Source: Lachnospiraceae bacterium AC2029 (GTDB taxonomy: Bacteria; Bacillota; Clostridia; Lachnospirales; Lachnospiraceae). Taken from it: a stretch of 64,000 bases of DNA. The position numbers and the translations under genes are program-made. Under the pieces are notes generated by a model. The model was not told where the DNA came from. It did no database searches and saw nothing but the letters and a program-made list of their open reading frames with translations. This document shows, piece after piece, positions 1-64,000 of the stretch; the first letter of the stretch is position 1, and every line of letters begins with the position of its first letter. Location: assembly GCA_000703065.1 (NCBI GenBank), contig JNLK01000001.1, forward strand, positions 1,054,001 to 1,118,000, in the 5' to 3' direction.

Positions 1-1062
1 GGCATCGCTGACAGGTACTCCCTTCTCCGTTTTCTGAAGCACAGCCATTTCCGGATCGTTCACAAGATAATTCAGCAGCTTCGCCGCTTCCTCGGGATGA
101 GGCGTATTGGCACTGATGGCCCACATGGTAGCCGGCTTGACATACCAGCCGGAATCCTTCGCGCCGGATACCTTCGGATAGGGTCCGCGGGACACATTCA
201 CTCCCGTCTCCGCCATTCCGTCACAGTAGATCTTGGTATCACTGATCCAGCACATCACGCCCACGATCTCCCCCGCCGAATATTTTGACCGGTCGAAGCT
301 GTCCACGGGACAGAGCACATGCGCATCGATCATCTTTTTGTAGTATTCCAGGATCTTCTGCATATCCGACTCATTTACATTCAGCGTCCCGTCCTCTTTG
401 AAGAACTTGGAGTCGGTGGTCTGCTCATGCCAGGCGATCATCAGCAGGAACAGCTGTTTCTTCGAGATGCCCAGGGCATACTTGCCGTCGGCCTTCACCT
501 TTCCGGCCAGCGTGAACAGGTCGTCCCAGGTCTCGGGGACCTTGCAGCCGTACTGATCCAGAAGGTCCTGATTGTAGTAAAATGTGTGCGTGTTCATGGC
601 AATGGGAAGTGCGTTCAGCACTCCGTTTGATTCGCCGTAGCTGAGTTCTTCCTCCGTGTAATTGCTGAGGTCGATATAGTCCGACAGCTCCCGCAGATCA
701 TAGAAGCCCTGACCGTCCGGCGAATACTCCTTCACCCACGCAAAATTAATCTGCATCACATCAGCCTCGGTATGGGACTCCATCCATACCTTGTTTCGCT
801 TCTCATAACCGCTCCATACTCCGTAACGGTAATCGACCTTAATATCCGGATTCTTCTCCTGGAACAGATCCACACCCTCCATGGTATACTTGTGGCGTCC
901 GTCATTTCCCCACCAGGACAGGGTGATCTCCGTTTCACGTTCCTTCGTCGTCAGCTGTTCGTCCATTTTCGCCCGACGGCTGAGCAGGAATATCACCACC
1001 ATGCTTGCCACGGTCAATCCGAGCGCCAGGAGGATCAGCAGCAGACTCTTTCCCTTAATCAT
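1..1062 (-). CDS. ABC transporter extracellular sugar-binding protein (family 1), C-terminus cut by window edge
   Basis: The reading frame is open from the ATG at 1062 to the window edge, about 354 codons, with no stop seen. It begins MIKGKSLLLILLALGLTVAS, a membrane anchor or uncleaved signal, then reads EITLSWWGNDGRHKYTMEGV, the usual start of family-1 solute-binding proteins such as MalE/UgpB types. Later segments (ADVMQINFAW, LPIAMNTHTFYYNQDLL, WYVKPATMWAISANTPHPEE) also fit that family. It should bind a sugar outside the membrane and hand it to an ABC permease, whose genes are not in view. No lipobox cysteine is visible, so anchoring is probably by the N-terminal helix. The ATG overlaps the last 8 bases of the upstream diguanylate cyclase, suggesting translational coupling. 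A short G-rich ribosome site (GGAAAGGAGGG) precedes the start. Family call is firm; the substrate is unknown. Confidence 0.85.
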   Translation of the reverse strand, partial: MIKGKSLLLILLALGLTVASMVVIFLLSRRAKMDEQLTTKERETEITLSWWGNDGRHKYTMEGVDLFQEKNPDIKVDYRYGVWSGYEKRNKVWMESHTEADVMQINFAWVKEYSPDGQGFYDLRELSDYIDLSNYTEEELSYGESNGVLNALPIAMNTHTFYYNQDLLDQYGCKVPETWDDLFTLAGKVKADGKYALGISKKQLFLLMIAWHEQTTDSKFFKEDGTLNVNESDMQKILEYYKKMIDAHVLCPVDSFDRSKYSAGEIVGVMCWISDTKIYCDGMAETGVNVSRGPYPKVSGAKDSGWYVKPATMWAISANTPHPEEAAKLLNYLVNDPEMAVLQKTEKGVPVSDA

Positions 1063-2653
1063 GCGCGCCCTCCTTTCCGGTCTCTTCCTCGTAAATGGTG
1101 TACCGTGCCTTGCCTTCCCGCTTGGAGACATACAACGCGTAGTCCGCCTTCTTGTAGATCGTATCAAATTCCTCCGTCAGTTCCTCGGAAACCGACAGCT
1201 CCACCGGTGTGATATAGATACCGGCACTGACGGAAACCTCGCACTTCTCCCGCTCCTGTCTGAACTCTTTGTTGAAGGCTGTCATCAGCCGGTCGGTCCG
1301 TTCCCTGATGGTTCCCAGAACGATCTCTCTCGCACGTTCCGCGGCTTCGGTCCGGGCCGACTCCGAGGCGTTCTCAACCGAAACCGGACACTCGGAATAA
1401 AGCGCAAATTCATCACCGCCGATGCGGCCGATCAGCGTACCACTGTCATAGTTCTTCCGCAGGAACTCTGCCGCACGGATGATCACCTGATCTCCATGAG
1501 CATGTCCCAGCCGGTCGTTGACCAGCTTGAAATTATCCATATCCATGATCACAAATACGGACAGATCTGCCGATCCCTTCTCCTTCAGCCGGCTCTCCAC
1601 CTCCTCCTGGAATGCGGTCTTGTTCAGAACACCGGACAGGCGATCCATTTCCGCCTTCTCATGCAGGGAGGAAACCATGGTATCCACGGGACGGGACAGC
1701 TTCCGGATCAGAAGAACGCCTACCAGCACAAAGACCAGTGCCATGATAATGGAGATACGGAAGACAAACTGCCTGAGATCCGTATTCTCCCGCAGGATAC
1801 TCTCCAGAGGAACGGAGCAGACTACCTGCCAGCCGTTCTCGCACTCGTTACTGTTCAGGATATAATCCTCACTGACGAAGCTCCGGTCGACTCTCCGGCC
1901 TGCCGGATCACTATTCTTCTGAAGCCCGGACCGGATGTATTCAGGAAGCGTCTTGCCGATCTCATCCTCCTCGGAGGAATACAGAACCACATCCTCCTGA
2001 TCCACCAGACGGATCTCCATATCCTCCAGCTGTTCCGAATGAATGAATACGGAGGCCAGCTCCCTGGTATAGGTCGCCGAGATCAGAATGGCGTTGGGAT
2101 TCAGGCGTTTGATATAATACAGACGGTCCACATTACCGCCGATACCGAAGCACCAGCCGTCATTGGTCTTGGGATCCGTTGCATACTTGGAGAAGGCCTC
2201 GTAGAAACCGCCCTCAGGGAAGAGGTCCATGGTATCATGCGAGATCCATCCCACACTGTGATCATTGCTGTAAATGATGCCGAAATCGGAATAATTCTCC
2301 ATCAGCCCGATATCCACGATACGGTTCAGGATACTTTCCTCCTTCTTCACCATATCATAGGCTTCCTGGGTATCATCCGTGGCATCGTAAAGATAGTAGG
2401 TTCCATCAGAAAAAAGGAGAGTCGGGATCGTCTGCATCCTCTCCAGATAAGAATTGATATTCAGCTCAATCTGCCTGCTGTTGGCAGCGATCAGATTCGA
2501 GGCATTCTGCTGCATGGCTCGTCCCGAGCGGTCAAGGATCACATAATCCAGGAAAAATGTGACGATCATGATGATCGCCGCAAAAACCACCAGAAGCTCG
2601 ATCTGAAACCATTTAAACTGACTGCCGGAACCATCCTTACGCTTCTCCCGCAT
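1055..2653 (-). CDS. membrane-bound diguanylate cyclase (GGDEF)
   Basis: A 532-aa protein with a transmembrane helix near residues 17-40, an extracellular sensor domain of about 240 residues, a second helix around 290-312 (IIMALVFVLVGVLLIRK) and a cytoplasmic GGDEF domain. The catalytic loop reads RIGGDEFALY, so it should make c-di-GMP from two GTP. The product-inhibition motif RxxD expected five residues before GGDEF is absent (DSGT in its place), so feedback control may be lacking. The extracellular part resembles Cache-type sensors and would detect a small ligand. It overlaps the sugar-binding protein gene by 8 bp, suggesting that the bound sugar or its binding protein is linked to this signal. 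The start is preceded by GGAGGTTCT. Enzyme class is secure from the motif; the ligand is unknown. Confidence 0.9.
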   Translation of the reverse strand: MREKRKDGSGSQFKWFQIELLVVFAAIIMIVTFFLDYVILDRSGRAMQQNASNLIAANSRQIELNINSYLERMQTIPTLLFSDGTYYLYDATDDTQEAYDMVKKEESILNRIVDIGLMENYSDFGIIYSNDHSVGWISHDTMDLFPEGGFYEAFSKYATDPKTNDGWCFGIGGNVDRLYYIKRLNPNAILISATYTRELASVFIHSEQLEDMEIRLVDQEDVVLYSSEEDEIGKTLPEYIRSGLQKNSDPAGRRVDRSFVSEDYILNSNECENGWQVVCSVPLESILRENTDLRQFVFRISIIMALVFVLVGVLLIRKLSRPVDTMVSSLHEKAEMDRLSGVLNKTAFQEEVESRLKEKGSADLSVFVIMDMDNFKLVNDRLGHAHGDQVIIRAAEFLRKNYDSGTLIGRIGGDEFALYSECPVSVENASESARTEAAERAREIVLGTIRERTDRLMTAFNKEFRQEREKCEVSVSAGIYITPVELSVSEELTEEFDTIYKKADYALYVSKREGKARYTIYEEETGKEGAHD

Positions 2654-2717
2654 AGAACCTCCGATACAAAGCCGATTCCGATATACACCCCGCGGGAGAG
2701 GCCTCCCGCCTGACTCT

Positions 2718-2747
2718 ATTTTACAACATTGCAGGACTGCCTTGCAA
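2718..2747 (-). promoter_or_regulatory. candidate sigma-A promoter of the diguanylate cyclase operon
   Basis: On the minus strand TTGCAA (2747-2742) is followed after 18 nt by TAAAAT (2723-2718), about 65 bp before the cyclase start. Inferred from consensus match only. Confidence 0.45.
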
Positions 2748-2827
2748 TGATTTTTCCATATCCGGGCTGAATACCGGAGTGTTTATGATCCTGTATATGA
2801 ACCCTGTATATGGACATTTATTTCCGT

Positions 2828-2856
2828 TTGTAATGCAGGGTTGAAAATGCTACAAT
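2828..2856 (+). promoter_or_regulatory. candidate sigma-A promoter of the secreted amidase gene
   Basis: TTGTAA (2828-2833), a 17-nt spacer ending in TGC, then TACAAT (2851-2856). It lies about 32 bp before the ATG at 2888, leaving a short leader that contains the AAGGAGG ribosome site at 2873-2879. The spacing and extended -10 make this a good match. Confidence 0.6.
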
Positions 2857-2887
2857 GTTCAGTAACGAAATCCAAGGAGGACAGGCA

Positions 2888-3886
2888 ATGAAATCTATAC
2901 GGAAACTCACGATCCCGATGCTCCTCTTGCTGGCGGTGGCTGCCATTCTCTGGTTCACCCCCCACGGAGCTTACGCCACCGAATACACCTACGATCCGGA
3001 GCCCACCGGTAACAGTACCTTCGACGCCTTTATACGGCTGCCTGATTACCAGGCAGGTGCTGAATGGGGCTACTATCAGAAGCCGAAGCTGGCCAATTCC
3101 GGAAGCATCGGCTGCTGCTCCTACTGTGCGGACTTTGTAAAGTACTGCTACGGAAAGGATTATCCCTCTGCCGGAGAGAAGTTCTACGATCCCTCCGAGA
3201 TCCGTGCGGGCGATATCATCCATCTGTCCGGACACTGGTTTGCAGTATTGAAGCGTGAAGGAAATATGCTCTATACCGCAGAAGGAAACTGGGCCTATGT
3301 AGTCCGCATCGGCTGGAACTACGAGATCGTTGACGGTGATGTTATCGGAAGCAGACATACCTTCGACGTAGGTTATCACTATCTTCCCAAGAACGACGGC
3401 GGAACCTGGAAGAAGACCAAGGACGGCTGGACCTTCGATTTTGGGAACAACTTCTACGCAACCAACATGTGGGTGAAATACAAGGGCAGCTGGTACTTCT
3501 TCCGCGCTGACGGCATCATGACTACCGGCTGGTACATCGTTGCCGGCAGATGGTATTACTTCACCCCGTCCGGAGTCATGAAGACCGGATGGTTAAAGTA
3601 TGAAGACAAGTGGTACTACATGGGCACAAACGGTGCCATGGTAAACCGCTGGAAGCAGATCAACGGAAAATGGTACTTCTTCGCAGGCGGCGCAATGCAG
3701 ACCGGCTGGAAGAAGCTGAACGGAACCTGGTACTACTTCGCACTCTCCGGATCCATGTGGACCGGCTGGAAGAAGTATGACGGCAAATGGTACTTCTTCG
3801 ATTCCGAGGGCGCCATGGTGACAGGAACCGTTACCATCGGCAGCACGGAATACACCTTCGACAAAAACGGCGCGCTGGTTGAGTGA
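2888..3886 (+). CDS. secreted CHAP-like amidase with choline-binding-type wall repeats
   Basis: The start at 2888 is chosen because AAGGAGG lies 8 nt upstream; an in-frame ATG at 2855 has no such site. The 332-aa product opens with a signal peptide (MKSIRKLTIPMLLLLAVAAI, cleaved near AYA). Residues 40-150 form a CHAP/NlpC-like domain: SIGCCSYCADFVKYCYG holds the likely catalytic cysteine and DIIHLSGHWFAVLKREG the histidine. From about 170 to 330 follow six or seven repeats of about 20 residues of the pattern GWxxxxGKWYYF, the aromatic repeats used to bind teichoic or other wall polymers. It probably trims peptidoglycan cross-bridges or stems at the cell surface. It stands alone between a divergent cyclase and a repeat-rich space. 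Exact bond cleaved is not known. Confidence 0.8.
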   Translation: MKSIRKLTIPMLLLLAVAAILWFTPHGAYATEYTYDPEPTGNSTFDAFIRLPDYQAGAEWGYYQKPKLANSGSIGCCSYCADFVKYCYGKDYPSAGEKFYDPSEIRAGDIIHLSGHWFAVLKREGNMLYTAEGNWAYVVRIGWNYEIVDGDVIGSRHTFDVGYHYLPKNDGGTWKKTKDGWTFDFGNNFYATNMWVKYKGSWYFFRADGIMTTGWYIVAGRWYYFTPSGVMKTGWLKYEDKWYYMGTNGAMVNRWKQINGKWYFFAGGAMQTGWKKLNGTWYYFALSGSMWTGWKKYDGKWYFFDSEGAMVTGTVTIGSTEYTFDKNGALVE

Positions 3887-3892
3887 TCCACG

Positions 3893-3995
3893 CCCGATTT
3901 GTGAAGCAAATCGGGCCCCTGCACAAACGCTTTGGCGTTTGTGCCATAAGCATATCGGCTCGGCAAAGCATCGTAAGTTGCTTTACCGAGCCGAT
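3893..3995. repeat. three consecutive perfect or near-perfect hairpins
   Basis: Three stem-loops follow one another just after the amidase stop. Stem 1 is 3893-3915 (CCCGATTTG, 5-nt loop, CAAATCGGG). Stem 2 is 3921-3944 (GCACAAACGC, TTTG loop, GCGTTTGTGC). Stem 3 is 3954-3995 with 17-nt arms and one mismatch around an 8-nt loop. None is followed by a clear T-run on the plus strand. They may end amidase transcription jointly or form a structured RNA. Confidence 0.8.
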
Positions 3996-4003
3996 TGCGT
4001 CTA

Positions 4004-4105
4004 TGATCAGCCGGGGACAGGTGTGATCAGCCAGGGACAGATGTGATCAGCCAGGGACAGATGTGATCAGCCAGGGACGGTTCTGATTCGATCAGAACCG
4101 TCCCT
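4004..4105. repeat. 20-bp tandem array ending in a GGGACGG palindrome
   Basis: Four head-to-tail copies of a 20-bp unit, TGATCAGCCAGGGACAGATG with small changes, begin at 4004, 4024, 4044 and 4064. The last runs into a perfect palindrome at 4073-4105 (AGGGACGGTTCTGAT, TCG, ATCAGAACCGTCCCT). The same palindrome type recurs at 15476, 15591, 19906 and 19984. It lies between convergent genes (amidase plus, permease minus), where it could stop transcription in both directions. The rest of the 347-bp gap, 4106-4157, shows nothing beyond AT-rich sequence. Confidence 0.85.
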
Positions 4106-4157
4106 GTATTGACTTTGGGTTTTCAGTTTTTATTGCATTCCCCTACATTCTGCAAGG

Positions 4158-4194
4158 CAGGGACGGCTCAGGGCACATTTAGGAGCCGTCCCTG
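4158..4194. terminator. hairpin with 12-bp arms downstream of the importer operon
   Basis: CAGGGACGGCTC (4158-4169), a 13-nt loop, and GAGCCGTCCCTG (4183-4194) form a perfect stem 40 bp beyond the last importer gene, read on the minus strand. It shares the GGGACGG outer sequence with the REP-like palindromes. It is a likely terminator although no long T-run follows. Confidence 0.5.
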
Positions 4195-4233
4195 GAATGC
4201 TTAGAGGGTTTTTGTGTCAGTTGTTCAGGTGCC

Positions 4234-5325
4234 TCATTCCTCCTGCTTCTTCATACGAAGCTTATTCATAACGGAATGCGGCTTCACACTTGCGGACTTC
4301 AGTCTCTTCTTCTCTCTGCTCTTCAGTACCACGCTCTGCAGGATGATGAAGAAACAAAGCATACCGCCTGTGGTGATACTCTGCCACCAGGGCTGATTCA
4401 GACCACTGGATACAACGATCTTCTTGATCGTGGTCAGCGTCATGGTTCCGAAGAAGGTTCCGACTACGCTTCCGACACCACCGGTAAGGAGGGTTCCGCC
4501 GATGATGGAGGATGCGATGGCATTCATTTCCATACCTGCTGCATTTGTCGCATTACCTGCTCCGGTATGCATCATGAAGGTATAGCCGGCGATCCCGGCC
4601 AGAAGGCCGCTGATCACGTAGGTCAGAAATCTGGTTCTCTTAACGTTGATACCGAGCATCATCGCACTGGTCTGATTTCCGCCGATGGCGTAGATATTAC
4701 GGCCGAACCGGAAGAATCTCAGCATAAGGAATACCAGGATCACGATCAGGATCGCAACAACAACGCCGATCTCGATTTTGAGAGATATCTTATTTCCGTT
4801 ATTTGCCGTATACCCGAGCCAGGGGATCTCGATCTTCGCACTCATCAGCTTTAAGAAGCCTTCATGCTCCGCCTTCTGCGGATTTACGGAAAGGATGGTG
4901 GTCAGACCTCTCGCAAAGAACATGCCCGCCAGAGTGACAATGAAGGGCTGGATCTCCAGATAACTGATCAGGAATCCCTGTACCACGCCGAAGGCAAGAC
5001 CGATACCTAAAGCAAGCAGGATGGATACAAAGATATTTCCACCGTTATTCATGTACATGACACAACTCATGACTACCAGAGAGGTTACCGCACCGACACT
5101 GATATCGATGCCTCCGCCGATCATTACGACGGTAAGACCGCAGGATACGATGATCAGACTGGTATTGTCATTCAAAAGGTCAGCGATCTGCTGAAAACGA
5201 AGGAAACCGCCTCCGAGAAAGATCATGGCAGCGAGATACATGACCACGAAGATACCGATGGTGATGGTCATCAGAAGCTGCGTATCCGTAAATGGCTCTC
5301 TGCGTTTGATATTAAAATCTTCCAT
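4234..5325 (-). CDS. yjfF: sugar ABC transporter permease, YjfF-like
   Basis: A 363-aa membrane protein of the RbsC/BPD_transp_2 family with about nine or ten hydrophobic helices. Its conserved loop reads GLTVVMIGGGIDISVGAV, and IYAIGGNQTSAMMLGINVKR is the cytoplasmic loop that meets the ATPase. The arrangement of two different permeases with one double ATPase matches the YtfQ-YtfR-YtfT-YjfF importer known for furanose sugars in E. coli and for arabinose in some Proteobacteria. It pairs with the neighbouring permease to form the membrane channel. The ATG at 5325 directly abuts the TAA of the preceding permease, and AAAGGAG lies 8 nt before it. The charged C-terminus is LRMKKQEE. Last gene of the operon; hairpin 4158-4194 follows. 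Substrate is inferred from nearby catabolic genes. Confidence 0.88.
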   Translation of the reverse strand: MEDFNIKRREPFTDTQLLMTITIGIFVVMYLAAMIFLGGGFLRFQQIADLLNDNTSLIIVSCGLTVVMIGGGIDISVGAVTSLVVMSCVMYMNNGGNIFVSILLALGIGLAFGVVQGFLISYLEIQPFIVTLAGMFFARGLTTILSVNPQKAEHEGFLKLMSAKIEIPWLGYTANNGNKISLKIEIGVVVAILIVILVFLMLRFFRFGRNIYAIGGNQTSAMMLGINVKRTRFLTYVISGLLAGIAGYTFMMHTGAGNATNAAGMEMNAIASSIIGGTLLTGGVGSVVGTFFGTMTLTTIKKIVVSSGLNQPWWQSITTGGMLCFFIILQSVVLKSREKKRLKSASVKPHSVMNKLRMKKQEE

Positions 5326-6411
5326 TTATGCAGCTCCTTTCTCCGATTGATCTGCTTTTTGGGCTTTCTTCCTGCGAATATCCGACATAAACTTCGCAAA
5401 GTTCTTCTTTACCACAGGAGATCCGATCACTACCAGAATGATGATAACGATCGCCTTGTATGCCTTAACGTCCGTAGAGGGAACCTTCATGGCATACAGG
5501 GTCGTGGTAAGCATCTGAATAACATAGGCTCCGATGATACTTCCGCTGAGTCTGAACCGGCCGCCGCCCAGGCTGTTACCGCCAATGGCAACCGCAAGGA
5601 TCGTATCCATCTCAACATCCAGAAGCAGTGTTTCGTGGTTGATCAGTCCCAGACGGCTTACGCCGATGCTTCCTGCAACCGCCACGCAAACCCCCAGGAT
5701 GATGAAGGAAAGAAGCTTGATCCATGTGGTATTGATACCGTTCAGCTTTGCTGCACTCTCATTGATACCGACCGCCTGAGTAAAGAGTCTCAGGGAGGTG
5801 AAACGGAAGAGCAGTGCGAAAATGATGGCCATCAGTATTACGATCAGCACCGGAGTGGGGATCGGAATTCCGGGGATGAAGCTTCCCCATGCCGCGATGA
5901 TCGGGCTTTCCACGGACGGGGTTGCACCGCCGTTGATCCAGTAAGCGATGGACCGTCCACAGGTGTATAGGATCAACGTGGCTATCATCGGTTGTATCTT
6001 GAACACCGCTACCAGCGTTCCGTTAAATGCTCCGAAGACCATGGCAATGAGACATCCTGCCAGGAACGCCAGAATAACGGTTCCTCCGGTGATCTCCTGC
6101 GCTGACTTCAGGACCTTTACGAACATACTGCCGGCAATGGCTGCCGCAGCGCCCACGCTGATATCCTGTCCGCCACAGGCTGCTGTTACGATGGTCATTC
6201 CCATGGCGAGAATGGCAAGCTCGCTTGCACCGTTAATGATACTGATCAGGTTTCCTGCCAGAACGGCATTTCCGTCGATATTGTGCTTGATCTCGATACT
6301 GAAGAATCCGGGATCACGGATCAGATTGAAGATCACCAGAAGTCCGATGGCGATCAGCGGGATGGCCAGCTGACCGAGGCCTGCACGAAAGCCTTCTTTT
6401 CTGTTTTTCAT
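5326..6411 (-). CDS. ytfT: sugar ABC transporter permease, YtfT-like
   Basis: A 361-aa multi-helix permease of the same RbsC family. GMTIVTAACGGQDISVGAAA is the conserved motif in the second to third helix region, and QAVGINESAAKLNGINTTW is the ATPase-contact loop. It is slightly more divergent from ribose permeases than its partner, as expected for a heterodimeric YtfT/YjfF pair. The start ATG overlaps the stop of the ATPase gene by 4 bp (ATGA), and a GGGGAGG site sits 8 nt upstream, so translation is coupled. The C-terminal tail is cytosolic and basic (RRKKAQKADQ). Substrate specificity lies mainly in the binding protein, not here. Confidence 0.88.
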   Translation of the reverse strand: MKNRKEGFRAGLGQLAIPLIAIGLLVIFNLIRDPGFFSIEIKHNIDGNAVLAGNLISIINGASELAILAMGMTIVTAACGGQDISVGAAAAIAGSMFVKVLKSAQEITGGTVILAFLAGCLIAMVFGAFNGTLVAVFKIQPMIATLILYTCGRSIAYWINGGATPSVESPIIAAWGSFIPGIPIPTPVLIVILMAIIFALLFRFTSLRLFTQAVGINESAAKLNGINTTWIKLLSFIILGVCVAVAGSIGVSRLGLINHETLLLDVEMDTILAVAIGGNSLGGGRFRLSGSIIGAYVIQMLTTTLYAMKVPSTDVKAYKAIVIIILVVIGSPVVKKNFAKFMSDIRRKKAQKADQSEKGAA

Positions 6412-7913
6412 TTCACGGCCTCCCCTCCGGCGATGGTCTTCATTACCTGCGCCTGATTCAGATCATTTCCTGTCAGTTCTCCGACGATATGCCTGTCGCG
6501 CATGACGATGAGTCTGCTGCAGGTACGGAGCATTTCCTCTACCTCCGAGGAAATGAAGGTTACGCTCACACCTTCCTCTGCCAGCTTCAGAACCAGTTTC
6601 TGGATCTCCAGCTTGGTACCTACGTCGATACCTCTGGTGGGCTCGTCGAGGATCAGATAATCCGGATGGGTGAGCAGCCATCTTGCCAGGATCACCTTCT
6701 GCTGATTACCGCCGCTGAGGGAACCGATCGGTGTCTCCCGGCTGGCGGTCTTGATATTCAGAGCCTTGATATATTCATCGGCAAATGCCTCGGACTCGCT
6801 GCGGCTGATGGGCTTCCAGAAGCCGTTCATCACCTGCATGGCCAGCATGATATTCTCCCGAACGCTGAGTTCGGCGATGATACCGTCCCGCTTTCTGTCC
6901 TCGGCCAGATAGCCGATACCGTTCTTCATTGCCTGTACGGGCTTGGTGATCTTCACATCCTTGCCCTTGATCTTCACCTTCCCGCTGTTTACCTTGTCCG
7001 CACCGAAGATGGCTCTTACGCTCTCGCTTCGTCCGGATCCCAGAAGACCGGTAAAGCCGTTTACTTCTCCCTTTCTTATGGAGAAGTTAAAAGGAAATGC
7101 GGCGCTGCTGGAGAGATTCTTCGCCTCATAGAATACCTCGCCTTCACTGACCTTCTTCTCCTCGGTATCCGTCAGGCTGTTCAGCTCATCCAGCTCCTTA
7201 CCCATCATCTTGGCAACCAGCTGAACCTGAGGAAGATCCTCGATCAGATACTCCCCTACAAGCTCGCCGTTCCGAAGAACCGTGATCCTGTCGCAGACCT
7301 CATATACCTGCTCCAGGAAATGGGTTACAAATACGATCCCTACACCTCTGGACTTCAGGTCCCGCATCAGGGTGAAGAGCATATTTACTTCCTTATCATC
7401 CAGAGAGGATGTAGGCTCATCCAGGATCAGAACCTTACATTGCATATCCACCGCACGGGCGATCGCCACCATCTGCTGCACCGCCAGAGAACAGTTCCCC
7501 AGCTGCTGGCGTGATCTTGCGGGAATCTGAAGGTTCATCAGAATTTCATCCGCACGCTTTTCATAATCCTTCTTCTTTACCGTGAGGCTCTTGTCGCGAC
7601 CGATAAACATATTTTCTGCAACTGTCAGATTCGGACAGAGCGTGATCTCCTGATATACCGTACTGATTTTGTTATTCTGTGCATCCTGGGGCGAACCGAT
7701 GTGGACCTTCTTCCCTTCCATCGTTACGGTTCCGCCGTCCATGGGATACACGCCTGTCAGCATTTTGATCAGTGTGGATTTTCCGGCACCGTTTTCTCCC
7801 ATAAGTGCATGGATCTCACCCCTTCGAAGTGTAAAATCCACATTGTTGAGTGCAAGGACTCCGGGAAACTGCTTTACGATCCCCCTCATTTTCAGCAAGA
7901 CATCATCCTGCAT
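6408..7913 (-). CDS. ytfR: sugar ABC transporter ATP-binding protein (two ATPase domains), YtfR-like
   Basis: A 501-aa double ATPase of the monosaccharide importer group (RbsA/MglA/YtfR). The first half (residues about 1-240) has Walker A GENGAGKST and Walker B VLILDEPTSSLD. The second half (about 260-500) lacks a canonical Walker A, reading GLLGSGRSE, but has the signature LSGGNQQK and the Walker B YLILDEPTRGID. This half-degenerate second site is typical of the group. It powers import through the two permeases downstream. The ATG at 7913 follows AGGAGG by 8 nt. It is separated from the binding-protein gene by a 93-bp gap with a strong hairpin (7947-7987), which would lower its expression relative to the binding protein. 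Confidence 0.93.
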   Translation of the reverse strand: MQDDVLLKMRGIVKQFPGVLALNNVDFTLRRGEIHALMGENGAGKSTLIKMLTGVYPMDGGTVTMEGKKVHIGSPQDAQNNKISTVYQEITLCPNLTVAENMFIGRDKSLTVKKKDYEKRADEILMNLQIPARSRQQLGNCSLAVQQMVAIARAVDMQCKVLILDEPTSSLDDKEVNMLFTLMRDLKSRGVGIVFVTHFLEQVYEVCDRITVLRNGELVGEYLIEDLPQVQLVAKMMGKELDELNSLTDTEEKKVSEGEVFYEAKNLSSSAAFPFNFSIRKGEVNGFTGLLGSGRSESVRAIFGADKVNSGKVKIKGKDVKITKPVQAMKNGIGYLAEDRKRDGIIAELSVRENIMLAMQVMNGFWKPISRSESEAFADEYIKALNIKTASRETPIGSLSGGNQQKVILARWLLTHPDYLILDEPTRGIDVGTKLEIQKLVLKLAEEGVSVTFISSEVEEMLRTCSRLIVMRDRHIVGELTGNDLNQAQVMKTIAGGEAVK

Positions 7914-7946
7914 CCCTCTTACCTCCTGTTTTTGTCCATAAAGAAA

Positions 7947-7987
7947 GCGCAGTCCGCTGATATTGTGAATATACAGCTTGACTGCGC
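7947..7987 (-). terminator. intercistronic hairpin between binding protein and ATPase genes
   Basis: GCGCAGTC (7947-7954) pairs with GACTGCGC (7980-7987), and the inside folds again (GCTG and ATATT with AATAT and CAGC). On the minus strand it is followed by TTTCTTTAT. This is the usual place for a partial terminator or mRNA-stabilising stem that makes binding protein more abundant than the membrane parts. Confidence 0.65.
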
Positions 7988-8006
7988 CTTCTGATCTTTT
8001 CAGAGA

Positions 8007-9047
8007 TTATTCGCCCAGTCCGTAGGTGTCAATATCTTCCTGGGTAATTGTCTTTGCGTCGAAGCCCTTTTCTTCGTTAATGATCTTCTTGGATGAAGGA
8101 GCATTTCCGCTCTTGATCAGATCGCTGATGATCTGAGCCTGGAACGGGCTGCACTGTCCATCATAGTTCCACTTCTTGTCAAGGAGTTCTCTCAGAGCCC
8201 ACTTGTTGCAGTCAAAGCCCATAACTACGACCTTGCCGTCAACACCGTGAGTGATACCTGCTTCGTCAAGTGCTGCAACAGCACCCTTAGCCATACCGTC
8301 GTTCTCTGCGTAGATTACGTTGAAGTCTTCACCACTGTTGATAACGGACTCAACGATCTTCTTAGCCTCTGCCTCGTCCCATGTAGCTGTCTGCTGAACA
8401 ACCTTTGTCATCTTGCCGGATGCGAACTGCTCGTCAAGAGCGCCTGTACGTCCGATCTGAGCGTCACTACCCATAGCACCCTGGATGTGAACTACCTTGT
8501 ACTCGGGAAGGTTCTGGTCAAGGAGCCACTGAACTGCTGTCTGGCCTTCCTTAGCCATATCGGAAACTACTGCTGCCTCATAAAGGTTCTCATCAACATC
8601 GATCATACGGTCGAAGAGGTAAACCTTGATACCGGACTCCTGAGCCTTCTTCAGAACTTCGTCCCAGCCGGTCGTCTCAGCTGCGGAGATCAGAAGATAA
8701 TCAACGCCTTCTGTAATGAATCCCTGAGCTGCCTGGAGCTGCTCATCGTTCTTCAAACTGTAAGCTGTCTTCAGTTCATAGCCGTTCTCTGCGGAGAAAA
8801 CCTTCTCCATGTCCTTAACGTTAGCTTCACGATAGCCGGACTCTGAAGGCGGGTTGTTAACAACGCCGACCTTGATGGTGCCGCCGCTCGGCTTAGCCTC
8901 TGTAGCTGCGCTGGTAGCTGCCTCTGTGTTATCGCCGCCACCGCTGGCTGCTGTGGTAGAACCGGAATCGGAACCACATGCACACATACTGAACATCATA
9001 GCGGACGACAGAACTGTCGCACACAAAAACTTACGAATCTTCTTCAT
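8007..9047 (-). CDS. ytfQ: sugar-binding lipoprotein of the YtfQ-type importer
   Basis: A 346-aa periplasmic-binding-protein type I (LacI-like fold) lipoprotein. It starts with a signal peptide ending at SMCACGSD (lipidated cysteine near residue 24) and a Ser/Thr/Ala-rich linker. The mature domain begins IKVGVVNNPPSESGYREAN, comparable with the start of YtfQ, and includes DRMIDVDENLY and VIYAENDGMAKGAV, the hinge and ligand-contact regions of this family. It captures a pentose or furanose sugar outside the membrane. It is the first gene of the importer operon, with AAGGAGG 7 nt before the ATG. An activator-type promoter with paired direct repeats lies at 9110-9175. A second YtfQ-like protein (11964-13010) is probably a sensor rather than a transporter subunit. 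Confidence 0.9.
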   Translation of the reverse strand: MKKIRKFLCATVLSSAMMFSMCACGSDSGSTTAASGGGDNTEAATSAATEAKPSGGTIKVGVVNNPPSESGYREANVKDMEKVFSAENGYELKTAYSLKNDEQLQAAQGFITEGVDYLLISAAETTGWDEVLKKAQESGIKVYLFDRMIDVDENLYEAAVVSDMAKEGQTAVQWLLDQNLPEYKVVHIQGAMGSDAQIGRTGALDEQFASGKMTKVVQQTATWDEAEAKKIVESVINSGEDFNVIYAENDGMAKGAVAALDEAGITHGVDGKVVVMGFDCNKWALRELLDKKWNYDGQCSPFQAQIISDLIKSGNAPSSKKIINEEKGFDAKTITQEDIDTYGLGE

Positions 9048-9109
9048 TTCACTCCTCCTTACTTTAGATCCATTCTAACCTAACCCCCTATGGGTCGTCT
9101 GTAATTTGG

Positions 9110-9138
9110 AGTTTACTCTGAACCGTGTTCAAAGTAAA
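9110..9138 (-). promoter_or_regulatory. importer operon promoter
   Basis: Minus strand TTTACT (9138-9133), 17 nt, TAAACT (9115-9110). Both boxes deviate from consensus, as expected for a promoter needing an activator. Transcription would start near 9103, about 55 nt before the binding-protein ATG. Confidence 0.6.
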
Positions 9139-9144
9139 TGAATG

Positions 9145-9175
9145 ATCATTTTGACATGGTTGAAAATCATTTTGA
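9145..9175 (-). promoter_or_regulatory. candidate YesN/AraC activator site: two direct repeats 21 bp apart
   Basis: TCAAAATGAT occurs on the minus strand at 9175-9166 and again at 9154-9145, exactly 21 bp (two helical turns) apart. The second copy ends 6 nt before the -35 box. AraC-family regulators bind such tandem sites next to -35. The gene for such a regulator (9202-10458) lies immediately upstream. A matching arrangement is found at 13101-13133. Confidence 0.65.
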
Positions 9176-9201
9176 AATATTTCGACAGGTTAATAATTAT
9201 T

Positions 9202-10458
9202 TTATTCCGGTTGATTTTGATTTTGCTGCCGGTATTCCGAGGGTGTCATACCGGTATTTTTCTTGAAAATGTAACTGAAATAGTGAGGATCATTGTACCC
9301 CGTTTCATGAGCGATCTGGGAGCTCTTCATGTCCGTTGTACGGAGCAGTTCCTTGGCCTTGCTGAGACGGAGGAAGATCAGATATTCCGTAAAGGTCTGG
9401 CCGCTCTGCTGGGAGAATACGGTGGAGAATCTGCTGTTGCTCATGTTCACGGCCTTCGCCACATCCTGCAGCATCAGGTTCGGATCACAGAAATGCTGGG
9501 ACATGAAGACCTTCGCGTCACTGATCACGGAGGGGGAATCTCCCGCGGAGTCACCCATTTCCCGGACGCCCAGGATCAGAGTGCTCTCCTCCTTTCTCTC
9601 CTCCAGGATGTGCCGGATATGCCGGGCGGTCTTGAAGCTGCCGAGGATCTCCGCCGGCTTCTCCACGATATCTCCGATGCCTACTCTGATCTTTGTGCAG
9701 CCCGTACGTTCCAGTTCCGTCACCAGGGACGAAGCAAAGGCGTAAGCTCTCTCCTCCGCATCCCGGGCAGTATCTCCCAGGGTCAGAAGTCTGGTTCCGG
9801 TACGGCTTCCCGATGCATGTACGACTCCGCCGCTTCCCTCTGCCAGGACCGCAGCCGCCTCCTGCCCCTTCTCCACGGGCTGAAAGGCCGCATCGATCAC
9901 CGCATAGAAGGAGGCAGATACCGGACTTCCCATGGCACGGAGCTGCTTCAGTGCATTCTGAGCATCCTCCTCCATGGCCTCGTCGGAGAAGAGAGAACCG
10001 ATCAGCTTCTCCTTCAGGAAACGTCCGTCCGTATTGCTGTTCATCCGGGCCCTGAGACTCTCGGAATGCTCTCTCTGCTTCTTCTCTTCCTCCAGCTGTG
10101 TTCCCACCTTGTCCAGGATCTTGCGGAGATCCTCGGAATCGATGGGCTTCAGCAGGTATTCCCGGACTCCCAGCTGGATGCACTGACGTGCGTACTCGAA
10201 TTCATCATACCCGCTGAGAATGATGATCCCGATCCAGGGCATCTGGGTACGGAGCACCCGGCAAAGCTCGATCCCGTCCATGAAGGGCATCTTGATATCC
10301 GTGATCACGATATCCGGATTCGTATCGCGGATCATGGGCAGAGCCATTTCCCCGTCCGGCGCCTCACCCACCAGGGTATAGGGCGTTTCCTCCCAGGGAA
10401 AGGATTCCCGGATCCCTTCCCGGATCACAACCTCATCATCAACCAGAAATACTTTCAT
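9202..10458 (-). CDS. YesN-type response regulator with AraC DNA-binding domain
   Basis: A 418-aa protein. Residues 1-125 are a receiver domain with phospho-acceptor aspartate in DIVITDIKMPFMDG and the conserved lysine in YLLKPIDSED. A middle region of about 170 residues has no obvious family. Residues about 310-415 form two helix-turn-helix units of AraC type, ending in ETGYNDPHYFSYIFKKNTGM and TPSEYRQQ. It should be phosphorylated by the kinase encoded just upstream, with which it overlaps by 20 bp, and then activate sugar genes. Candidate targets are the tandem sites at 9145-9175 and 13101-13133. Family assignment is secure; targets are inferred from the repeats and gene order. Confidence 0.92.
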   Translation of the reverse strand: MKVFLVDDEVVIREGIRESFPWEETPYTLVGEAPDGEMALPMIRDTNPDIVITDIKMPFMDGIELCRVLRTQMPWIGIIILSGYDEFEYARQCIQLGVREYLLKPIDSEDLRKILDKVGTQLEEEKKQREHSESLRARMNSNTDGRFLKEKLIGSLFSDEAMEEDAQNALKQLRAMGSPVSASFYAVIDAAFQPVEKGQEAAAVLAEGSGGVVHASGSRTGTRLLTLGDTARDAEERAYAFASSLVTELERTGCTKIRVGIGDIVEKPAEILGSFKTARHIRHILEERKEESTLILGVREMGDSAGDSPSVISDAKVFMSQHFCDPNLMLQDVAKAVNMSNSRFSTVFSQQSGQTFTEYLIFLRLSKAKELLRTTDMKSSQIAHETGYNDPHYFSYIFKKNTGMTPSEYRQQNQNQPE

Positions 10459-11905
10459 TTTCCTCTATCTCCTCTTTGGTTCTGCAGGGTACACGGAAGC
10501 TGACCGTGGTCCCTGTCTCATCGCTTATGATCTGCAGGCCCTCCGCCTGGTTATAATACAGCCGGAGCCGGAGGTTCACATTCACAAGCCCGAAGCCGCC
10601 CGAGCCCTCGCTGACGGTGGGCTGGCCCGCTTTCATTCTTTCATTTAACATCTCCAGCTGCTCCGGAGTCATGCCGGTTCCCGTATCCGTGACGGAGAAT
10701 TCCAGCATATCATCCACGACTCTTCCCACCACGCGGATGGTACCGCCGCCCCGCTTGATCTTGATGCCGTGATACAGCGCATTTTCCACCAGCGGCTGCA
10801 GCAGAAGCTTCAGTATATAGTATTCACCGATCTCATCCGGGATGTCGATCTCGTAACGCATGATATCCCTGTAGCGGGTCTGCTGGATCGTAAGATAGCC
10901 TTCGATATGCTTCCGTTCCTGCCGGATGGGGATCCAGTCGGCACCGGAGGACAGACTGATCCGGAAGAAATTGCTGAGGGCGCTGGTCAGCTGGATGACC
11001 TCATCCTTCTCACCCGCCTCTGCCTTCCAGATGATGGCATCCAGGGTATTATAAAGGAAATGCGGGTTGATCTGCGCCTGAAGCATTCTAAGCTCCGCCT
11101 TGCGCAGGTTCCGCTCGTCCTTATGGCTCTTCTCCATCATGTCTTCCAGCCGGTCCGCCATGGTATTTACCTGAACGGTCAGGTTCCGGAGCTCCGCCAC
11201 CTCCGTCTCGGTCAGTCTGGCGTCCAGGGTTCCCTCCGCCAGCTTCGCCGTCACTTCCTCCAGACGGTCGATGGGCCTTCTGACAAATGCGGCGGTGTTC
11301 TTCATGGATTTGTTCCGAAGGAACCAGGCCAGGATCACGACGATGCCCTCCAAAATGGCGGTGATCAGGATCATAAGCCGGAGGATGGAGCTGCGCCTTG
11401 CAGTTGAATCGATCTCCCTGGCGATGTACTCATTCAGCATACTGTCCACCAGGTTCGCCACATCTCTTACCTCGTTCAGGATCTCTTCATTATCCACCAC
11501 CGGACGTCCGGCATCAATGTTGTCTCGTATTTGGTTTACATAATTCTCCAGTGTCTGCATGGTCCGGTCTGCCACCACCAGTGAAAGCCGGTCTTCATCA
11601 TCCGCCCCCTCCATGATCTCGCTGATGGTCTCATGAACCTCGTGAATGGTGGCGTAAACCTTGCTCTCCGCCACCGTCTCTCTGCCGCTGACGATATCCC
11701 ATACATTTCCGGGAATATCCTCCGACACAACGGTCTTCAGGCTGGCTATGGTTTCCATGCGCTTGATGGCATTATGGTAGCGTCCCGCATACACGAGCAT
11801 GAGGACCAGACTGACGAAGATGGGAAAGACCAGCATGATCACCAGACGCTGGCTCATACTGTCGATCTTGCCTATGATGCTTTTCTCTTTTCTTATCTTC
11901 GCCAT
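10439..11905 (-). CDS. YesM/LytS-type sensor histidine kinase
   Basis: A 488-aa membrane kinase: transmembrane helix at about 20-42, an extracellular helical domain of about 140 residues, second helix near 180-200, a HAMP linker (RRPIDRLEEVTAKLAEGTLD) and the His_kinase domain whose phospho-accepting histidine lies in LQAQINPHFLYNTLDAIIW. The ATPase domain shows DTGTGM and GGFGLVNVNLRLRL. Kinases of this type often sense sugar through an extracellular binding protein; the XylFII-LytS-YesN system of Clostridium beijerinckii is the known example. Here the gene immediately upstream encodes such a protein. A GGAGA ribosome site precedes the ATG, and its end overlaps the regulator gene, so kinase and regulator are co-translated. 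Confidence 0.92.
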   Translation of the reverse strand: MAKIRKEKSIIGKIDSMSQRLVIMLVFPIFVSLVLMLVYAGRYHNAIKRMETIASLKTVVSEDIPGNVWDIVSGRETVAESKVYATIHEVHETISEIMEGADDEDRLSLVVADRTMQTLENYVNQIRDNIDAGRPVVDNEEILNEVRDVANLVDSMLNEYIAREIDSTARRSSILRLMILITAILEGIVVILAWFLRNKSMKNTAAFVRRPIDRLEEVTAKLAEGTLDARLTETEVAELRNLTVQVNTMADRLEDMMEKSHKDERNLRKAELRMLQAQINPHFLYNTLDAIIWKAEAGEKDEVIQLTSALSNFFRISLSSGADWIPIRQERKHIEGYLTIQQTRYRDIMRYEIDIPDEIGEYYILKLLLQPLVENALYHGIKIKRGGGTIRVVGRVVDDMLEFSVTDTGTGMTPEQLEMLNERMKAGQPTVSEGSGGFGLVNVNLRLRLYYNQAEGLQIISDETGTTVSFRVPCRTKEEIEENESISG

Positions 11906-11963
11906 TTATCTCTCCGGGACAGCTGATGCTGTCGTCTGACTTCTGATGATCTGTGTGGCAGGA

Positions 11964-13010
11964 TCAGTATCCTCTCGGTTCCAGATTCGTAAGATCCTGC
12001 TCATCGCTGAAATACCGCTCCTCCGGATGGATCAGCTTATCCACGGTCTCGCCTCTCTTCAGCTTCTGCGCCGTCTCCATCAGGGTGCTTCCCAGCATGG
12101 GCGTGCACTCCACGATGCAGTTGATTTTTCCTTCCTTCAGCACATTGATGGCGTCCTGCCCGCCGTCAATGGAAATGATAATGATGTCCTTGCCCGGAGT
12201 AAGTCCCGCCTTCTCGATCTCCGCAAGGGCCCCCAATGTCATCTCGTCGTTGTGGCTGTAAACCACATCGATCTCATTTCCGTAGGTCTTCAGCAGCTCC
12301 CGCATGCACTCTGCGCCGCGGCTCTTGAGGAAGTCCCCGTTCACACTTGTGATCACCTCCATCCGGCTGTCCGAACGGATGGTGTCCATGAAGCCTGCCT
12401 GTCGCTGCCGCATGGGAGTGGAATCCTCCGTACCGGTGATCTCCACGATCTTCACATGGTCCTTCCCCAGGGCATTGGTCTTCCGGATCAGGTACTCTCC
12501 CGCCATAACGCCTTCCTTATAGAAGTCCGCGCCGATCAGGCAGGTGGTGAGCCCTTCTTCCTTCGTATTTACGTCTCTGTCCACCAGGATCACCGGGATC
12601 CCGGCTTCCTTGGCTTCCTTCAGCACATTGTCCCAGCCCTCCTCCACGATGGGCGAAAAGGCGATGACGTCCACCTTGTAGGCGATGAACCGACGAATGG
12701 CAGCGATCTGATTCTCCTGCTTCTGGTTCGCATTTTCCAGCATGAGACTGACGCCGTACTCGCCGGCCTTCTTCTCGATATCCCGGGTATTTCCGATCCG
12801 CCATGCGCTTTCGGATCCCAGCTGGCTGAAGCCCAGCAGCAGCTCCGGATCCTCCGCTGCTTCCTTGGTTCCGCACCCCGAAAGCCCTGTGCAGAAAATG
12901 AGGCAGAGCGCCAGCAGAAGGATCCGTGCTTTCCCCAGGATCCGCCATTTCCCCGGGATCCGCGACTGTTTTATGTTTAATATACACTCATTTTCGTCTC
13001 TGTAATTCAC
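11964..13010 (-). CDS. YtfQ-like sugar-binding lipoprotein, probable co-sensor for the kinase
   Basis: A 348-aa lipoprotein with GTG start at 13010 (AAGGAGG about 10 nt upstream), signal peptide and lipobox LSGC near residue 46. The mature part reads LLLGFSQLGSESAWRIGNT, NQKQENQIAAIRRF and CIVECTPMLGS, which matches E. coli YtfQ closely (its GFSQVGSESGWR, QKQENQI and VELTPN segments). It is in fact nearer to YtfQ than the transport protein at 8007. Because it is encoded at the head of the kinase-regulator genes and not with the permeases, it more likely serves as the extracellular ligand sensor, as XylFII does for LytS. A role as an alternative transport subunit is possible. The window supports shared ligand family but not the exact sugar. 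Confidence 0.87.
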   Translation of the reverse strand: MNYRDENECILNIKQSRIPGKWRILGKARILLLALCLIFCTGLSGCGTKEAAEDPELLLGFSQLGSESAWRIGNTRDIEKKAGEYGVSLMLENANQKQENQIAAIRRFIAYKVDVIAFSPIVEEGWDNVLKEAKEAGIPVILVDRDVNTKEEGLTTCLIGADFYKEGVMAGEYLIRKTNALGKDHVKIVEITGTEDSTPMRQRQAGFMDTIRSDSRMEVITSVNGDFLKSRGAECMRELLKTYGNEIDVVYSHNDEMTLGALAEIEKAGLTPGKDIIIISIDGGQDAINVLKEGKINCIVECTPMLGSTLMETAQKLKRGETVDKLIHPEERYFSDEQDLTNLEPRGY

Positions 13011-13100
13011 GAGGATATTTCCTCCTTTCCCCGTTCCGAAAACTCAAACAGTATCATTGTACCATCTGTTCCGGCAAATTAATAGGGGTGAACTCAACAT

Positions 13101-13133
13101 GAAATAATATTGAACTAAAGCAAAATGATATTG
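13101..13133 (+). promoter_or_regulatory. candidate YesN/AraC activator site before the catabolic genes
   Basis: GAAATAATATTG (13101-13112) and AAAATGATATTG (13122-13133) match at 10 of 12 positions and are 21 bp apart. The core CAAAATGAT (13121-13129) equals nine bases of the importer site and, as there, ends 6 nt before the -35 box. Confidence 0.6.
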
Positions 13134-13135
13134 TA

Positions 13136-13164
13136 TTGAATGTGAATAATTAATGATGTATTCT
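13136..13164 (+). promoter_or_regulatory. promoter of the transaldolase-isomerase genes
   Basis: TTGAAT (13136-13141), 17-nt spacer, TATTCT (13159-13164). The start codon at 13200 is preceded by AAGGAGG with 5 nt spacing. The upstream repeats suggest activation by the YesN-type regulator encoded divergently. Confidence 0.55.
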
Positions 13165-13199
13165 CACAGTTAGGGCACCAACAGACGAAGGAGGTAACT

Positions 13200-13853
13200 A
13201 TGAAATTCTTTATTGACACGGCAAATGTTGCTGACATCCGGAAGGCGAACGACATGGGTGTGATCTGCGGTGTGACCACGAATCCCTCCCTGATCGCCAA
13301 GGAAGGCCGGGATTTCAAGGAAGTGATCAGTGAGATCGCGTCCATCGTGGACGGTCCCATCAGCGGCGAGGTCAAGGCGACTACCATCGATGCGGAAGGG
13401 ATGATCGAGGAAGGCCGCGAGATCGCAGCCATCCATCCGAATATGATCGTGAAGATCCCCATGACCGTCGAGGGACTTAAGGCTGTGAAGGTTCTTTCCG
13501 CCGAAGGGATCAAGACAAATGTGACGCTGATCTTCTCCGCGAACCAGGCACTTCTGGCCGCAAGGGCAGGCGCCACCTACGTATCGCCCTTCCTGGGAAG
13601 ACTTGATGATATCAGTTCTCCGGGTATCGAGCTGATCGAGCATATCGTTCAGATCTTCGGAAACTATGATATCGATACCGAGATCATAGCAGCAAGCATC
13701 CGCAATACCGTTCATGTAACGGAGTGCGCACTTGCCGGAGCAGATATCGCCACCGTTCCCTACGCTGTTATCGAGCAGATGACGAAGCATCCGCTGACCG
13801 ACCAGGGAATCGTGAAGTTCCAGGAGGACTACAGGAAGGTATTCGGGGAGTAA
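13200..13853 (+). CDS. tal: transaldolase (short TalC/FSA-like family)
   Basis: A 217-aa TIM-barrel enzyme, typical length for the small transaldolase family. [18 protein letters not shown] and [12 protein letters not shown] are family signatures, and the Schiff-base lysine lies in [12 protein letters not shown]. coli fructose-6-phosphate aldolase carries an active-site tyrosine in APYVNRID; the matching segment here is SPFLGRLDD with phenylalanine, the residue used by true transaldolases. So it more likely transfers dihydroxyacetone units between sugar phosphates in the non-oxidative pentose phosphate pathway, which is where the neighbouring pentose genes deliver xylulose-5-phosphate. It is the first gene after an activator-type promoter, and the isomerase gene follows 114 bp later after two copies of a repeat. 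Confidence 0.9.
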
Positions 13854-13868
13854 TGCCCGGAGTAATAA

Positions 13869-13949
13869 TGTCATCCTGAGCCCCGCCGGGCGAAGGATCT
13901 TTCCACAGATGTCATCCTGAGCCCCTGGGCGAAGGATCTTTCCACGAAG
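13869..13949 (+). repeat. two tandem copies of a TGTCATCCTGAG...CGAAGGATCT repeat
   Basis: TGTCATCCTGAGCCCCGCCG... begins at 13869 and again at 13910, each about 41 bp and ending CGAAGGATCTTTCCAC. They differ by a 2-3 base change in the middle. This motif class occurs as an intergenic repeat in many bacterial genomes. It fills the space between the transaldolase and isomerase genes. Confidence 0.75.
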
Positions 13950-13967
13950 AATATGGAGGTTACGAAA

Positions 13968-15452
13968 ATGGAAAATATGCCGGAAGTAAAACTCGGTATT
14001 GTTGCGGTAAGCAGAGACTGCTTCCCCATGAGCCTTTCCATCAGCAGAAGAAAGGCAGTTGTAGCAGAGTACACAAAGACCTACGGAGAGATCTTCGAAT
14101 GTGAGACCACCGTAGAAAATGAGGTCGACATGCGGAAGGCCCTGGCAGAGGTAAATGCCGCCGGCTGTAACGCACTGGTAGTCTTCCTCGGAAACTTCGG
14201 ACCGGAAAGCAGCGAGATCCTGCTGGTAAAGGAATTCCAGGGACCGTCCATGGTGGTTGCCGCAGCCGAGGAGGCCGGTGACAGACTCTGCGACGACCGC
14301 GGAGACGCATACTGCGGTATGCTGAATGCCAGCTACAATCTCTATCTCAGGAATCTCAAGGCATACATCCCGGAGTATCCGGTGGGAACCGCCGATGAGA
14401 TCGCAGATATGATCAATGATTTCAAGACCATCGCAAGAGTGAAGATCGCACTCAGCGACCTTAAGATCATCGGCTTCGGTCCCCGTCCGCAGGACTTCCT
14501 GGCATGCAATGCTCCCATCAAGCAGCTCTATAATCTGGGCATTGAGATCGAGGAGAACTCCGAGCTGGACCTCTTCGAAGCATTTAACAAGCATGCAGGC
14601 GATGAGCGCATCCCGGGTGTGGTTGCGGATATGGCCGAGGAGCTGGGCGCCGGCAACAAGAAGCCCGAGGTTCTCGAGAAGCTGGCTCAATATGAGCTGA
14701 CCCTCCTTGACTGGATCGAGGCCCATAAGGGCAGCCGCAGCTACGTGGTGATCGCAGGCAAGTGCTGGCCCGCATTCCAGACCCAGTTCGGTTTCGTTCC
14801 CTGCTATGTGAACAGCCGTCTTGCCAAGAGAGGCATCCCGGTATCCTGTGAGGTTGACATTTACGGAGCACTCAGCGAGTACATCGGCCAGCTGGTAAGC
14901 GACGACGCCGTAACACTCCTCGATATCAACAACTCCGTTCCGCGGGATATGTTCGAATCCGACATCAAGGGCAAGTTCGACTACGACTACACCATCAAGG
15001 ATGTCTTCATGGGCTTCCACTGCGGAAATACCTGCACCACCAAGCTCTCCTCTCACGAGATGAAGTACCAGAAGATCATGGCACGTACCCTTCCGGTGGA
15101 AGTGACCAACGGAACCCTGGAGGGCGATCTGATCCCGGGACACGCAACTGTATACCGGATCCAGAGCACCTCCGACGCGAAGCTCCGTGCTTACGTAGCC
15201 GAAGGCGAGATCCTTCCGGTAGCAACCCGTTCCTTCGGCGGCATCGGAATCTTCGCCATCCCGGAAATGGGACGCTTCTACAGACACGTACTGGTTGAGA
15301 AGAACTATCCGCACCATGCGGCCATTGCCTTCCACCATTGCGGTCGCCTCCTCTTCGAAGCCTTCAAGTTCATTGGCGTCGAACTGGACGAAATCGAATA
15401 CAACCGCCCGGCAGGCGATCGGTATCCGTCAGAGAACCCGTTCAAAGCCTGA
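13968..15452 (+). CDS. L-fucose/L-arabinose isomerase family protein, probable pentose isomerase
   Basis: The start at 13968 is chosen because GGAGG (13955-13959) lies 8 nt before it and covers the earlier in-frame ATG at 13953. The 494-aa product belongs to the FucI/AraA-like fold, not to classic AraA. Segments SCEVDIYGALSEY, VTLLDINNS, FHCGNTC and NYPHHAAIAFHHCG carry the acidic and histidine residues that would hold the metal and take part in the ene-diol reaction. The gene sits with an epimerase (AraD) and FGGY kinases while no ordinary araA is present, so conversion of L-arabinose to L-ribulose is the simplest role. L-fucose or another aldose is an alternative, but no fuculose aldolase is nearby. 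A bidirectional palindrome (15579-15631) follows. Confidence 0.8.
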   Translation: MENMPEVKLGIVAVSRDCFPMSLSISRRKAVVAEYTKTYGEIFECETTVENEVDMRKALAEVNAAGCNALVVFLGNFGPESSEILLVKEFQGPSMVVAAAEEAGDRLCDDRGDAYCGMLNASYNLYLRNLKAYIPEYPVGTADEIADMINDFKTIARVKIALSDLKIIGFGPRPQDFLACNAPIKQLYNLGIEIEENSELDLFEAFNKHAGDERIPGVVADMAEELGAGNKKPEVLEKLAQYELTLLDWIEAHKGSRSYVVIAGKCWPAFQTQFGFVPCYVNSRLAKRGIPVSCEVDIYGALSEYIGQLVSDDAVTLLDINNSVPRDMFESDIKGKFDYDYTIKDVFMGFHCGNTCTTKLSSHEMKYQKIMARTLPVEVTNGTLEGDLIPGHATVYRIQSTSDAKLRAYVAEGEILPVATRSFGGIGIFAIPEMGRFYRHVLVEKNYPHHAAIAFHHCGRLLFEAFKFIGVELDEIEYNRPAGDRYPSENPFKA

Positions 15453-15454
15453 CC

Positions 15455-15578
15455 AAGGTCGGTTCCGGCAATACAGGGACGGTTCTGGTTTGATCAGAAC
15501 CGTCCCCGATTTTCGGGGACAGGTCTAAAACAAGGTCGGTTCCGGCAATCCGGGGACAGGTCTGATCAGCCGGGGACA
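15455..15578. repeat. REP-like units between convergent genes
   Basis: AAGGTCGGTTCCGGCAAT occurs twice, near 15455 and 15533, about 78 bp apart. Each copy is followed by GGGACGG or GGGGACAGGT sequence. A palindrome of the GGGACGGTTCTG type sits at 15476-15506, and a TGATCAGCCGGGGACAGGTG unit follows at about 15562, matching the 20-bp unit at 4004-4083. Confidence 0.75.
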
Positions 15579-15631
15579 GGTGCAATAGGGGGACGGTTCT
15601 GATCAAATCAGAACCGTCCCCCTATTGCACC
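15579..15631. terminator. perfect 25-bp palindrome, probable bidirectional terminator
   Basis: The left arm at 15579-15603 and the right arm at 15607-15631 are perfect reverse complements around a 3-nt loop (CAA). The stem combines GGTGCAATAGG with the GGGACGGTTCTGAT core. It lies between convergent isomerase (plus) and epimerase (minus) genes, so it can end both transcripts. Confidence 0.75.
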
Positions 15632-15647
15632 CTATGGCACCCGAAGT

Positions 15648-16343
15648 TTAGTTTTGTCCGTAATATGCATTCGCCCCATGCTTCCGGAAGAAGTGTTTAT
15701 CCCGGATGCAGTCCGGGGCGGTTTTTACGTCCGGATTAATGAGCTCGGTCTTCAGTGCCATTTTGGCGACCTCCTCAAGAACCACCGCGTTGTGTACGGC
15801 TTCCGCCGCATCCTTGCCCCAGGTAAAGGGTCCGTGGTTCGTGCAAAGCACTCCCGGCGTATACATGGGGTTCAGGCCTCTTTCCTCAAATGTCTCAATG
15901 ATCACAAGCCCCGTATTCTTCTCGTAGGCCTCGTCGATCTCCTCCGGCGTAAGACTCCGCGCGCAGGGGATCTCACCGTAGAAATAATCCGCATGGGTGG
16001 TTCCGTACAGCGGGATGCTCCTTCCCGCCTGGGCCCAGGAGGTTGCCTCCGGGGAATGGGTATGTACCACGCCGCCGATCTCCGGGTACTTCTTATACAG
16101 TTCCAAATGTGTCGGCGTGTCGGAGGAGGGCCTGTATTTTCCTTCCACCTTATTTCCCTCCAGATCCATCACTACCATATCATCAGCTGTCATGGTCTCA
16201 TAATCCACACCGCTGGGCTTGATCACAAAGAGCCCGGACTCCCTGTCGATGCCGCTGACATTTCCCCAGGTATAGGTCACAAGCCCCCGCTTCGGGAGCT
16301 CCATATTTGCTTCATAAACGAGCTTCTTTAATTCCTCTAACAT
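15648..16343 (-). CDS. araD: L-ribulose-5-phosphate 4-epimerase
   Basis: The start at 16343 gives 231 aa, the usual length of AraD, and has GGAAAGG 7 nt upstream; an in-frame ATG further out adds 11 residues without support. The protein is a class II aldolase-fold enzyme: [15 protein letters not shown] and [12 protein letters not shown] bind phosphate, [16 protein letters not shown] and [14 protein letters not shown] provide the zinc histidines, and [11 protein letters not shown] completes the site. It interconverts L-ribulose-5-phosphate and D-xylulose-5-phosphate, the last step of L-arabinose breakdown before the pentose phosphate pathway. It lies 146 bp downstream of the FGGY kinase gene on the same strand. 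Among AraD, UlaF and SgbE types, the AraD role is favoured by the neighbours. Confidence 0.92.
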
Positions 16344-16489
16344 TTTCATCCCTTTCCGGACCCGGCCTTCACTCACCGGATCCTGTTACCGAAAAACATT
16401 TATCTAATTTATCATGCTTCCTCACCCATAGCATAATCCATTGCAAATGAGTCAACGCCTCAACTGCCTTACCGCCCTTCACTCCCGGT

Positions 16490-18076
16490 CTACAGCGAAG
16501 AAACCGCCGCCTTCTCCACCGGAAGGGTCTCCTTGAAGGTCTTCATGAATTCATTGAAGCCCCTGATCTCTTCCTCTGTGGCTGTCAGCGTGGTGCCTTC
16601 CTCGCCTGCAAAGATCTTCCCGTTCAGGAAATCCGACAGGGACTCGCCTGCGCCGGATGCAAGGAACAGAGCCAGAACCGCCATGCCCCATGCACCGCCC
16701 TCTCCTGCGGTCTCCATTACGGTTACCGGTCCGCCGGTGGCTGCGGACATGATCCGCTGACCGACCTCCTTCGTCTTGAAGTAACCGCCGTGTCCATAGA
16801 GCTTATCCACCTTGATATCCTCCTCGTTGAACAGGATATCCAGTCCGTATTTCAGAGTGCTGACTGCGGAGAAAAGATGCAGCCGCATGAAGTTTGCCAG
16901 ATTGAAATCCGCATCCACCTTCCGAAGGAAGACCGGACGCCCCTCGTCGAAGCCGGTCACCGGCTCGCCCGAGAAGTAGTTGAAGCCTGCCAGGCCGCCG
17001 CAGTCAGGCGCACCCGAAAGAGCAACCTGGAAGAGCTTCGTATAGAGTGTATTCGTATCCACCTCAATGCCCATCAGCCGGGAATATTCGCGGAAGAGAT
17101 TCACCCACGCGTTAATGTCGGAGGTACAGTTGTTGCAATGTACCATGGCCACATCATCACCCACCGGCGTCGTAACCACATCGATCTCCTCATGGACACC
17201 TGCCAGTGCATGCTCCATAACGATCATGGCGAAAATGCTGGTGCCCGCGGACACATTTCCGGTACGGACAGCCACGCTGTTGGTCGCAACCATACCGGTT
17301 CCCGCATCGCCCTCCGGCGGACATAACGGAATTCCCGCAGCCAGCTGACCGCTGACATCCAGCTTTGCTGCTCCCTCTGCGGTGAGACTTCCGGCAGCAG
17401 CCCCCGCCATCAGAACCTTCGGAAGGATATCCTCCAGCTTCCAGGCGAAACCGCGGTCCGCGATCAGCGCGTCAAACTTCTCAATATAACCCTTATTGTA
17501 ATCTCTTGTGGTGCTGTCGATGGGGAACATGCCCGACGCATCACCGATACCAAGCACCTTCTCACCGGTCAGCTGCCAGTGGATATATCCTGCCAGCGTC
17601 GTAAAGAAGGTAATGTCCTTCACATGCTCCTCTCCGTTCAGGATTGCCTGATAGAGATGGGAAATGCTCCAGCGCTGGGGAATGTTGAAGCCCAGCTCCG
17701 CGGTCAGCTTCCCGGCCGCTTCCTCCGTGATGGTATTTCTCCAGGTCCGGAAAGGAACCAGAAGCGTATCGTCCCTGTCAAATGCCATATATCCATGCAT
17801 CATGGCGCTAAAGCCGATGGCTCCGAGACTCCTGATGACGGTTCCGTACTTCTCCTGCACATCCGAAAGAAGATTGCCATATGCATCCTGAAGACCCGTC
17901 CAGATCATATCCAGACTGTAGGTCCAGACTCCGTTCTCATACTGATTCTCCCAGTCGTGGTTGCCCTGGGCGATGGGCCTGCCCGCCTCATCCACAAGCA
18001 CTGCCTTGATCCTGGTCGATCCAAACTCAATTCCGAGTACCGCTTTACCGGCTTCGATTACTTCCTTTGCTCCCAT
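16490..18076 (-). CDS. FGGY-family carbohydrate kinase, probable L-ribulokinase
   Basis: The start at 18076 follows AAGGAG by 7 nt and gives 528 aa; upstream in-frame codons are unsupported. The N-terminal half begins [19 protein letters not shown], the phosphate-binding loop of FGGY kinases, and contains [14 protein letters not shown]. The C-terminal half has [15 protein letters not shown] and [18 protein letters not shown] around the ATP site. It is not a close match to classic AraB or XylB, but length and gene pairing with AraD point to L-ribulose as substrate, giving L-ribulose-5-phosphate. A canonical xylulokinase lies divergently next door, so the two kinases probably split the ketopentoses. 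A -10 box TATACT (18157-18152) and a dyad at 18180-18220 lie upstream. Confidence 0.82.
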
Positions 18077-18179
18077 GCGTCTTCTCCTTCCGAGACCGAT
18101 CTGTCCCTGCACCTGTCCGGCCTGCCCGGACATCGTTACATACCATTGAAAAGTATAGCATATCCCACCTGCTTTTTCG

Positions 18180-18220
18180 TTTCATTTTGCTTTCAACTTT
18201 ATAGCAAAAGTAAAATGAAA
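18180..18220. promoter_or_regulatory. inverted-repeat operator candidate in the divergent kinase control region
   Basis: TTTCATTTTGCTTT (18180-18193) and AAAGTAAAATGAAA (18207-18220) are reverse complements with one mismatch, 13 nt apart. The arm contains CAAAATGA on the minus strand, the core of the YesN-type sites at 9145 and 13121. It lies just upstream of the minus-strand TATACT box of the ribulokinase-like gene. The rest of the 352-bp gap carries the xylB promoter and a leader of about 145 nt without clear structure. Confidence 0.5.
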
Positions 18221-18239
18221 ATGCACCGCCGCGGGCGCA

Positions 18240-18276
18240 GGAACCGGTTCCCTTTTCGCCGCATTTCCCATATAAT
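18240..18276 (+). promoter_or_regulatory. xylulokinase promoter with overlapping palindrome
   Basis: TTCCCT (18248-18253), 17-nt spacer, TATAAT (18271-18276). The perfect 12-bp palindrome GGAACCGGTTCC at 18240-18251 overlaps the weak -35 box, as an operator would. Confidence 0.5.
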
Positions 18277-18428
18277 AATACTGTGGGGCAGACGGGATCC
18301 CACCCACGGCTGTCACCGACGGATAGAACGCATCTCAACCACGGCGGATCCCGCAGCACGCATGCACAACATTTGCACAATGTGCCCGGATCGCCGGCGA
18401 ACAACTACGGAAAAGAGAGGGAATGGAT

Positions 18429-19898
18429 ATGGAGAAAGGATTTATAGGTATTGATCTCGGAACCTCAGCAGTAAAGCTTCTGCTCTTAGATGAGGCCGGA
18501 AATGTCATCCGCACGGTTTCGGAGGAGTATCCTCTCAGTTTTCCGAAGCCCGGCTGGTCGGAACAGAATCCGGAGGATTGGTTTGAAAAGACCATGAAGG
18601 GACTGACCCGGCTGGTCCATGGATATGAGGACAAGATCACGGGCATCAGCTTCGGAGGACAGATGCACGGACTGGTGGTCCTGGATGACAGGGACCGGGT
18701 GATCCGCCCCGCGATCCTCTGGAACGACGGAAGAACCTCCGAAGAATGTGAGTATCTGAACGGGGAGATCGGTCGTGATGTTCTCTCTCATGAAACCGGA
18801 AATATCGCATTTGCCGGATTCACGGCACCGAAGCTTCTCTGGATGAAGAAGAATGAACCGGAGTTCTTCGCAAGGATTGACAAGATCATGCTGCCGAAGG
18901 ATTACCTGGCATACCGCATGACAGGGGTGCACGCCACGGACGCCTCCGACGCCTCCGGTATGCTGCTCTTTGATGTACGTAACCGGAAATGGTCGGACCG
19001 TATGTGTGAGATCTGCAGTATCTCCACGGACCAGCTGGCGAAGGTATATGAAAGCTACGAGGTAATCGGGAGCCTTCGTCCTGATATCACGGCCGCCCTC
19101 GGACTTCCGAATGAGGTCCGGGTGATCGCCGGTGCAGGGGACAACGCGGCTGCAGCTGTGGGGACCGGCACCGTAGGAAACGGAGACTGCAACATATCTC
19201 TTGGCACCAGCGGAACCATCTTTATCGCAGCAGACAGCTTCTCCGTGGATCAGAGGAACGCACTGCATTCCTTCGCCCATGCCACAGGCCGGTATCATCT
19301 CATGGGATGCATGCTCTCGGCTGCCTCCTGTAACAAATGGTGGATGGAGGATATCCTGAACAACTCTGATATGGTGAAGGCCCAAAAGGAGATCGGGGAA
19401 CTCGGCAGGAACCACGTCTACTTCCTGCCCTACCTGATGGGAGAACGCTCTCCCCATAATGACCCAGACGCCAGAGCCGCATTTGTGGGAATGAGCATGG
19501 ACAGCACCAGGGGCGATATGCTGCAGGCGGTTTTCGAGGGAGTAGCCTTCGGACTCAGGGATTCCCTGGAGGTGGCAAGAAGCGCAGGTCTGGAGATACA
19601 CAAAACGAAGATCTGCGGCGGCGGGGCAAAGAGCCCGCTGTGGAGGAAAATCGTGGCAAATGTCATGAATCTGTCCGTGGAAACCGTGGAAGCTGAGGAA
19701 GGACCTGCCATGGGCGGTGCCCTCCTTGCCGCCGTCGGGTGCGGTATCTATCCGGATGTCCGGACTGCTGCCGACGCCGTGGTCCGCATCTCCGGCACGG
19801 AAGTCCCGGATCCCGCACTGGTGGCACTCTACGAGGAACGCTACCGCATCTTCCGGAAGATCTACCCGGCACTCCGCCCCATTTACGGAGAACTGTGA
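18429..19898 (+). CDS. xylB: xylulokinase
   Basis: The ATG at 18429 is preferred because AGAGAGG lies 8 nt before it; the ATG at 18423 is only 2 nt from that site. The 489-aa protein has FIGIDLGTSAVKLLLLDEAG as phosphate loop, ISFGGQMHGLVVLDDRD and the typical XylB motif ILWNDGRTSEECEYLN that positions D-xylulose. VRVIAGAGDNAAAAVGTGTV and SLGTSGTIFIA form the second phosphate region, and KICGGGAKSPLWRKIVANV the adenosine motif. It makes D-xylulose-5-phosphate from D-xylulose and ATP. No xylose isomerase is in the window, so xylulose may come from elsewhere or from a side pathway. Convergent with the giant gene downstream; palindromes at 19906-20014 separate them. Confidence 0.93.
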   Translation: MEKGFIGIDLGTSAVKLLLLDEAGNVIRTVSEEYPLSFPKPGWSEQNPEDWFEKTMKGLTRLVHGYEDKITGISFGGQMHGLVVLDDRDRVIRPAILWNDGRTSEECEYLNGEIGRDVLSHETGNIAFAGFTAPKLLWMKKNEPEFFARIDKIMLPKDYLAYRMTGVHATDASDASGMLLFDVRNRKWSDRMCEICSISTDQLAKVYESYEVIGSLRPDITAALGLPNEVRVIAGAGDNAAAAVGTGTVGNGDCNISLGTSGTIFIAADSFSVDQRNALHSFAHATGRYHLMGCMLSAASCNKWWMEDILNNSDMVKAQKEIGELGRNHVYFLPYLMGERSPHNDPDARAAFVGMSMDSTRGDMLQAVFEGVAFGLRDSLEVARSAGLEIHKTKICGGGAKSPLWRKIVANVMNLSVETVEAEEGPAMGGALLAAVGCGIYPDVRTAADAVVRISGTEVPDPALVALYEERYRIFRKIYPALRPIYGEL

Positions 19899-19901
19899 TC
19901 A

Positions 19902-20014
19902 GCCAGGGACGGTTCTGATCAAACCAGAACCGTCCCCGAATTGACGGGGACAGGTCTGATCAGGGAGGGACAGGTGCAATAGAGGGACGGTTCTGATCGA
20001 ATCAGAACCGTCCC
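19902..20014. repeat. two GGGACGG palindromes between convergent genes
   Basis: Palindrome one spans 19906-19936 (GGGACGGTTCTG ... CAGAACCGTCCC). Palindrome two spans 19984-20014 (GGGACGGTTCTGAT, CGA, ATCAGAACCGTCCC). Between them are GGGGACAGGTCTGATCAG-like units as at 15.5 kb. The pair probably terminates xylB on the plus strand and the giant gene on the minus strand. Confidence 0.8.
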
Positions 20015-20039
20015 CGATTTGCAGGAACCGACTTTAGTT

Positions 20040-23000
20040 TTACCTACCCTTAACGGACTTCTTCTCGGGAACCGTTCCGGTTCCGCTCTGTCCGGGTACA
20101 TTTACGTTTCCGCTCTTCTCAGCATTCCTTCCTGCCTGATTCTGCGCATTCATTCCAACCTGGTTCTGCACATTTCTGCCGTTCTGGCGCTGGCCGTTCT
20201 GCAGCTGACCATTCGCAGCTCTTCGCAGCTGTCGTTCCTTCAGGCGTCCCAGCTTCGCAATCCGTTCCACTGCCTGTGCCTCCATGCTTTCCAGCCATGC
20301 GGGGTTCTTATCCTGCTGCCTTGCGGCAACGGCCAGTTCGTCACGGTACATCTGCTTCCACTGATCCGGCGTTGAATTTCTCAGTTCCTCTGCGTTAACG
20401 CCCGGCTGCTCCAGCTTCCAGTTCTTGAAGTTGTCAAGACTATTAAACCGTCCGCTTCCGAAATTGAAGTTTACTCTCCGGTTGATCCTTGCCAGATCCT
20501 TCTCCTGCTGAGCCTTGTCCCGGGTATCGATCAGCTTCGGCGGATTCTCCGGCGACGCATCCATATTCGTCAATACCTTCTGCAGGTCCGTGTACCTCTT
20601 CTTGAAGTAAGATCCGGTCACCTCCCGTTTATGCCACATTTCCACCAGACTCTGCTGTCTTTCACGGATCATATCTCCAAGCCGGTCCACGTCCTTCCAG
20701 AATTCCTTGTAATTCTTCGTTTTATTCGATATGTCAGTTCGCATTTTGTTCTGGATGGAAATGATGTTCCGGTTCAGCTCCAGATCCGCGTTCCGAAGAT
20801 TGTTCTCCATGGTCCGGGTCTCATTCTTAAAATCGTCCTTCCACTTCAGATACACGCTCTTCGGCTGGGCTGCTATCTCCGCTTCATCTGCGGGCGCGGT
20901 CATATTCAGATCCCGATCCGCATTCAGCGCCAGCTTCTCCAACGCCTTATACTCTTTTTTGTCCCGGTCCTCCGGATGTGCCTTCAGGTAATCAAACATG
21001 GTTTCCTGGATCACGATCTTCGGTGCATCCATATCCGACGCAAGGGCAGAGGTCCGGTTTTTCTGATAGAGTGAGGTCAGTTTCGCATAAAGATTCTTCT
21101 CCTTCAGCATATCGCTGTAGTTTTCCGGCTTCGGCTTTTCGAGACCGAGGGACCCTGCGAGCGGGAGCGGAAGATGCTTCTTCTGGATCCCATTTTCTTC
21201 CAGGAACGCCATCTTCATGCCTTCCTTAAACTGATCCATGGTCTTGTCATCCACCACCGAATCCGGATTCAGAATATGGTATACGCTGGTAGCATATGCC
21301 GTCTCACGTTCCACCGCAGACTCAGCGATCCTGCCGATCTTATTCTGATAACGGAGCAGCGCCTTCCTGACCTCCGGGTCAGTCTCCAGATTGTACAGTC
21401 CTCCGATGCATCTTTCGACAAATGCGTCGCCGCTCATGTGTGAACCGAATGCCCCGGTTCTGATATTATCATTCTTCGTCTCGCTTTCACCCTTCTCATA
21501 AAGGACTTCCATGCTTTCGAAGAAATTCGTCCCCTTCGGCACCAGCGAATCGAATCCATTTGTAGACAGGTTCTTTTTCATATACCCGAGGATGCATTTC
21601 CCCGGATTCTCCGCAAATTCGACAAAGCTTTTGTCCATCTTCTTTGCGGCAACGCCCACCAGATAGAGACCGTTCATCCGGCTGTCGGATACCACATCAA
21701 ATGCAAACTCCGCCGGAACGACTCCGGTTCTCATGGTATCCAGATTTCCAGGGATACCGGCATCCTTCCCAAAGCCGTTCATCTCACGGAAGATCGCCTT
21801 CTCACTCTCAACCGCCCTGCGGTACTCCTCCTCAGCCGTTCTGATCCTCTCCAGATCCTTTGATTCCACCGCGGCCTTCAGGTTCTGACGTTTCCGGGCA
21901 GACAGCTTATGACTGTAGACCTTGGTTCCCTCTTCCAGCGGAGCATCCGCACTCAGCATCCCCTTCTGCTCCATCGTAGAAATCTGGAGAATGGCCTTCT
22001 CCCGTGTAGCCCTCGTCATATAAGGCGGATGGTCCAGGAAATCCCTGAATTCCTGTTCATTTTCTCTTGATATGGTTTCGACCTCAAGATCGTCGGTGAG
22101 CTTCTTCCTCCGGAAGAAATCCGGGAATTTCCGGGTTTTAGGATCATAGCCTTCCATCTGGAGTTTCAGACCCTCATCCTTCAGGTACATCGGATAGTCG
22201 TAGTTATTTACGGTGCAAAGACTATTCTTAACAGACCCGTCGATCTCTGCCAGCGCATTGCTCACACGGTCCAGCATCAGCAGATCCGCCTCCCTTACCT
22301 GCTGATCCTCATTTGTTCTTACAGTCTGCCGTACCGCTTCCACCTTATTCTCAAGGGGTCGTACCAGCAGCTCGTCAAGGCTCTTCTCACCCACATGTTT
22401 GATCTTCTTCAGATCCTCATCGATCCCGGCGATCCTATAGGGATTGCGGCGAACCTCCTGCAGGACGATATCAAAAAATGTCCGGAACCGTTCCTCATTA
22501 TCCGGCTTAACCGGAGAAGAATTCGCAGAAAGATCATTTACTGTTTTAATCTTCGCCCATTGATTTTCGTCTGCTTTCGCATTGAAGCGACTTATGATAT
22601 TTGTCCGCATGGAATGTGTCAGCTTGCCCTGAACCAGAGATGTCATATCATTCAGATGCTTCTCGGCAAATGCCTTCGTGCGTATCGCTTCCATACACTT
22701 CTCCGGCGTAAGGCCCCCAACAAAGTCCATGTTGTCGCCCACCAGTTCCCGTGCCTGATGAAGATCCTGAAGGTTCTTTTCGTAATAGTCCTTAAGCTGC
22801 TTTACGGTATCCTCCATGCTGCTTCCGTACGCCAGACGATCCTCGGACATCAGATTGTCCATCATATCCTTCGGAAGTCTCTGATGCTTTCTTCTGTAAC
22901 TCATTTTCAGCGGAATGCTGGCCTTCAGGGGTCCCTCATCCTGCGTATTGCTCATGAACCGGGACATGGTGTCCTGAGAGATCCTGTCATCCACCTCCTT

Positions 23001-25829
23001 ATACTCAGGAGAATTATCAAAATCATGGGTTGCCTTCTTCCAACGGACCACATAGGAGGAAAATGCGTTGACCTTACGATCCAGTTCCTTCTGCTCCTCC
23101 GGAGTGGGAGGCACACCTTCCCGGTCTGCCTGCTCCATACGTGCCCTGGCCAGGAGGGATTCATCCATCACTTCCTTCAGGCTGATCAGCGCGCGCATTT
23201 CCTGCCGGATCTCAGGATCCATCGCGGCTGTTACCGCGTCCTTCAACTTCGGATTCTTTTCCAGCAGCTTCTCGGTCTCCTGCAGGATCTGGAGCTGAAG
23301 TGCTACCGTACCATTCGCTTCATCCAGAGAGTCCATGGAATAGGCGGATCTGACTGTATCGTAAAGACTGTCCGCCATAATCTCTGCCAGTTTATTCGGG
23401 TTGCCCGCCTCATATTCTCCGATCAGTCTGGACGCAGTATCCCTTGCGGGTCTGATAGCCAGTTCAAAATGATCCGATCCCAGACGTTCTCTCGGATTAG
23501 GATAATGTGTGCATATATCATAGGTCCACATGGTGGACTTTCCGCGAACCTTATCCTCATGGTTGATCAGATCTTCTCCCGCTTCGGGCATGGGGTCTCC
23601 CGTGATCACCTCCGGCGACATTGCCATCAGAAAAGCAACCAATGAGAAATCCCGGTTCGAGAAGCTTCCCCTTGGAAGATCATTCATATATTTCAGGAAT
23701 TCGGTATTCTTATATACCGCGTTATGATCATCGTTGACACCGCTCCAGTCGCGAACGTACTTCGGTTCGGCTCCGTACAGGGTCTCGATGGTTCCCATGG
23801 TAACGGAATGAGGGAGCCTCGGATCTGCCGCAGCCCGGATCTCCTCTATGGAGGTGATACGCTCTACGGGAACCATGCCTTCCTGTGCTGCCCTGTGGAA
23901 CTCCTGCTGATACATGTCATTTAACATGCGTTCATCCAGGGCGTTCACAAATTCTGCGCCATACCTTCTTGAAGCCCAAGTCTTATAGCCTTCTGTATTC
24001 GTGAGATAGGAATGGGTCGCCAGAATATGGTCCTTGTCCGCCTCATCAATGACATGGATCGTATCACGGAAATGATACGTATCATTTTCTGCATCATAAC
24101 TGATCGGCGTGAAGGAAAGTGCAATCCTCGGATCCGTACTCATACGGAGGATCTCCGCCTTGAGACCCTCTCCGTTACCTGCAGAAAGCGCACTAACCCT
24201 GTTCTCACCAAGATAATTCCGCAGGGTCACACCGCCCACACGGAAGAAATCCACAAACTGCTTTTCCGGATTCCGCTGAAGATAATCCTGATGATTCCTG
24301 GAATTCAGCGTGGAACCGTAAATCTGTTCAAACATCGCATTTGCAAACTGCAGCTGTTCGGGTGACAGCGTGTCCACGGAGGGGATCGCATTTCCTTCGG
24401 GAGCCAGGAACATGGCCGCCCGCGCTTCTCTGGTGGCCGAAAGCCCCGCCTCCATGGCGGACAGCTCCTGAGCCTCGATCTCCGGCTGGGTCTGACGGGC
24501 AAGGGAAAAGCCCTCATCCAGAATGATCTCTCCCTGTGCATTCCGCTTAATATCCCTGATCCGGATTCCCTCCGTCAACGCGTGACGCATGGTTTCCATC
24601 AGCATCGCGCGGTGCTTCTGCTTCTCATCCGCATCAGGATATTTCCGATCCACCAGCTGACGGACAGACTCACCGCCCCGGAGCCGGATCAGATCAAACT
24701 CATCGTATCCCAGATCATAGATCAGATAGATACTCCCGCGGGTAAAGGGCCGCCGGAAGGTCTGATGATACAGGCTCTGCAGCTTATTCTGATCCTCCTC
24801 GGGGATCTGAAAGAGATCCGGAACATCCTCATAAGCAGGAGCCAACACATTTTCAGCATCAGGGATCTTATGGTCCGGATATCTCGAGTTTAATTCATCC
24901 CGGATATATCCCATATCCCCGTCCGTCATATCCTTTGCCATATTGACGATATCAGCATCCAGGTCGGCTCTCGGCGGAATATCATTTCTTCTTCCCTGCA
25001 GATACTGGTTGTACCGCTTCATCCCCTTGGTGGGGATTTCCTCTTCATCGATATAGACCGGAAACTTCGAAATATCAGATAACGTTTCATGTAATGCAGC
25101 CGATTCATATGAAAATGAGCGCGGGATCTCACCGATCTTCACCCCGGATATCTTCTGAAGATGGTTGCGACACAGGCGAAGTGCCTGCGCCTTCGAATCC
25201 GGTGCAAGCAGTTTCTCCGGATGGTCCATGAGCGGCAGTGCAAGTCCGAACGTAGTACAGAAGGAATTCACATGCCCATGCAGCTTCTCTATGTTCGGTC
25301 TTCCTCCTGCCCCGTCATAATAAGCCTGAATGAGCTCCGGCTGTGTGATCTGTTCCACATCCTGGAGATAATCCGTAGCCATTGATCCCACTCCGGACAC
25401 AAACGCCTGGATCGCATAGAAATCCTCCACCTTGCGGACCTGCGAATAGTCCGGAAAACGATAATCGCATATCTTCTGGAAGGCACGACGGTGCAGATCT
25501 CCCATGCGCCGGAGATTCTCCGCCGGAGTCTTCTTATCATCCACATAGGTATTGAAAAAATCCTCGAAATAATTCTTGATCTGATCCGCCGGAAGATCAT
25601 TAAGATCCAAAACCTGCTCCAATGTAAACCCTCTGTCTGCGATCAGATATAATCGGAGCGCATTATCGGCAGAAGCCCGTCCCGTAAAACGGTAACCCGT
25701 GGAATTCCTGGCATTTTCACACTTCTCCTGCAGCCAGCTCTGATCCTCAGGACTCAGCTTGTTATGCGCATTATTCCTTTCGGCCTGTTCATCTCTCGAA
25801 AGGAAATGATCATATACTTTCTTCGGCAT
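20040..25829 (-). CDS. giant protein of unknown function, 1929 aa (giant A)
   Basis: No family recognised. The start has AAGGAGG 9 nt upstream. The protein is hydrophilic, without signal peptide or membrane helix, so it is probably cytoplasmic. It is largely predicted helical and rich in charged residues. The N-terminus has LSRDEQAERNNAHNKLSPED and a segment YVDDKKTPAENL resembling LIDGKTPEEIW in the broken gene at 59 kb. Near residue 810, GEYEAGNPNKLAEIMADSLY resembles EAYKKGDPSRMVEMVDD in giant B, suggesting distant relationship. The last 100 residues are low-complexity with Asn/Gln/Gly-rich repeats (NGQRQNGRNVQNQVGMNAQN) ending EKKSVKGR. It follows the Hsp70-like gene by 156 bp, and an 18-bp double element lies 114 bp upstream. 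Real coding is clear from the unbroken length. Confidence 0.85.
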   Translation of the reverse strand: MPKKVYDHFLSRDEQAERNNAHNKLSPEDQSWLQEKCENARNSTGYRFTGRASADNALRLYLIADRGFTLEQVLDLNDLPADQIKNYFEDFFNTYVDDKKTPAENLRRMGDLHRRAFQKICDYRFPDYSQVRKVEDFYAIQAFVSGVGSMATDYLQDVEQITQPELIQAYYDGAGGRPNIEKLHGHVNSFCTTFGLALPLMDHPEKLLAPDSKAQALRLCRNHLQKISGVKIGEIPRSFSYESAALHETLSDISKFPVYIDEEEIPTKGMKRYNQYLQGRRNDIPPRADLDADIVNMAKDMTDGDMGYIRDELNSRYPDHKIPDAENVLAPAYEDVPDLFQIPEEDQNKLQSLYHQTFRRPFTRGSIYLIYDLGYDEFDLIRLRGGESVRQLVDRKYPDADEKQKHRAMLMETMRHALTEGIRIRDIKRNAQGEIILDEGFSLARQTQPEIEAQELSAMEAGLSATREARAAMFLAPEGNAIPSVDTLSPEQLQFANAMFEQIYGSTLNSRNHQDYLQRNPEKQFVDFFRVGGVTLRNYLGENRVSALSAGNGEGLKAEILRMSTDPRIALSFTPISYDAENDTYHFRDTIHVIDEADKDHILATHSYLTNTEGYKTWASRRYGAEFVNALDERMLNDMYQQEFHRAAQEGMVPVERITSIEEIRAAADPRLPHSVTMGTIETLYGAEPKYVRDWSGVNDDHNAVYKNTEFLKYMNDLPRGSFSNRDFSLVAFLMAMSPEVITGDPMPEAGEDLINHEDKVRGKSTMWTYDICTHYPNPRERLGSDHFELAIRPARDTASRLIGEYEAGNPNKLAEIMADSLYDTVRSAYSMDSLDEANGTVALQLQILQETEKLLEKNPKLKDAVTAAMDPEIRQEMRALISLKEVMDESLLARARMEQADREGVPPTPEEQKELDRKVNAFSSYVVRWKKATHDFDNSPEYKEVDDRISQDTMSRFMSNTQDEGPLKASIPLKMSYRRKHQRLPKDMMDNLMSEDRLAYGSSMEDTVKQLKDYYEKNLQDLHQARELVGDNMDFVGGLTPEKCMEAIRTKAFAEKHLNDMTSLVQGKLTHSMRTNIISRFNAKADENQWAKIKTVNDLSANSSPVKPDNEERFRTFFDIVLQEVRRNPYRIAGIDEDLKKIKHVGEKSLDELLVRPLENKVEAVRQTVRTNEDQQVREADLLMLDRVSNALAEIDGSVKNSLCTVNNYDYPMYLKDEGLKLQMEGYDPKTRKFPDFFRRKKLTDDLEVETISRENEQEFRDFLDHPPYMTRATREKAILQISTMEQKGMLSADAPLEEGTKVYSHKLSARKRQNLKAAVESKDLERIRTAEEEYRRAVESEKAIFREMNGFGKDAGIPGNLDTMRTGVVPAEFAFDVVSDSRMNGLYLVGVAAKKMDKSFVEFAENPGKCILGYMKKNLSTNGFDSLVPKGTNFFESMEVLYEKGESETKNDNIRTGAFGSHMSGDAFVERCIGGLYNLETDPEVRKALLRYQNKIGRIAESAVERETAYATSVYHILNPDSVVDDKTMDQFKEGMKMAFLEENGIQKKHLPLPLAGSLGLEKPKPENYSDMLKEKNLYAKLTSLYQKNRTSALASDMDAPKIVIQETMFDYLKAHPEDRDKKEYKALEKLALNADRDLNMTAPADEAEIAAQPKSVYLKWKDDFKNETRTMENNLRNADLELNRNIISIQNKMRTDISNKTKNYKEFWKDVDRLGDMIRERQQSLVEMWHKREVTGSYFKKRYTDLQKVLTNMDASPENPPKLIDTRDKAQQEKDLARINRRVNFNFGSGRFNSLDNFKNWKLEQPGVNAEELRNSTPDQWKQMYRDELAVAARQQDKNPAWLESMEAQAVERIAKLGRLKERQLRRAANGQLQNGQRQNGRNVQNQVGMNAQNQAGRNAEKSGNVNVPGQSGTGTVPEKKSVKGR

Positions 25830-25942
25830 CTTCGGTTCCTCCTTGTCTCGTTCTCAGATCCGCTCATCTATATCTGTCTCATCACGGTGCTCATACTGAT
25901 CCACCGTAAACTATCCTACGTAAATGAGCATAATACAGGGGG

Positions 25943-25960
25943 CGCAACAAATGTGCAACA
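25943..25960 (-). promoter_or_regulatory. 18-bp double element upstream of giant A
   Basis: Minus strand TGTTGCACATTTGTTGCG, two TTGC half-sites 11 bp apart, 24 nt before TAGGATA. The same element precedes giant B (33896-33913) and the 59-kb locus (60038-60055). It may be an operator or part of an unusual promoter. Confidence 0.55.
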
Positions 25961-25985
25961 CACACTTATCACGCCCCGGTATTTG

Positions 25986-27044
25986 TTACCGAAGATATGC
26001 CTTCGGATATATGATCTGTTTCTTCGCATCCAGAACCGTATACTCCACGATCCCTTCCTCGTTCAGTATCATTTTCACATGGATCATCTGACCCCTGTAC
26101 TGGGTGGGGATCCGGCAGGTTCCGATCACCTCGTCCAGCTTTCGGTTCCGGAAATTGCCCGCATAGAAGCAGACCACATTATCGGTGGACGCCATCAGAT
26201 CCACCGTCTTCTGGATCGGTAGCGGCTGATTTCTCGCGAACACATCCTTCAGGTCATCATTTACACCGGAAACGATACTGAAGGACTCCACACTGCAGTC
26301 CGTAAGACTGCACTCCCTGATCTCGTCGGTCCGGAAGGACATCTGCTTCATCAGCAGGTAGTAAGCACCCTTTGCCGCGTCATCCGCATAGGTAACGATC
26401 CTGGGACCGAAGCATTCCTCCAGCGCATTCCGGAACACATCCCTCTCTGCTTCCGCATTTTCGTCAAATGCAACGAAGATCGCTTCTCCTTTCTCCCCGT
26501 AGGTCATGGAGAGTTCTCCGTACAATGCCTTCATCTCCGAAAGGATTCTTTTCTTCAGGCCCTCCGGATCCTTCGTTCCGGCTTCCTTATCGAAGCGGAG
26601 CGGTGTGGAGCCCAGCACCTGAAGCTTGTCCCCGTCGGTCTTATAAACCATAAAGCCTGCATAGTCCGAGTAGACGCTGCAGAGGATATTCGTATTGTGA
26701 TCGGGCTTTGTGGCCTGGAACAGAAGAAGCGCAGAGGCCAGGGTTCCGCGGATCACCCGCACCAGATTCAGGCCGCATTCCGACGCAGCACTTCTCAGCT
26801 GCTTCTTGTCGGAATAACTGCAATACGAGGGAACTGCACAGACCGCTTCCGTCACCGGATTCCCCAGTGTATATTCGATCATGTCCTTCGTCACCTTCAT
26901 CAGGGCACGCAGCGCCCCGTCCCGCTGAAACAGCTCCGGCATCCGAAATCCGATGGTATTCTGGAGCTTCTCCGTCACGATTTCCTTTCCGTCATGATAG
27001 GAGTACGAAATCATATCGCCTGTAAGATCGATAGCAACAATCAT
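25986..27044 (-). CDS. Hsp70/actin-fold ATPase-like protein
   Basis: The ATG at 27044 has GAGGAG 7 nt upstream, giving 352 aa; an in-frame extension at 27098 lacks a site. The start MIVAIDLTGDMISYSYHDGK parallels the first phosphate loop of DnaK-like proteins (GIDLGTT). Residues 70-120, TEAVCAVPSYCSYSDKKQLR followed by AASECGLNLVRVIRGTLAS, match the DnaK region that reads ITVPAYFNDSQRQA and GLNVLRIINEPTAA. Only a nucleotide-binding-domain length is present, with no substrate-binding domain, so it resembles reduced Hsp70 relatives such as YegD types. The phosphate-1 loop lacks the usual GTT, so ATPase activity is uncertain. It lies between giants A and B on the same strand and may act on them as a chaperone or scaffold. 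That link is inference from position. Confidence 0.75.
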   Translation of the reverse strand: MIVAIDLTGDMISYSYHDGKEIVTEKLQNTIGFRMPELFQRDGALRALMKVTKDMIEYTLGNPVTEAVCAVPSYCSYSDKKQLRSAASECGLNLVRVIRGTLASALLLFQATKPDHNTNILCSVYSDYAGFMVYKTDGDKLQVLGSTPLRFDKEAGTKDPEGLKKRILSEMKALYGELSMTYGEKGEAIFVAFDENAEAERDVFRNALEECFGPRIVTYADDAAKGAYYLLMKQMSFRTDEIRECSLTDCSVESFSIVSGVNDDLKDVFARNQPLPIQKTVDLMASTDNVVCFYAGNFRNRKLDEVIGTCRIPTQYRGQMIHVKMILNEEGIVEYTVLDAKKQIIYPKAYLR

Positions 27045-27167
27045 GGTTTTTCTCCTCTCTGTTTCCCGAACCGTGTCACCGTCCCGTCCTGTTCCCAACT
27101 TCCGGAATAACTGTTTATCACCTCGTGGTTGATATCCATTAATTCCCGAATTTGGCCTCCAGAATTC

Positions 27168-27196
27168 AGTATGCGTGATTGCGTAAAATAAAGCAA
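27168..27196 (-). promoter_or_regulatory. candidate promoter of the Hsp70-like gene
   Basis: Minus strand TTGCTT (27196-27191), 17 nt, CATACT (27173-27168), about 117 nt of leader before the ATG. The 366-bp gap 27045-27410 otherwise holds only the giant B terminator. Confidence 0.45.
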
Positions 27197-27345
27197 GTAT
27201 TTTATGATATTTGTGAAGCAGATACTCCTCAATTCATCACGAATGCAAGTTCCCTGGGCACGACTCACTCTCGAAGCACGGGAGGTTCGTGATCGAATAA
27301 ATGGTATGTGAACAGTTTCGATAGAGCGGGATCCACATAACAGAA

Positions 27346-27376
27346 GATGCCCGGCAGCCTCAGGCCGCCGGACATC
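27346..27376 (-). terminator. GC-rich hairpin after giant B
   Basis: GATGCCCGGCAGCC (27346-27359) pairs with GGCCGCCGGACATC (27363-27376) with two wobble pairs, 35 bp beyond the giant B stop. It is followed on the minus strand by TTCTGTTATG. Confidence 0.6.
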
Positions 27377-27410
27377 CGGATCACTGTCTTAATTTACGTT
27401 CTTCGCCGCA

Positions 27411-30400
27411 TCAGGCTCCCAGCACAGGATTCTGTGGTTTCTTCTTTGGGGCGTTCAGTTTGAACTGCCTGGTTGCATTTGCTCTCGCCTGCGGATCTCT
27501 TGTCCGTGCGCGATCCAGGATTGCCTTCTGGGAATTCACCATATCCTTTGCAAAATCTCCGTTCTCCAGCTTTCTTTGGAATTCCGGAAGGATCCTGTTC
27601 TCGCTGTCAAGAATACGGATTCCCTTATTCTCCACATAGTTCAGAGCCTCAATGACCACATCCGCCTTGGTCAGCTTATTTGCAGCCATCGCCCTCTGAA
27701 GGCCGGCATACTTCGGATCCTTCAGGATACTCTCGGTGATCACACGTGCAAGCCTTGCATTTCTGACCGTCTTCTGTCCCTCGGAAGCCGGATCATGATA
27801 GCCGTCACCATAAGCAACATAGCCTGCGACACCCATCACGCCTCCTCTCATTTTGAAGCCCTCGAGATCGGATGCCGACTGATTCTTGAGCTTATTGATC
27901 TTACGTTCAATATTGGTCCATCGGGTAAAAATCGAATTCGGATGTCTCAGAGCAATATCCCTGAATGTGGGATCCTGCCTCAGTTCTTCTGCCTTTCTCT
28001 TGAATACATTACCCCGGATCTCCTCACGCATGTTTCTCAGTTCTGCCGCATTCTTTGATTCCGCAGCGCGGATCAGATAATTTCTGACAAGGCATTCCGA
28101 TGCCAGTTCATACGTGTTGACATATCCCGGCTTGGTTTCCAGAAGATACTCCTTATTCTCCGTATACAGTTCCTCGTTCAGCTTCGACTTGGTCCTCTTC
28201 GCACAGGCATCCTTGATCAGAACTCTTTCCCTGGAAAGGTCCTCAAGCACGGCATACTCATCGTGAACCTGCTGCTGTGTCATGACATTCATATGATACA
28301 GCTCCTGTCCCTTAGCCTCTGCTGCAGTACAGGTATCATAAAGGGTCCTCATTCCTGTGGAAATGCTGTCCTCGGCCGTAACCTGTCCATATCCGAAGCC
28401 TTTCCTCTTAAGTGGTGCAACCGCTGCCTCCATGGCCGTCATCATCACTCGCATAGACAGCGTTGCTTCCTTCGAATGCCGTACACGATCCTTCCGGATC
28501 TTGCTGGCAAATGGGTTCCAGGTGTCATAATCCTTGGCGAATTTTGCAGCCACCATCCGGAACTGCTTCATGTTGTTCCACATCTCCAGCGGTGTGGAAT
28601 TGGGATTCGAAAGGGATTCAATACAATGATCCAGCTTGATCTCCATATCCTGATACTGCTGATTCCCTATAGTTCCGAATTCCTGAAGCGCATGCTGACG
28701 GAACTCTTCATCTGTCATTCCCGCCGGTCTCGGATGATCTCTCATGAAGATCTCCTTGATCTCATTCAGCCCCTGAATGAACCGTTCTCTGCTGTGGTTC
28801 AGTACATGAACCGCATCCGAGAAGGATTTCAGCTGCTGCCGGCTCGGCTGTTCTGCCTGCGGAATCTCAGGCTGAGGATCTGCTTCTCCCATTCCCTGTG
28901 GCTGAACAACCGGCTGTACCACGGGCTGCACTTCAGGCTGCACTACGGGCTGCACTATGGGCTGCACTACAGGTTGAACTTCCGGCTGAGCAACCTCGGG
29001 CTTCGGAAGCACATCCGGCCTGTACATCGAATCCGAGAAGATCTTAATTTCGATAAATGATAGATTCTCGATGAATTCCTCTACATTTTTCGGCTTCTCT
29101 TCGTCGGCCTTCTCCGGTTCCTTCTCGGGCTCCTTCTCCTCGTTGATCTCATTGATCTTGTCGGGATTCTCCTCCTCAATGATCTCATTGATCACATTCT
29201 TCGCCGGCTTCTTCTTTGCTCTTTCCTCTTCTCTCTTCGCTATTATTTCCTCATTCTTCTGCAGATCAGCTGCATAGATCGCATCGATATCAGTCAGAAG
29301 CTTATTCGGCGGGATCTGACGAAGTCTCCTGTCTGCCGCATTGTCGAACACAAAGGAGCCGATCTTTCCGATCGTGAGATTCTCCAGCGCATCCTTGAAT
29401 TCGGGGACCGTTTTCGCGAAACGGCGTGCATAGGTCGGCGCCTCGATCAGGGTGATCTTCGCATTTTCAAACCTTGAAAGAACACGCTCCGCCATGATAT
29501 CCAGCATGTATTTCTCTGCCTGCGCCTTATGGGATTTAATGTAATCCTCTCCCTTCAGGATCATCTTCGTAAGCTCGGTGGTGGCGGTCTTGGAATCCTC
29601 GATCATAGGCTTCCTATGATACTTCACGCCGACCATCTGCTCATCCAGGATCTTCAGCCGGGTCTTATGCATATTCGTAAGTGCGTTCTTGGAAAGCCCC
29701 GCGTAGAGACGATCCTCCTTCGAATATTTCTCATCGCCGTGGGCCTTTCGGAAAGCCTCATCCTTCGTCTTGTCGATATCCTTCTTCCAGTTCGCCATAT
29801 TGGCTTCCCGATCACGCTGTTTCACGGATTCCGCTATAACCTCCCTGCTCTGCGGCAGCATAAACTTTAACCGCCGGCACAGCATGATCAGTATTTTCTC
29901 CGCTCCGTTCGCTTTGGACAGATCTGCCTTCTTAAGTATGCTTTCGGCATTCTGCTCTACCTGAAGGGCATAATCGCTGTAGGTCTTTACATCCGACTCG
30001 GTGATCTCATCCGCTTCGGCAAATGTCCCGGCATAGGTTTTCAGTTTCGTAAATGATGTTTTAAGCTTCTTCAGCTGTCCGCTGGAAGCGATCCCGATCT
30101 GTTTTGAATTCATTTCCGAAATGCAGTACTGCGCTTCGATATTATTCAGCACTTCGGCAAAACTACCGGGCACCACCGAGCCATTGATATCCTTGAAATA
30201 TCTGCGGTTCACCATCCGAGCCGTATCTTCGATCCTGTCTCCGATCTCTTCATTCAATAATGAGAGCTGGGTTGCATTCTGCTCATTGAACTTCTCCTCA
30301 GGTTTGCCGATGTCCACGCCCCTGATACTCTGTAATCCGCCCTTCGTCTCTTGGTCGATATCACGGAGAAGCTGATCATACCGGTCTCCCTCTGCCGTAA

Positions 30401-33400
30401 GAAGCTGCTGATAGAGCTTGGACTTCTGTATTACCGGCATATACAGTTTCTTCAGGGTCTCGACTCCTTCGGGACTTCCGGCCAGGATCTCATGTCCGGT
30501 CCGTTGGTAAATTGAGTAGTTATTACTCACCTCGGCACCCTCAAACTGGCAGAGGCCGGACACATCCATCCTGGCTTCCGGATCAATGGAGAGATCCAAC
30601 CCCAGTCTATCGTATACACTCTCTACAAAATTGTCGGCAATCTTGGCTTTCTCCCTCGCCGCTTCCCTGAGGGTACTGATCAGATACTCGGTAAAGATCA
30701 TCTCACCGATCTGATCTGCCCGCTCCTTTGTTCCCGGTTTCGCCGGCTTTGAAAAGAGCTCCGGCTTATGGTCATAAACCCAGTTGACCGAGTTCATATG
30801 AAGATCAAAGGCCTTACACTTCTCCTTTCCTGCTTCTGTCGCATTTCCCTGTGCGTAGAAGGGCGGCTTACCGATCATCTCACCTGTGAGTTTGATCATC
30901 TGCTTTGTAGCGGTATTCTCTCCGTGCTCATTCCTGTAGAGATATTCGCTGCTGATCTGCTGAGCGCTGTTCACGGCCGAAACGCCGAAGTTGATCAGGG
31001 TTTCGATCATCCCCTTCGCCCGCTCCGGTTTTCCCTGCTTATACTCCTCGATCGCCTCGATCGCTTTTTTACGACCCTCCACCATTGCCAGAGCTGTGCT
31101 TCCCTGCCTGTCAAAATCGGGGGTCTCCGAAAGGATATTTGCCGTAATGAAATTCTGATTGAAGTCCAAAAATGTCGTTGTTCCAGACTGGAAGCTGGAG
31201 GTGCATGCCTTGACCTTCAGAACATCGCTCTGCATGATACTTCCCAGAACGATCGCTGTAACCGTATTTTCATCCAGTTCCGGAGGTGGATCGATCGTCA
31301 GTTCATTGTACTCCTCATGCAGCTTAATGGTGTCAAACATCTGCGGCTTCGATCCGTAGACCTGATGGAACCGGCGTTCCACATGATCATGATCCTTGGA
31401 GAGGCCTTCTACATTCTTCATGTATTCCACTACTGCCTGTCGCTGAACCCGCCTCATGAGCTCATCGTCACGCTCCTTGATCTTTGCATCGATCTGATCG
31501 GTGACGACCTTGCTCTGACTATTCTGCTCATCCCCAAAGTAGTTCTCTATTTCATCCCGTCTCCTGATCCTGGGATCCTGCGGATCCAGTGCAGATCCGT
31601 CCCGGCCGACTCCGATGATATCCTCCGACTTCTCACCGAACGCAAACTGAATCAGCTGCGCCTTCGTCAGATGTGCCGTTTCCTTTCGGAATTCGGGAAT
31701 CCGATCCGTCACTCCCGGAATCAGTTGATCCAGCGGGATCACGACTCTCGCCTGAGCCTGATTTTTCATCGTTGTCAGGAGTCTGTAGTTGAATATATCC
31801 TTCATCAGACTCTTTGCTTCCTTTGCCTCTTCCGGAGTCAGCTCACCCTCCTTGGAAATGAGACCGCCCAGGCGTTCGGTAGCCGTGACCGCCTTGTCCT
31901 GAAGCCGCTTCTTCATATCATCCGCTCCGAAGCGCTCCATTTCCATCTCTGACTTCACGCGCTGAACCAGCGGATCTATCTCCTTCGCCGTAATGGGTGC
32001 CTTGGAAGTAAGGAGTTTCTTTGTATCAGCGACTCTCTCGTCCCGTCTCTTTCTCAGATTCATCCCGATCTTCTGTCCGTTCAGCGCTCGTCTTACACGG
32101 ATCATACTGAAATGTGCCGCCTTCGCCTCTGCCTCTTCCGGAATCTCCGGGTTCTTCCTGAAGTAATCATCCACAGCGGAGATCGTGAGATCCAGCTGTT
32201 TCGAATAAGAGTCGATCTGCTTTTGTTTCACTTTATTCTTCTTGCCCAGATTATGGAAATCTTCGGCCTGGAGGCAGAGATCCTTCAGGGTTTCAAAGAC
32301 ACCCTTGTATCTGGGATCCGTAACCTTAGGTGTAATGTCGGTTTCTTTTCCCACCTTTTTTACAACGAGCTGACTCTTCGGTAGATTCTCTATAAAATCA
32401 TTCCACGCGCCGTCGGCAACGGCCTTGATACGCCTGGTTCCTTCCGCATCATATTTCTCTACCTGATTCCGTTCAACGGCCTTTTCCTCTGCATAGGAAT
32501 TGACATGATCAGTCAGCCGGTTCAATTCCGCATCAAAAGCAGGCTGCATCGCCTGATTGAAGGCTGCAGCCTCACCATTCAGTTTCACTCCGAAAAATGC
32601 GGCAAAGCCCTTTCTGACCTTACCTTCCGTTTCCATGAGTGCATCCTTGAACTCATTTCCGTCCGCCGATACAAGCTTCTTATAATGATCCGTCTTCCTG
32701 ATCTCATCCATGTAGAGACTTCGGAACTTCTCCTTATAGTCCGGTGCAGCAAGGATTGTCTCCAGATCTGTGACCCTCTGGGTCTTTACCAGATTCAGCA
32801 GATCCATCCCCACTGAAGCTATGAGCTCAGGCTTGCTCATAAGACGTGTATACTCTGAGGAGCCGCGGTTGATCGCACATCGTTCCATCACCTGTCTCAT
32901 CAGTTCCGTTTGAAGAGTCATCTTCTCATCACTTGCATGATTCAGGGTATTGGACAGATACTCGTGGAACAGGAATTCCGCAACCTGATCTTCCCTTTCC
33001 CTGGTATTCGGTTTCGGAGGCTCCTTCATAAGAGCGATCTTCCTTGTTACAAGTTCACTCTGTGACTCCGCCAGATGTGAGTATGCAATAAGCTTTGCAC
33101 GTTCCTCCGGAGGAATCTTGCTGCCGCTCTTAAAGGGTTCCTTTTCCAGGATCCTTCCCGTCATCAGCAGGAGTCCCTTTCCCTCAGAGTACTCATTGGA
33201 GGTGGGAACAATGATCGAACTTGCCGGATAAAAGGTATGAGTCTTCAACCCTCTGATGGCAAAGTTGCACACGTCATCCACCATCTCGACCATACGACTG
33301 GGATCACCCTTTTTATAAGCCTCGATGGCCTGATTTGCCTGGTATCTCCCCTCTACCAGAACCGACGGAAAATACCCCGTTCTCTTATCTTCGTTCAGAA

Positions 33401-33809
33401 TACCCGAAACCAGGAATTCCCTGTTGAACTCCTTAACCGTCATGGAACCTGGAGTGAAGCTGGAGGAGGTCATCGCACGGTCCGTCCATTCATCACGCAT
33501 GCAGGAACCCAGCACCACCAGAGACACATCCCCGGGTGAAAGGTCCTCGGGCGGTTTGATCACCATATTCGTATACCTGGATTCAATACTCTTGATCATT
33601 ACAGATCCATGGGGGCCGTAATGATTAATGAAGCGATTCTCCGTCTTAGTCCGCGCTTTTGCGGTAGCTTCCAGATCCTCCAGATGCTCCGCTCTCGCCC
33701 GTTCCTTCCTCTGCTCGGGTGTAGGCTTCGGCGCTGTCACCTTATTATTCTTATTATTCTTTTTATTCTTATCGTTCTGATCATTCTTATCGTTCGTTTT
33801 CTTCGGCAT
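27411..33809 (-). CDS. giant protein of unknown function, 2132 aa (giant B)
   Basis: The start at 33809 (MPKKTNDKNDQND) has TGGAGGT 7-8 nt upstream; the frame is open further out but that part lies in palindromic intergenic DNA. After a Lys/Asn-rich head, residues about 60-490 and 810-1240 are two copies of one domain. Shared landmarks are YGPHG/YGSKP, KPPEDLS.../DPPPELD, VVLGSCM/IVLGSIM, an SSF...G..T..FN segment and GRILEKEPF/GEMIGKPPF. A long helical region follows, then a hinge at about 1603-1641 of VVQP/EVQP repeats, then a C-terminal domain ending KPQNPVLGA. No signal peptide, membrane helix or enzyme motif was seen. It is a paralogue of giant C over its whole length. Function unknown; probably a cytoplasmic structural or scaffold-like protein. 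Confidence 0.88.
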   Translation of the reverse strand: MPKKTNDKNDQNDKNKKNNKNNKVTAPKPTPEQRKERARAEHLEDLEATAKARTKTENRFINHYGPHGSVMIKSIESRYTNMVIKPPEDLSPGDVSLVVLGSCMRDEWTDRAMTSSSFTPGSMTVKEFNREFLVSGILNEDKRTGYFPSVLVEGRYQANQAIEAYKKGDPSRMVEMVDDVCNFAIRGLKTHTFYPASSIIVPTSNEYSEGKGLLLMTGRILEKEPFKSGSKIPPEERAKLIAYSHLAESQSELVTRKIALMKEPPKPNTREREDQVAEFLFHEYLSNTLNHASDEKMTLQTELMRQVMERCAINRGSSEYTRLMSKPELIASVGMDLLNLVKTQRVTDLETILAAPDYKEKFRSLYMDEIRKTDHYKKLVSADGNEFKDALMETEGKVRKGFAAFFGVKLNGEAAAFNQAMQPAFDAELNRLTDHVNSYAEEKAVERNQVEKYDAEGTRRIKAVADGAWNDFIENLPKSQLVVKKVGKETDITPKVTDPRYKGVFETLKDLCLQAEDFHNLGKKNKVKQKQIDSYSKQLDLTISAVDDYFRKNPEIPEEAEAKAAHFSMIRVRRALNGQKIGMNLRKRRDERVADTKKLLTSKAPITAKEIDPLVQRVKSEMEMERFGADDMKKRLQDKAVTATERLGGLISKEGELTPEEAKEAKSLMKDIFNYRLLTTMKNQAQARVVIPLDQLIPGVTDRIPEFRKETAHLTKAQLIQFAFGEKSEDIIGVGRDGSALDPQDPRIRRRDEIENYFGDEQNSQSKVVTDQIDAKIKERDDELMRRVQRQAVVEYMKNVEGLSKDHDHVERRFHQVYGSKPQMFDTIKLHEEYNELTIDPPPELDENTVTAIVLGSIMQSDVLKVKACTSSFQSGTTTFLDFNQNFITANILSETPDFDRQGSTALAMVEGRKKAIEAIEEYKQGKPERAKGMIETLINFGVSAVNSAQQISSEYLYRNEHGENTATKQMIKLTGEMIGKPPFYAQGNATEAGKEKCKAFDLHMNSVNWVYDHKPELFSKPAKPGTKERADQIGEMIFTEYLISTLREAAREKAKIADNFVESVYDRLGLDLSIDPEARMDVSGLCQFEGAEVSNNYSIYQRTGHEILAGSPEGVETLKKLYMPVIQKSKLYQQLLTAEGDRYDQLLRDIDQETKGGLQSIRGVDIGKPEEKFNEQNATQLSLLNEEIGDRIEDTARMVNRRYFKDINGSVVPGSFAEVLNNIEAQYCISEMNSKQIGIASSGQLKKLKTSFTKLKTYAGTFAEADEITESDVKTYSDYALQVEQNAESILKKADLSKANGAEKILIMLCRRLKFMLPQSREVIAESVKQRDREANMANWKKDIDKTKDEAFRKAHGDEKYSKEDRLYAGLSKNALTNMHKTRLKILDEQMVGVKYHRKPMIEDSKTATTELTKMILKGEDYIKSHKAQAEKYMLDIMAERVLSRFENAKITLIEAPTYARRFAKTVPEFKDALENLTIGKIGSFVFDNAADRRLRQIPPNKLLTDIDAIYAADLQKNEEIIAKREEERAKKKPAKNVINEIIEEENPDKINEINEEKEPEKEPEKADEEKPKNVEEFIENLSFIEIKIFSDSMYRPDVLPKPEVAQPEVQPVVQPIVQPVVQPEVQPVVQPVVQPQGMGEADPQPEIPQAEQPSRQQLKSFSDAVHVLNHSRERFIQGLNEIKEIFMRDHPRPAGMTDEEFRQHALQEFGTIGNQQYQDMEIKLDHCIESLSNPNSTPLEMWNNMKQFRMVAAKFAKDYDTWNPFASKIRKDRVRHSKEATLSMRVMMTAMEAAVAPLKRKGFGYGQVTAEDSISTGMRTLYDTCTAAEAKGQELYHMNVMTQQQVHDEYAVLEDLSRERVLIKDACAKRTKSKLNEELYTENKEYLLETKPGYVNTYELASECLVRNYLIRAAESKNAAELRNMREEIRGNVFKRKAEELRQDPTFRDIALRHPNSIFTRWTNIERKINKLKNQSASDLEGFKMRGGVMGVAGYVAYGDGYHDPASEGQKTVRNARLARVITESILKDPKYAGLQRAMAANKLTKADVVIEALNYVENKGIRILDSENRILPEFQRKLENGDFAKDMVNSQKAILDRARTRDPQARANATRQFKLNAPKKKPQNPVLGA
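28886..29000 (-). repeat. VQP-repeat hinge inside giant B
   Basis: DNA repeats of 12-15 bp encode VVQPIVQPVVQPEVQPVVQP. Giant C has a different, longer repeat at the same place, so this segment changes faster than the flanking domains. Confidence 0.75.
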
Positions 33810-33828
33810 GATCCATACCTCCAGTTTT

Positions 33829-33840
33829 TTCGCACAACAA
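33829..33840 (-). promoter_or_regulatory. conserved leader motif 20 nt before the giant B start
   Basis: Minus strand TTGTTGTGCGAA, 20 nt from the ATG. Giant C has TTGTTGCACGAA at 41686-41675, 18 nt from its ATG. Possible operator or mRNA binding site overlapping the ribosome site region. Confidence 0.4.
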
Positions 33841-33895
33841 TCAAAGCCCCTCCTCGGGGATCTTATCCTATATAATGTCAGTATACCTCTCCGGA

Positions 33896-33941
33896 CGCAA
33901 CAAAAGTGCAACAACCCCCTAAAATGTTGCACTTTTGTTAC
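33896..33941. promoter_or_regulatory. dyad of the 18-bp double element upstream of giant B
   Basis: CGCAACAAAAGTGCAACA (33896-33913, plus strand) is the element. A reverse copy, TGTTGCACTTTTGTTAC, lies at 33925-33941, giving 17-bp arms with one mismatch and an 11-nt loop. On the minus strand the promoter-proximal copy is followed 25 nt later by TAGGATA. A regulator binding site or a hairpin are both possible. The 368-bp gap 33810-34177 also holds the palindrome at 34036 and a terminator. Confidence 0.6.
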
Positions 33942-34035
33942 CCTCTTTCTGTTATAGTGGAATCTAGGAACCAAACGTTTACATGGAACCGTGCCACATG
34001 ATCCTAACAAGGGGACATGTTCCGAGCCACATGCG

Positions 34036-34095
34036 TGACAGAGGGACGGGTTCAGTGTCACATTTTCATGTGACACTGAACCCGTCCCTCTGTCA
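34036..34095. repeat. perfect 28-bp palindrome with 4-nt loop
   Basis: TGACAGAGGGACGGGTTCAG... (34036-34063) pairs perfectly with 34068-34095 around TTTC. It shares GGGACGG with the other REP-like palindromes but has a different inner sequence (GTTCAGTGTCACAT). Confidence 0.85.
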
Positions 34096-34118
34096 TGCGC
34101 CCCTGTCATAATATGAAT

Positions 34119-34151
34119 AACCTCCGCAGATCACACCGATCCGCGGAGGTT
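34119..34151 (-). terminator. terminator of the wall-binding protein gene
   Basis: AACCTCCGC (34119-34127) pairs with GCGGAGGTT (34143-34151), with further pairing of GATC inside. It lies 27 bp beyond the stop at 34178 and is followed on the minus strand by ATTCATATTATG. Confidence 0.65.
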
Positions 34152-34177
34152 ACTGTCATCTCAGTTTATTGTCCTTT

Positions 34178-35095
34178 CTAATAGACTCCATAGAACTGAT
34201 AATCGCACGAGAAATCAGAAAGATCTGCATTCTTCTTTTCCAAAAACTTCGGCGGGATCACAATCGTAGTCAGCGATGACTTGTGATGATTTGCCGGCAG
34301 ATACACCTTTTCAGAATTCGTGTAGTTGACAGCTGTAACAACTTCTTTATCCGCGTCATAAATTGTCATATCCACACTACTATAGCTCGTAATATATTTC
34401 GTCTTGCTCGTATTCACATAGTACCCCTTCACAACCAGGTCTCCGCTCTTGTTATAGTAGAGTTCTTCAAATACGAATACCAGATCACTCTTATAGGTGG
34501 AGTATGACTGCAGCTCATTATTCGTCTTGAACAGATAGACATACTCATCATCCACATAAATCCTATCTGTAAAAAGGGTACCGTCATTCAGCATCAGATA
34601 CGTATGAGCTCCCACGCTCGTCCATCCGGTCGCCATAACGCCCGCTTTGAAGTAGTACCAGTAACCGGAGATCTTCCTCCATCCGGTCACCATCACTCCG
34701 TCCGCAAAGAAATACCACTTGCTGCCGATCTTCTTCCAGCCTACTGCCATGGTTCCGTTGGTATTGAAATAATACCACTTGCCGCCGATCTGTCTCCAGC
34801 CGGTCTGCATAATGCCGGCGCCGTTGAAATAGTACCACTTGCCGCCGATCTTCTTCCATCCGGTCACCATGTACCCTTTATCATTTATGAAGTACCACTT
34901 ACCGGATGACTTGACCCATTCGTTCTTCGCGTACTTGCCCTTGGAGTATTCATAGTAATACCCTTTGGAATCCTTCTTCCATTTTCCTGTTGCTGCTTCC
35001 GATGCCATATCACCGAACACAAAGACCTGTGACAGACACAGCCCCAGAAGCAATACAAGCGTTACCAGTCTTTTCTTCATTTTCCCTTTCTTCAT
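34178..35095 (-). CDS. secreted protein with choline-binding-type wall repeats
   Basis: A 305-aa protein with signal peptide (MKKGKMKKRLVTLVLLLGLC, cleavage near SEAA) and six repeats of about 20 residues, such as GWKKIGGKWYYFNGAG and GWRQIGGKWYYFNTNG, over residues 36-165. Residues 170-305 form a separate domain with no recognised family (DEYVYLFKTNNELQSYSTYK, later VYLPANHHKSSLTTIVIPP), predicted mainly beta. The repeats should hold it on the cell wall. AGGAGG lies 6-7 nt before the ATG and the gene begins only 16 bp after giant C ends, so the two are probably one transcript. This is the only exported product within the giant-protein block. Confidence 0.85.
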   Translation of the reverse strand: MKKGKMKKRLVTLVLLLGLCLSQVFVFGDMASEAATGKWKKDSKGYYYEYSKGKYAKNEWVKSSGKWYFINDKGYMVTGWKKIGGKWYYFNGAGIMQTGWRQIGGKWYYFNTNGTMAVGWKKIGSKWYFFADGVMVTGWRKISGYWYYFKAGVMATGWTSVGAHTYLMLNDGTLFTDRIYVDDEYVYLFKTNNELQSYSTYKSDLVFVFEELYYNKSGDLVVKGYYVNTSKTKYITSYSSVDMTIYDADKEVVTAVNYTNSEKVYLPANHHKSSLTTIVIPPKFLEKKNADLSDFSCDYQFYGVY

Positions 35096-35111
35096 TCGCC
35101 CCTCCTTTTCT

Positions 35112-38100
35112 TTATCCGAATACCGGATTCTGTTGCTTTATCTCCTGCTTCTTCTGTGTATTATTGAGGTTGAATTTACGGGTTACGTTTCTTCTCTCCT
35201 GCGGGTCTCTCCGGCTTGCACGCTCAAGGATCGCCTTCTGGGAATTCACCATGCCCTTTACGAGGTCTCCGTTCTCCAACCGGCGCCGGAAATCCGGACG
35301 GATCTGCTTGTTGTTGTTCAGGATGTTGATGTGCTTACGCTCCACATAGTCCAACGCCTCGATCACCACATCCGCCTTGGTCAGCTGCTTTGCGGCGATC
35401 GCCCGCTGAAGGACGCCGTACTGCGGATCCTTTAAGATACTGTCGGTGATCACCCGGGCAAGTCTTGCATTTCTTGCGGCATCCCGCTCCGGGGCAGCCG
35501 GATCCCAGGGTCCGTCCCCAAAGGCAACATAGCCGGCAGCGCCCAGCATTCCGCCTCTCATGTTAAATCCGCTGATGGAATTGCCAGCTTCCTGACGGAT
35601 GTTTTCCGCCTTATTCTCTATCCTTGCCCAGCGTGTATAGCATGTATCCGGATGGGCAAATGCGATCTGCCGGAACAGCGGATCCTCCGCCATTTCCGTC
35701 ACCTTTTTGTTGAAGCTGCTACTCCGGATCTCCTCTCTCATGGTTCTCAGCTCCGCGGGATCCTTGGATGCACCGGAGCGTACAATATACGACTTGAGCA
35801 GACAATCCTCCGCAACATCGTATACGCTGAGGGTTCCGGTCTTCGACTGAAGCAGCTGATCCTTATTCTCGGTATGCAGCTCATCCATCATTCTGCCCTT
35901 GGCCTTCTTCTCACAGGCTTCCTTCACCAGAAGTCTTTCCTTGGAAAGATCCTCAAGAACCGCGTATTCATCCTGTGCCTGCCGTACCGACATGACCTTC
36001 ATGTCATACAGCTCCCTACCCTTTGTCTCTGCATTTCTGCACTCATTGCAGATGTCTTCCATATTTCTGGAAAGGCAGTTCTCCGCCGATATGGTACCAT
36101 ATCCGAAACCTGGATCTGTAAGCGGCGCTGTCGCCGACTCAAAGGCCGACATCATGACGCGCATTGTCAGCACGGACTCCTTGGCATGGATCACCTGATT
36201 TTTACGTATACTGCCTGCAAATGGGTTCCAGGTATCAAAATCCTTTGCATAGACTGCAGAAGCCTTCCGGAACTGCTTCATGGAGTTCCACATCTGCTGC
36301 GGAGTTGATTTCGGATCCGACAGTACGGATATACAGCTGTCCAGTCGTGCCTCCACATCCTGATACTTCTGATTTCCCGTTGTGCCGAACTCACTAAGGG
36401 CATGCTGACGGAATTCCTCATCCGACATTCCACGCGGTCTCGGCCGATCCGTCAGGAACTTCTCCTTCAGGGCGTTCAGACCCGAAAGGAATCTCTCGCG
36501 GCTGTAGTTGAATACATGTACGGCATTCGAGAAGTTCTGAAGCTGCTCAAGATCCGGCTGCGGTCCCTGAATTCCTTCCGGCTGTACCTTCGGCTCCACT
36601 TCCTGCATGCCTTCCGGCTGTGCCTTCGGTTCCACTTCCTGCATGCCTTCCGGCTGTGCCTTCGGTTCCACTTCCTTCATGCCTTCCGGCTGTACCTTCG
36701 GCTCTTCCTCTACCTTCTTCGGCTCTTCCACCGGCTTCACAGGCTGCTCCACCTTCGGCTCTTCCTCTACCTTCTTCGGCTCTTCCTTCGGCTTCACGGG
36801 CTGCTCCACTTTCGGCTCTTCCTCTACCTTCTTCGGCTCTTCCACCGGCTTCACGAGCGGCGCCTCACGATGCAGCTCATCCGAGAACAGCTTAATTTCG
36901 ATGAAGGTCATATCTTCCACAAAGTTCTCGATATTCTTCGGCTTCTCCGGTTCTTTCTCCTGCCCCTTCTCCTCATTGACCTCATTGATCTTATTCGGAT
37001 TCTCCTCTTGGATCTCCTTCTTCTCTTTTGCCTTCTTGCCTCTTGCCTCCTCAATCTTTTCGATCTCCGCAAGCCCCTCTTCATATTTCTGCCTGTACTC
37101 TTCGTCGACCGTATCCATGAGATTCTGCTTCGGTATCTTAGCAATCACCTTATCCGCCGCACGGTCAAACACATAGGAACCGATCTTCCCGATGGTAAGA
37201 TCATTCAATGCTGCCGTGAATTCCGGAATCCGGTTTACCAAGCGGCTCGCATAGGTTTTCGGCTCAATGAGCGGAACTCCGGCGGTATTAAAGCGAGCAA
37301 GCACACGCTCTGCCATGATTTCGGACACAAAGCCCTTCGCCTCCGCCTGATGTGTCTTTATATAGTCCTCACCCTTCAGGATCATTTTCGAAAGCTCGGT
37401 GGTGGCAGTCTTTGCACTATCAATCATGGACTTTCTGGAATCCTGTGTCCCCACCTTCTGCTCATCCAGATATTCCTTCTGGATCCGGTGCAGGGAGTTC
37501 ATTGCATCCTTGGAAAGGCTCGCATAAAGGAGGTCCTCCTTCGAGTAGGAACCCTTTTCATGCGACTGCAGGAATGCCTGTTGTTTTGCGGGATCGATCT
37601 TTTGCTTCTGCTCCTCCATATCGGACTCACGCTGCCGCTGAAGGATCGGCGCAAGGATCACCTCACGGGATGCCTTCAGCATCGTCTGTGCCCTGCGGCA
37701 CATCATGATCAGCTTCCTCTCCTGCTTATTCGCCTTGGAAAGATCCGCTTTTTTGATCATATCCGCAGCATTCTTCTCAACGATCATGGCAAGTTCGCTG
37801 TACTTTCTTGCATCCGCATCTCTGATCTCATCCTGAGCCGCGATAGCATTTGCATGATTCTGCAGATTGTCAAATGCCTTTTTGAAATTCTTCAGCTGTC
37901 CCGAAGAAGCGAAGGAAACCTGCTTCATATTATAGGTGAAGTTATCATATACGTCAGAGAACAGATGCAGACGCATATCGAAGCTGGTATTATCGATTGA
38001 ACCGTCCTGCTCCCGGAAATAGGATCGATTCACCATTCGTGCGATATCGTTGATCTTTTCTTCCAACTCCGCATTCCTGAGACTAATCTGTGCTTCATTT

Positions 38101-41100
38101 CGAGCATTGAAGTCTGCAGAAGGATTTCCGATCTTCACGCCCTTGATGCTCTGTAATCCCTTTTCCGCCTCCTGATCTACATTCAGAAGGAGTTCAGCAT
38201 ACTTATCTCCTTCTGCAGAAAGCAGCTGCTTATACATATTCGACTTCCGGATCTCGGGGAGATACGCCTTTCTCAAGGTCTCAATTCCTTCCGGTGTCCC
38301 CGTCAGATACTCAAGATCCGTACGATGGAACAGATTGAAATTCTGCTCGATCTCAATCCCTTCCGTAGAAGCCATACTTTGAACATCCGTCCTGGACTCG
38401 AAATCCAGCTTTGAGTCCAGACCTAATTTTTCATATATACCGTTCACGTAGGCGTTGGCCATTTTCTCCTTCTCACTTTTCGCCATACTGACGGTACTGA
38501 CCAGGAACTCATTGAAGATCAATTCATCGAGCTGCTGTGCTCTCTCCTTCGATCCCGGCTTTTCAGGCTCCGAAAGGATCTTATACTTGGTATCATAGAT
38601 CCGGTCTATGGTCTTCATGTACAGATCGAAGGCCTTACACTTTTCCTTCTCCGCCTCGGTTGCTTTTCCCTGTGCATTCAACGGCGGTTTGCCGATCAGT
38701 TCTCCGGTCATCTGGATCAGGGTCTTTCCTTCATTGTTCAATCCTGTTTTTGTGTTGAAAAGAGAGTCGCTGTTACTTGTAGACACATTCTCCAGGGAAT
38801 CCACGCCGAAATTGATGAAGGTTTCCAGCAGTTCCCGTGCCTTTTCAGGCTTACCCGCCTTATAATCCTCGATGGCGTCATATGCCTTCTTCCGCCCCGC
38901 CACCATGGCAAGCGGAATACTTCCCTGTCTCTGAAGATCCGGATCTGTCTTGATCATATTTTCAATCAGGAAATTCTGATTGAAATTCTGGAATGTGGTT
39001 TTGTCTGCCCGGAAACTGGAGGAGGTCGAACGATACTTCAGACGTTCCTCCTGCATGATACCGCCCAGAACAATGGCTGTGACCATATTCTCATCCATAT
39101 CCTTCGGCGGATCAATGGTGATCGCATTGTAATCCTGATGAAGCTTCAGGCCTTCCGGCATATTCGGTTTTGAACCGTAGTACTGATGGTACAGCCGGTA
39201 CACGCCATGATGATCCTCATAAAGTGCCTTTACAGTTTCTACCCGTCCCTGCATCACCCTCCGTTTGTACTCTTCGGCTGCCCGGTCCTTACGGTCCTGC
39301 AGTTTCTTATTGATCTCCGCAGTTTTGGTTTCGGCCCGGCTCGTCAGTTCATCTTCAAAAAAGGTTGTAAGCGTGGTCCTTCTCGATTCCAATTTGTCAC
39401 CCACGGGTAATCCTGATGCATCTCCGGTGATCCCGATGATCTCTTCCGACTTACGTCCGGCCGCAAACTGCAGCAGCTGCTTCTTCGTAAGATGCCCCGT
39501 CTCCTTTGCGAATTCAGGTATCCGGTCAATCGCCCCGGAGATCACGGTGTCACAGGGAACCGGCAGCGTCTTGTCCAAATGATTCCTCATTGTTGTGTAA
39601 AGCTTATATCCGAAGACATCCTTCACACAGTTCTTTGCTTCCGCCATTTCGTCCGGAGTAAGCTCTCCATCCTTGGAAATGAGCTCGCCAAGTCGACCGG
39701 TTGCTGTGATCGCCTTATCCAGCATCCGGTTCTTTGCTTCATCCGCTCCGAAGCGTTCCATCTCAAGCTCTTCCTTCATCCCCCGGATCAGCGGATCGGT
39801 CTCCGCTCCCGTTACAGGTTTTTTGGAAGAAACAATTTTACGTACCTCAGCGTAACGCTCTGTCTGCTTCATGGCGCGGGCCACACCGATCTTATGACCG
39901 GTCAGTGACCTCTTCACCCGGAGCACGCTGTAGTAAGCGTCCCTCGCCTCAGCCTCGGCCGGTACGGCCTTATTGGCTTCGAGGTATTCATCGGCCGCTG
40001 CGATCGCACGGTCGATCTTCTCCGAATAGGAATCGATGTGCTTTCCGGTCACCTTCTTCTTCTGACCCAGAGGAACAAGTGTCTCCGCCTCTTTTCCCAT
40101 ATCCGCCAGCGCCGTGAAAAGCTTCTTATACATGGGATCCGTAACCTTCGGTTTGATCAGATTCTCACCCTTCCCCGGAAGCCTTTCCAACTGACTTTCC
40201 GGAAGATTCTTCACAAAGTCATCCCGTATCTCGATTGCTCTGTTATGGAGTTGTTTTGTACCCTCGGCGTTGAATTCCGTGATCTGACCACGTGCCAGTG
40301 CGATTTCCTCCGCTACGGTACCCACCACTCCGCGGACACGTCTCACCTCTGCATCATAAGCTGCCTGCATTGTTTGGTTTATGGCTGCTGATTCGTTGTT
40401 CAGCTTCACATTTTCGAACTCACCAAACCCTTTCCTTGTCTTCTTTTCCGATTCCAGAAGGGCATCCTTAAACTCATTGCCTTCCGCGGACACAAGCTTC
40501 TTATAATGGTCTGTCTTTCGGACCTCCTCCATGTAGAGATTCCTGAACTTCTCCCGATAATCAGGGGCTGCCAGGATCGCCTCTCTGTCCGTAACCTTTC
40601 TCACTTTGGCGTTATTCACCAGCGGAAGAAGGATCCGATTGATATTGTTCCCGTTCCCGCACATGATGGAGTAATCCTGTGAACCAGGAACCACGCCAAT
40701 CTCTTCCAGCAGTCTGTCCCTTTCCTGCTCGTGGAGATTACCTTTTTCCCCTTCCACTGTGGCAAGTGTATTGGACAGATACTCATTGAACAGAAACTCG
40801 GCCACCTGATCCTCACGTTCCTTCGTATTTGCTTTCGGTGGCTCCTTCATCAGCGCAAGCTTCTGATCGATACATGCCGACTGCGCTTCGGACAGGTGGA
40901 GGTAAGCCGTCAGCTTCAGATGGTCTCCTTCAGAGACAGTGCTATGACTCTTAAAGGGCTCCTTCTCCAGGATCCGTCCGGCCATCAGAAGCATAGACTT
41001 TGAAGAGCCGAATTCATCGTCGGCTGAGTATGCGAACGCCTGATCAAGGGAATAATAGGTCTGATCCTTCAATCCGTGGACAGCAACCTTGATGAAATTA

Positions 41101-41657
41101 TCCACCATCTCCACCATACGGGTGGCATCGCCTTTCTTATAAGCCTCTATGGCTTCTCTGGCTTCCGCTCTTCCCTCCAGCAGGACCGGCGGAAAATGTC
41201 CCAGTCTCTTATCCTCCTTTACTACTATATTCTGAACCAGGAACTCCTGATTGAAATCAATAACGGTTGTACTTCCCGGAGGAAAACCGGATCCGGTCAT
41301 CGGCCGGTCCAACCACTCGGGACGCATGCAGGATCCCATAACGACCATTGAAACCTCCAGCGGATCCAGATCCTTCGGAGGATTGATCACCATCAGGTCA
41401 TAATCATCCTGACCGTTCATGGCATACATCTGGCCTCTCGGGCCGTAACGCTTAATGAACTTCTGCTCTACCTTCTCCCGCGTAGTCCGCAACTCCTCCA
41501 GCTTACTCTGATGCTCTGTTCTCTTCCGCTCTTTGATCTGCTCCGGAGTTGGCTTGGGTGGTTTCACCACCGGCTTGGCACTTTGCGCTCCGCCACCGGT
41601 TTTGTTCTTGTTATCCCTGGTATTCGCTTTCTTTTTCTCGTTTTCTTTCTTCGGCAT
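35112..41657 (-). CDS. giant protein of unknown function, 2181 aa (giant C)
   Basis: Paralogue of giant B along the entire length. A Lys-rich head MPKKENEKKKANTRDNKNKT is followed by the duplicated domain at about residues 70-500 and 820-1250 (RYGPRGQ, INPPKDLDPLEVSMVVMGSC; then YYGSKPN, IDPPKDMDENMVTAIVLGGI). A long helical stretch leads to a hinge at about 1598-1699 and the C-terminal domain (FSNAVHVFNYSRERFLSGLN) ending QQNPVFG. The conserved positions between the two copies include GSCM/GGIM, SSF or SGF, FNQEFLVQN/FNQNFLIEN and ERxDQxxExxFNEYL. No catalytic motif is evident. GGGGGA lies 8 nt before the ATG, and TTGTTGCACGAA is 18 nt upstream. It is followed at 16 bp by a secreted wall protein gene. 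Function unknown. Confidence 0.88.
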   Translation of the reverse strand: MPKKENEKKKANTRDNKNKTGGGAQSAKPVVKPPKPTPEQIKERKRTEHQSKLEELRTTREKVEQKFIKRYGPRGQMYAMNGQDDYDLMVINPPKDLDPLEVSMVVMGSCMRPEWLDRPMTGSGFPPGSTTVIDFNQEFLVQNIVVKEDKRLGHFPPVLLEGRAEAREAIEAYKKGDATRMVEMVDNFIKVAVHGLKDQTYYSLDQAFAYSADDEFGSSKSMLLMAGRILEKEPFKSHSTVSEGDHLKLTAYLHLSEAQSACIDQKLALMKEPPKANTKEREDQVAEFLFNEYLSNTLATVEGEKGNLHEQERDRLLEEIGVVPGSQDYSIMCGNGNNINRILLPLVNNAKVRKVTDREAILAAPDYREKFRNLYMEEVRKTDHYKKLVSAEGNEFKDALLESEKKTRKGFGEFENVKLNNESAAINQTMQAAYDAEVRRVRGVVGTVAEEIALARGQITEFNAEGTKQLHNRAIEIRDDFVKNLPESQLERLPGKGENLIKPKVTDPMYKKLFTALADMGKEAETLVPLGQKKKVTGKHIDSYSEKIDRAIAAADEYLEANKAVPAEAEARDAYYSVLRVKRSLTGHKIGVARAMKQTERYAEVRKIVSSKKPVTGAETDPLIRGMKEELEMERFGADEAKNRMLDKAITATGRLGELISKDGELTPDEMAEAKNCVKDVFGYKLYTTMRNHLDKTLPVPCDTVISGAIDRIPEFAKETGHLTKKQLLQFAAGRKSEEIIGITGDASGLPVGDKLESRRTTLTTFFEDELTSRAETKTAEINKKLQDRKDRAAEEYKRRVMQGRVETVKALYEDHHGVYRLYHQYYGSKPNMPEGLKLHQDYNAITIDPPKDMDENMVTAIVLGGIMQEERLKYRSTSSSFRADKTTFQNFNQNFLIENMIKTDPDLQRQGSIPLAMVAGRKKAYDAIEDYKAGKPEKARELLETFINFGVDSLENVSTSNSDSLFNTKTGLNNEGKTLIQMTGELIGKPPLNAQGKATEAEKEKCKAFDLYMKTIDRIYDTKYKILSEPEKPGSKERAQQLDELIFNEFLVSTVSMAKSEKEKMANAYVNGIYEKLGLDSKLDFESRTDVQSMASTEGIEIEQNFNLFHRTDLEYLTGTPEGIETLRKAYLPEIRKSNMYKQLLSAEGDKYAELLLNVDQEAEKGLQSIKGVKIGNPSADFNARNEAQISLRNAELEEKINDIARMVNRSYFREQDGSIDNTSFDMRLHLFSDVYDNFTYNMKQVSFASSGQLKNFKKAFDNLQNHANAIAAQDEIRDADARKYSELAMIVEKNAADMIKKADLSKANKQERKLIMMCRRAQTMLKASREVILAPILQRQRESDMEEQKQKIDPAKQQAFLQSHEKGSYSKEDLLYASLSKDAMNSLHRIQKEYLDEQKVGTQDSRKSMIDSAKTATTELSKMILKGEDYIKTHQAEAKGFVSEIMAERVLARFNTAGVPLIEPKTYASRLVNRIPEFTAALNDLTIGKIGSYVFDRAADKVIAKIPKQNLMDTVDEEYRQKYEEGLAEIEKIEEARGKKAKEKKEIQEENPNKINEVNEEKGQEKEPEKPKNIENFVEDMTFIEIKLFSDELHREAPLVKPVEEPKKVEEEPKVEQPVKPKEEPKKVEEEPKVEQPVKPVEEPKKVEEEPKVQPEGMKEVEPKAQPEGMQEVEPKAQPEGMQEVEPKVQPEGIQGPQPDLEQLQNFSNAVHVFNYSRERFLSGLNALKEKFLTDRPRPRGMSDEEFRQHALSEFGTTGNQKYQDVEARLDSCISVLSDPKSTPQQMWNSMKQFRKASAVYAKDFDTWNPFAGSIRKNQVIHAKESVLTMRVMMSAFESATAPLTDPGFGYGTISAENCLSRNMEDICNECRNAETKGRELYDMKVMSVRQAQDEYAVLEDLSKERLLVKEACEKKAKGRMMDELHTENKDQLLQSKTGTLSVYDVAEDCLLKSYIVRSGASKDPAELRTMREEIRSSSFNKKVTEMAEDPLFRQIAFAHPDTCYTRWARIENKAENIRQEAGNSISGFNMRGGMLGAAGYVAFGDGPWDPAAPERDAARNARLARVITDSILKDPQYGVLQRAIAAKQLTKADVVIEALDYVERKHINILNNNKQIRPDFRRRLENGDLVKGMVNSQKAILERASRRDPQERRNVTRKFNLNNTQKKQEIKQQNPVFG
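36561..36862 (-). repeat. proline/glutamate repeat hinge inside giant C
   Basis: Tandem DNA repeats encode KPVEEPKKVEEEPKVEQP units (three) and EGMQEVEPKAQP units (four). These lie exactly where giant B has VQP repeats, between the helical region and the SDAVHV/SNAVHV domain. Slippage of such repeats would change hinge length. Confidence 0.8.
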
Positions 41658-41730
41658 GATAATTCCCCCAATTATTCGTGCAACAACCCGGGAACTCGTC
41701 CGGGAATCCCTCGTTTTACGGATGCCGATG

Positions 41731-44502
41731 TCAATCGGTGCCCGTCAGTTTTCTGCAGATCTCCTCATACTCGCGGATAAAGTCCTCCGCGTCGCCGTAG
41801 ATGAAATCCGTCTCATTATCCTTGGCTGCAAATTCGTGTTTTTTGGCTCTCTCACTGAAGTCCTTCATCCCGATGGTGGCCATAGAGCTTTTCACGGAAT
41901 GCGCTTCGATCTTGTAGGCCTTCATATCCTTTGCCTCCAGATCCTTCCGCATTCTCTCGGCCCGGTCGATACATTCCGCCGCCACATCCTCCACGATCTC
42001 ACCCAGGATCTCCTCATCATCTCCGCAGTAGCAGAGTGCCGACTCGAAGTCCATACCTTCGATGGCGGTGAGTCTTCTCTTCAGCGGTGACATTTCCCCC
42101 TCTACGGTTTCCGCCGGTCTCTCTTCCTCCGCGCGAAGGATCACCTTCTCCTTCGGAAGCATGGACTGTACTGTCTGCTCCAACGCTTTGGAATCCAGCG
42201 GTTTCGTCAGATAATCGTCAAAGCCTTCCTTCAGATACATCTGGCGACTTCCCGCCACGGCGTTGGCTGTCAGCACAACGATCTTTGTATCCCTGTTCTT
42301 CGAAGTCTCATCTGATCGGATGATATGCAGTGTCTCGATGCCATCCGGCTGCGGCATCATATGATCCAGGAAGATCAGATCGTACTTCTTCTCTCTGCAC
42401 AGCTCCGCTGCCTTCTTTCCCGAGCTGCAGAGATCCGGCTTGATCCCGGTCCGTTTCAGGAACAGTTTCACAATGGTCAGGTTCGACTGATTGTCATCCA
42501 CTGCCAGGATCTTCGCTTCCGGCGCCGTAAAGGGAACGGTCTCCGATACAACCTCCTGCCCGGAGCTTTGCTCCATAAAGTCAGGTTTCAGAAGTTCTTC
42601 TCCTTCATAACGAACCGGCAGCTGCACCCGGAACTCGGAACCGACACCGTACTCGCTCTCGACTCCGATCGTTCCCTTCATGGAATCCACGATACTCTTT
42701 ACGATCGCAAGTCCCAGGCCCGTACCCTCGATATTCGCATTGCTCTTCGTGTCCGCTCTTGAAAATGCGTCAAAGAGGTAGGGCTGTTCCTCCTTGCGGA
42801 TCCCCTTTCCGGTATCCTTCACGAGAAGACTCAGCTGATATCCGTCCTCCTCGGTATAGCTTCCGCCCACCTTCAGGGTGATCGTTCCGCTGTCCGTATA
42901 TTTAACGGCATTGTTCAGCAGGTTCACAAGGATCTGACGGATCCGGAATTCATCACCGATCATCTCCTCCGGGATATCATCCGTAAGCTCCACCTGCAGT
43001 GACAGCGCCTTCTCATCCGCTCTCTCCGTAACAAGCGATATCACATCCGACAGCATATCCGACATCCTGAAATGTGCCTCCACGATCTCCAGCTTACCTG
43101 CCTCGATCTTGGAGAAATCCAGCACATCATTTACAAGCATCAGCAGCATTTTTCCGGAGCTTTTAATGCTCCTGGAATACTCTCCGATCACCTTGTCATT
43201 ATTCTCTCTCAAGATCATCTCATTCATGCCCAGGATGGCATTGATGGGTGTCCGGATCTCATGAGACATGCTTGCCAGGAACCGGGTCTTCGCCTCGGAG
43301 ATGTCGATGGCATGCTGCTTCTCCAGGTTGATCTTTCGGATGTCATGCACCTGCTGGATCACGATGAACAGAAGGAAGATCGCCAGTCCGATCACCATGG
43401 GCGTTGCCTCATTTGTGGTGGTCGTGGAAAGAATGATCGTAAGCTCGATCAGACCGCACACAAGAAATCCCATGAAGCCGAAGAACGTATAGCGGTACTC
43501 GCCGATATTGCCTCGGATCGCATCGACGATCAGGATCACGATGGACGCGACGGTGAGAACCGCCAGGATCGAATTGATGATGTCCACCGTATGATAGAAG
43601 GGACTGATCCCCGTAAAATGAAGCAGCGGCCAGACAACGGCGTTCAACGCCGATATGCAGAGGATCACGCTCATGCTCTTCCGGTATCGCCGATGCTGGA
43701 TCTCATTCAGATAGATGGCCGGCGCAAAGGGGATCATAAAGCAGATCATATAGTTGATGATCCCATTTACATGGAACACCCCGAAGATGAACGGGAAGAG
43801 GAAGGAATCCGTGATGATCCATAATGCAAGCACGGCGATCCCAAGCGCACCGTACATCATATTGATCCTCATCTTGTACACGAACCGCAGCACGAAGCTT
43901 ACAATGATCACGACAACGGAGAAGATCAGGACGATAACGGCCAGGAAGAAGGAATGTCCCCACGTATGCACCAGATAATCGAAAGCCCCGTACCTGGTAC
44001 TGATAAAGGTTTCCGGAACCACCTGCCCGTCCTTGATCCTGGAGGTTCTGACCATCCGGACCTCGGCACCTGCATCGGCCGCCGTAAGGGGAACCATCAT
44101 ATAGAACTTCTTGATGGCGCCGCCGGGGATACTGACATCCCGGTCCTCAACAAACTCCGCCCGGAGCTCACCGTTGACATAGGCCTCGATATCTCTGCGG
44201 TTATAGAAGAAAATATATTCGTTATCCTTCACATCCTCCGGAAGCGTGGATGTGATCGAATAATCCTTCTGATCGTCATTTCCGACCACATACGTTCTGC
44301 CGGTCTCGAACTCATTCCCTTCCCCATCAGATACGGTCCAATGGTCGATAAAGCGTATGGCTTCGCTTTCCATAGGACTCTCCTTATTGATAATGCCATA
44401 ATAAAGAAAAACAAAGGCCGTGAAAGCAAGCAAAAGAAACAGCACGATCCTGGCTGTTGAAATGCTTGCTTCCAAAAACCCTTGTTTCTTTTCTGTCGCC
44501 AT
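41731..44502 (-). CDS. hybrid sensor histidine kinase with receiver and Hpt domains
   Basis: The start at 44502 is chosen since GGAGG lies 9 nt upstream and overlaps the earlier in-frame GTG. The 923-aa protein has an N-terminal helix, an extracellular domain of about 150 residues resembling the DISM carbohydrate-type sensor, then seven helices (about 180-400). The kinase core has SHEIRTPINAILGMNEM (phospho-histidine), DTGKGI and GTGLGLAIV. A receiver follows with the aspartate in LIFLDHMMPQPDG, and an Hpt domain with the histidine in KIEAHSVKSSMATIG. The whole phosphorelay is thus within one protein. No dedicated response regulator is adjacent; the GGDEF-EAL gene just upstream is a possible target or partner. 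Ligand unknown. Confidence 0.92.
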   Translation of the reverse strand: MATEKKQGFLEASISTARIVLFLLLAFTAFVFLYYGIINKESPMESEAIRFIDHWTVSDGEGNEFETGRTYVVGNDDQKDYSITSTLPEDVKDNEYIFFYNRRDIEAYVNGELRAEFVEDRDVSIPGGAIKKFYMMVPLTAADAGAEVRMVRTSRIKDGQVVPETFISTRYGAFDYLVHTWGHSFFLAVIVLIFSVVVIIVSFVLRFVYKMRINMMYGALGIAVLALWIITDSFLFPFIFGVFHVNGIINYMICFMIPFAPAIYLNEIQHRRYRKSMSVILCISALNAVVWPLLHFTGISPFYHTVDIINSILAVLTVASIVILIVDAIRGNIGEYRYTFFGFMGFLVCGLIELTIILSTTTTNEATPMVIGLAIFLLFIVIQQVHDIRKINLEKQHAIDISEAKTRFLASMSHEIRTPINAILGMNEMILRENNDKVIGEYSRSIKSSGKMLLMLVNDVLDFSKIEAGKLEIVEAHFRMSDMLSDVISLVTERADEKALSLQVELTDDIPEEMIGDEFRIRQILVNLLNNAVKYTDSGTITLKVGGSYTEEDGYQLSLLVKDTGKGIRKEEQPYLFDAFSRADTKSNANIEGTGLGLAIVKSIVDSMKGTIGVESEYGVGSEFRVQLPVRYEGEELLKPDFMEQSSGQEVVSETVPFTAPEAKILAVDDNQSNLTIVKLFLKRTGIKPDLCSSGKKAAELCREKKYDLIFLDHMMPQPDGIETLHIIRSDETSKNRDTKIVVLTANAVAGSRQMYLKEGFDDYLTKPLDSKALEQTVQSMLPKEKVILRAEEERPAETVEGEMSPLKRRLTAIEGMDFESALCYCGDDEEILGEIVEDVAAECIDRAERMRKDLEAKDMKAYKIEAHSVKSSMATIGMKDFSERAKKHEFAAKDNETDFIYGDAEDFIREYEEICRKLTGTD

Positions 44503-44561
44503 GTAAGTCACCCTCCGGATCCTACACTTTCGGAAGTGTATGTACGATCATGATCCGTTCC

Positions 44562-47500
44562 TTATTTCCATCTCTCCAGCCTCTGCTCAAGCTCCTCAAT
44601 GGGGAGCGGTTTTGCATAGTAGTAGCCCTGGAAGCTCTGTACACGGTACTTTTTCAGGATCTCCTTCATGCCCTCGGTTTCGATACCCTCGATACATACC
44701 TTGGCGCCAAAGGTGGCAGCCACATTTACGAAGTTCTCTACCAGGGCCTTCTCCTTCTCATCCTCCTCGATCCGGAGCACAAAGCTCCGATCGATCTTGA
44801 TGGTATCAAAGGGAAGATTCTTCACAAGTCCGATGGAGGAGAAACCTGTTCCGAAATCATCCAGCGCGATCTTCACTCCATATCCCCGCATGGCTGCGAT
44901 CATATCCCTAAGGATTCCCATATCCAGCAGTCTGCATCGCTCCGTGATCTCCAGACAGAGATGATCCGGCGGAAAGTCCACCAGCTTCAGCTTCTGCAGC
45001 ACCATATCCACAAATCCGTTCTTCTCCAGCTGGGTATAGGACAGATTCACATTTACCACGAAGTCCGGTATCTGCTTCATGATCCTTTTAGCATCTCGAA
45101 GGGCTGTCTCCATGATCCATTCCCCAAGCTCCGGGAACAGCGGATCCTTCTCCAGAAGAGGGATGAACTGGTCCGGAGGTACCACTCCGTAACGCTCGCT
45201 CTTCCATCGGATCAGCGCCTCCGCACCGATGAGCTTCTCCGTTCCGGAATCCACAACCGGCTGATACACCAGATAGAACCCTTCGTAGTTCTTCATGATG
45301 GAACCGCGGATGTAATGAAGCTTCTCTATCCTTTGGGAATTATCGTTGTTAATGGCATTCCGGAAGTTCACAAGATCCCCTTGCTTATGAAGCTTGCTCT
45401 CACTATATGCGAAGCTGAGGCAGGCAAATACGGTCTGGGCGTCCACATCAAATTCATTCACCGAGATGTGACCTGCGTTCAGATCCAGGATAATACTCTT
45501 TCCCTCCACGTCAAAGCTGGTCCTGCAATACCTCCGAAACTCCTCATACCTGTTCAGGATCGTATTCGAATCATACGTATTGCCTATAACCACGAACTTT
45601 GTTCCGTCCAGACGGAAGACCTGTCCGGTATTACCGACAAACTCATAGAGATATCGTGCAAACCGCTGTAGGATCTTATTTCCGAAATGATATCCGTAGA
45701 CTTCATTAAACTCAACAAAACGCCCGATGCCGACGAGAGTGATCTCCATTTCCTTCTCCCTCGCCATATTCCCCTGCAGGTTCTCCAAAAAGCCGTACTG
45801 ATTACCCAAGCCCGTCAGCGTATCGATATGCGCCTGAACGGAATGATTCCGGATAGATCCCGCAAAATATTCCGGCACACCGTTTTTGTCGATCAGCACC
45901 GTACCACGACAGGTACAGATCACGTATTCTCCGGTAGCCTTGCGGGCACGGTACTGCATATCATGTCCGTCTGTCTTTCCACGGAAGATATTATCAATCT
46001 CGGCATGATAGACCCGGATATCCTCCGGGTGGATATGCTCTTCCCAGATATCTCCGGCTGCATACATATATTCAGAAGGCATACCGAAGGCAGCCACGGC
46101 ATTCTTTGACCATCTGGATATATCATAGCGCATATCACAGAGATATACATAAGTATCTTCCGCAACGATGGAAAATGCTTCGTAGAGCCGGTCCAGCCGC
46201 CTCCGTCTTTCATCCGGATACTCCTGCAGCTTCTCTACTGCTGAAGGATAAGCATGCAGATCCTCTTCGGGATCATCCGTCGATGTATCCGTCCCATCTG
46301 CATCCTTTGTTCTTTTCTTTCTCTCGTACATCAGCTTATCGGCACGTTCAAAAACATCCTGCATCCGGATGTCCTTCTCCGGATCATAATCCGACATGCC
46401 AAAGGCAATGGTGACCTTCCCCTTCTTCTTATTCTCTTCCTGCAGCCGTGTAATCTCAACCAGCAGGTCCATACGGTTTTCATAGTCGCTCCCCTTCAGG
46501 ATCACCGCGAACTCATCTCCGCCGATCCGGAAGACCGGGCTGTGCTTATATACATTGCAGACGCATTCGCAGGCACTCCGGATAAATTCATCCCCGGCGC
46601 TGTGTCCGCAGGTGTCATTTACATGCTTCAAACCGTTGATGTCACCGACCACGATCGCAAAGGGCACTTCCTCACCCTTCTGAATCTCCCTGTCAATCTG
46701 CATCTCCGTACTGGAATAAGCATGCTTGTTTTTCACTCCGGTCAGAGCATCCTTGTTGGCCAGTTCCATGGCCGAGCCGATGGCCTGTTCAAATTCAAGT
46801 TCTTTCCGTCTTGCCGCATCCACATTTGCAACTGCTACGATGATGTGATCCGAATCCTCCTTCGGACGCACCGCGAACAGGGTTACATACTGCGGACGGC
46901 CGTCCAGCATCAGACGGTAGTTATAGAACAGCTTTCCCGTCCCCTCCAGACTGCGCAGCAGGTAATCCTTCTGCATCACCAGACGCATCATGGGCAGGTC
47001 TTCCGGATAGATATCCCTCTTCATATTCTCCTGGGTCTCCGCAAAGAAATTGCCGCCCCGGCTTCCCACCTTCAGCTTACTGTACTTCTCACTTGCACTG
47101 TACTCGGCGTACTCATTTGTCTGCAGATTGACATGATAGATCACCTCATAGCGCGTAGCCAGCGCCATGGCGATCTCATCAAATGCACGGCTCTCCGCAA
47201 GAAGGGACTGCTCCCTGCGGATCTGCGCATCAATATTCATAACGCCCATGACGATATGTTCCGGATCATTCTTCGGACGTACCACGTTCATGGCAACATA
47301 TTTCGAAGTATCTCCGAGCTGCTGCCGATAGGTGAGGGAAAGGGAACCCGACTCCTTCAGATTCTGAAGGAGCCTTTCCTTATTCATGGCTTTCAGAACC
47401 CGCTTCATATCCTCATGATAGATATACTTCCGAATGTCCACCTCGGCATCGGCAAAGAAATCCTCCCCGTTTTTGGCAGTTCCCAGCTTTGCATACTCAT

Positions 47501-48038
47501 CACTGGCACTGTACTGGGTATAGGAATTATTCTCGGCATTGACATAGTAGATCACCTCATAGCGGCTGGCCAGGGCTCCGGCGATATGCTGGTAGGTCTG
47601 AATCTCCATGTCCTTCTGATTTTCGATCTGCCATTGCGCCTCGGTATTACGCACACCGATGACCACCTTCTTCTCAAAGCCACGTATGGTCTTCAGGTAA
47701 TAATGAACCGGCTCGCCATTTATCATGAGACGATAATTCATGGTGAAGGACTTTCCTGTCTTAAGAATCCCCAGTACGGTCTCCTTCTTAAAGGAATCCA
47801 GGAAATAACCCTGATCGTCGGGATACACCTGTTCCCGCACGTCCCGGACCACATCCTCGAAGAAATTCATTCCTGAAGCACGAATTACCAGTTCCTTATC
47901 ACTGCCCTTCGTTAGATACTCCACATAACTGTCATCCACAGCGTCGATGACAAAAATACTGTCATAGTCACCTGCCAGTGCCACTGCAAGTTCTCCGAAT
48001 GAAATGGGGGCGTTATTATTCGTTTTTTCAGTACCCAT
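44562..48038 (-). CDS. GGDEF-EAL protein with three repeated sensor-like domains
   Basis: An 1158-aa cytosolic protein. Residues about 8-390 are three tandem repeats of about 125 residues of PAS-like character, recognised by RYEVIYYVNAENNSYTQYSA and RYEVIYHVNLQTNEYAEYSA and by xxxIYxED segments. A GGDEF domain follows with intact VFRIGGDEFAVIL but no RxxD inhibition site, then a further PAS domain (about 590-715) and a second, degenerate GGDEF (FRLDGTKFVV). The C-terminus is an EAL domain with GAEALIRWK, VNVNLSYTQL, LEITERCRLLD, DDFGTGFSSI, IKIDRSF and EGIET, so the phosphodiesterase residues appear complete. It may both make and break c-di-GMP under control of an internal signal. It lies directly upstream of the hybrid kinase on the same strand. 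RBS is GAGG before the ATG. Confidence 0.92.
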   Translation of the reverse strand: MGTEKTNNNAPISFGELAVALAGDYDSIFVIDAVDDSYVEYLTKGSDKELVIRASGMNFFEDVVRDVREQVYPDDQGYFLDSFKKETVLGILKTGKSFTMNYRLMINGEPVHYYLKTIRGFEKKVVIGVRNTEAQWQIENQKDMEIQTYQHIAGALASRYEVIYYVNAENNSYTQYSASDEYAKLGTAKNGEDFFADAEVDIRKYIYHEDMKRVLKAMNKERLLQNLKESGSLSLTYRQQLGDTSKYVAMNVVRPKNDPEHIVMGVMNIDAQIRREQSLLAESRAFDEIAMALATRYEVIYHVNLQTNEYAEYSASEKYSKLKVGSRGGNFFAETQENMKRDIYPEDLPMMRLVMQKDYLLRSLEGTGKLFYNYRLMLDGRPQYVTLFAVRPKEDSDHIIVAVANVDAARRKELEFEQAIGSAMELANKDALTGVKNKHAYSSTEMQIDREIQKGEEVPFAIVVGDINGLKHVNDTCGHSAGDEFIRSACECVCNVYKHSPVFRIGGDEFAVILKGSDYENRMDLLVEITRLQEENKKKGKVTIAFGMSDYDPEKDIRMQDVFERADKLMYERKKRTKDADGTDTSTDDPEEDLHAYPSAVEKLQEYPDERRRRLDRLYEAFSIVAEDTYVYLCDMRYDISRWSKNAVAAFGMPSEYMYAAGDIWEEHIHPEDIRVYHAEIDNIFRGKTDGHDMQYRARKATGEYVICTCRGTVLIDKNGVPEYFAGSIRNHSVQAHIDTLTGLGNQYGFLENLQGNMAREKEMEITLVGIGRFVEFNEVYGYHFGNKILQRFARYLYEFVGNTGQVFRLDGTKFVVIGNTYDSNTILNRYEEFRRYCRTSFDVEGKSIILDLNAGHISVNEFDVDAQTVFACLSFAYSESKLHKQGDLVNFRNAINNDNSQRIEKLHYIRGSIMKNYEGFYLVYQPVVDSGTEKLIGAEALIRWKSERYGVVPPDQFIPLLEKDPLFPELGEWIMETALRDAKRIMKQIPDFVVNVNLSYTQLEKNGFVDMVLQKLKLVDFPPDHLCLEITERCRLLDMGILRDMIAAMRGYGVKIALDDFGTGFSSIGLVKNLPFDTIKIDRSFVLRIEEDEKEKALVENFVNVAATFGAKVCIEGIETEGMKEILKKYRVQSFQGYYYAKPLPIEELEQRLERWK

Positions 48039-48152
48039 AGCTCGTCCTCTTTTCTCGTCATACTGTCAAACCGGTGCCGATGGTATCGTTTTCATTGTAC
48101 CATGTTTTTACTGCGTAGAGGGGATTATCTTCCCATTTTCCTTGATTTTTTT

Positions 48153-48202
48153 CTGATCTCCCTGCCTGCCGAAGAAGCTGATCTCCCTGCCTGCCGAAGA
48201 AG
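48153..48202. repeat. 25-bp tandem duplication downstream of a lipoprotein gene
   Basis: CTGATCTCCCTGCCTGCCGA... of 25 bp occurs at 48153-48177 and 48178-48202, with a third partial copy (CTGATCTGCGG). The rest of gap 48039-48222 has the likely -10 box TACAAT of the GGDEF-EAL gene, about 60 bp before its start. Confidence 0.8.
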
Positions 48203-48222
48203 CTGATCTGCGGTCGTTACGA

Positions 48223-49152
48223 CTACTCTACGGTCAGCTCTTCACCCGGTTTCAGGATGATCCTTCCGGGCACATCGAAGCTTTCCGCTACAGCCTGGTC
48301 AAAGCCGTTGGTATTGTCCGACGGAACCATATGATACGGGATGCTGTGCTTTGCACCAACCGTCTTCGCGCATTCGATCGCCTCCGCCATGTCCATGTTG
48401 TAAACTCCGTCGCAGCAGAAGAACGCGTAGTCCAGATTTCTTCCGGCAAGCTCCTTCATCTGCGGAGTGGTCGAGGTATCTCCTGAGAGATAAACACTTT
48501 TCCCGTTCGTAAATGTCAGGATGTATCCCACGCAGTTCGAAACATCATGATTCCTGTTGTAGCCTGCCTCCACAGCCTCAACCTTCACATACCCGAGATC
48601 AAAGGTCTGATGACTGCCGCCCTCCAGTGCTTCCTTCCAGGTGATCGTCCTGCAGTCCGCCTTCCTGTTCCTGATAAGATCCGTCTGTGTATGATCATAA
48701 TGTCCATGCGTGATGAGGATCAGATCCGCCTCATTTTCATAACCGTCTCCCATGAAGGGATCCACGTAGATCGTCTCCCCACCGGATGTTGTGATCCTCA
48801 TACTTGCATGTCCCTGATAGTAAATAACCGCACTTCCCATATTCTCACCTTCGCTTTCTGTACCTTCCCCGGCTTCCTTCTCTGTATTTGCTTCCGTTGC
48901 GGTATCCTTCTCCGTTACGCTCTCCGTTACTTCGCCTTCAGAACCGGGTTTCTTTGTATCCGTCCCGGCGTTCGTCGAAGCTTCCGTGACTGTTGCAGAG
49001 TTCTCTGTCGTTTGGTTCGGATCCGCTGCAGCAGCTGTCGTTCCGGTATCCTTCGCTCCGGAACCGCAGCCCGCCAGCGTCAGGACCATGGTACAGAACA
49101 GAAGGAACACCACTGCCTTTCGACGGACCTTGTCAGATAAATTACATTTCAT
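48223..49152 (-). CDS. metallo-beta-lactamase-fold lipoprotein
   Basis: A 309-aa protein with a lipoprotein signal ending TLAGCGSG (cysteine near residue 29). A Thr/Glu/Ala-rich linker to about 100 is followed by a metallo-hydrolase domain. ITHGHYDHTQTDLI is the zinc-binding HxHxDH motif, YLSGDTSTTPQM carries the third-site aspartate and SIPYHMVPSDNTNGF the last histidine. It is nearest to the UlaG/YtnP-like hydrolase group acting on lactones or phosphodiesters, but here it is anchored outside the membrane. Substrate cannot be named. It sits upstream of the GGDEF-EAL gene and downstream of the repeat protein, each on the minus strand with moderate gaps. Confidence 0.85.
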   Translation of the reverse strand: MKCNLSDKVRRKAVVFLLFCTMVLTLAGCGSGAKDTGTTAAAADPNQTTENSATVTEASTNAGTDTKKPGSEGEVTESVTEKDTATEANTEKEAGEGTESEGENMGSAVIYYQGHASMRITTSGGETIYVDPFMGDGYENEADLILITHGHYDHTQTDLIRNRKADCRTITWKEALEGGSHQTFDLGYVKVEAVEAGYNRNHDVSNCVGYILTFTNGKSVYLSGDTSTTPQMKELAGRNLDYAFFCCDGVYNMDMAEAIECAKTVGAKHSIPYHMVPSDNTNGFDQAVAESFDVPGRIILKPGEELTVE

Positions 49153-49180
49153 GAAAAACTCCCGTACAAATAATTACTGT

Positions 49181-50476
49181 TTATTTCAGGTAGAAATCAT
49201 CTCTGTCACCAAGGCCGAGGCCCTCTCCCTCACTGAAACCGAAGGCATCTCTTTCCCCGGATCCAAAGCCGTCCCGATTTCCGAGGCCTGACTCGTCTCT
49301 GTCTCCGAGTCCGCCGGCTCCCAGGCTGAAATCGCCTCTTTCTCCCAGGCCCAGGCCGTCTCCGCCTCCCAGGCTGAAATCTCCTCGCTCTCCGAGGCCC
49401 AGACCATCTCCGCCTCCCAGGCTGAAATCTCCTCGCTCTCCGAGGCCCAGACCATCTCCGCCTCCCAGGCTGAAATCTCCTCTTGCTTCCAAATCCATCG
49501 AGGGCTGACTCTCATTCTCACCGGAGCCCGGCATATCGATCCCGGAGCTACCCGGCATATCAATTCCTCCGCTGCCCGGCATATTGATCCCGCCGGCACC
49601 CGGCATGTCAATTCCTCCGCTGCCCGGCATATCGATCCCCTTGGAGCCCGGCATATCGATCCCGCCATTGCCGGACATATTGATCCCTCCGGCACCCGGC
49701 ATGTCGATCCCCTGGCTCTGGGAAAGTTCCGCAGCATCCTCCGGGTACATCATCAGTCCGAAATACGGTGTTCCGTACTCTCCCTTCCGATAGGGATCCA
49801 TGGTACGGAGCAGGTTATGCTCCTTCAGATAGTTGTTCAGCATTTTGATATAATCCGTAAGGCGGCGCATCTCCGGTTCACTGACTCCGCCATAGGCAAT
49901 ATATGCCTGTCCCAGATCACGGAAGGTATTCACAAGGAACCTGGACATACTGAATCCGGAACTGATGGGGCCTGCTCCTCCGCCCTGCTCATCATCCACG
50001 TAATATTTCAGGGACTGAGGAACCGTATTCGGAAACTCCGGAGCCAGACTGTTCTCGTTTCGAAGCTGAAAATACATCTGTGTGGTCAGGTTCATTCTGA
50101 GAAGCGAGCAGACCATGCCCACCTGCTGCACCGGATCCGCATGATCCGGGTTGTGCAGATACCCGAAAAATGACAGGTAATCCTTCCGAAGCTGGTCATC
50201 CGGCCGAAGTGCTCCTTCCTCGGGACTTTCTATCCTTGACGCCAGCTCCAGCGCATGCTGAAGGGACTGATTTACCGCCTCCGGCAGACTGATCGTGGGC
50301 GGCGCCTGCATTGACGGATCCGGATAATCCGAACCATCCGGCTCCTGGTATCCCCTTGAGCGGCTCATGGTAGCCGCAAGCATATTCTCTCTCTGCCGCT
50401 GTTCTCTGGCATCCTCCTCCTGCTTCTGCATGATACTTCCTACCAGTCCGAACAGTCCCCCTCCTATTCTTGCCAT
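49181..50476 (-). CDS. repeat-rich protein of unknown function
   Basis: The ATG at 50476 with TGGAGG 7 nt upstream gives 431 aa; the frame is open further out but unsupported. The first 230 residues are globular and unrecognised (MARIGGGLFGLVGSIMQKQ; QMYFQLRNENSLAPEFPNT). Then come eight 8-residue units of type GIDMPGSG, followed by four 16-residue units ERGDFSLGGGDGLGLG, and a Gly/Asp-rich tail ending DDFYLK. There is no signal peptide. Such glycine-rich tails make flexible or assembling regions. It lies between secreted wall enzymes and the MBL lipoprotein. Real coding is indicated by in-frame repeat periods (24 and 48 bp) and a good ribosome site. Confidence 0.8.
   Translation of the reverse strand: MARIGGGLFGLVGSIMQKQEEDAREQRQRENMLAATMSRSRGYQEPDGSDYPDPSMQAPPTISLPEAVNQSLQHALELASRIESPEEGALRPDDQLRKDYLSFFGYLHNPDHADPVQQVGMVCSLLRMNLTTQMYFQLRNENSLAPEFPNTVPQSLKYYVDDEQGGGAGPISSGFSMSRFLVNTFRDLGQAYIAYGGVSEPEMRRLTDYIKMLNNYLKEHNLLRTMDPYRKGEYGTPYFGLMMYPEDAAELSQSQGIDMPGAGGINMSGNGGIDMPGSKGIDMPGSGGIDMPGAGGINMPGSGGIDMPGSSGIDMPGSGENESQPSMDLEARGDFSLGGGDGLGLGERGDFSLGGGDGLGLGERGDFSLGGGDGLGLGERGDFSLGAGGLGDRDESGLGNRDGFGSGERDAFGFSEGEGLGLGDRDDFYLK
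49320..49511 (-). repeat. 48-bp tandem repeat within the repeat protein gene
   Basis: CCCAGGCTGAA recurs at 49320, 49368, 49416 and 49464 with 48-bp period, encoding the 16-residue ERGDFSLG units. The middle copies are almost identical, pointing to recent duplication. Confidence 0.9.
49522..49715 (-). repeat. 24-bp tandem repeat within the repeat protein gene
   Basis: Eight copies of a 24-bp unit (CCCGGCATATCGATCCC on the plus strand) encode GIDMPGxG octapeptides. Confidence 0.9.
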
Positions 50477-50623
50477 AATTAACCTCCATCCTTTACCTTC
50501 AAAATGATCACTTCGTAAACTATCCCTGCTCCGGTTTTTGCCCCTTCCGGACCACCTTTTCAAAGGGATAGATATAGTCCATTTTAGTATATCACGTTCT
50601 CGCCTTAAACGCACCATGAATAT

Positions 50624-50654
50624 AAGCCGGCGTACCCGTCAGATACGTCGGCTT
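50624..50654 (-). terminator. hairpin after the large amidase gene
   Basis: AAGCCGGCGTA (50624-50634) pairs with TACGTCGGCTT (50644-50654), one wobble pair, 9-nt loop. It is 31 bp beyond the stop and followed on the minus strand by ATATTCATGG. Confidence 0.6.
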
Positions 50655-50684
50655 TCACTTCAGAGGCACCATGCCCAGACTCCG

Positions 50685-52565
50685 TTACTTAGCAACATAG
50701 TATCCGGATTTATCGAAGGTATACTTCACTCCGTCAATGATATATGACGCGCCTTTTGCATACCATCCGGTGGTATCACCGAACCACCATCCTTTGCTGT
50801 CCTTATGCCAGCTTCCTCGGGCCTTGTAGGTCCAGGCGCCGTTCTTTCCGAGCCAGTATCCGCCGACCCACTCCGAAGCCGCCATGGTGCCGTCCCGGTG
50901 GAAGCAGTACCACTTCTTCCCGATCTCCTTCCAGCCCGTGACCATCCGGCCCTTCTGATCCATGTAGTACCATGCGCCATTCCATTTGACCCATCCGGTC
51001 TGCATGGCTCCGGAGGCATCCAGGTAATACCACTTCCCGCCGTCGGAAAGCCATCCTGTCTTCCTGGTTCCGTTCTTCAGGTAGTAGTAGCGGACGCCGT
51101 CCTCCACCTGCCAGCCGGTCACATATACCGTGACACGAAGCACCACGCCGCCGTCATCGAATACCAGCGCCAGAGATCCCTCACCGTTCTTCATCCGTTC
51201 CAGGAGTCTGGGAGTAATGGTTACACTGCCGTCTTTTATGGAAACCTCACCTGTCTTGGATTTGGATGTGATCCCGGGACCATATACTTCCACCGTCTCG
51301 GATACGGAATTCGTCTTTACAGTGATCCCCTCTTTGGAACCTCTCTTCCAGACAAATGTAGTCTTATCCGCCGTGATCAGCGGTGAGGTTATATTGATCC
51401 GGATCGTCAGGCTTCCGTCTGCAAAACTGAGGGTCACCACATTTTCGCCGTCCGGAAGATAGTCCAGAAGGGCAGGTCCGATGGTGATCTCTCCGTATCG
51501 GAGGATCAGTTGCTGGGGCCATGTGGTATTATCATCAAAGAAACCGTTGTCTGCCGTAAGAAGCACCTTCTTGGCTTCGGAATTTGTCTTCACCAGAAGA
51601 CTTTCGCCGCTGCCGCGGGTCCATTTGAAGGAGGTCTGCTCTGCGGTGATCTCCTTCGGCTCCGGTGCCTTGTATGCTCCATACTCGGCATAGGCCATGA
51701 TACGCTTGTAGTTCAGTGCCTTCACCTGTCCGTGGTATGCCTCATCCAGATCCAGATCCATCTCGCGGATGGTTACTGCATAATCCGTATTTCCGTTGAT
51801 GTAGGTAAGCACATGGGTATCCGCATCGTAGCTCACCACAATACCCACGTGATTGAAATAATCTCCCGTTGTATCCCAGGAGAAGAAGATCAGTCCGCCC
51901 GGCCGGTAAGGAATCTCATAGGGATCGATATCCGTATGACTGTAGCGGCTCCAGTCGTAAGCTGCCACCTTGCGGGCAGCCGCAGGAGTATACCATACCT
52001 TATCATGATCGAAGTTGAAGGCAGTGATCCAGCTTGATGCGTTACGTTCTTCACGGGGATCCGCATAGTACGAATAGAAATATCTCTTCAGCTCCGCTTC
52101 ACTGTAATAACCTGCCTGATACATGCACCAGCTGGCAAAGATCGCGCACCAGTCACAGTCCAGATAGATTTCTTGTCCTGTGCGTCCCATAATGTATTCC
52201 TGGGCCCAGCGTGTGAACTCCGTATTGCCTGCACCGTTGACATTGTCCCCCGGTCCTTCTTCACCGGTCCAGAGATATCCCGCTTCCCGCGCCGCCTCCG
52301 GCGTGGTTCCCGACATGCAGTAATCCTTATAGCCCTCCTGTGAAAGAGCCACGGCAATCACCCGGTCCATAATGTCCTGATCCGCACTCTCCGTCAGTGC
52401 CGCCTGCAGACGTGTGTAATACTCCGTGCCCTTATATTCCTCGGAATATGAGGTATCCTCCGCCGCCTCCGAAACGAAGCCGGAGAAGGAAGCCAGCGGC
52501 GTCATCAGCGCCAGCATGGCAGATGCACAGATTGCCGTAACACCCTTTTTAAAACTCTTCTTCAT
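50685..52565 (-). CDS. secreted CHAP amidase with Ig-like pair and wall-binding repeats
   Basis: A 626-aa exported protein with signal peptide to about residue 35. Residues 50-300 form a CHAP-type domain: YLDCDWCAIFASWCMYQAGY contains the nucleophile cysteine, and GDYFNHVGIVVSYDADTHV the histidine. Residues about 310-400 and 405-490 are two copies of a beta domain (ITAEQTSFKWTRGSGES; ITADKTTFVWKRGSKEG). Then come wall-binding repeats (GWLSDGGKWYYLDASGAMQT and similar) and a last module GWWFGDTTGWYAKGASYIID shared with the protease upstream. It should cut peptidoglycan or a related peptide amide at the surface. The ATG follows AAGGAT at a normal distance. It is 59 bp downstream of the protease gene and probably co-expressed. 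Confidence 0.87.
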   Translation of the reverse strand: MKKSFKKGVTAICASAMLALMTPLASFSGFVSEAAEDTSYSEEYKGTEYYTRLQAALTESADQDIMDRVIAVALSQEGYKDYCMSGTTPEAAREAGYLWTGEEGPGDNVNGAGNTEFTRWAQEYIMGRTGQEIYLDCDWCAIFASWCMYQAGYYSEAELKRYFYSYYADPREERNASSWITAFNFDHDKVWYTPAAARKVAAYDWSRYSHTDIDPYEIPYRPGGLIFFSWDTTGDYFNHVGIVVSYDADTHVLTYINGNTDYAVTIREMDLDLDEAYHGQVKALNYKRIMAYAEYGAYKAPEPKEITAEQTSFKWTRGSGESLLVKTNSEAKKVLLTADNGFFDDNTTWPQQLILRYGEITIGPALLDYLPDGENVVTLSFADGSLTIRINITSPLITADKTTFVWKRGSKEGITVKTNSVSETVEVYGPGITSKSKTGEVSIKDGSVTITPRLLERMKNGEGSLALVFDDGGVVLRVTVYVTGWQVEDGVRYYYLKNGTRKTGWLSDGGKWYYLDASGAMQTGWVKWNGAWYYMDQKGRMVTGWKEIGKKWYCFHRDGTMAASEWVGGYWLGKNGAWTYKARGSWHKDSKGWWFGDTTGWYAKGASYIIDGVKYTFDKSGYYVAK

Positions 52566-52624
52566 CCTTTAATCCTTTCTTCTCCTATAACCGACATTTT
52601 CCTGTCCTTTACTCAGAATGCCAC

Positions 52625-55600
52625 CTACGGATTCACGCAGTATCCCTTCGCATCGAAGGCGTACTTCACTCCGTCGATGATGTAGGTCGCACTCTTTGCA
52701 TACCAGCCGCTGGAATCTCCGTACCACCAGCCGGTCTTATCCTTCTTCCACTTTGACTGATATTTGTAGGAGCAGATACAGTTCTTTCCGATCCACCAGC
52801 CCTTTACGAAGGCGGAGGACACGGCGTACCCGGTCTTATCAAAATAGTACCAGCTGCCGTCGATCTTCGCCCAGCAGTTCTTCAGGTACTGTCCCTTACC
52901 AAGGGAATACCACCAGCCGGTCTTATCCTGCTTCCAGCCCGGCACCACTGTCTTTCCGTCCCATGCGCCACTGCTGCTCAGACGATATCCCTTGCGGTAT
53001 GCGTTCTTCTCCATAAAGCCGTCCCGGTCGAAGTAGTACCACTTACCGTCGATCTTCGCCCAGCAGTTCTTCAGATATTTGTCCTTACCGGTCTGATATT
53101 TCCACTGTCCGCTGTCTTTCTTCCAGACTGCCTTCTCCGGATAAGCGCGTGTACGGAAGCCGTTCTTACCGTAACGGATACCGTTGACCCATTCATCCTG
53201 ATATGCATATTCGCCATAAGGCTCCGCCACATCCGCCTTGACGGAAGAGAACAGATATGGAGTTGTCTCTCCCATGGTCTGTCCCAGGATATAAAACCGT
53301 CCCCGGTAACCTACGGATACCGGATTCGATATCTCTCTCTGACTAAAGACCTTTGCCTGCTTCTTCACTGACTTTCCGTCATAGCTGAGGAGCCAGGTAT
53401 CCGTGATCACGACGTCATTTTCATCCACCTCAAAGGGACCTGTCAGCAGCAGGCCGTTCTTTGTGGCAACCGCCGTGCATGACGCTGTCGCCCCCTGATA
53501 TATGTCCTCAAAGAGCTTCTCATTCTTGATGTGACTGATATCGGCAGACTTTCCCCCGTTGACCATAAAGGAATAGAATTCAACATCAAGCGGCTTCCCG
53601 ATACTCGCACCGGTTCCGTAGTAAAGGATTCCATCCTCGGTGGATGTGAACGTGAGTGAGTATCCGCTGGGTCCCACTTCATCATCCTCCAGCTCCGATA
53701 CCGTGAGCTTCACCGGATCCACCTGTCGTATACTTCCGTTGTCCATGGAATTCTTGTCATTTCCGTAAATGGCCTTCCTTCCACCTATCAGATAGATCCC
53801 ATATCCGTTATTTACCATGGATGTCAGCTCTTCATAGGACTCCTGATCATATACATTCCATTTGATCTTTCCCGTTTCGGGATCCAGGAGACCGATGGCC
53901 GCTTTATTCTCCGGCGGGTTGGCTCCGTGAAGTATGATCTTCCCGTTCCATGCGACTCCGCAGATAGGCCGGAAGCCTCTTTCCACGCACAACTCTTCCC
54001 AGAGGCCTGAGCTGATACTGTACCGGTAAACCGCCGTTCCTCCCTCCATGGTGGAAAATACGGCATAGAGACATCCGTCGACTGCGACCAGTGCCTTCAC
54101 ATCCCCGCTGTAGAAATCCCTGTATTTCTTCATGGCTTCATCGCTGACCACATACGTTCCGTCTTCCGCAAATGTACTGCCGGGCAGTGTCAGCCTCTTC
54201 GTCAGGCTTTTTGCGGTTCCCATACGAAGGCGCCGGTGGCCCATTCCCTTCGCCGATGTGACCTCCACCATATACTCTCCCGGCTCATAGTTCTCCGGAA
54301 GCGCTGCTACGATCCTTGTATCTGTCCAGGAGCTTACTGTACATTCCGTCTCCCCTAACTTCAGGGTTCCCTTCTCCTCACCGAAGAAGAAGCCCTCCAC
54401 CGTAAATGTACCGTCATTCACCGATACCCTGCCCGGTACCGGGAATGTATCCCCGTCGATTGCCTTGTCCAGGCGGAACAGTCCACCGGACGCGCAGATT
54501 TCCTCCAGGTAGTCATTTCTCTGAACGCTTCCTGTCACACGCGCCGCCAGCTTCTCGGGCGAATCCTCCGGATATACTGCCGAGAGGATCGCAATCGCCC
54601 CGGTCACCACAGGCGTTGCCATGGATGTTCCGTTCCAGCACTCATAGTTCTCCATGGTATTTGTGAGACGGATCTCCCGGATGTTCACGGCGTCGAGTTC
54701 TCCGTAGATATCCTCATTTGCGCTTTCAAGCACAATATTGAACCAGACATTCTGCTTATTGGTGTCGCTGTATTCTTCATAGGGATAGGGTATGCTGATA
54801 TCATTCAATCCGGGCTGCAGATAGACAGAACCGGTTTTCAGCTTCGTCTCTCCCCATTCACTTCCTTCCTGTACCTCATAAGTGATCCCCTGTTCTTTAT
54901 CCGTCCATAGCCGGATCAGGATCCCGTAGCAGTCGGAAATATCCTCATAGGTCTTCGTGTGGAAGGATATCCATCCCAACCTGTTTGCTTTAGATTCCGC
55001 ATGAAGCACATTTTTACCGTCTCCCGCTGTGATCACTGAGAATTCCGAATCCTCTGTCTCCAAGCCGAACAGCTCATCCTCCACTGTGGTTTTTGAGGAG
55101 TAATCGAGCACATACGTCTTTCCTCCCTGTGTCAGAACAGGCGTATCCGGATTCGGCCCTGCTGTTCCCATGGGCAGCGTAGACCATATATTCACGCCGG
55201 GGGCAAAGACATCAACATCTCTGTTTCCGTAATTACTGAAGGCCGCCCGCTTTCCGGATTCCGAGCTTGCGCCCACAACCACCACATGTCCGAACCGTCC
55301 CCGCAGGGAAGATGAATAGTTCACCATATCCAGATCCTTATTTTCATTTCCGGCTGCAAATACACACACGATTCCCTGCTTTCCGGCCTCTTCAAGGATC
55401 AGGCTTTCGGTGACTCCGGTGATGGAACCGCCGTAGGAATTGTTCGTCGCTACTACATTTACGCCGGCCTTCTTCGCTGCTATGACATACTCATACGCAC
55501 GGATCATCTCATCTGCGTGAAGGCTCAGAAGATCATTAAAAATGCGGACCGCCATGATCCTGGCACCGGAGGTCACTCCGCTGACACCTGTTCCGTTCCA

Positions 55601-56479
55601 GGCTGCCGCCACGGTTCCGGCACAATGAGTTCCGTGCCCGTAGGTATCCATGGGATCTGTGGAGTCATCAGGCCTGCCGAAGGAATCATACTCAACTGCA
55701 TTGAAGCCGTACATGCCGCCACCCATCTCTACAAGCTCCGGATAGTTCAGCCCTTCATTCCACATAACGGAATGCAGGTCCTCATGGTTGTAATCCACGC
55801 CGGTATCAATGATGGCTATGACCTGTTCGCTTGTATCCACCGACGGCGTCGGCTGACCTTCGTTGTAGGTGTTCCAGCCGTCTACACCGATCCCGTAGGT
55901 GCCGGTACTCTCCCACTGGTCTCCGGACAGATCCGTTGACTGCAGCTTGTAGGTATAGTTTGGCTCGGCGTAGAGCACATTTTCCTGCTGCTCCAGCTCT
56001 GCGATCAGCTCCTTCGTAGTCAGATGATCGGACTTAACGAGTGTGATGACGCCGGGGGTTTCTTCCTGCTCATCCTCAGCTTCTCCGTCTGCATCTTCTC
56101 CGGCATTTGCGATGTCTGCAGTTTCCTTCTCTTCGACACCCGTGCTGCCTTCCGCTTCTGTCTCTCCGGAGATCACAGCTTCATCCACATCCTCTAGAAC
56201 GAGAAGGGCATCCGCATCCTCGATACCGTCTTCCTTCTCGAGGATCTCCTCCACGTCGGATCTCACGGCATCCTCCGCCTTCACATCCTCCGGCTCGGTT
56301 TTATAGCAGACGATGGCCTCGCCTTCGACATAATCGACTCCGGGTGTCCCCCGAACCGTGGGCTCACTCTTCTTCTCCTCCGACTCTGCCGCTGCCACAG
56401 GCGTAAAACCGGACATGGTTCCGACTGTCAGCATGGCAGTAAGAAGAATCGACACAACTCTCCTCTTCATCTTCCTCAT
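52625..56479 (-). CDS. secreted subtilisin-like (S8) protease with wall-binding repeats
   Basis: The ATG at 56479 has GGGAGG 6-7 nt upstream; earlier in-frame codons lack it. The 1284-aa product has a signal peptide, a propeptide with acidic low-complexity insert (up to about 195, EELEQQENVLYAEPNYTYK-like I9 end) and a subtilase domain. The triad is in VIAIIDTGVDYNHEDL (Asp), YGHGTHCAGTVAA (His) and NGTSMATPVVTGAIAIL (Ser). A beta insert of about 150 residues lies between His and Ser. After the protease come an IPT-like domain and a region of about 300 residues resembling a beta-propeller. The end carries wall-binding repeats (NCWAKIDGKWYYFDRDG) and the module GWYAKSATYIIDGVKY. It likely degrades proteins at the cell surface or processes wall proteins. 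Confidence 0.92.
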   Translation of the reverse strand: MRKMKRRVVSILLTAMLTVGTMSGFTPVAAAESEEKKSEPTVRGTPGVDYVEGEAIVCYKTEPEDVKAEDAVRSDVEEILEKEDGIEDADALLVLEDVDEAVISGETEAEGSTGVEEKETADIANAGEDADGEAEDEQEETPGVITLVKSDHLTTKELIAELEQQENVLYAEPNYTYKLQSTDLSGDQWESTGTYGIGVDGWNTYNEGQPTPSVDTSEQVIAIIDTGVDYNHEDLHSVMWNEGLNYPELVEMGGGMYGFNAVEYDSFGRPDDSTDPMDTYGHGTHCAGTVAAAWNGTGVSGVTSGARIMAVRIFNDLLSLHADEMIRAYEYVIAAKKAGVNVVATNNSYGGSITGVTESLILEEAGKQGIVCVFAAGNENKDLDMVNYSSSLRGRFGHVVVVGASSESGKRAAFSNYGNRDVDVFAPGVNIWSTLPMGTAGPNPDTPVLTQGGKTYVLDYSSKTTVEDELFGLETEDSEFSVITAGDGKNVLHAESKANRLGWISFHTKTYEDISDCYGILIRLWTDKEQGITYEVQEGSEWGETKLKTGSVYLQPGLNDISIPYPYEEYSDTNKQNVWFNIVLESANEDIYGELDAVNIREIRLTNTMENYECWNGTSMATPVVTGAIAILSAVYPEDSPEKLAARVTGSVQRNDYLEEICASGGLFRLDKAIDGDTFPVPGRVSVNDGTFTVEGFFFGEEKGTLKLGETECTVSSWTDTRIVAALPENYEPGEYMVEVTSAKGMGHRRLRMGTAKSLTKRLTLPGSTFAEDGTYVVSDEAMKKYRDFYSGDVKALVAVDGCLYAVFSTMEGGTAVYRYSISSGLWEELCVERGFRPICGVAWNGKIILHGANPPENKAAIGLLDPETGKIKWNVYDQESYEELTSMVNNGYGIYLIGGRKAIYGNDKNSMDNGSIRQVDPVKLTVSELEDDEVGPSGYSLTFTSTEDGILYYGTGASIGKPLDVEFYSFMVNGGKSADISHIKNEKLFEDIYQGATASCTAVATKNGLLLTGPFEVDENDVVITDTWLLSYDGKSVKKQAKVFSQREISNPVSVGYRGRFYILGQTMGETTPYLFSSVKADVAEPYGEYAYQDEWVNGIRYGKNGFRTRAYPEKAVWKKDSGQWKYQTGKDKYLKNCWAKIDGKWYYFDRDGFMEKNAYRKGYRLSSSGAWDGKTVVPGWKQDKTGWWYSLGKGQYLKNCWAKIDGSWYYFDKTGYAVSSAFVKGWWIGKNCICSYKYQSKWKKDKTGWWYGDSSGWYAKSATYIIDGVKYAFDAKGYCVNP

Positions 56480-56615
56480 GAGCAACCTCCCACTCCAATA
56501 ACTCACGCAGATCAATCACGATCTGCACTGTTCTGCCTGCCGTACCGCAGGCGAAGTTATCCCATCTCCTGCTTCTCATGGCAGCTGCCCTGCCCTCCGT
56601 TATGCCGGAGCATCA

Positions 56616-57116
56616 CTACCGTGCAGGATTTCCCGCAGCCCGGTTCGTGTTTCGGTTCTCTCTCCTCGCTGCAGGCTTCTGTCCCGCCATAACATTGGAA
56701 CGGACCTTGGCCTTTTCCGCTGTCTGCTTCATGATCGTTCCGATCACATGATCCTTCAGCTGTCCGGAGGTGAGCATTTCACGAAGCCATTCTGCATCAT
56801 AGGACTGATCCGCAAAGACCTTTTTACTCTTCAGTACGGAAACCACGTTCTTCACCACATCGTCATACTCCATTCGTCCGGAGCAGATGGCATTCACCAC
56901 AGCAGCATTCTTCGACTCCGTAAGGATCTGCTTGGTAATGTAGTCTCCCAGCCGCTGATACCGCTGTTCTACTATATTCTTCTCCACAACTCCCGTCCCG
57001 AGTGTTCCCTTTACAGCACTTCCGGTTAGTACATACCTTGCCGGATCGCAGTTTTCTCCGTCCACCCTGCGTTTCTCCTGCTTCAGCTGCTGGAGCATAT
57101 GATCCATACTGTTCTT
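56616..57116 (-). pseudogene. 3' part of a gene split by the IS200/IS605 element
   Basis: From the element's right end (57117) the frame reads KNSMDHMLQQLKQEKRRVDG to the stop at 56616, 166 codons. The product is charged, helical and ends in an Arg/Asn/Ala-rich tail (ARRENRNTNRAAGNPAR). The apparent start codon at 57242 lies in the mobile element and is accidental. Joining 58965 to 57116 restores a continuous frame (AVY then KNS). No family is recognised; its basic tail and context recall the ends of the giant proteins. Confidence 0.8.
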
Positions 57117-57260
57117 GTGACATCCTCCCCCACCTGAAGAGGTAGGGGCTTCCTCTCGCCTGTCGGCGAGTTGTCGGTTCTCGTTCGATAGCACTAATGT
57201 GCTAAGCATAAGCGAGCTATCCCCGTGTGCCCCACGGTTCATTCTTTGCTTTTCTATATA
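57117..57260 (-). ncRNA. probable omega RNA (TnpB guide RNA) scaffold
   Basis: The region after the tnpB stop to the element end has two stems, CTCGCC/GGCGAG (57155-57170) and the right-end hairpin (57128-57148). In this family, TnpB uses RNA from this end, with the guide taken from the flank. The guide would be AAGAACAGTATGGATC, matching the empty host gene next to TTTAT. Inferred from known TnpB biology, not shown by sequence alone. Confidence 0.55.
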
Positions 57261-58379
57261 TTATACAGAAACAATCCTCATGCCTTCATTTCTGATATTA
57301 ATCGCCGCGTTTATGTCTCGGTCATGATGAGCCCCACAATCCGGACAAATCCACTGTCTGACTGAAAGTTTTTTCACTTCCTCATTTACATAACCGCAAC
57401 ACGAACAGATCTGACTGCTGGCATAATATCTGTCTACCTTTACGAGCTTCTTCCCCTGCTCCGCCAGTTTATATTGCAAAAATGATACAAACATCCCCCA
57501 TCCATTATCCGAAATCGATTTGCCAAACTTCATTGTCTGCGACATTTTCTTCATGTCAAGATCTTCCACACACACGCAGTCATAGCCATTGGTTATCTGT
57601 CTGGACTGATTGTGAAGAAAGTCCTTCCTCTGATTTGCGATTTTTTCATGAAGTCTTGCAACTTTTATCCGCTGTTTGGTCCGATTATTTGATCCCTTTT
57701 GCATAAGCGAAAGTCTTCTTTGCTCTCTTTTCAGTTTTTTCTCTGCCTGTCTGTAGTATCCCGGATATTCCGGTTCATTTCCATTACTGTCAATATATAA
57801 TTCATGCATGGAATAATCCATCCCAAGATATGTAGCTATTTTCTTTTCGACAGTATTCAGTTCATACGCATATAATATGCTGGCATAATACTTTCCGCAG
57901 GGTGTTTTGCTGATCGTCACGGATTTCAGTATGTATCCCTCCGGAATGACACGGTGCATTTTCACCTTCACCCTTCCGATCTTCGGCAACTTTAAAAAAC
58001 CGTCTGCAATGTTTATGTTTCCATTAATGCATACGGTTGAATAACTGTTTCGATTGCTTTTTTTAGATTTGAATCTCGGAAATCCTGTCTGCGGCAGGTG
58101 AAAAAAGTTTTGGAAGGCTGTATCAAGATGCCTCAGCGCCTGCTGAAGTGCTATGCTGTCAACCTCCTTCAAGAATGTGTAGCCTTCTTCGTTCTTCAGT
58201 TCTGCCATCTCCCCGGCGCACATTGTATATGTAACGGTTGTCTTGTCTTCCTCGTACTGTTTGATCTTTCGGTCCAACCATCGATTATATACAAATCTTA
58301 CGCATCCAAATGTCTTCGATAACAGAACTTCCTGCTCCTGATTGGGATAGAGACGAAATTTGAACGCTTTGTTAGCCAT
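57261..58379 (-). CDS. tnpB: TnpB RNA-guided nuclease of the IS element
   Basis: The ATG at 58379 (MANKAFKFRLYPNQEQE) has AGAAAGG 6 nt upstream and gives 372 aa, normal for TnpB; the frame extends into tnpA but without a site. RuvC residues are present: LGMDYSMHELYID (Asp), CVCVEDLDMKKM (Glu) and HHDRDINAAINIRNEG (Asp). A zinc finger of two CxxC pairs lies at SQICSCCGY and WICPDCGAH. It is a probable TnpB nuclease that, guided by the element's right-end RNA, cuts unoccupied target sites and favours retention of the element. No frameshift or missing residue was seen, so it may be active. Confidence 0.93.
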   Translation of the reverse strand: MANKAFKFRLYPNQEQEVLLSKTFGCVRFVYNRWLDRKIKQYEEDKTTVTYTMCAGEMAELKNEEGYTFLKEVDSIALQQALRHLDTAFQNFFHLPQTGFPRFKSKKSNRNSYSTVCINGNINIADGFLKLPKIGRVKVKMHRVIPEGYILKSVTISKTPCGKYYASILYAYELNTVEKKIATYLGMDYSMHELYIDSNGNEPEYPGYYRQAEKKLKREQRRLSLMQKGSNNRTKQRIKVARLHEKIANQRKDFLHNQSRQITNGYDCVCVEDLDMKKMSQTMKFGKSISDNGWGMFVSFLQYKLAEQGKKLVKVDRYYASSQICSCCGYVNEEVKKLSVRQWICPDCGAHHDRDINAAINIRNEGMRIVSV

Positions 58380-58395
58380 ATAATACCTTTCTGTA

Positions 58396-58827
58396 TCATT
58401 TCTTCGCTTTACCGGTATCTCCGCTTCGTTTCTTCTGCCCCTGACTTTCAATATACTTTCGGATCACCTCGATCGGTGCACCGCCCGTGGTAAGCAGACA
58501 GAAGCTCTGACTCCAGAAATACTCTTCCCATAATTTCGACCTGATTTCAGGGAACTCCTTCTTTAACAACCTGCTGCTCGCACTTTTATATGCGTTTATG
58601 AATTTGCTGATCTCGGTATTTGGATGTGCCCTAAAGAGAATGTGTACATGATCGGCATCATGATTCCATTCCTCAAGGGAAATGTTATATCGGGGAGCGA
58701 TATACTCAAATATCTCTTTCGCCCTGTTTGATATTGATTTATTGAAAACTCTTCTCCGATACTTTACAACCAGAACAAGATGATAGTGAAGCAAAAATAC
58801 TGAATGTGCATTGTTGTCTAAATCCAT
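58396..58827 (-). CDS. tnpA: TnpA Y1 transposase of the IS element
   Basis: A 143-aa HUH-type transposase. The metal-binding pair is in DADHVHILF and the catalytic tyrosine in IEVIRKYIESQ. The N-terminus HSVFLLHYHLVLVVKYRRRV is the family signature. Length and motifs agree with functional members. It precedes tnpB by 16 bp, a conventional order. Confidence 0.94.
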   Translation of the reverse strand: MDLDNNAHSVFLLHYHLVLVVKYRRRVFNKSISNRAKEIFEYIAPRYNISLEEWNHDADHVHILFRAHPNTEISKFINAYKSASSRLLKKEFPEIRSKLWEEYFWSQSFCLLTTGGAPIEVIRKYIESQGQKKRSGDTGKAKK

Positions 58828-58964
58828 ATATATTATACCTCCATAGAAGAATTCGACTGATTATATTATAGCACATTTTCATGTAATTGTCATGTGAACA
58901 TTCAGCAAATTTGTGCGCAATTCATCCCCCACCTTAGAGGAGGGGGTCTTCTTGCTGAGAGAGG

Positions 58965-59315
58965 ATAAACGGCAAAATTGGTCTTCAGACGTTTTGCCAT
59001 ATCTGCAGTAGGAGCCACGAGCATGCTCCCCTGTACGGAGATCCTGTCGTTCTTATCATAGCCAAATACCTTTGCGCGGACCTCCGTATCCCCTGCCGTG
59101 ATCTTCTTCAAAACCTCGAACTGCAGACAGCGTTCCTTCATACCGGGATCCCTGACATCCTTGTATTTCCGACCCCAGATCTCCTCCGGCGTCTTCCCGT
59201 CGATCAGAAATGCATCCATCTTGTTCTTGATCCCCGCAATGGTAAGAAAGACGCGGTATTCATCCGTGAAGAGATTATTGATCGTATTGCTGACGTACCC
59301 GCCCTTCGTCCGATC
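58965..59315 (-). pseudogene. 5' part of the gene split by the IS element, lacking a start
   Basis: The frame from 59315 reads DRTKGGYVSNTINNLFTDEY, then MDAFLIDGKTPEEIWGRKYK, to AVY at 58965, 117 codons. The first methionine (59219) has no convincing ribosome site, and protein-like sequence extends before it up to a TAG at 59318-59316. That TAG is also the stop of the membrane protein upstream, in the same frame. So this fragment has lost its own start or was once joined to the upstream ORF. FLIDGKTPEE resembles YVDDKKTPAEN in giant A, a weak hint that it belongs to that family. Confidence 0.7.
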
Positions 59316-59891
59316 CTACCCAACAGTTTCTCCGCCTGAACCATGCAGACCCCATTCCCTGATCCATAAGCCCGTAAAAGCCAGCGCTACGCATTCAACC
59401 ACCCAGAGCAAGATCGACATAGCAGAGTATCCGCCCCAGATGCTCACGCCTATAAGATGGCCGGCGATAAAGGCAGCCACGGAAAGAACGCTTAACACGC
59501 GGTCCACCCGACCATATGGCCGATCCTTACTCCTTCGAAAAAGAACGATCAGCAGCAGCCCGAAGGCAACAAGGTATCCTCCGTTCCACAGTGTCAGTAT
59601 CAGATCTCCTCTTCCCACAACCCATATGGTAACGTACAGTTCCTGAAATACCTTTATTCCGAAAAGAGTCAGCAGGAAGAACGGCTTCAGGTTTGCGAAA
59701 AGAACGACTGCGATGAGGATGAACATGATCCAGCTAAGTGCGGACTCTATGTCGATGCTGGACCGGATATTCGACCCTTCGGCGATCATCATACCGAGAT
59801 CCAGGATCATCGGACCCGCACCCAGGATCAGAAAACATGCCGCGGCTATCATCTGATATATTCTTCTTCTACTCATATTCCTTTTTCCCAT
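59316..59891 (-). CDS. small multi-pass membrane protein, unknown
   Basis: A 191-aa protein with about six hydrophobic helices (IYQMIAAACFLILGAGPMIL, LSWIMFILIAVVLFAN, FFLLTLFGIKVFQELYVTIW, GYLVAFGLLLIVLFRR, VLSVAAFIAGHLIG, ILLWVVECVALAFTGLW) and short basic loops. It has no recognised family. The ATG at 59891 has only a weak site (GGGTGA); a second ATG 15 nt on is possible. Its TAG stop is in frame with the downstream broken gene. The 18-bp double element shared with giants A and B lies 147 bp upstream. Confidence 0.65.
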   Translation of the reverse strand: MGKRNMSRRRIYQMIAAACFLILGAGPMILDLGMMIAEGSNIRSSIDIESALSWIMFILIAVVLFANLKPFFLLTLFGIKVFQELYVTIWVVGRGDLILTLWNGGYLVAFGLLLIVLFRRSKDRPYGRVDRVLSVLSVAAFIAGHLIGVSIWGGYSAMSILLWVVECVALAFTGLWIREWGLHGSGGETVG

Positions 59892-60037
59892 TCATCACCC
59901 GTATATAATACCCCGAACAGAAACAGTGAAATATCATCGACGATTTACAGTCCGAGTCCGCCCGGCTTCGGATCCGCCGGAAGCATAGCTGTTCCTCATG
60001 GTTTTGTTAATCTCTCTCGAAATTATAATTTATAGGA

Positions 60038-60055
60038 CGTAACAAAAGCGCAACA
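60038..60055 (-). promoter_or_regulatory. 18-bp double element upstream of the membrane protein and broken gene
   Basis: Minus strand TGTTGCGCTTTTGTTACG followed within 16 nt by TATAAT. It differs from the giant B element at two positions. It lies between the 541-aa gene (ends 60073) and the membrane protein start. Confidence 0.6.
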
Positions 60056-60072
60056 CACCTTCTAAATAATTT

Positions 60073-61698
60073 CTATGGGTAGCACATGCTTTGAAGCACC
60101 TCCTGAATATAGAAATCGTTCTGGTATTCACCATTCACAAGCACGTCATATTTTGTAGTAACATATGACCCGGAGTTGTCTTTTTTTGTCTCAAACACAA
60201 TCTCGACCTTCGCATCCGTGTATTCTATCTTGTACTCCCGACCGGTTTCATCCTCCAGGTTCAGGTGCACTCCATCTGCATATGCATGAACCACGTATGT
60301 TCCGTTTCCCTGATCCACGACAGACCACCTCACATTTTTACCCGATCGATGCAGCATTGTGTCAAAAGTGATATCTGCACCTGGTACATTCGCGTATTGA
60401 TAATACCTGATGAGTTCTTTTTCCACAGATGTCAGGCTGTCTATACCCTGAAACTTTTCAGTGTTCTGATTCGTGCTCTGATTCGAGTTTTGATCCGTGT
60501 TCTTATTTATTTCCAAACCATATGTCTTTTTGATCCAATCCTCATGTTTCTTTATCCATTCTTCCATTCCTGCGGGTTCATTCGGCAGTTGGATATCGTA
60601 TTCCGGATCAACTTCCGGATACAGTTCCCACACTCTTGACTCATTGGCATTTGCCACATACACGATTGGTTCATCATTAATTATTGTGACCAGCCAATGA
60701 TCTGCCCCCTTGTCGAAATACTTCAATGTTCCCTTCGAAGCATAGGGAAAATCCATCTCCAGCTCTTTCTTCACAAAATCAAGCGAAGTACCGGATCGGC
60801 TTTTCACCTCTCCCTTCTGACCGATTTCGATGATATACGGAACATTCTGTTTCAGAGCATTATCAATTTCCTCGTACCCTTCTTCATTGGCCCGCGCAGC
60901 ATTAACACATGTAGAAATCGTTGCGGCATATGATTTATCATAATCCAGATTTTTATAGGCCAAAGCCGTTTCAATATAGTTTATATAAACCTGATCCTCA
61001 GAACCCGGGAAGCTTGTGGTCACCTCTGTCGACTCGGTGTGTGGTTCCTGCGTCGCCGTTGTGGCCTCAGTCGTTCTCGTTGTTGGTTCCGGTTTTTCTG
61101 TTGTCGGTTTTTCCGTTGTGATTTCGGTTCCCGGTTCATCATTCGTCCCCGGATCGGCCGGTAACATGATCCGCATACAAGCCAAACCCGCGCCGATCAT
61201 GCCCAGGTACAGAACACCGACGATCACCGCCGCCACTACTGCACCTCTACTCTTCCACACCACTCTGTCATAGGTAAATGAACTGACCAGAGTCAGAAGA
61301 AAGGCTCCCAAAAGGGTAAAAAGTCCGGCATACGGATCCTCGATCAAAACCTTACCTGTTTTGTCAAATAAACCTCCCCACAGACACCCAAAATAGATAC
61401 ATACGCTGCACAGTACCAGGAAAATGTATTTGAGGATCAGAAGTTTTTTAAAGAAATCAATGAGAAGAATCAGGAACAATCCGCCAAAAAGTACCGCAAC
61501 GACAGCAATACCAAGCCTTTCGTTCTGTTCAGCGGTGTTGAGTACATTGATATGTTCGGCAGCAAATGAACCTGCATACAGAAACAGGTTCTGTCCACCG
61601 GCAGATCCCCCGAATCCAAACGGGAGAAACGCTCCGACAAGCAAGGCGATCGCTGCGAGCACTGATATATAATTTGGTCTCTTTCCGTTCAATTTCAC
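60073..61698 (-). CDS. membrane protein with Thr-rich linker and large exposed domain, unknown
   Basis: A 541-aa protein with GTG start (AAGGA upstream). Four helices at about 12-30, 62-82, 86-108, 128-148 and a fifth near 158-180 are followed by a Thr/Glu/Pro linker (TTEKPTTEKPEPTTRTTEAT). The C-terminal 320 residues should lie outside. Segment YINYIETALAYKNLDYDKSY begins that domain; an Asn/Gln/Ser/Thr stretch (TDQNSNQSTNQNTEKF) splits it near residue 410. No family is recognised. Threonine-rich linkers of this kind are common in surface proteins of Clostridia. Role unknown. Confidence 0.8.
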   Translation of the reverse strand: MKLNGKRPNYISVLAAIALLVGAFLPFGFGGSAGGQNLFLYAGSFAAEHINVLNTAEQNERLGIAVVAVLFGGLFLILLIDFFKKLLILKYIFLVLCSVCIYFGCLWGGLFDKTGKVLIEDPYAGLFTLLGAFLLTLVSSFTYDRVVWKSRGAVVAAVIVGVLYLGMIGAGLACMRIMLPADPGTNDEPGTEITTEKPTTEKPEPTTRTTEATTATQEPHTESTEVTTSFPGSEDQVYINYIETALAYKNLDYDKSYAATISTCVNAARANEEGYEEIDNALKQNVPYIIEIGQKGEVKSRSGTSLDFVKKELEMDFPYASKGTLKYFDKGADHWLVTIINDEPIVYVANANESRVWELYPEVDPEYDIQLPNEPAGMEEWIKKHEDWIKKTYGLEINKNTDQNSNQSTNQNTEKFQGIDSLTSVEKELIRYYQYANVPGADITFDTMLHRSGKNVRWSVVDQGNGTYVVHAYADGVHLNLEDETGREYKIEYTDAKVEIVFETKKDNSGSYVTTKYDVLVNGEYQNDFYIQEVLQSMCYP

Positions 61699-61802
61699 TC
61701 TGTTCCTTTCTTACTGATTCTCTTTCCCTAAAATAAGCTCCACTGATCTCTTCACGTATTTATTCATGATGCATTCCTATCGGTAATGTAGCATCACATT
61801 TA

Positions 61803-61831
61803 TTGTCAAAAGCCGGAAATTCAAATATACT
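61803..61831 (+). promoter_or_regulatory. promoter of the nuclease-fold lipoprotein gene
   Basis: TTGTCA (61803-61808), 17 nt, TATACT (61826-61831), start near 61838, ATG at 61863. A close consensus match. Confidence 0.65.
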
Positions 61832-61862
61832 TCTATATATCAGGATAATACAGGGAGTCTCA

Positions 61863-62675
61863 ATGAGCAAGAGAATCATGATCAAACGATATATCTGTAT
61901 GAATCTTCTTGTACTTCTAATTCTCCTCAGCGGTTGCAGGGAAAATGAGTCTGCCACGGATGCTTCATCTGCACAGACAGGCAATAACGAAAGCATCGTT
62001 ACGACCAGGCTGGTCCTGGCCACGCTCAACATCAGACACGGAGAAGAAGGTCTCGATAAGATTGCAGAAGCGATCCGGGAAGCAGGTCCCGATATCATCG
62101 GTCTCGAAGAGGTGGATGTGGGATGTGAACGCTCCGGATATACGGACGAACCGGCGGAGCTTGCACGGCTGGCCGGCTATCCTTACCATGCCTTCGCGAA
62201 GGCCATCTCCCTCGGTGACGGAGAGTACGGAACCGCGATCCTCTCCCGCTATCCCATAGAACAGTTTGACGTCATCCCCCTGTATTCAGGGGCCGGCGAA
62301 AACCGTTCCGTCGGACATGCAGTCATTTCCGTAGAGGGCGTAAAGCTTCACGTGCTTGTAACACACCTTTCCTACAATAACCGCTCACTGGTGATCGATC
62401 AGATGGAGACGATCGGCGACATGCTGGACACATTTGAACACTATGCACTTCTCGGCGATCTCAACAGCTTTCATCTTGAGGATATCAGCCATCTGAACGC
62501 CGCCTACTGCGTCAACCGCCCCGACCGAAGCTATATCACCTTCCATCGCTGGAATCTTGCCATCGACAACATCGTAGTGAGCGAAGGCTTCTCCGAGCTT
62601 TCCAGCGGCGTTTCGGAAAAGGAATGCTCCGACCATAACCTCCTGTACGCAGTCTTTCAGTTCAGCCACAGGTGA
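61863..62675 (+). CDS. endonuclease/exonuclease/phosphatase-family lipoprotein
   Basis: The ATG at 61863 follows AGGGAG by 5-6 nt; the in-frame ATG at 61803 lies within the promoter. The 270-aa product has a lipoprotein signal (LLVLLILLSGCRENES). The mature part has LATLNIRHGEEG and PDIIGLEEVDVG (metal-binding Asn and Glu), then LLGDLNSF and KECSDHNLLYAVF (Asp-Asn and Asp-His), the residues of the EEP fold. GTAILSRYPIEQF is also typical. It would cut a phosphodiester or phosphate ester on the outside of the cell; it resembles secreted phosphodiesterases of that group, some of which act on lipids, glycerophosphates or DNA. Exact substrate cannot be told. Confidence 0.87.
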   Translation: MSKRIMIKRYICMNLLVLLILLSGCRENESATDASSAQTGNNESIVTTRLVLATLNIRHGEEGLDKIAEAIREAGPDIIGLEEVDVGCERSGYTDEPAELARLAGYPYHAFAKAISLGDGEYGTAILSRYPIEQFDVIPLYSGAGENRSVGHAVISVEGVKLHVLVTHLSYNNRSLVIDQMETIGDMLDTFEHYALLGDLNSFHLEDISHLNAAYCVNRPDRSYITFHRWNLAIDNIVVSEGFSELSSGVSEKECSDHNLLYAVFQFSHR

Positions 62676-62706
62676 TCTGTCCCCGGATGCAGCTCAGCTA
62701 TGTGAA

Positions 62707-63924
62707 CTAGTTCAGTTTTTTCACGTCCTCCGCATAGGGCGAAGCGGAGAGATAGAAATCATCAAACGTTTCTTCAATACACGGGCAGCTGACAAACTGC
62801 TCCGGTGTAACATCCCCGTTTTTCATGGAAATTCGGTGACCGGTCTCATTAAGATGGGTCAGGAGCAATGAAACCCTGCAGTTCTCCATGCCGCCTCTGT
62901 CGAGATCCCTGCGAACCTCCTTAACAAATGCGGTCTCGCTTTCGTGACGTGCATACCTGAGCTGCCCCTGCCATCTGTTTGTTTCATTTGTCCTGTCCTT
63001 ACAGATCTTCCCTATCTCTTCAGGACTGCATTCACACTCAAGTCTTCCCGCTCCATGTCGGGTAACGTAGGATCGGGAGACATAAATCGCTTCATCAAGA
63101 GAACTGCCGATCAGATCAAGGAACCTTCTGACGGAAAGAAGACCTGTATTCGAGGCGGTCACATGTGGTGCATATTCCTCATTGTCCTTGTCCAGCAAAA
63201 GCCCCTGCCCCGATTCAAAAATCAGCGTTCCGACACCATCGAGCAGATCCTTCAGTTCACGCGGGGTCAGGATCTTAACATGGCGAAGGTTGTCGGCCAT
63301 CACATCCGCTGCATTTATTATCACATTGTCATCTGAGAGAAGGCCGCAGTACTCTTCAGCCCTTTCATCAAGGCTGTTTCCGATATCCTTCAGCCGTGCA
63401 AAGGTGTATTCGGAACGCAATTTGAACAGTCTGACACAAAGCTCATCTGCAGAAAGCCCGCGGATATCACCGAGCTTCAGACCATATCCGGCTCCTGTAC
63501 GAATATCACACTCGTTGATGCCCATGCCGCAGCTTCCGTGCCTCTTCTCACCGCGTGATGACTCCAGCGCCATATTCAGCAGTACATCATCGGGAACGGT
63601 GATGCAGGTATCCTCCATGGCATAGATATCGGGAACAAAACCAAAGGCATCCTGAAACTCCGTCATCTCCTCGCCGAGCTTATAAATGTCCGGATAATAT
63701 CCGGGCGCCCAAAGAGTCGCCGCATGACAAAGCGAGCCCGATGAAAGCTCATGGAAAACAAATCTTGTATTCTCCGGCAGTCGACGCTCAACGGTATGAC
63801 CGGACTGTGCGCCGCCATTATGACGCACGATAAGCGGATGTATGGAATTAAGGGAAAGGTAATCGACTGCCAATCCCTTTCCCTCATCTCCGAAATTTTT
63901 CCCTATTACGGCAACTGTTCTCAT
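62707..63924 (-). CDS. divergent adenylosuccinate-synthetase-like enzyme
   Basis: A 405-aa homologue of PurA, about 25 residues shorter than usual. NFGDEGKGLAVDYLS matches the GTP loop WGDEGKGK, including the catalytic aspartate, and HNGGAQSGHTVE matches the region of the catalytic histidine (NNAGHTV). But the IMP-binding segment TTGRGIGPAYEDKVAR of typical PurA is replaced by HGSCGMGINECDIRTGAGYG. Other stretches (YVTRHGAGRLECE, ESGQGLLLDKDNEEYAPH) are recognisably PurA. It probably joins an amino acid to a nucleotide-like acceptor with GTP, possibly not IMP. Its ATG overlaps the stop of the preceding gene by 4 bp, so it is part of an operon and not a housekeeping gene alone. Family is clear; substrate is uncertain. 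Confidence 0.8.
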   Translation of the reverse strand: MRTVAVIGKNFGDEGKGLAVDYLSLNSIHPLIVRHNGGAQSGHTVERRLPENTRFVFHELSSGSLCHAATLWAPGYYPDIYKLGEEMTEFQDAFGFVPDIYAMEDTCITVPDDVLLNMALESSRGEKRHGSCGMGINECDIRTGAGYGLKLGDIRGLSADELCVRLFKLRSEYTFARLKDIGNSLDERAEEYCGLLSDDNVIINAADVMADNLRHVKILTPRELKDLLDGVGTLIFESGQGLLLDKDNEEYAPHVTASNTGLLSVRRFLDLIGSSLDEAIYVSRSYVTRHGAGRLECECSPEEIGKICKDRTNETNRWQGQLRYARHESETAFVKEVRRDLDRGGMENCRVSLLLTHLNETGHRISMKNGDVTPEQFVSCPCIEETFDDFYLSASPYAEDVKKLN

Positions 63925-64000
63925 AACCTCAGTGTTCCGCCCGTATTTGAAAGTGTTAACTGTCTGAGCATATTCTCAAGCATCGGAGCCTTGAGAGTAT
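63921..64000 (-). CDS. C-terminal end of an upstream gene, unidentified
   Basis: The frame read on the minus strand from the window edge gives TLKAPMLENMLRQLTLSNTG and GTLRL before TGA (63923-63921). The stop overlaps the ATG of the PurA-like gene by 4 bp (ATGA), typical of coupled operon genes. Too little is visible to name it. Confidence 0.55.
   Translation of the reverse strand, partial: TLKAPMLENMLRQLTLSNTGGTLRL

What the first reader, a model, noticed from the sequence alone, without database searches (positions are those of the whole stretch)
27411..41657. Internal duplication of a domain of about 430 residues in both giant B and giant C
The two halves share ordered landmarks (YGxxG/K, PPxxLD, VVLGSCM/IVLGSIM, SSF..G..T..FN, EKEPF/GKPPF, ERxDQxxE..F.EYL). 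The duplication therefore predates the B/C split.
Basis: seen in the sequence. Interest (0 to 1): 0.6.

Follow-up and report, generated by a model that had tools for sequence, protein, structure and literature searches.

The report
Giant candidate effectors of T4SS regulon
Two huge proteins of a probably rumen-type gut bacterium each carry an anciently doubled block, and their family is largely switched on through the same kind of promoter as a type IV secretion machine, which suggests that they are cargo for export into other cells.

Summary
The duplication is real and larger than reported. In B and C a unit of about 700 residues (not 430) occurs twice, followed by a Pro/Glu linker and a separate C-terminal module D. 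A tree of 24 units puts all first units in one clade and all second units in another, with 13 single-unit relatives outside: one duplication, before the B/C split and several species splits. The unit is predicted all-helical (pLDDT 90), without a convincing fold match or a curated family.

Following the family gave the larger result. B, A and many relatives lie behind one promoter: an 11-bp direct repeat 11 nt above an extended -10. The same promoter precedes a type IV secretion system (T4SS) in the own genome (4 mismatches) and three relatives. Across 61 genus genomes giants occur in 25 of 27 with this T4SS and 5 of 34 without. The co-regulated proteins mostly lack hydrophobic starts, have basic tails, and some carry PI3/PI4-kinase-like or calpain-like domains.

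Best reading: candidate substrates of a Gram-positive effector T4SS, perhaps aimed at rumen eukaryotes. Translocation is inferred, not shown; C itself lacks an adjacent promoter copy.

The parts
35112..41657 (-). Giant C (2181 aa): unit 1, unit 2, Pro/Glu linker, module D, basic tail
39432..41543 (-). C unit 1 (residues 39-742)
   Evidence: HMM U
37131..39275 (-). C unit 2 (residues 795-1509); AlphaFold model all-alpha, pLDDT 90.3, pTM 0.81
36678..37130 (-). C linker, with tandem Pro/Glu/Lys-rich repeats (36566-36855, reaching into the start of D as drawn)
   Evidence: and sequence
35115..36677 (-). C module D (about 500 aa; model of residues from 36548 on, pLDDT 81.4, last 16 residues low-confidence)
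27411..33809 (-). Giant B (2132 aa from the ATG at 33809; the ORF open to 34109 probably starts too early)
31611..33716 (-). B unit 1 (residues 32-733)
29310..31454 (-). B unit 2 (residues 786-1500)
28956..29309 (-). B Pro/Glu/Val-rich repeat linker
   Evidence: and sequence
27414..28955 (-). B module D, 57% identical to that of C
33897..33915 (-). Promoter direct repeat of B, GTTGTTGCACTTTTGTTGC, 87 nt before the ATG
25944..25962 (-). Promoter direct repeat of A, TGTGTTGCACATTTGTTGC, 114 nt before the ATG
20040..25829 (-). Giant A (1929 aa), has a copy of the same promoter
23046..23810 (-). Remote single copy of the unit's front part in A (residues about 674-928)
   Evidence: hhalign prob 94.4, E 8.6e-8; five shuffled and one reversed control E 0.25 or higher
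60039..60057 (-). Third copy of the promoter repeat in the window, before a 191-aa ORF (59316-59891) with a hydrophobic start

Best explanation
B and C are modular, nearly all-helical giant proteins without a signal-peptide-like start: a short Lys/Asn-rich beginning, two tandem copies of a ~700-residue helical unit (one ancient duplication), a repetitive Pro/Glu linker, helical module D, and a basic, probably disordered tail. They belong to a fast-diverging family found almost only in their own Lachnospiraceae genus. Much of the family shares its promoter with a Gram-positive VirB/D4-type secretion system. Proposed mechanism: a regulator, probably of the OmpR/PhoB type (response-regulator and kinase genes sit beside the T4SS), binds the 11-bp direct repeats just above an extended -10 and switches on the T4SS and its substrates together. 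VirD4 recognises the substrates, perhaps through their basic tails, and the T4SS exports them into a neighbouring cell. There the helical units act as binding or scaffolding modules, next to co-regulated enzymes (PI3/PI4-kinase-like, calpain-like). The most likely target is a eukaryotic cell such as a rumen ciliate. SHOWN: the duplication, its age, the family, the shared promoter (for B and A, not C), the T4SS genes and their co-occurrence. INFERRED: regulator type, translocation, tail signal, target, molecular role of the units. My separate estimates: duplication 0.99; shared regulon 0.95; T4SS substrate 0.6; eukaryotic target 0.4.
For: Promoter: 88 distinct sites with 2 or fewer mismatches in the loci in hand; 76 have a TATAAT-like box (1 mismatch or fewer) within 30 nt, 62 of them exactly 11 nt downstream, against about 40 at any distance and about 2 at 11 nt after shuffling. 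Six giant-bearing genomes hold 6-23 sites, the reversed pattern 0-1. Window: 3 matches vs 0.11 expected. T4SS in the own genome (L199): VirD4 above the NF045973 cut-off, VirB6-like above NF045848, pilin above NF045849 and PF18895, VirB4 by NF045975 at E 6e-163 (score below that model's cut-off). A promoter copy precedes the pilin gene in G202 and pilin-like genes in G236 and G201 and, with 4 mismatches, the own pilin gene. Co-occurrence: giants in 25 of 27 genomes with the VirB4 ortholog, 5 of 34 without (Fisher 4.6e-10); sites median 10 vs 0 (p 1e-8). Giants and this T4SS lie on one contig in G002, of another genus, and in G226. Of 32 promoter-linked complete ORFs of 400 aa or more, 26 (25 distinct) have no hydrophobic start; their last-30-residue charge is +5 vs -2 for 37 controls (p 4e-8); 21 of 25 begin M-P or M-K-E/Q within 45 residues vs 1 of 37. 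6 of 25 match PI3/PI4 kinase (2 above cut-off), 5 with the motif GN.DRH..N...IDND, 1 calpain above cut-off. A unit and A-like modules are fused in one protein in G226 and in G238.
Against: No translocation or binding data. C has no promoter copy within 300 bp; nor have 4 others of the 17 unit-bearing starts tested, though some may lie inside operons. G214 (96% complete) has giants and 18 sites but no VirB4 ortholog; G207, G208, G209 and G221 (70-86% complete) also have giants without it; G240 and G244 have the T4SS but no giants were found; G203 (99% complete) has 7 sites and neither, and G205, G210, G211, G223 have 3-5 sites without the T4SS. Co-occurrence is not corrected for phylogeny. B and C match no enzymatic domain. 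No VirB1- or VirB8-like protein was recognised. The tail and start features were looked for after seeing the sequences, the 37 controls were picked by hand, and my rule for choosing the ORF behind a site favours long ORFs. SpoIIE and STAS regulators in the regulon or T4SS locus would also suit a stress or developmental regulon whose products stay inside the cell.
Confidence: 0.6

Rival explanations
1. The giants are intracellular scaffold or cytoskeleton-like proteins of a stress or developmental regulon; the T4SS is merely another target of the same regulator.
For: All-helical units; SpoIIE (L164) and STAS (own T4SS locus) regulators; an Hsp70-like gene lies between A and B.
Against: Co-occurrence with the T4SS; giants diverge fast (units 18-53% identical to C unit 1) while VirB4 stays at 72-77% to the G202 protein; eukaryote-like enzymes in the same regulon; shared start and tail features.
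Confidence: 0.22
2. The giants are accessory parts or regulators of a conjugation apparatus, and the T4SS moves DNA.
For: VirB4, VirB6 and pilin match models named from integrative conjugative elements.
Against: Promoter sites are scattered over many contigs or far apart, 6-23 per genome in six genomes; no relaxase match among the T4SS-locus proteins scanned (not an exhaustive search); other VirB4-like proteins in the same genus match at about 24-38% and under 90 bits.
Confidence: 0.1
3. The giants are T4SS substrates aimed at competing bacteria rather than eukaryotes.
For: T4SS killing of bacteria is known in Gram-negatives (recalled; the review also lists interbacterial toxin delivery); an ADP-ribosylglycohydrolase-fused protein with a promoter copy in G227.
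Against: PI3/PI4-kinase-like and calpain-like domains suit eukaryotic targets (inference). Immunity genes were not looked for.
Confidence: 0.2

Closest known systems
Streptococcus suis 89K pathogenicity-island T4SS with secreted protease SspA-1 (PMC12857230, section 22 read)
   Same: Gram-positive VirB/D4-type T4SS associated with protein export
   Different: There one secreted protease; here a T4SS with a large co-regulated set of giant candidate substrates in a Lachnospiraceae genus; export not shown here
Legionella Dot/Icm effectors (recalled)
   Same: Large modular proteins, eukaryote-like enzymes, many per genome
   Different: Gram-negative type IVB system; the units match no Pfam family and no solved structure beyond chance-level hits; VIA-align rows to Legionella proteins are helical-bundle level
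Mycoplasma/Firmicute ICE T4SS models (NF045975, NF045848, NF045849, NF045973)
   Same: VirB4, VirB6-like, pilin-like and VirD4 proteins match these models
   Different: Own VirB4 is 1536 aa (open frames 1365-1649 aa in 25 of 27 genus orthologs), the locus holds STAS and histidine-kinase genes, and its promoter is shared with the giants
PhoB/OmpR-type pho-box promoters (recalled)
   Same: 11-bp direct repeats about 10-11 nt above the -10 box
   Different: Different sequence; the regulator was not identified here

Membership tests
Gram-positive VirB/D4-type T4SS (own-genome locus L199) | VirD4 coupling ATPase | tested here: met
   NF045973 293 bits vs cut-off 250; PF02534 3.5e-54
Gram-positive VirB/D4-type T4SS (own-genome locus L199) | VirB4 ATPase | tested here: met
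   PF19044 57.2 bits vs cut-off 25.8; NF045975 E 6e-163 but 543.6 bits, below that equivalog cut-off of 590
Gram-positive VirB/D4-type T4SS (own-genome locus L199) | VirB6-like polytopic protein | tested here: met
   NF045848 126.6 bits vs cut-off 90
Gram-positive VirB/D4-type T4SS (own-genome locus L199) | pilin-like VirB2 (an extra: a passage of PMC12857230 says VirB2 is not found in Gram-positive systems except Patescibacteria) | tested here: met
   PF18895 41.4 vs 26.6; NF045849 42.5 vs 40 (passage)
Gram-positive VirB/D4-type T4SS (own-genome locus L199) | VirB1 and VirB8 components | tested here: inconclusive
   No match among the proteins scanned; 329-aa and 777-aa proteins of the locus unassigned
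Gram-positive VirB/D4-type T4SS (own-genome locus L199) | dedicated to protein, i.e. no cognate relaxase | tested here: inconclusive
   No relaxase match in scanned locus proteins; the genome was not searched for one
T4SS effector (B, C) | T4SS-dependent translocation | not testable with these tools
   needs an experiment
T4SS effector (B) | promoter shared with the T4SS | tested here: met
   B has a copy
T4SS effector (C) | promoter shared with the T4SS | tested here: not met
   No copy within 300 bp (best 10 mismatches); C starts 73 nt behind a histidine-kinase gene and may be read from there, which was not tested
T4SS effector (B, C) | co-occurrence of the family with the T4SS | tested here: met
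   25 of 27 vs 5 of 34 genomes, giants by any of three queries, no phylogenetic correction
T4SS effector (B, C) | basic, hydrophilic C-terminal tail, no hydrophobic start | tested here: met
   25 regulon ORFs, B and A among them, vs 37 hand-picked controls; C not in that count, its tail is similar by eye; D model of C ends at low confidence
Any Pfam, NCBIfam, PHROGs or PADLOC family (giants A, B, C) | profile match | tested here: not met
   Pfam and NCBIfam: none above cut-off; PHROGs: best E 0.039; PADLOC: none at E 0.1
Known fold of the unit | significant match in PDB or BFVD | tested here: inconclusive
   Foldseek 0 matches at E 0.001 or less; VIA-align Z up to 11.1, within the range the tool gives for helical bundles

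The most novel reading that the evidence does not exclude
A Gram-positive T4SS that has become a dedicated effector injector: a rumen-type Lachnospiraceae genus runs a regulon of a T4SS plus up to about twenty large, genus-specific effectors (kinase-like, calpain-like and pure scaffold types such as B and C) against or in partnership with eukaryotic rumen cells. It would be a Legionella-like way of life evolved independently in the Firmicutes, with domain duplication as one way its effectors diversify.
Probability: 0.38. Interest if true: 0.95.

Novelty: new variant of a known kind. Interest (0 to 1): 0.82.

Why it matters
A review dated December 2025 (PMC12857230; [quoted passage not shown] Here a promoter signature, a T4SS locus and a defined list of candidate substrates make that question directly testable, and one bearer (Eubacterium ruminantium FB3002) is a named species; that it grows in culture is recalled, not looked up. 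The giants also hold large helical modules that match no curated family and no convincing known fold.

Tried and rejected
Phage tail or tape-measure origin: BFVD best hit E 0.06, TM 0.16; the viral-contig scan gave no relative; rejected. Anti-phage defence: no PADLOC match. Structural relatives: VIA-align rows at Z 8-11 (8rfe, SidC, CSP1, XaxA) cover about 100-120 residues each and, by the tool's own note, may mean only a common helical arrangement; the same for D, Z up to 9.5. Weak profile matches of the unit to a designed coiled coil and Rab1A (E 0.003 and up) and of D to occludin and TFIIS (E 0.09 and up) treated as chance. D as a third copy of the unit: chance scores, hhalign E 0.07. D in the C-terminal half of single-unit proteins: only weak (prob 21, E 0.001). 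A -35 box at normal spacing in the promoter: none seen by eye. First genome-contig scan with C found no relative; a narrower alignment succeeded. tRNAs and RNA families in the window: none found. Literature: the searches, judged by titles and abstract starts, showed no paper on a T4SS effector regulon in Lachnospiraceae; in PMC6079354 the T4SS matches are only in its reference list. Only open-licence PMC papers are held, so absence from print is not established. The shuffle test is not independent (the motif was found in the same sequences, simple shuffles); searches are the more independent tests, though the six genomes were chosen because they carry giants.
Full report
1. The observation. 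Giant B (27411-33809, minus, 2132 aa from its probable start) and giant C (35112-41657, minus, 2181 aa) are 51% identical over nearly full length. Each contains the reported internal repeat. Local alignment of first against second part scores 440-467 in all four B/C combinations, against shuffle maxima of 74-83. An HMM built from the four copies places two copies in each: B 32-733 and 786-1500, C 39-742 and 795-1509 (renumbered for B). Profile-profile alignment of first and second units spans 680 columns (E 5e-86), and the part after residue 430 alone gives E 3e-26, while column shuffles give E above 0.3. So the unit is about 700 residues, not 430. The rest of each protein is a Pro/Glu-rich repeat linker and a separate C-terminal module D of about 500 residues.

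2. History of the duplication. Relatives were found in 24 of 61 genomes of the same genus with the whole of C as query and in 24 of 61, partly other members, with the unit profile; in G002 of another genus; and only weakly elsewhere in the family (5 of 299 genomes, namely own, G160, G002 and two at E 1e-4 to 6e-5). Of 299 genomes drawn from the phylum only the own genome matched. Named relatives are uncultured Lachnospiraceae RUG12082 and RUG10588, Lachnospiraceae bacterium YSB2008, Eubacterium ruminantium FB3002 and one further uncultured Lachnospiraceae MAG; the rumen habitat is taken from these names and recalled. Two-unit proteins exist in G236 (two of them) and G232 (cut by the contig end). 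The others in hand have one unit, mostly in proteins of about 1020-1200 aa, two inside proteins of 1699 and 3090 aa. In a tree of 24 units first units and second units form separate groups, each 100/99, together 100/99, with 13 single-unit rows outside. The duplication happened once, before the B/C split and before these species separated. The unit + D protein of G218 lies within the first-unit group, so it probably lost unit 2.

3. Family and fold. Giants A, B and C match no Pfam or NCBIfam family above cut-off, no PHROG below E 0.03 and no PADLOC model at E 0.1. C unit 2 is predicted all-helical with good confidence (pLDDT 90.3, pTM 0.81, 13 sequences). Module D is mostly helical too (pLDDT 81.4, 4 sequences). 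Foldseek finds no match at E 0.001 or less for either; VIA-align matches are partial helical bundles. Giant A (20040-25829) contains a remote copy of the unit's front part at residues about 674-928 (hhalign E 8.6e-8; shuffled and reversed controls E 0.25 or more). In G226 and G238 a unit and A-like modules are in one open frame. In E. ruminantium the unit gene and an A-like gene are adjacent on one strand. A, B and C are therefore parts of one modular superfamily.

4. A shared promoter. Upstream sequences of 44 starts in these loci showed a tandem 11-bp repeat. 26 of 44 starts have it with 5 or fewer mismatches to a 21-mer, against 6 of 8800 simple shuffles (not independent). Further checks: 3 matches in the window against 0.11 expected; 6-23 matches in each of six giant-bearing genomes against 0-1 for the reversed pattern; in the own genome 16 against 4 with a looser cut-off, three of the 16 being one low-complexity sequence. 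Among 88 distinct sites the consensus is TTTGTTGCGCTTTTGTTGC, 11 nt, then an extended -10 resembling TGnTATAAT; 62 have a near-perfect -10 at exactly that spacing. A has a copy and B has one; C has none within 300 bp (best 10 mismatches), and 12 of 17 unit-bearing starts have one. C begins 73 nt behind a histidine-kinase gene, so it may be read through from there (inference). Direct repeats one helical turn apart just above the -10 resemble OmpR/PhoB-type sites (recalled). A response regulator whose C-terminal part weakly matches Trans_reg_C (below cut-off) lies beside the T4SS in G202.

5. What else the promoter controls. I read the ORF behind 46 sites (3 or fewer mismatches) in the window and in 36 fetched regions from four genomes (the rule favours long ORFs, and 7 sites had no ORF by it). 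They include pilin or pilin-like genes heading T4SS-like operons in G202 (pilin, VirD4 and VirB4 confirmed), G236 and G201 (by resemblance); large proteins with hydrophobic starts in that locus; and, most often, long proteins without a hydrophobic start: of 32 complete ORFs of 400 aa or more, 26 (25 distinct) lack one and 6 have one. In the own genome the T4SS lies within 986.5-1006 kb (L199), about 78-105 kb from B and C. It has pilin, VirD4, VirB6-like, VirB4 (1536 aa), STAS and histidine-kinase genes, with promoter copies before the pilin (4 mismatches) and before a 1950-aa protein with a hydrophobic start (3 mismatches).

6. Co-occurrence. A VirB4 ortholog scoring 1204 bits or more is in 27 of 61 genomes; apart from terminal fragments of the same orthologs, the next VirB4-like matches score below 90 bits. 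Giants (any of three queries at E 0.001) are in 25 of these 27 and in 5 of the other 34 (Fisher 4.6e-10). For the unit profile alone: 20 of 27 vs 4 of 34. In the 33 genomes at least 90% complete: 15 of 16 vs 1 of 17. Promoter sites: median 10 (1-25) vs 0 (0-18). Exceptions: G214, G207, G208, G209 and G221 have giants without the ortholog (all but G214 are 70-86% complete); G240 and G244 have the T4SS without detected giants; G203 has 7 sites and neither, and G205, G210, G211 and G223 have 3-5 sites without the T4SS. Relatedness among genomes is not corrected for.

7. Nature of the co-regulated proteins. Last-30-residue net charge is +5 against -2 in 37 hand-picked controls, and the tails are polar and poor in hydrophobic residues. 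21 of 25 start M-P or M-K-E/Q within 45 residues against 1 of 37; exactly at residue 1, 14 against 0 (features chosen after seeing the sequences). Of 25, 6 match PI3/PI4 kinase (2 above Pfam's cut-off: in L159 of the own genome and L167 of G236), 5 carry the motif GN.DRH..N...IDND, and one E. ruminantium protein (L184) matches calpain above cut-off; the other seven families beside Fam20C matched one member each at E 1e-4 to 7e-3. A G227 protein with a promoter copy is an ADP-ribosylglycohydrolase fusion. Such domains suit action in eukaryotic cells (inference).

8. Conclusion. The most economical reading is that B and C are candidate substrates of a T4SS that serves protein export, the doubled unit being a doubled binding or scaffold module. 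The review PMC12857230 calls dedicated effector translocation by Gram-positive T4SSs a long-standing question, with Streptococcus suis 89K as apparently the first case (section 22 read; other passages by word search). Nothing here shows translocation.

Noticed in passing
window 33923-33941 (+): A second promoter-like repeat (4 mismatches, followed by TTATAGT) points the other way, next to the B site; no plus-strand gene is evident there, so an antisense or small RNA is possible.
   Followed up: no
window 60039-60057 (-) and 59316-59891 (-): Third regulon promoter of the window, before a 191-aa ORF with an N-terminal hydrophobic stretch; function unknown.
   Followed up: partly
window 25986-27098 (-): Hsp70-like gene (PF00012, E 3e-7) between giants A and B; could be a chaperone for them.
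   Followed up: no
window 2855-3886, 34178-35095, 50685-52565, 52625-56515: Several choline-binding-repeat proteins, one with a weak CHAP match and one S8 subtilase with choline-binding repeats, near the giants.
   Followed up: no
G002, G153, G074, G120, G147, G075: Extended VirB4 orthologs (open frames 1271-1606 aa, 61-65% identity) occur in these other Lachnospiraceae genera of the 200 genomes searched; except for G002 no giants were found there, so they may hold unrecognised substrates.
   Followed up: no
L158:1952-7804, L164:2566-8229, L201:9196-15204: Proteins of 1887-2002 aa with hydrophobic starts beside the T4SS; PLAT domain in L158 and L164, weak CBM56 in L158; perhaps a surface or wall-spanning part. 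L201 was not scanned.
   Followed up: partly
L164, L169, L199, L201, L204: Partner-switching-type regulators in the regulon or T4SS locus: SpoIIE (L164) and STAS (L199) by Pfam; SpoIIE-, anti-sigma- and STAS-like ORFs in L169, L201 and L204 by eye only.
   Followed up: partly
L065:6351-8756 (E. ruminantium): 801-aa protein with a Fam20C match just above cut-off and a PI3/PI4-kinase match below it, promoter copy upstream (5 mismatches).
   Followed up: partly
L173:107-136 (+), L183:8083-8112 (-), L202:14235-14264 (-): Overlapping sites, i.e. three tandem 11-bp repeats, suggesting that some promoters bind more than two regulator subunits.
   Followed up: no
window 57261-58451 (-): IS605-type OrfB/TnpB-like gene downstream of the third promoter's gene.
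   Followed up: no
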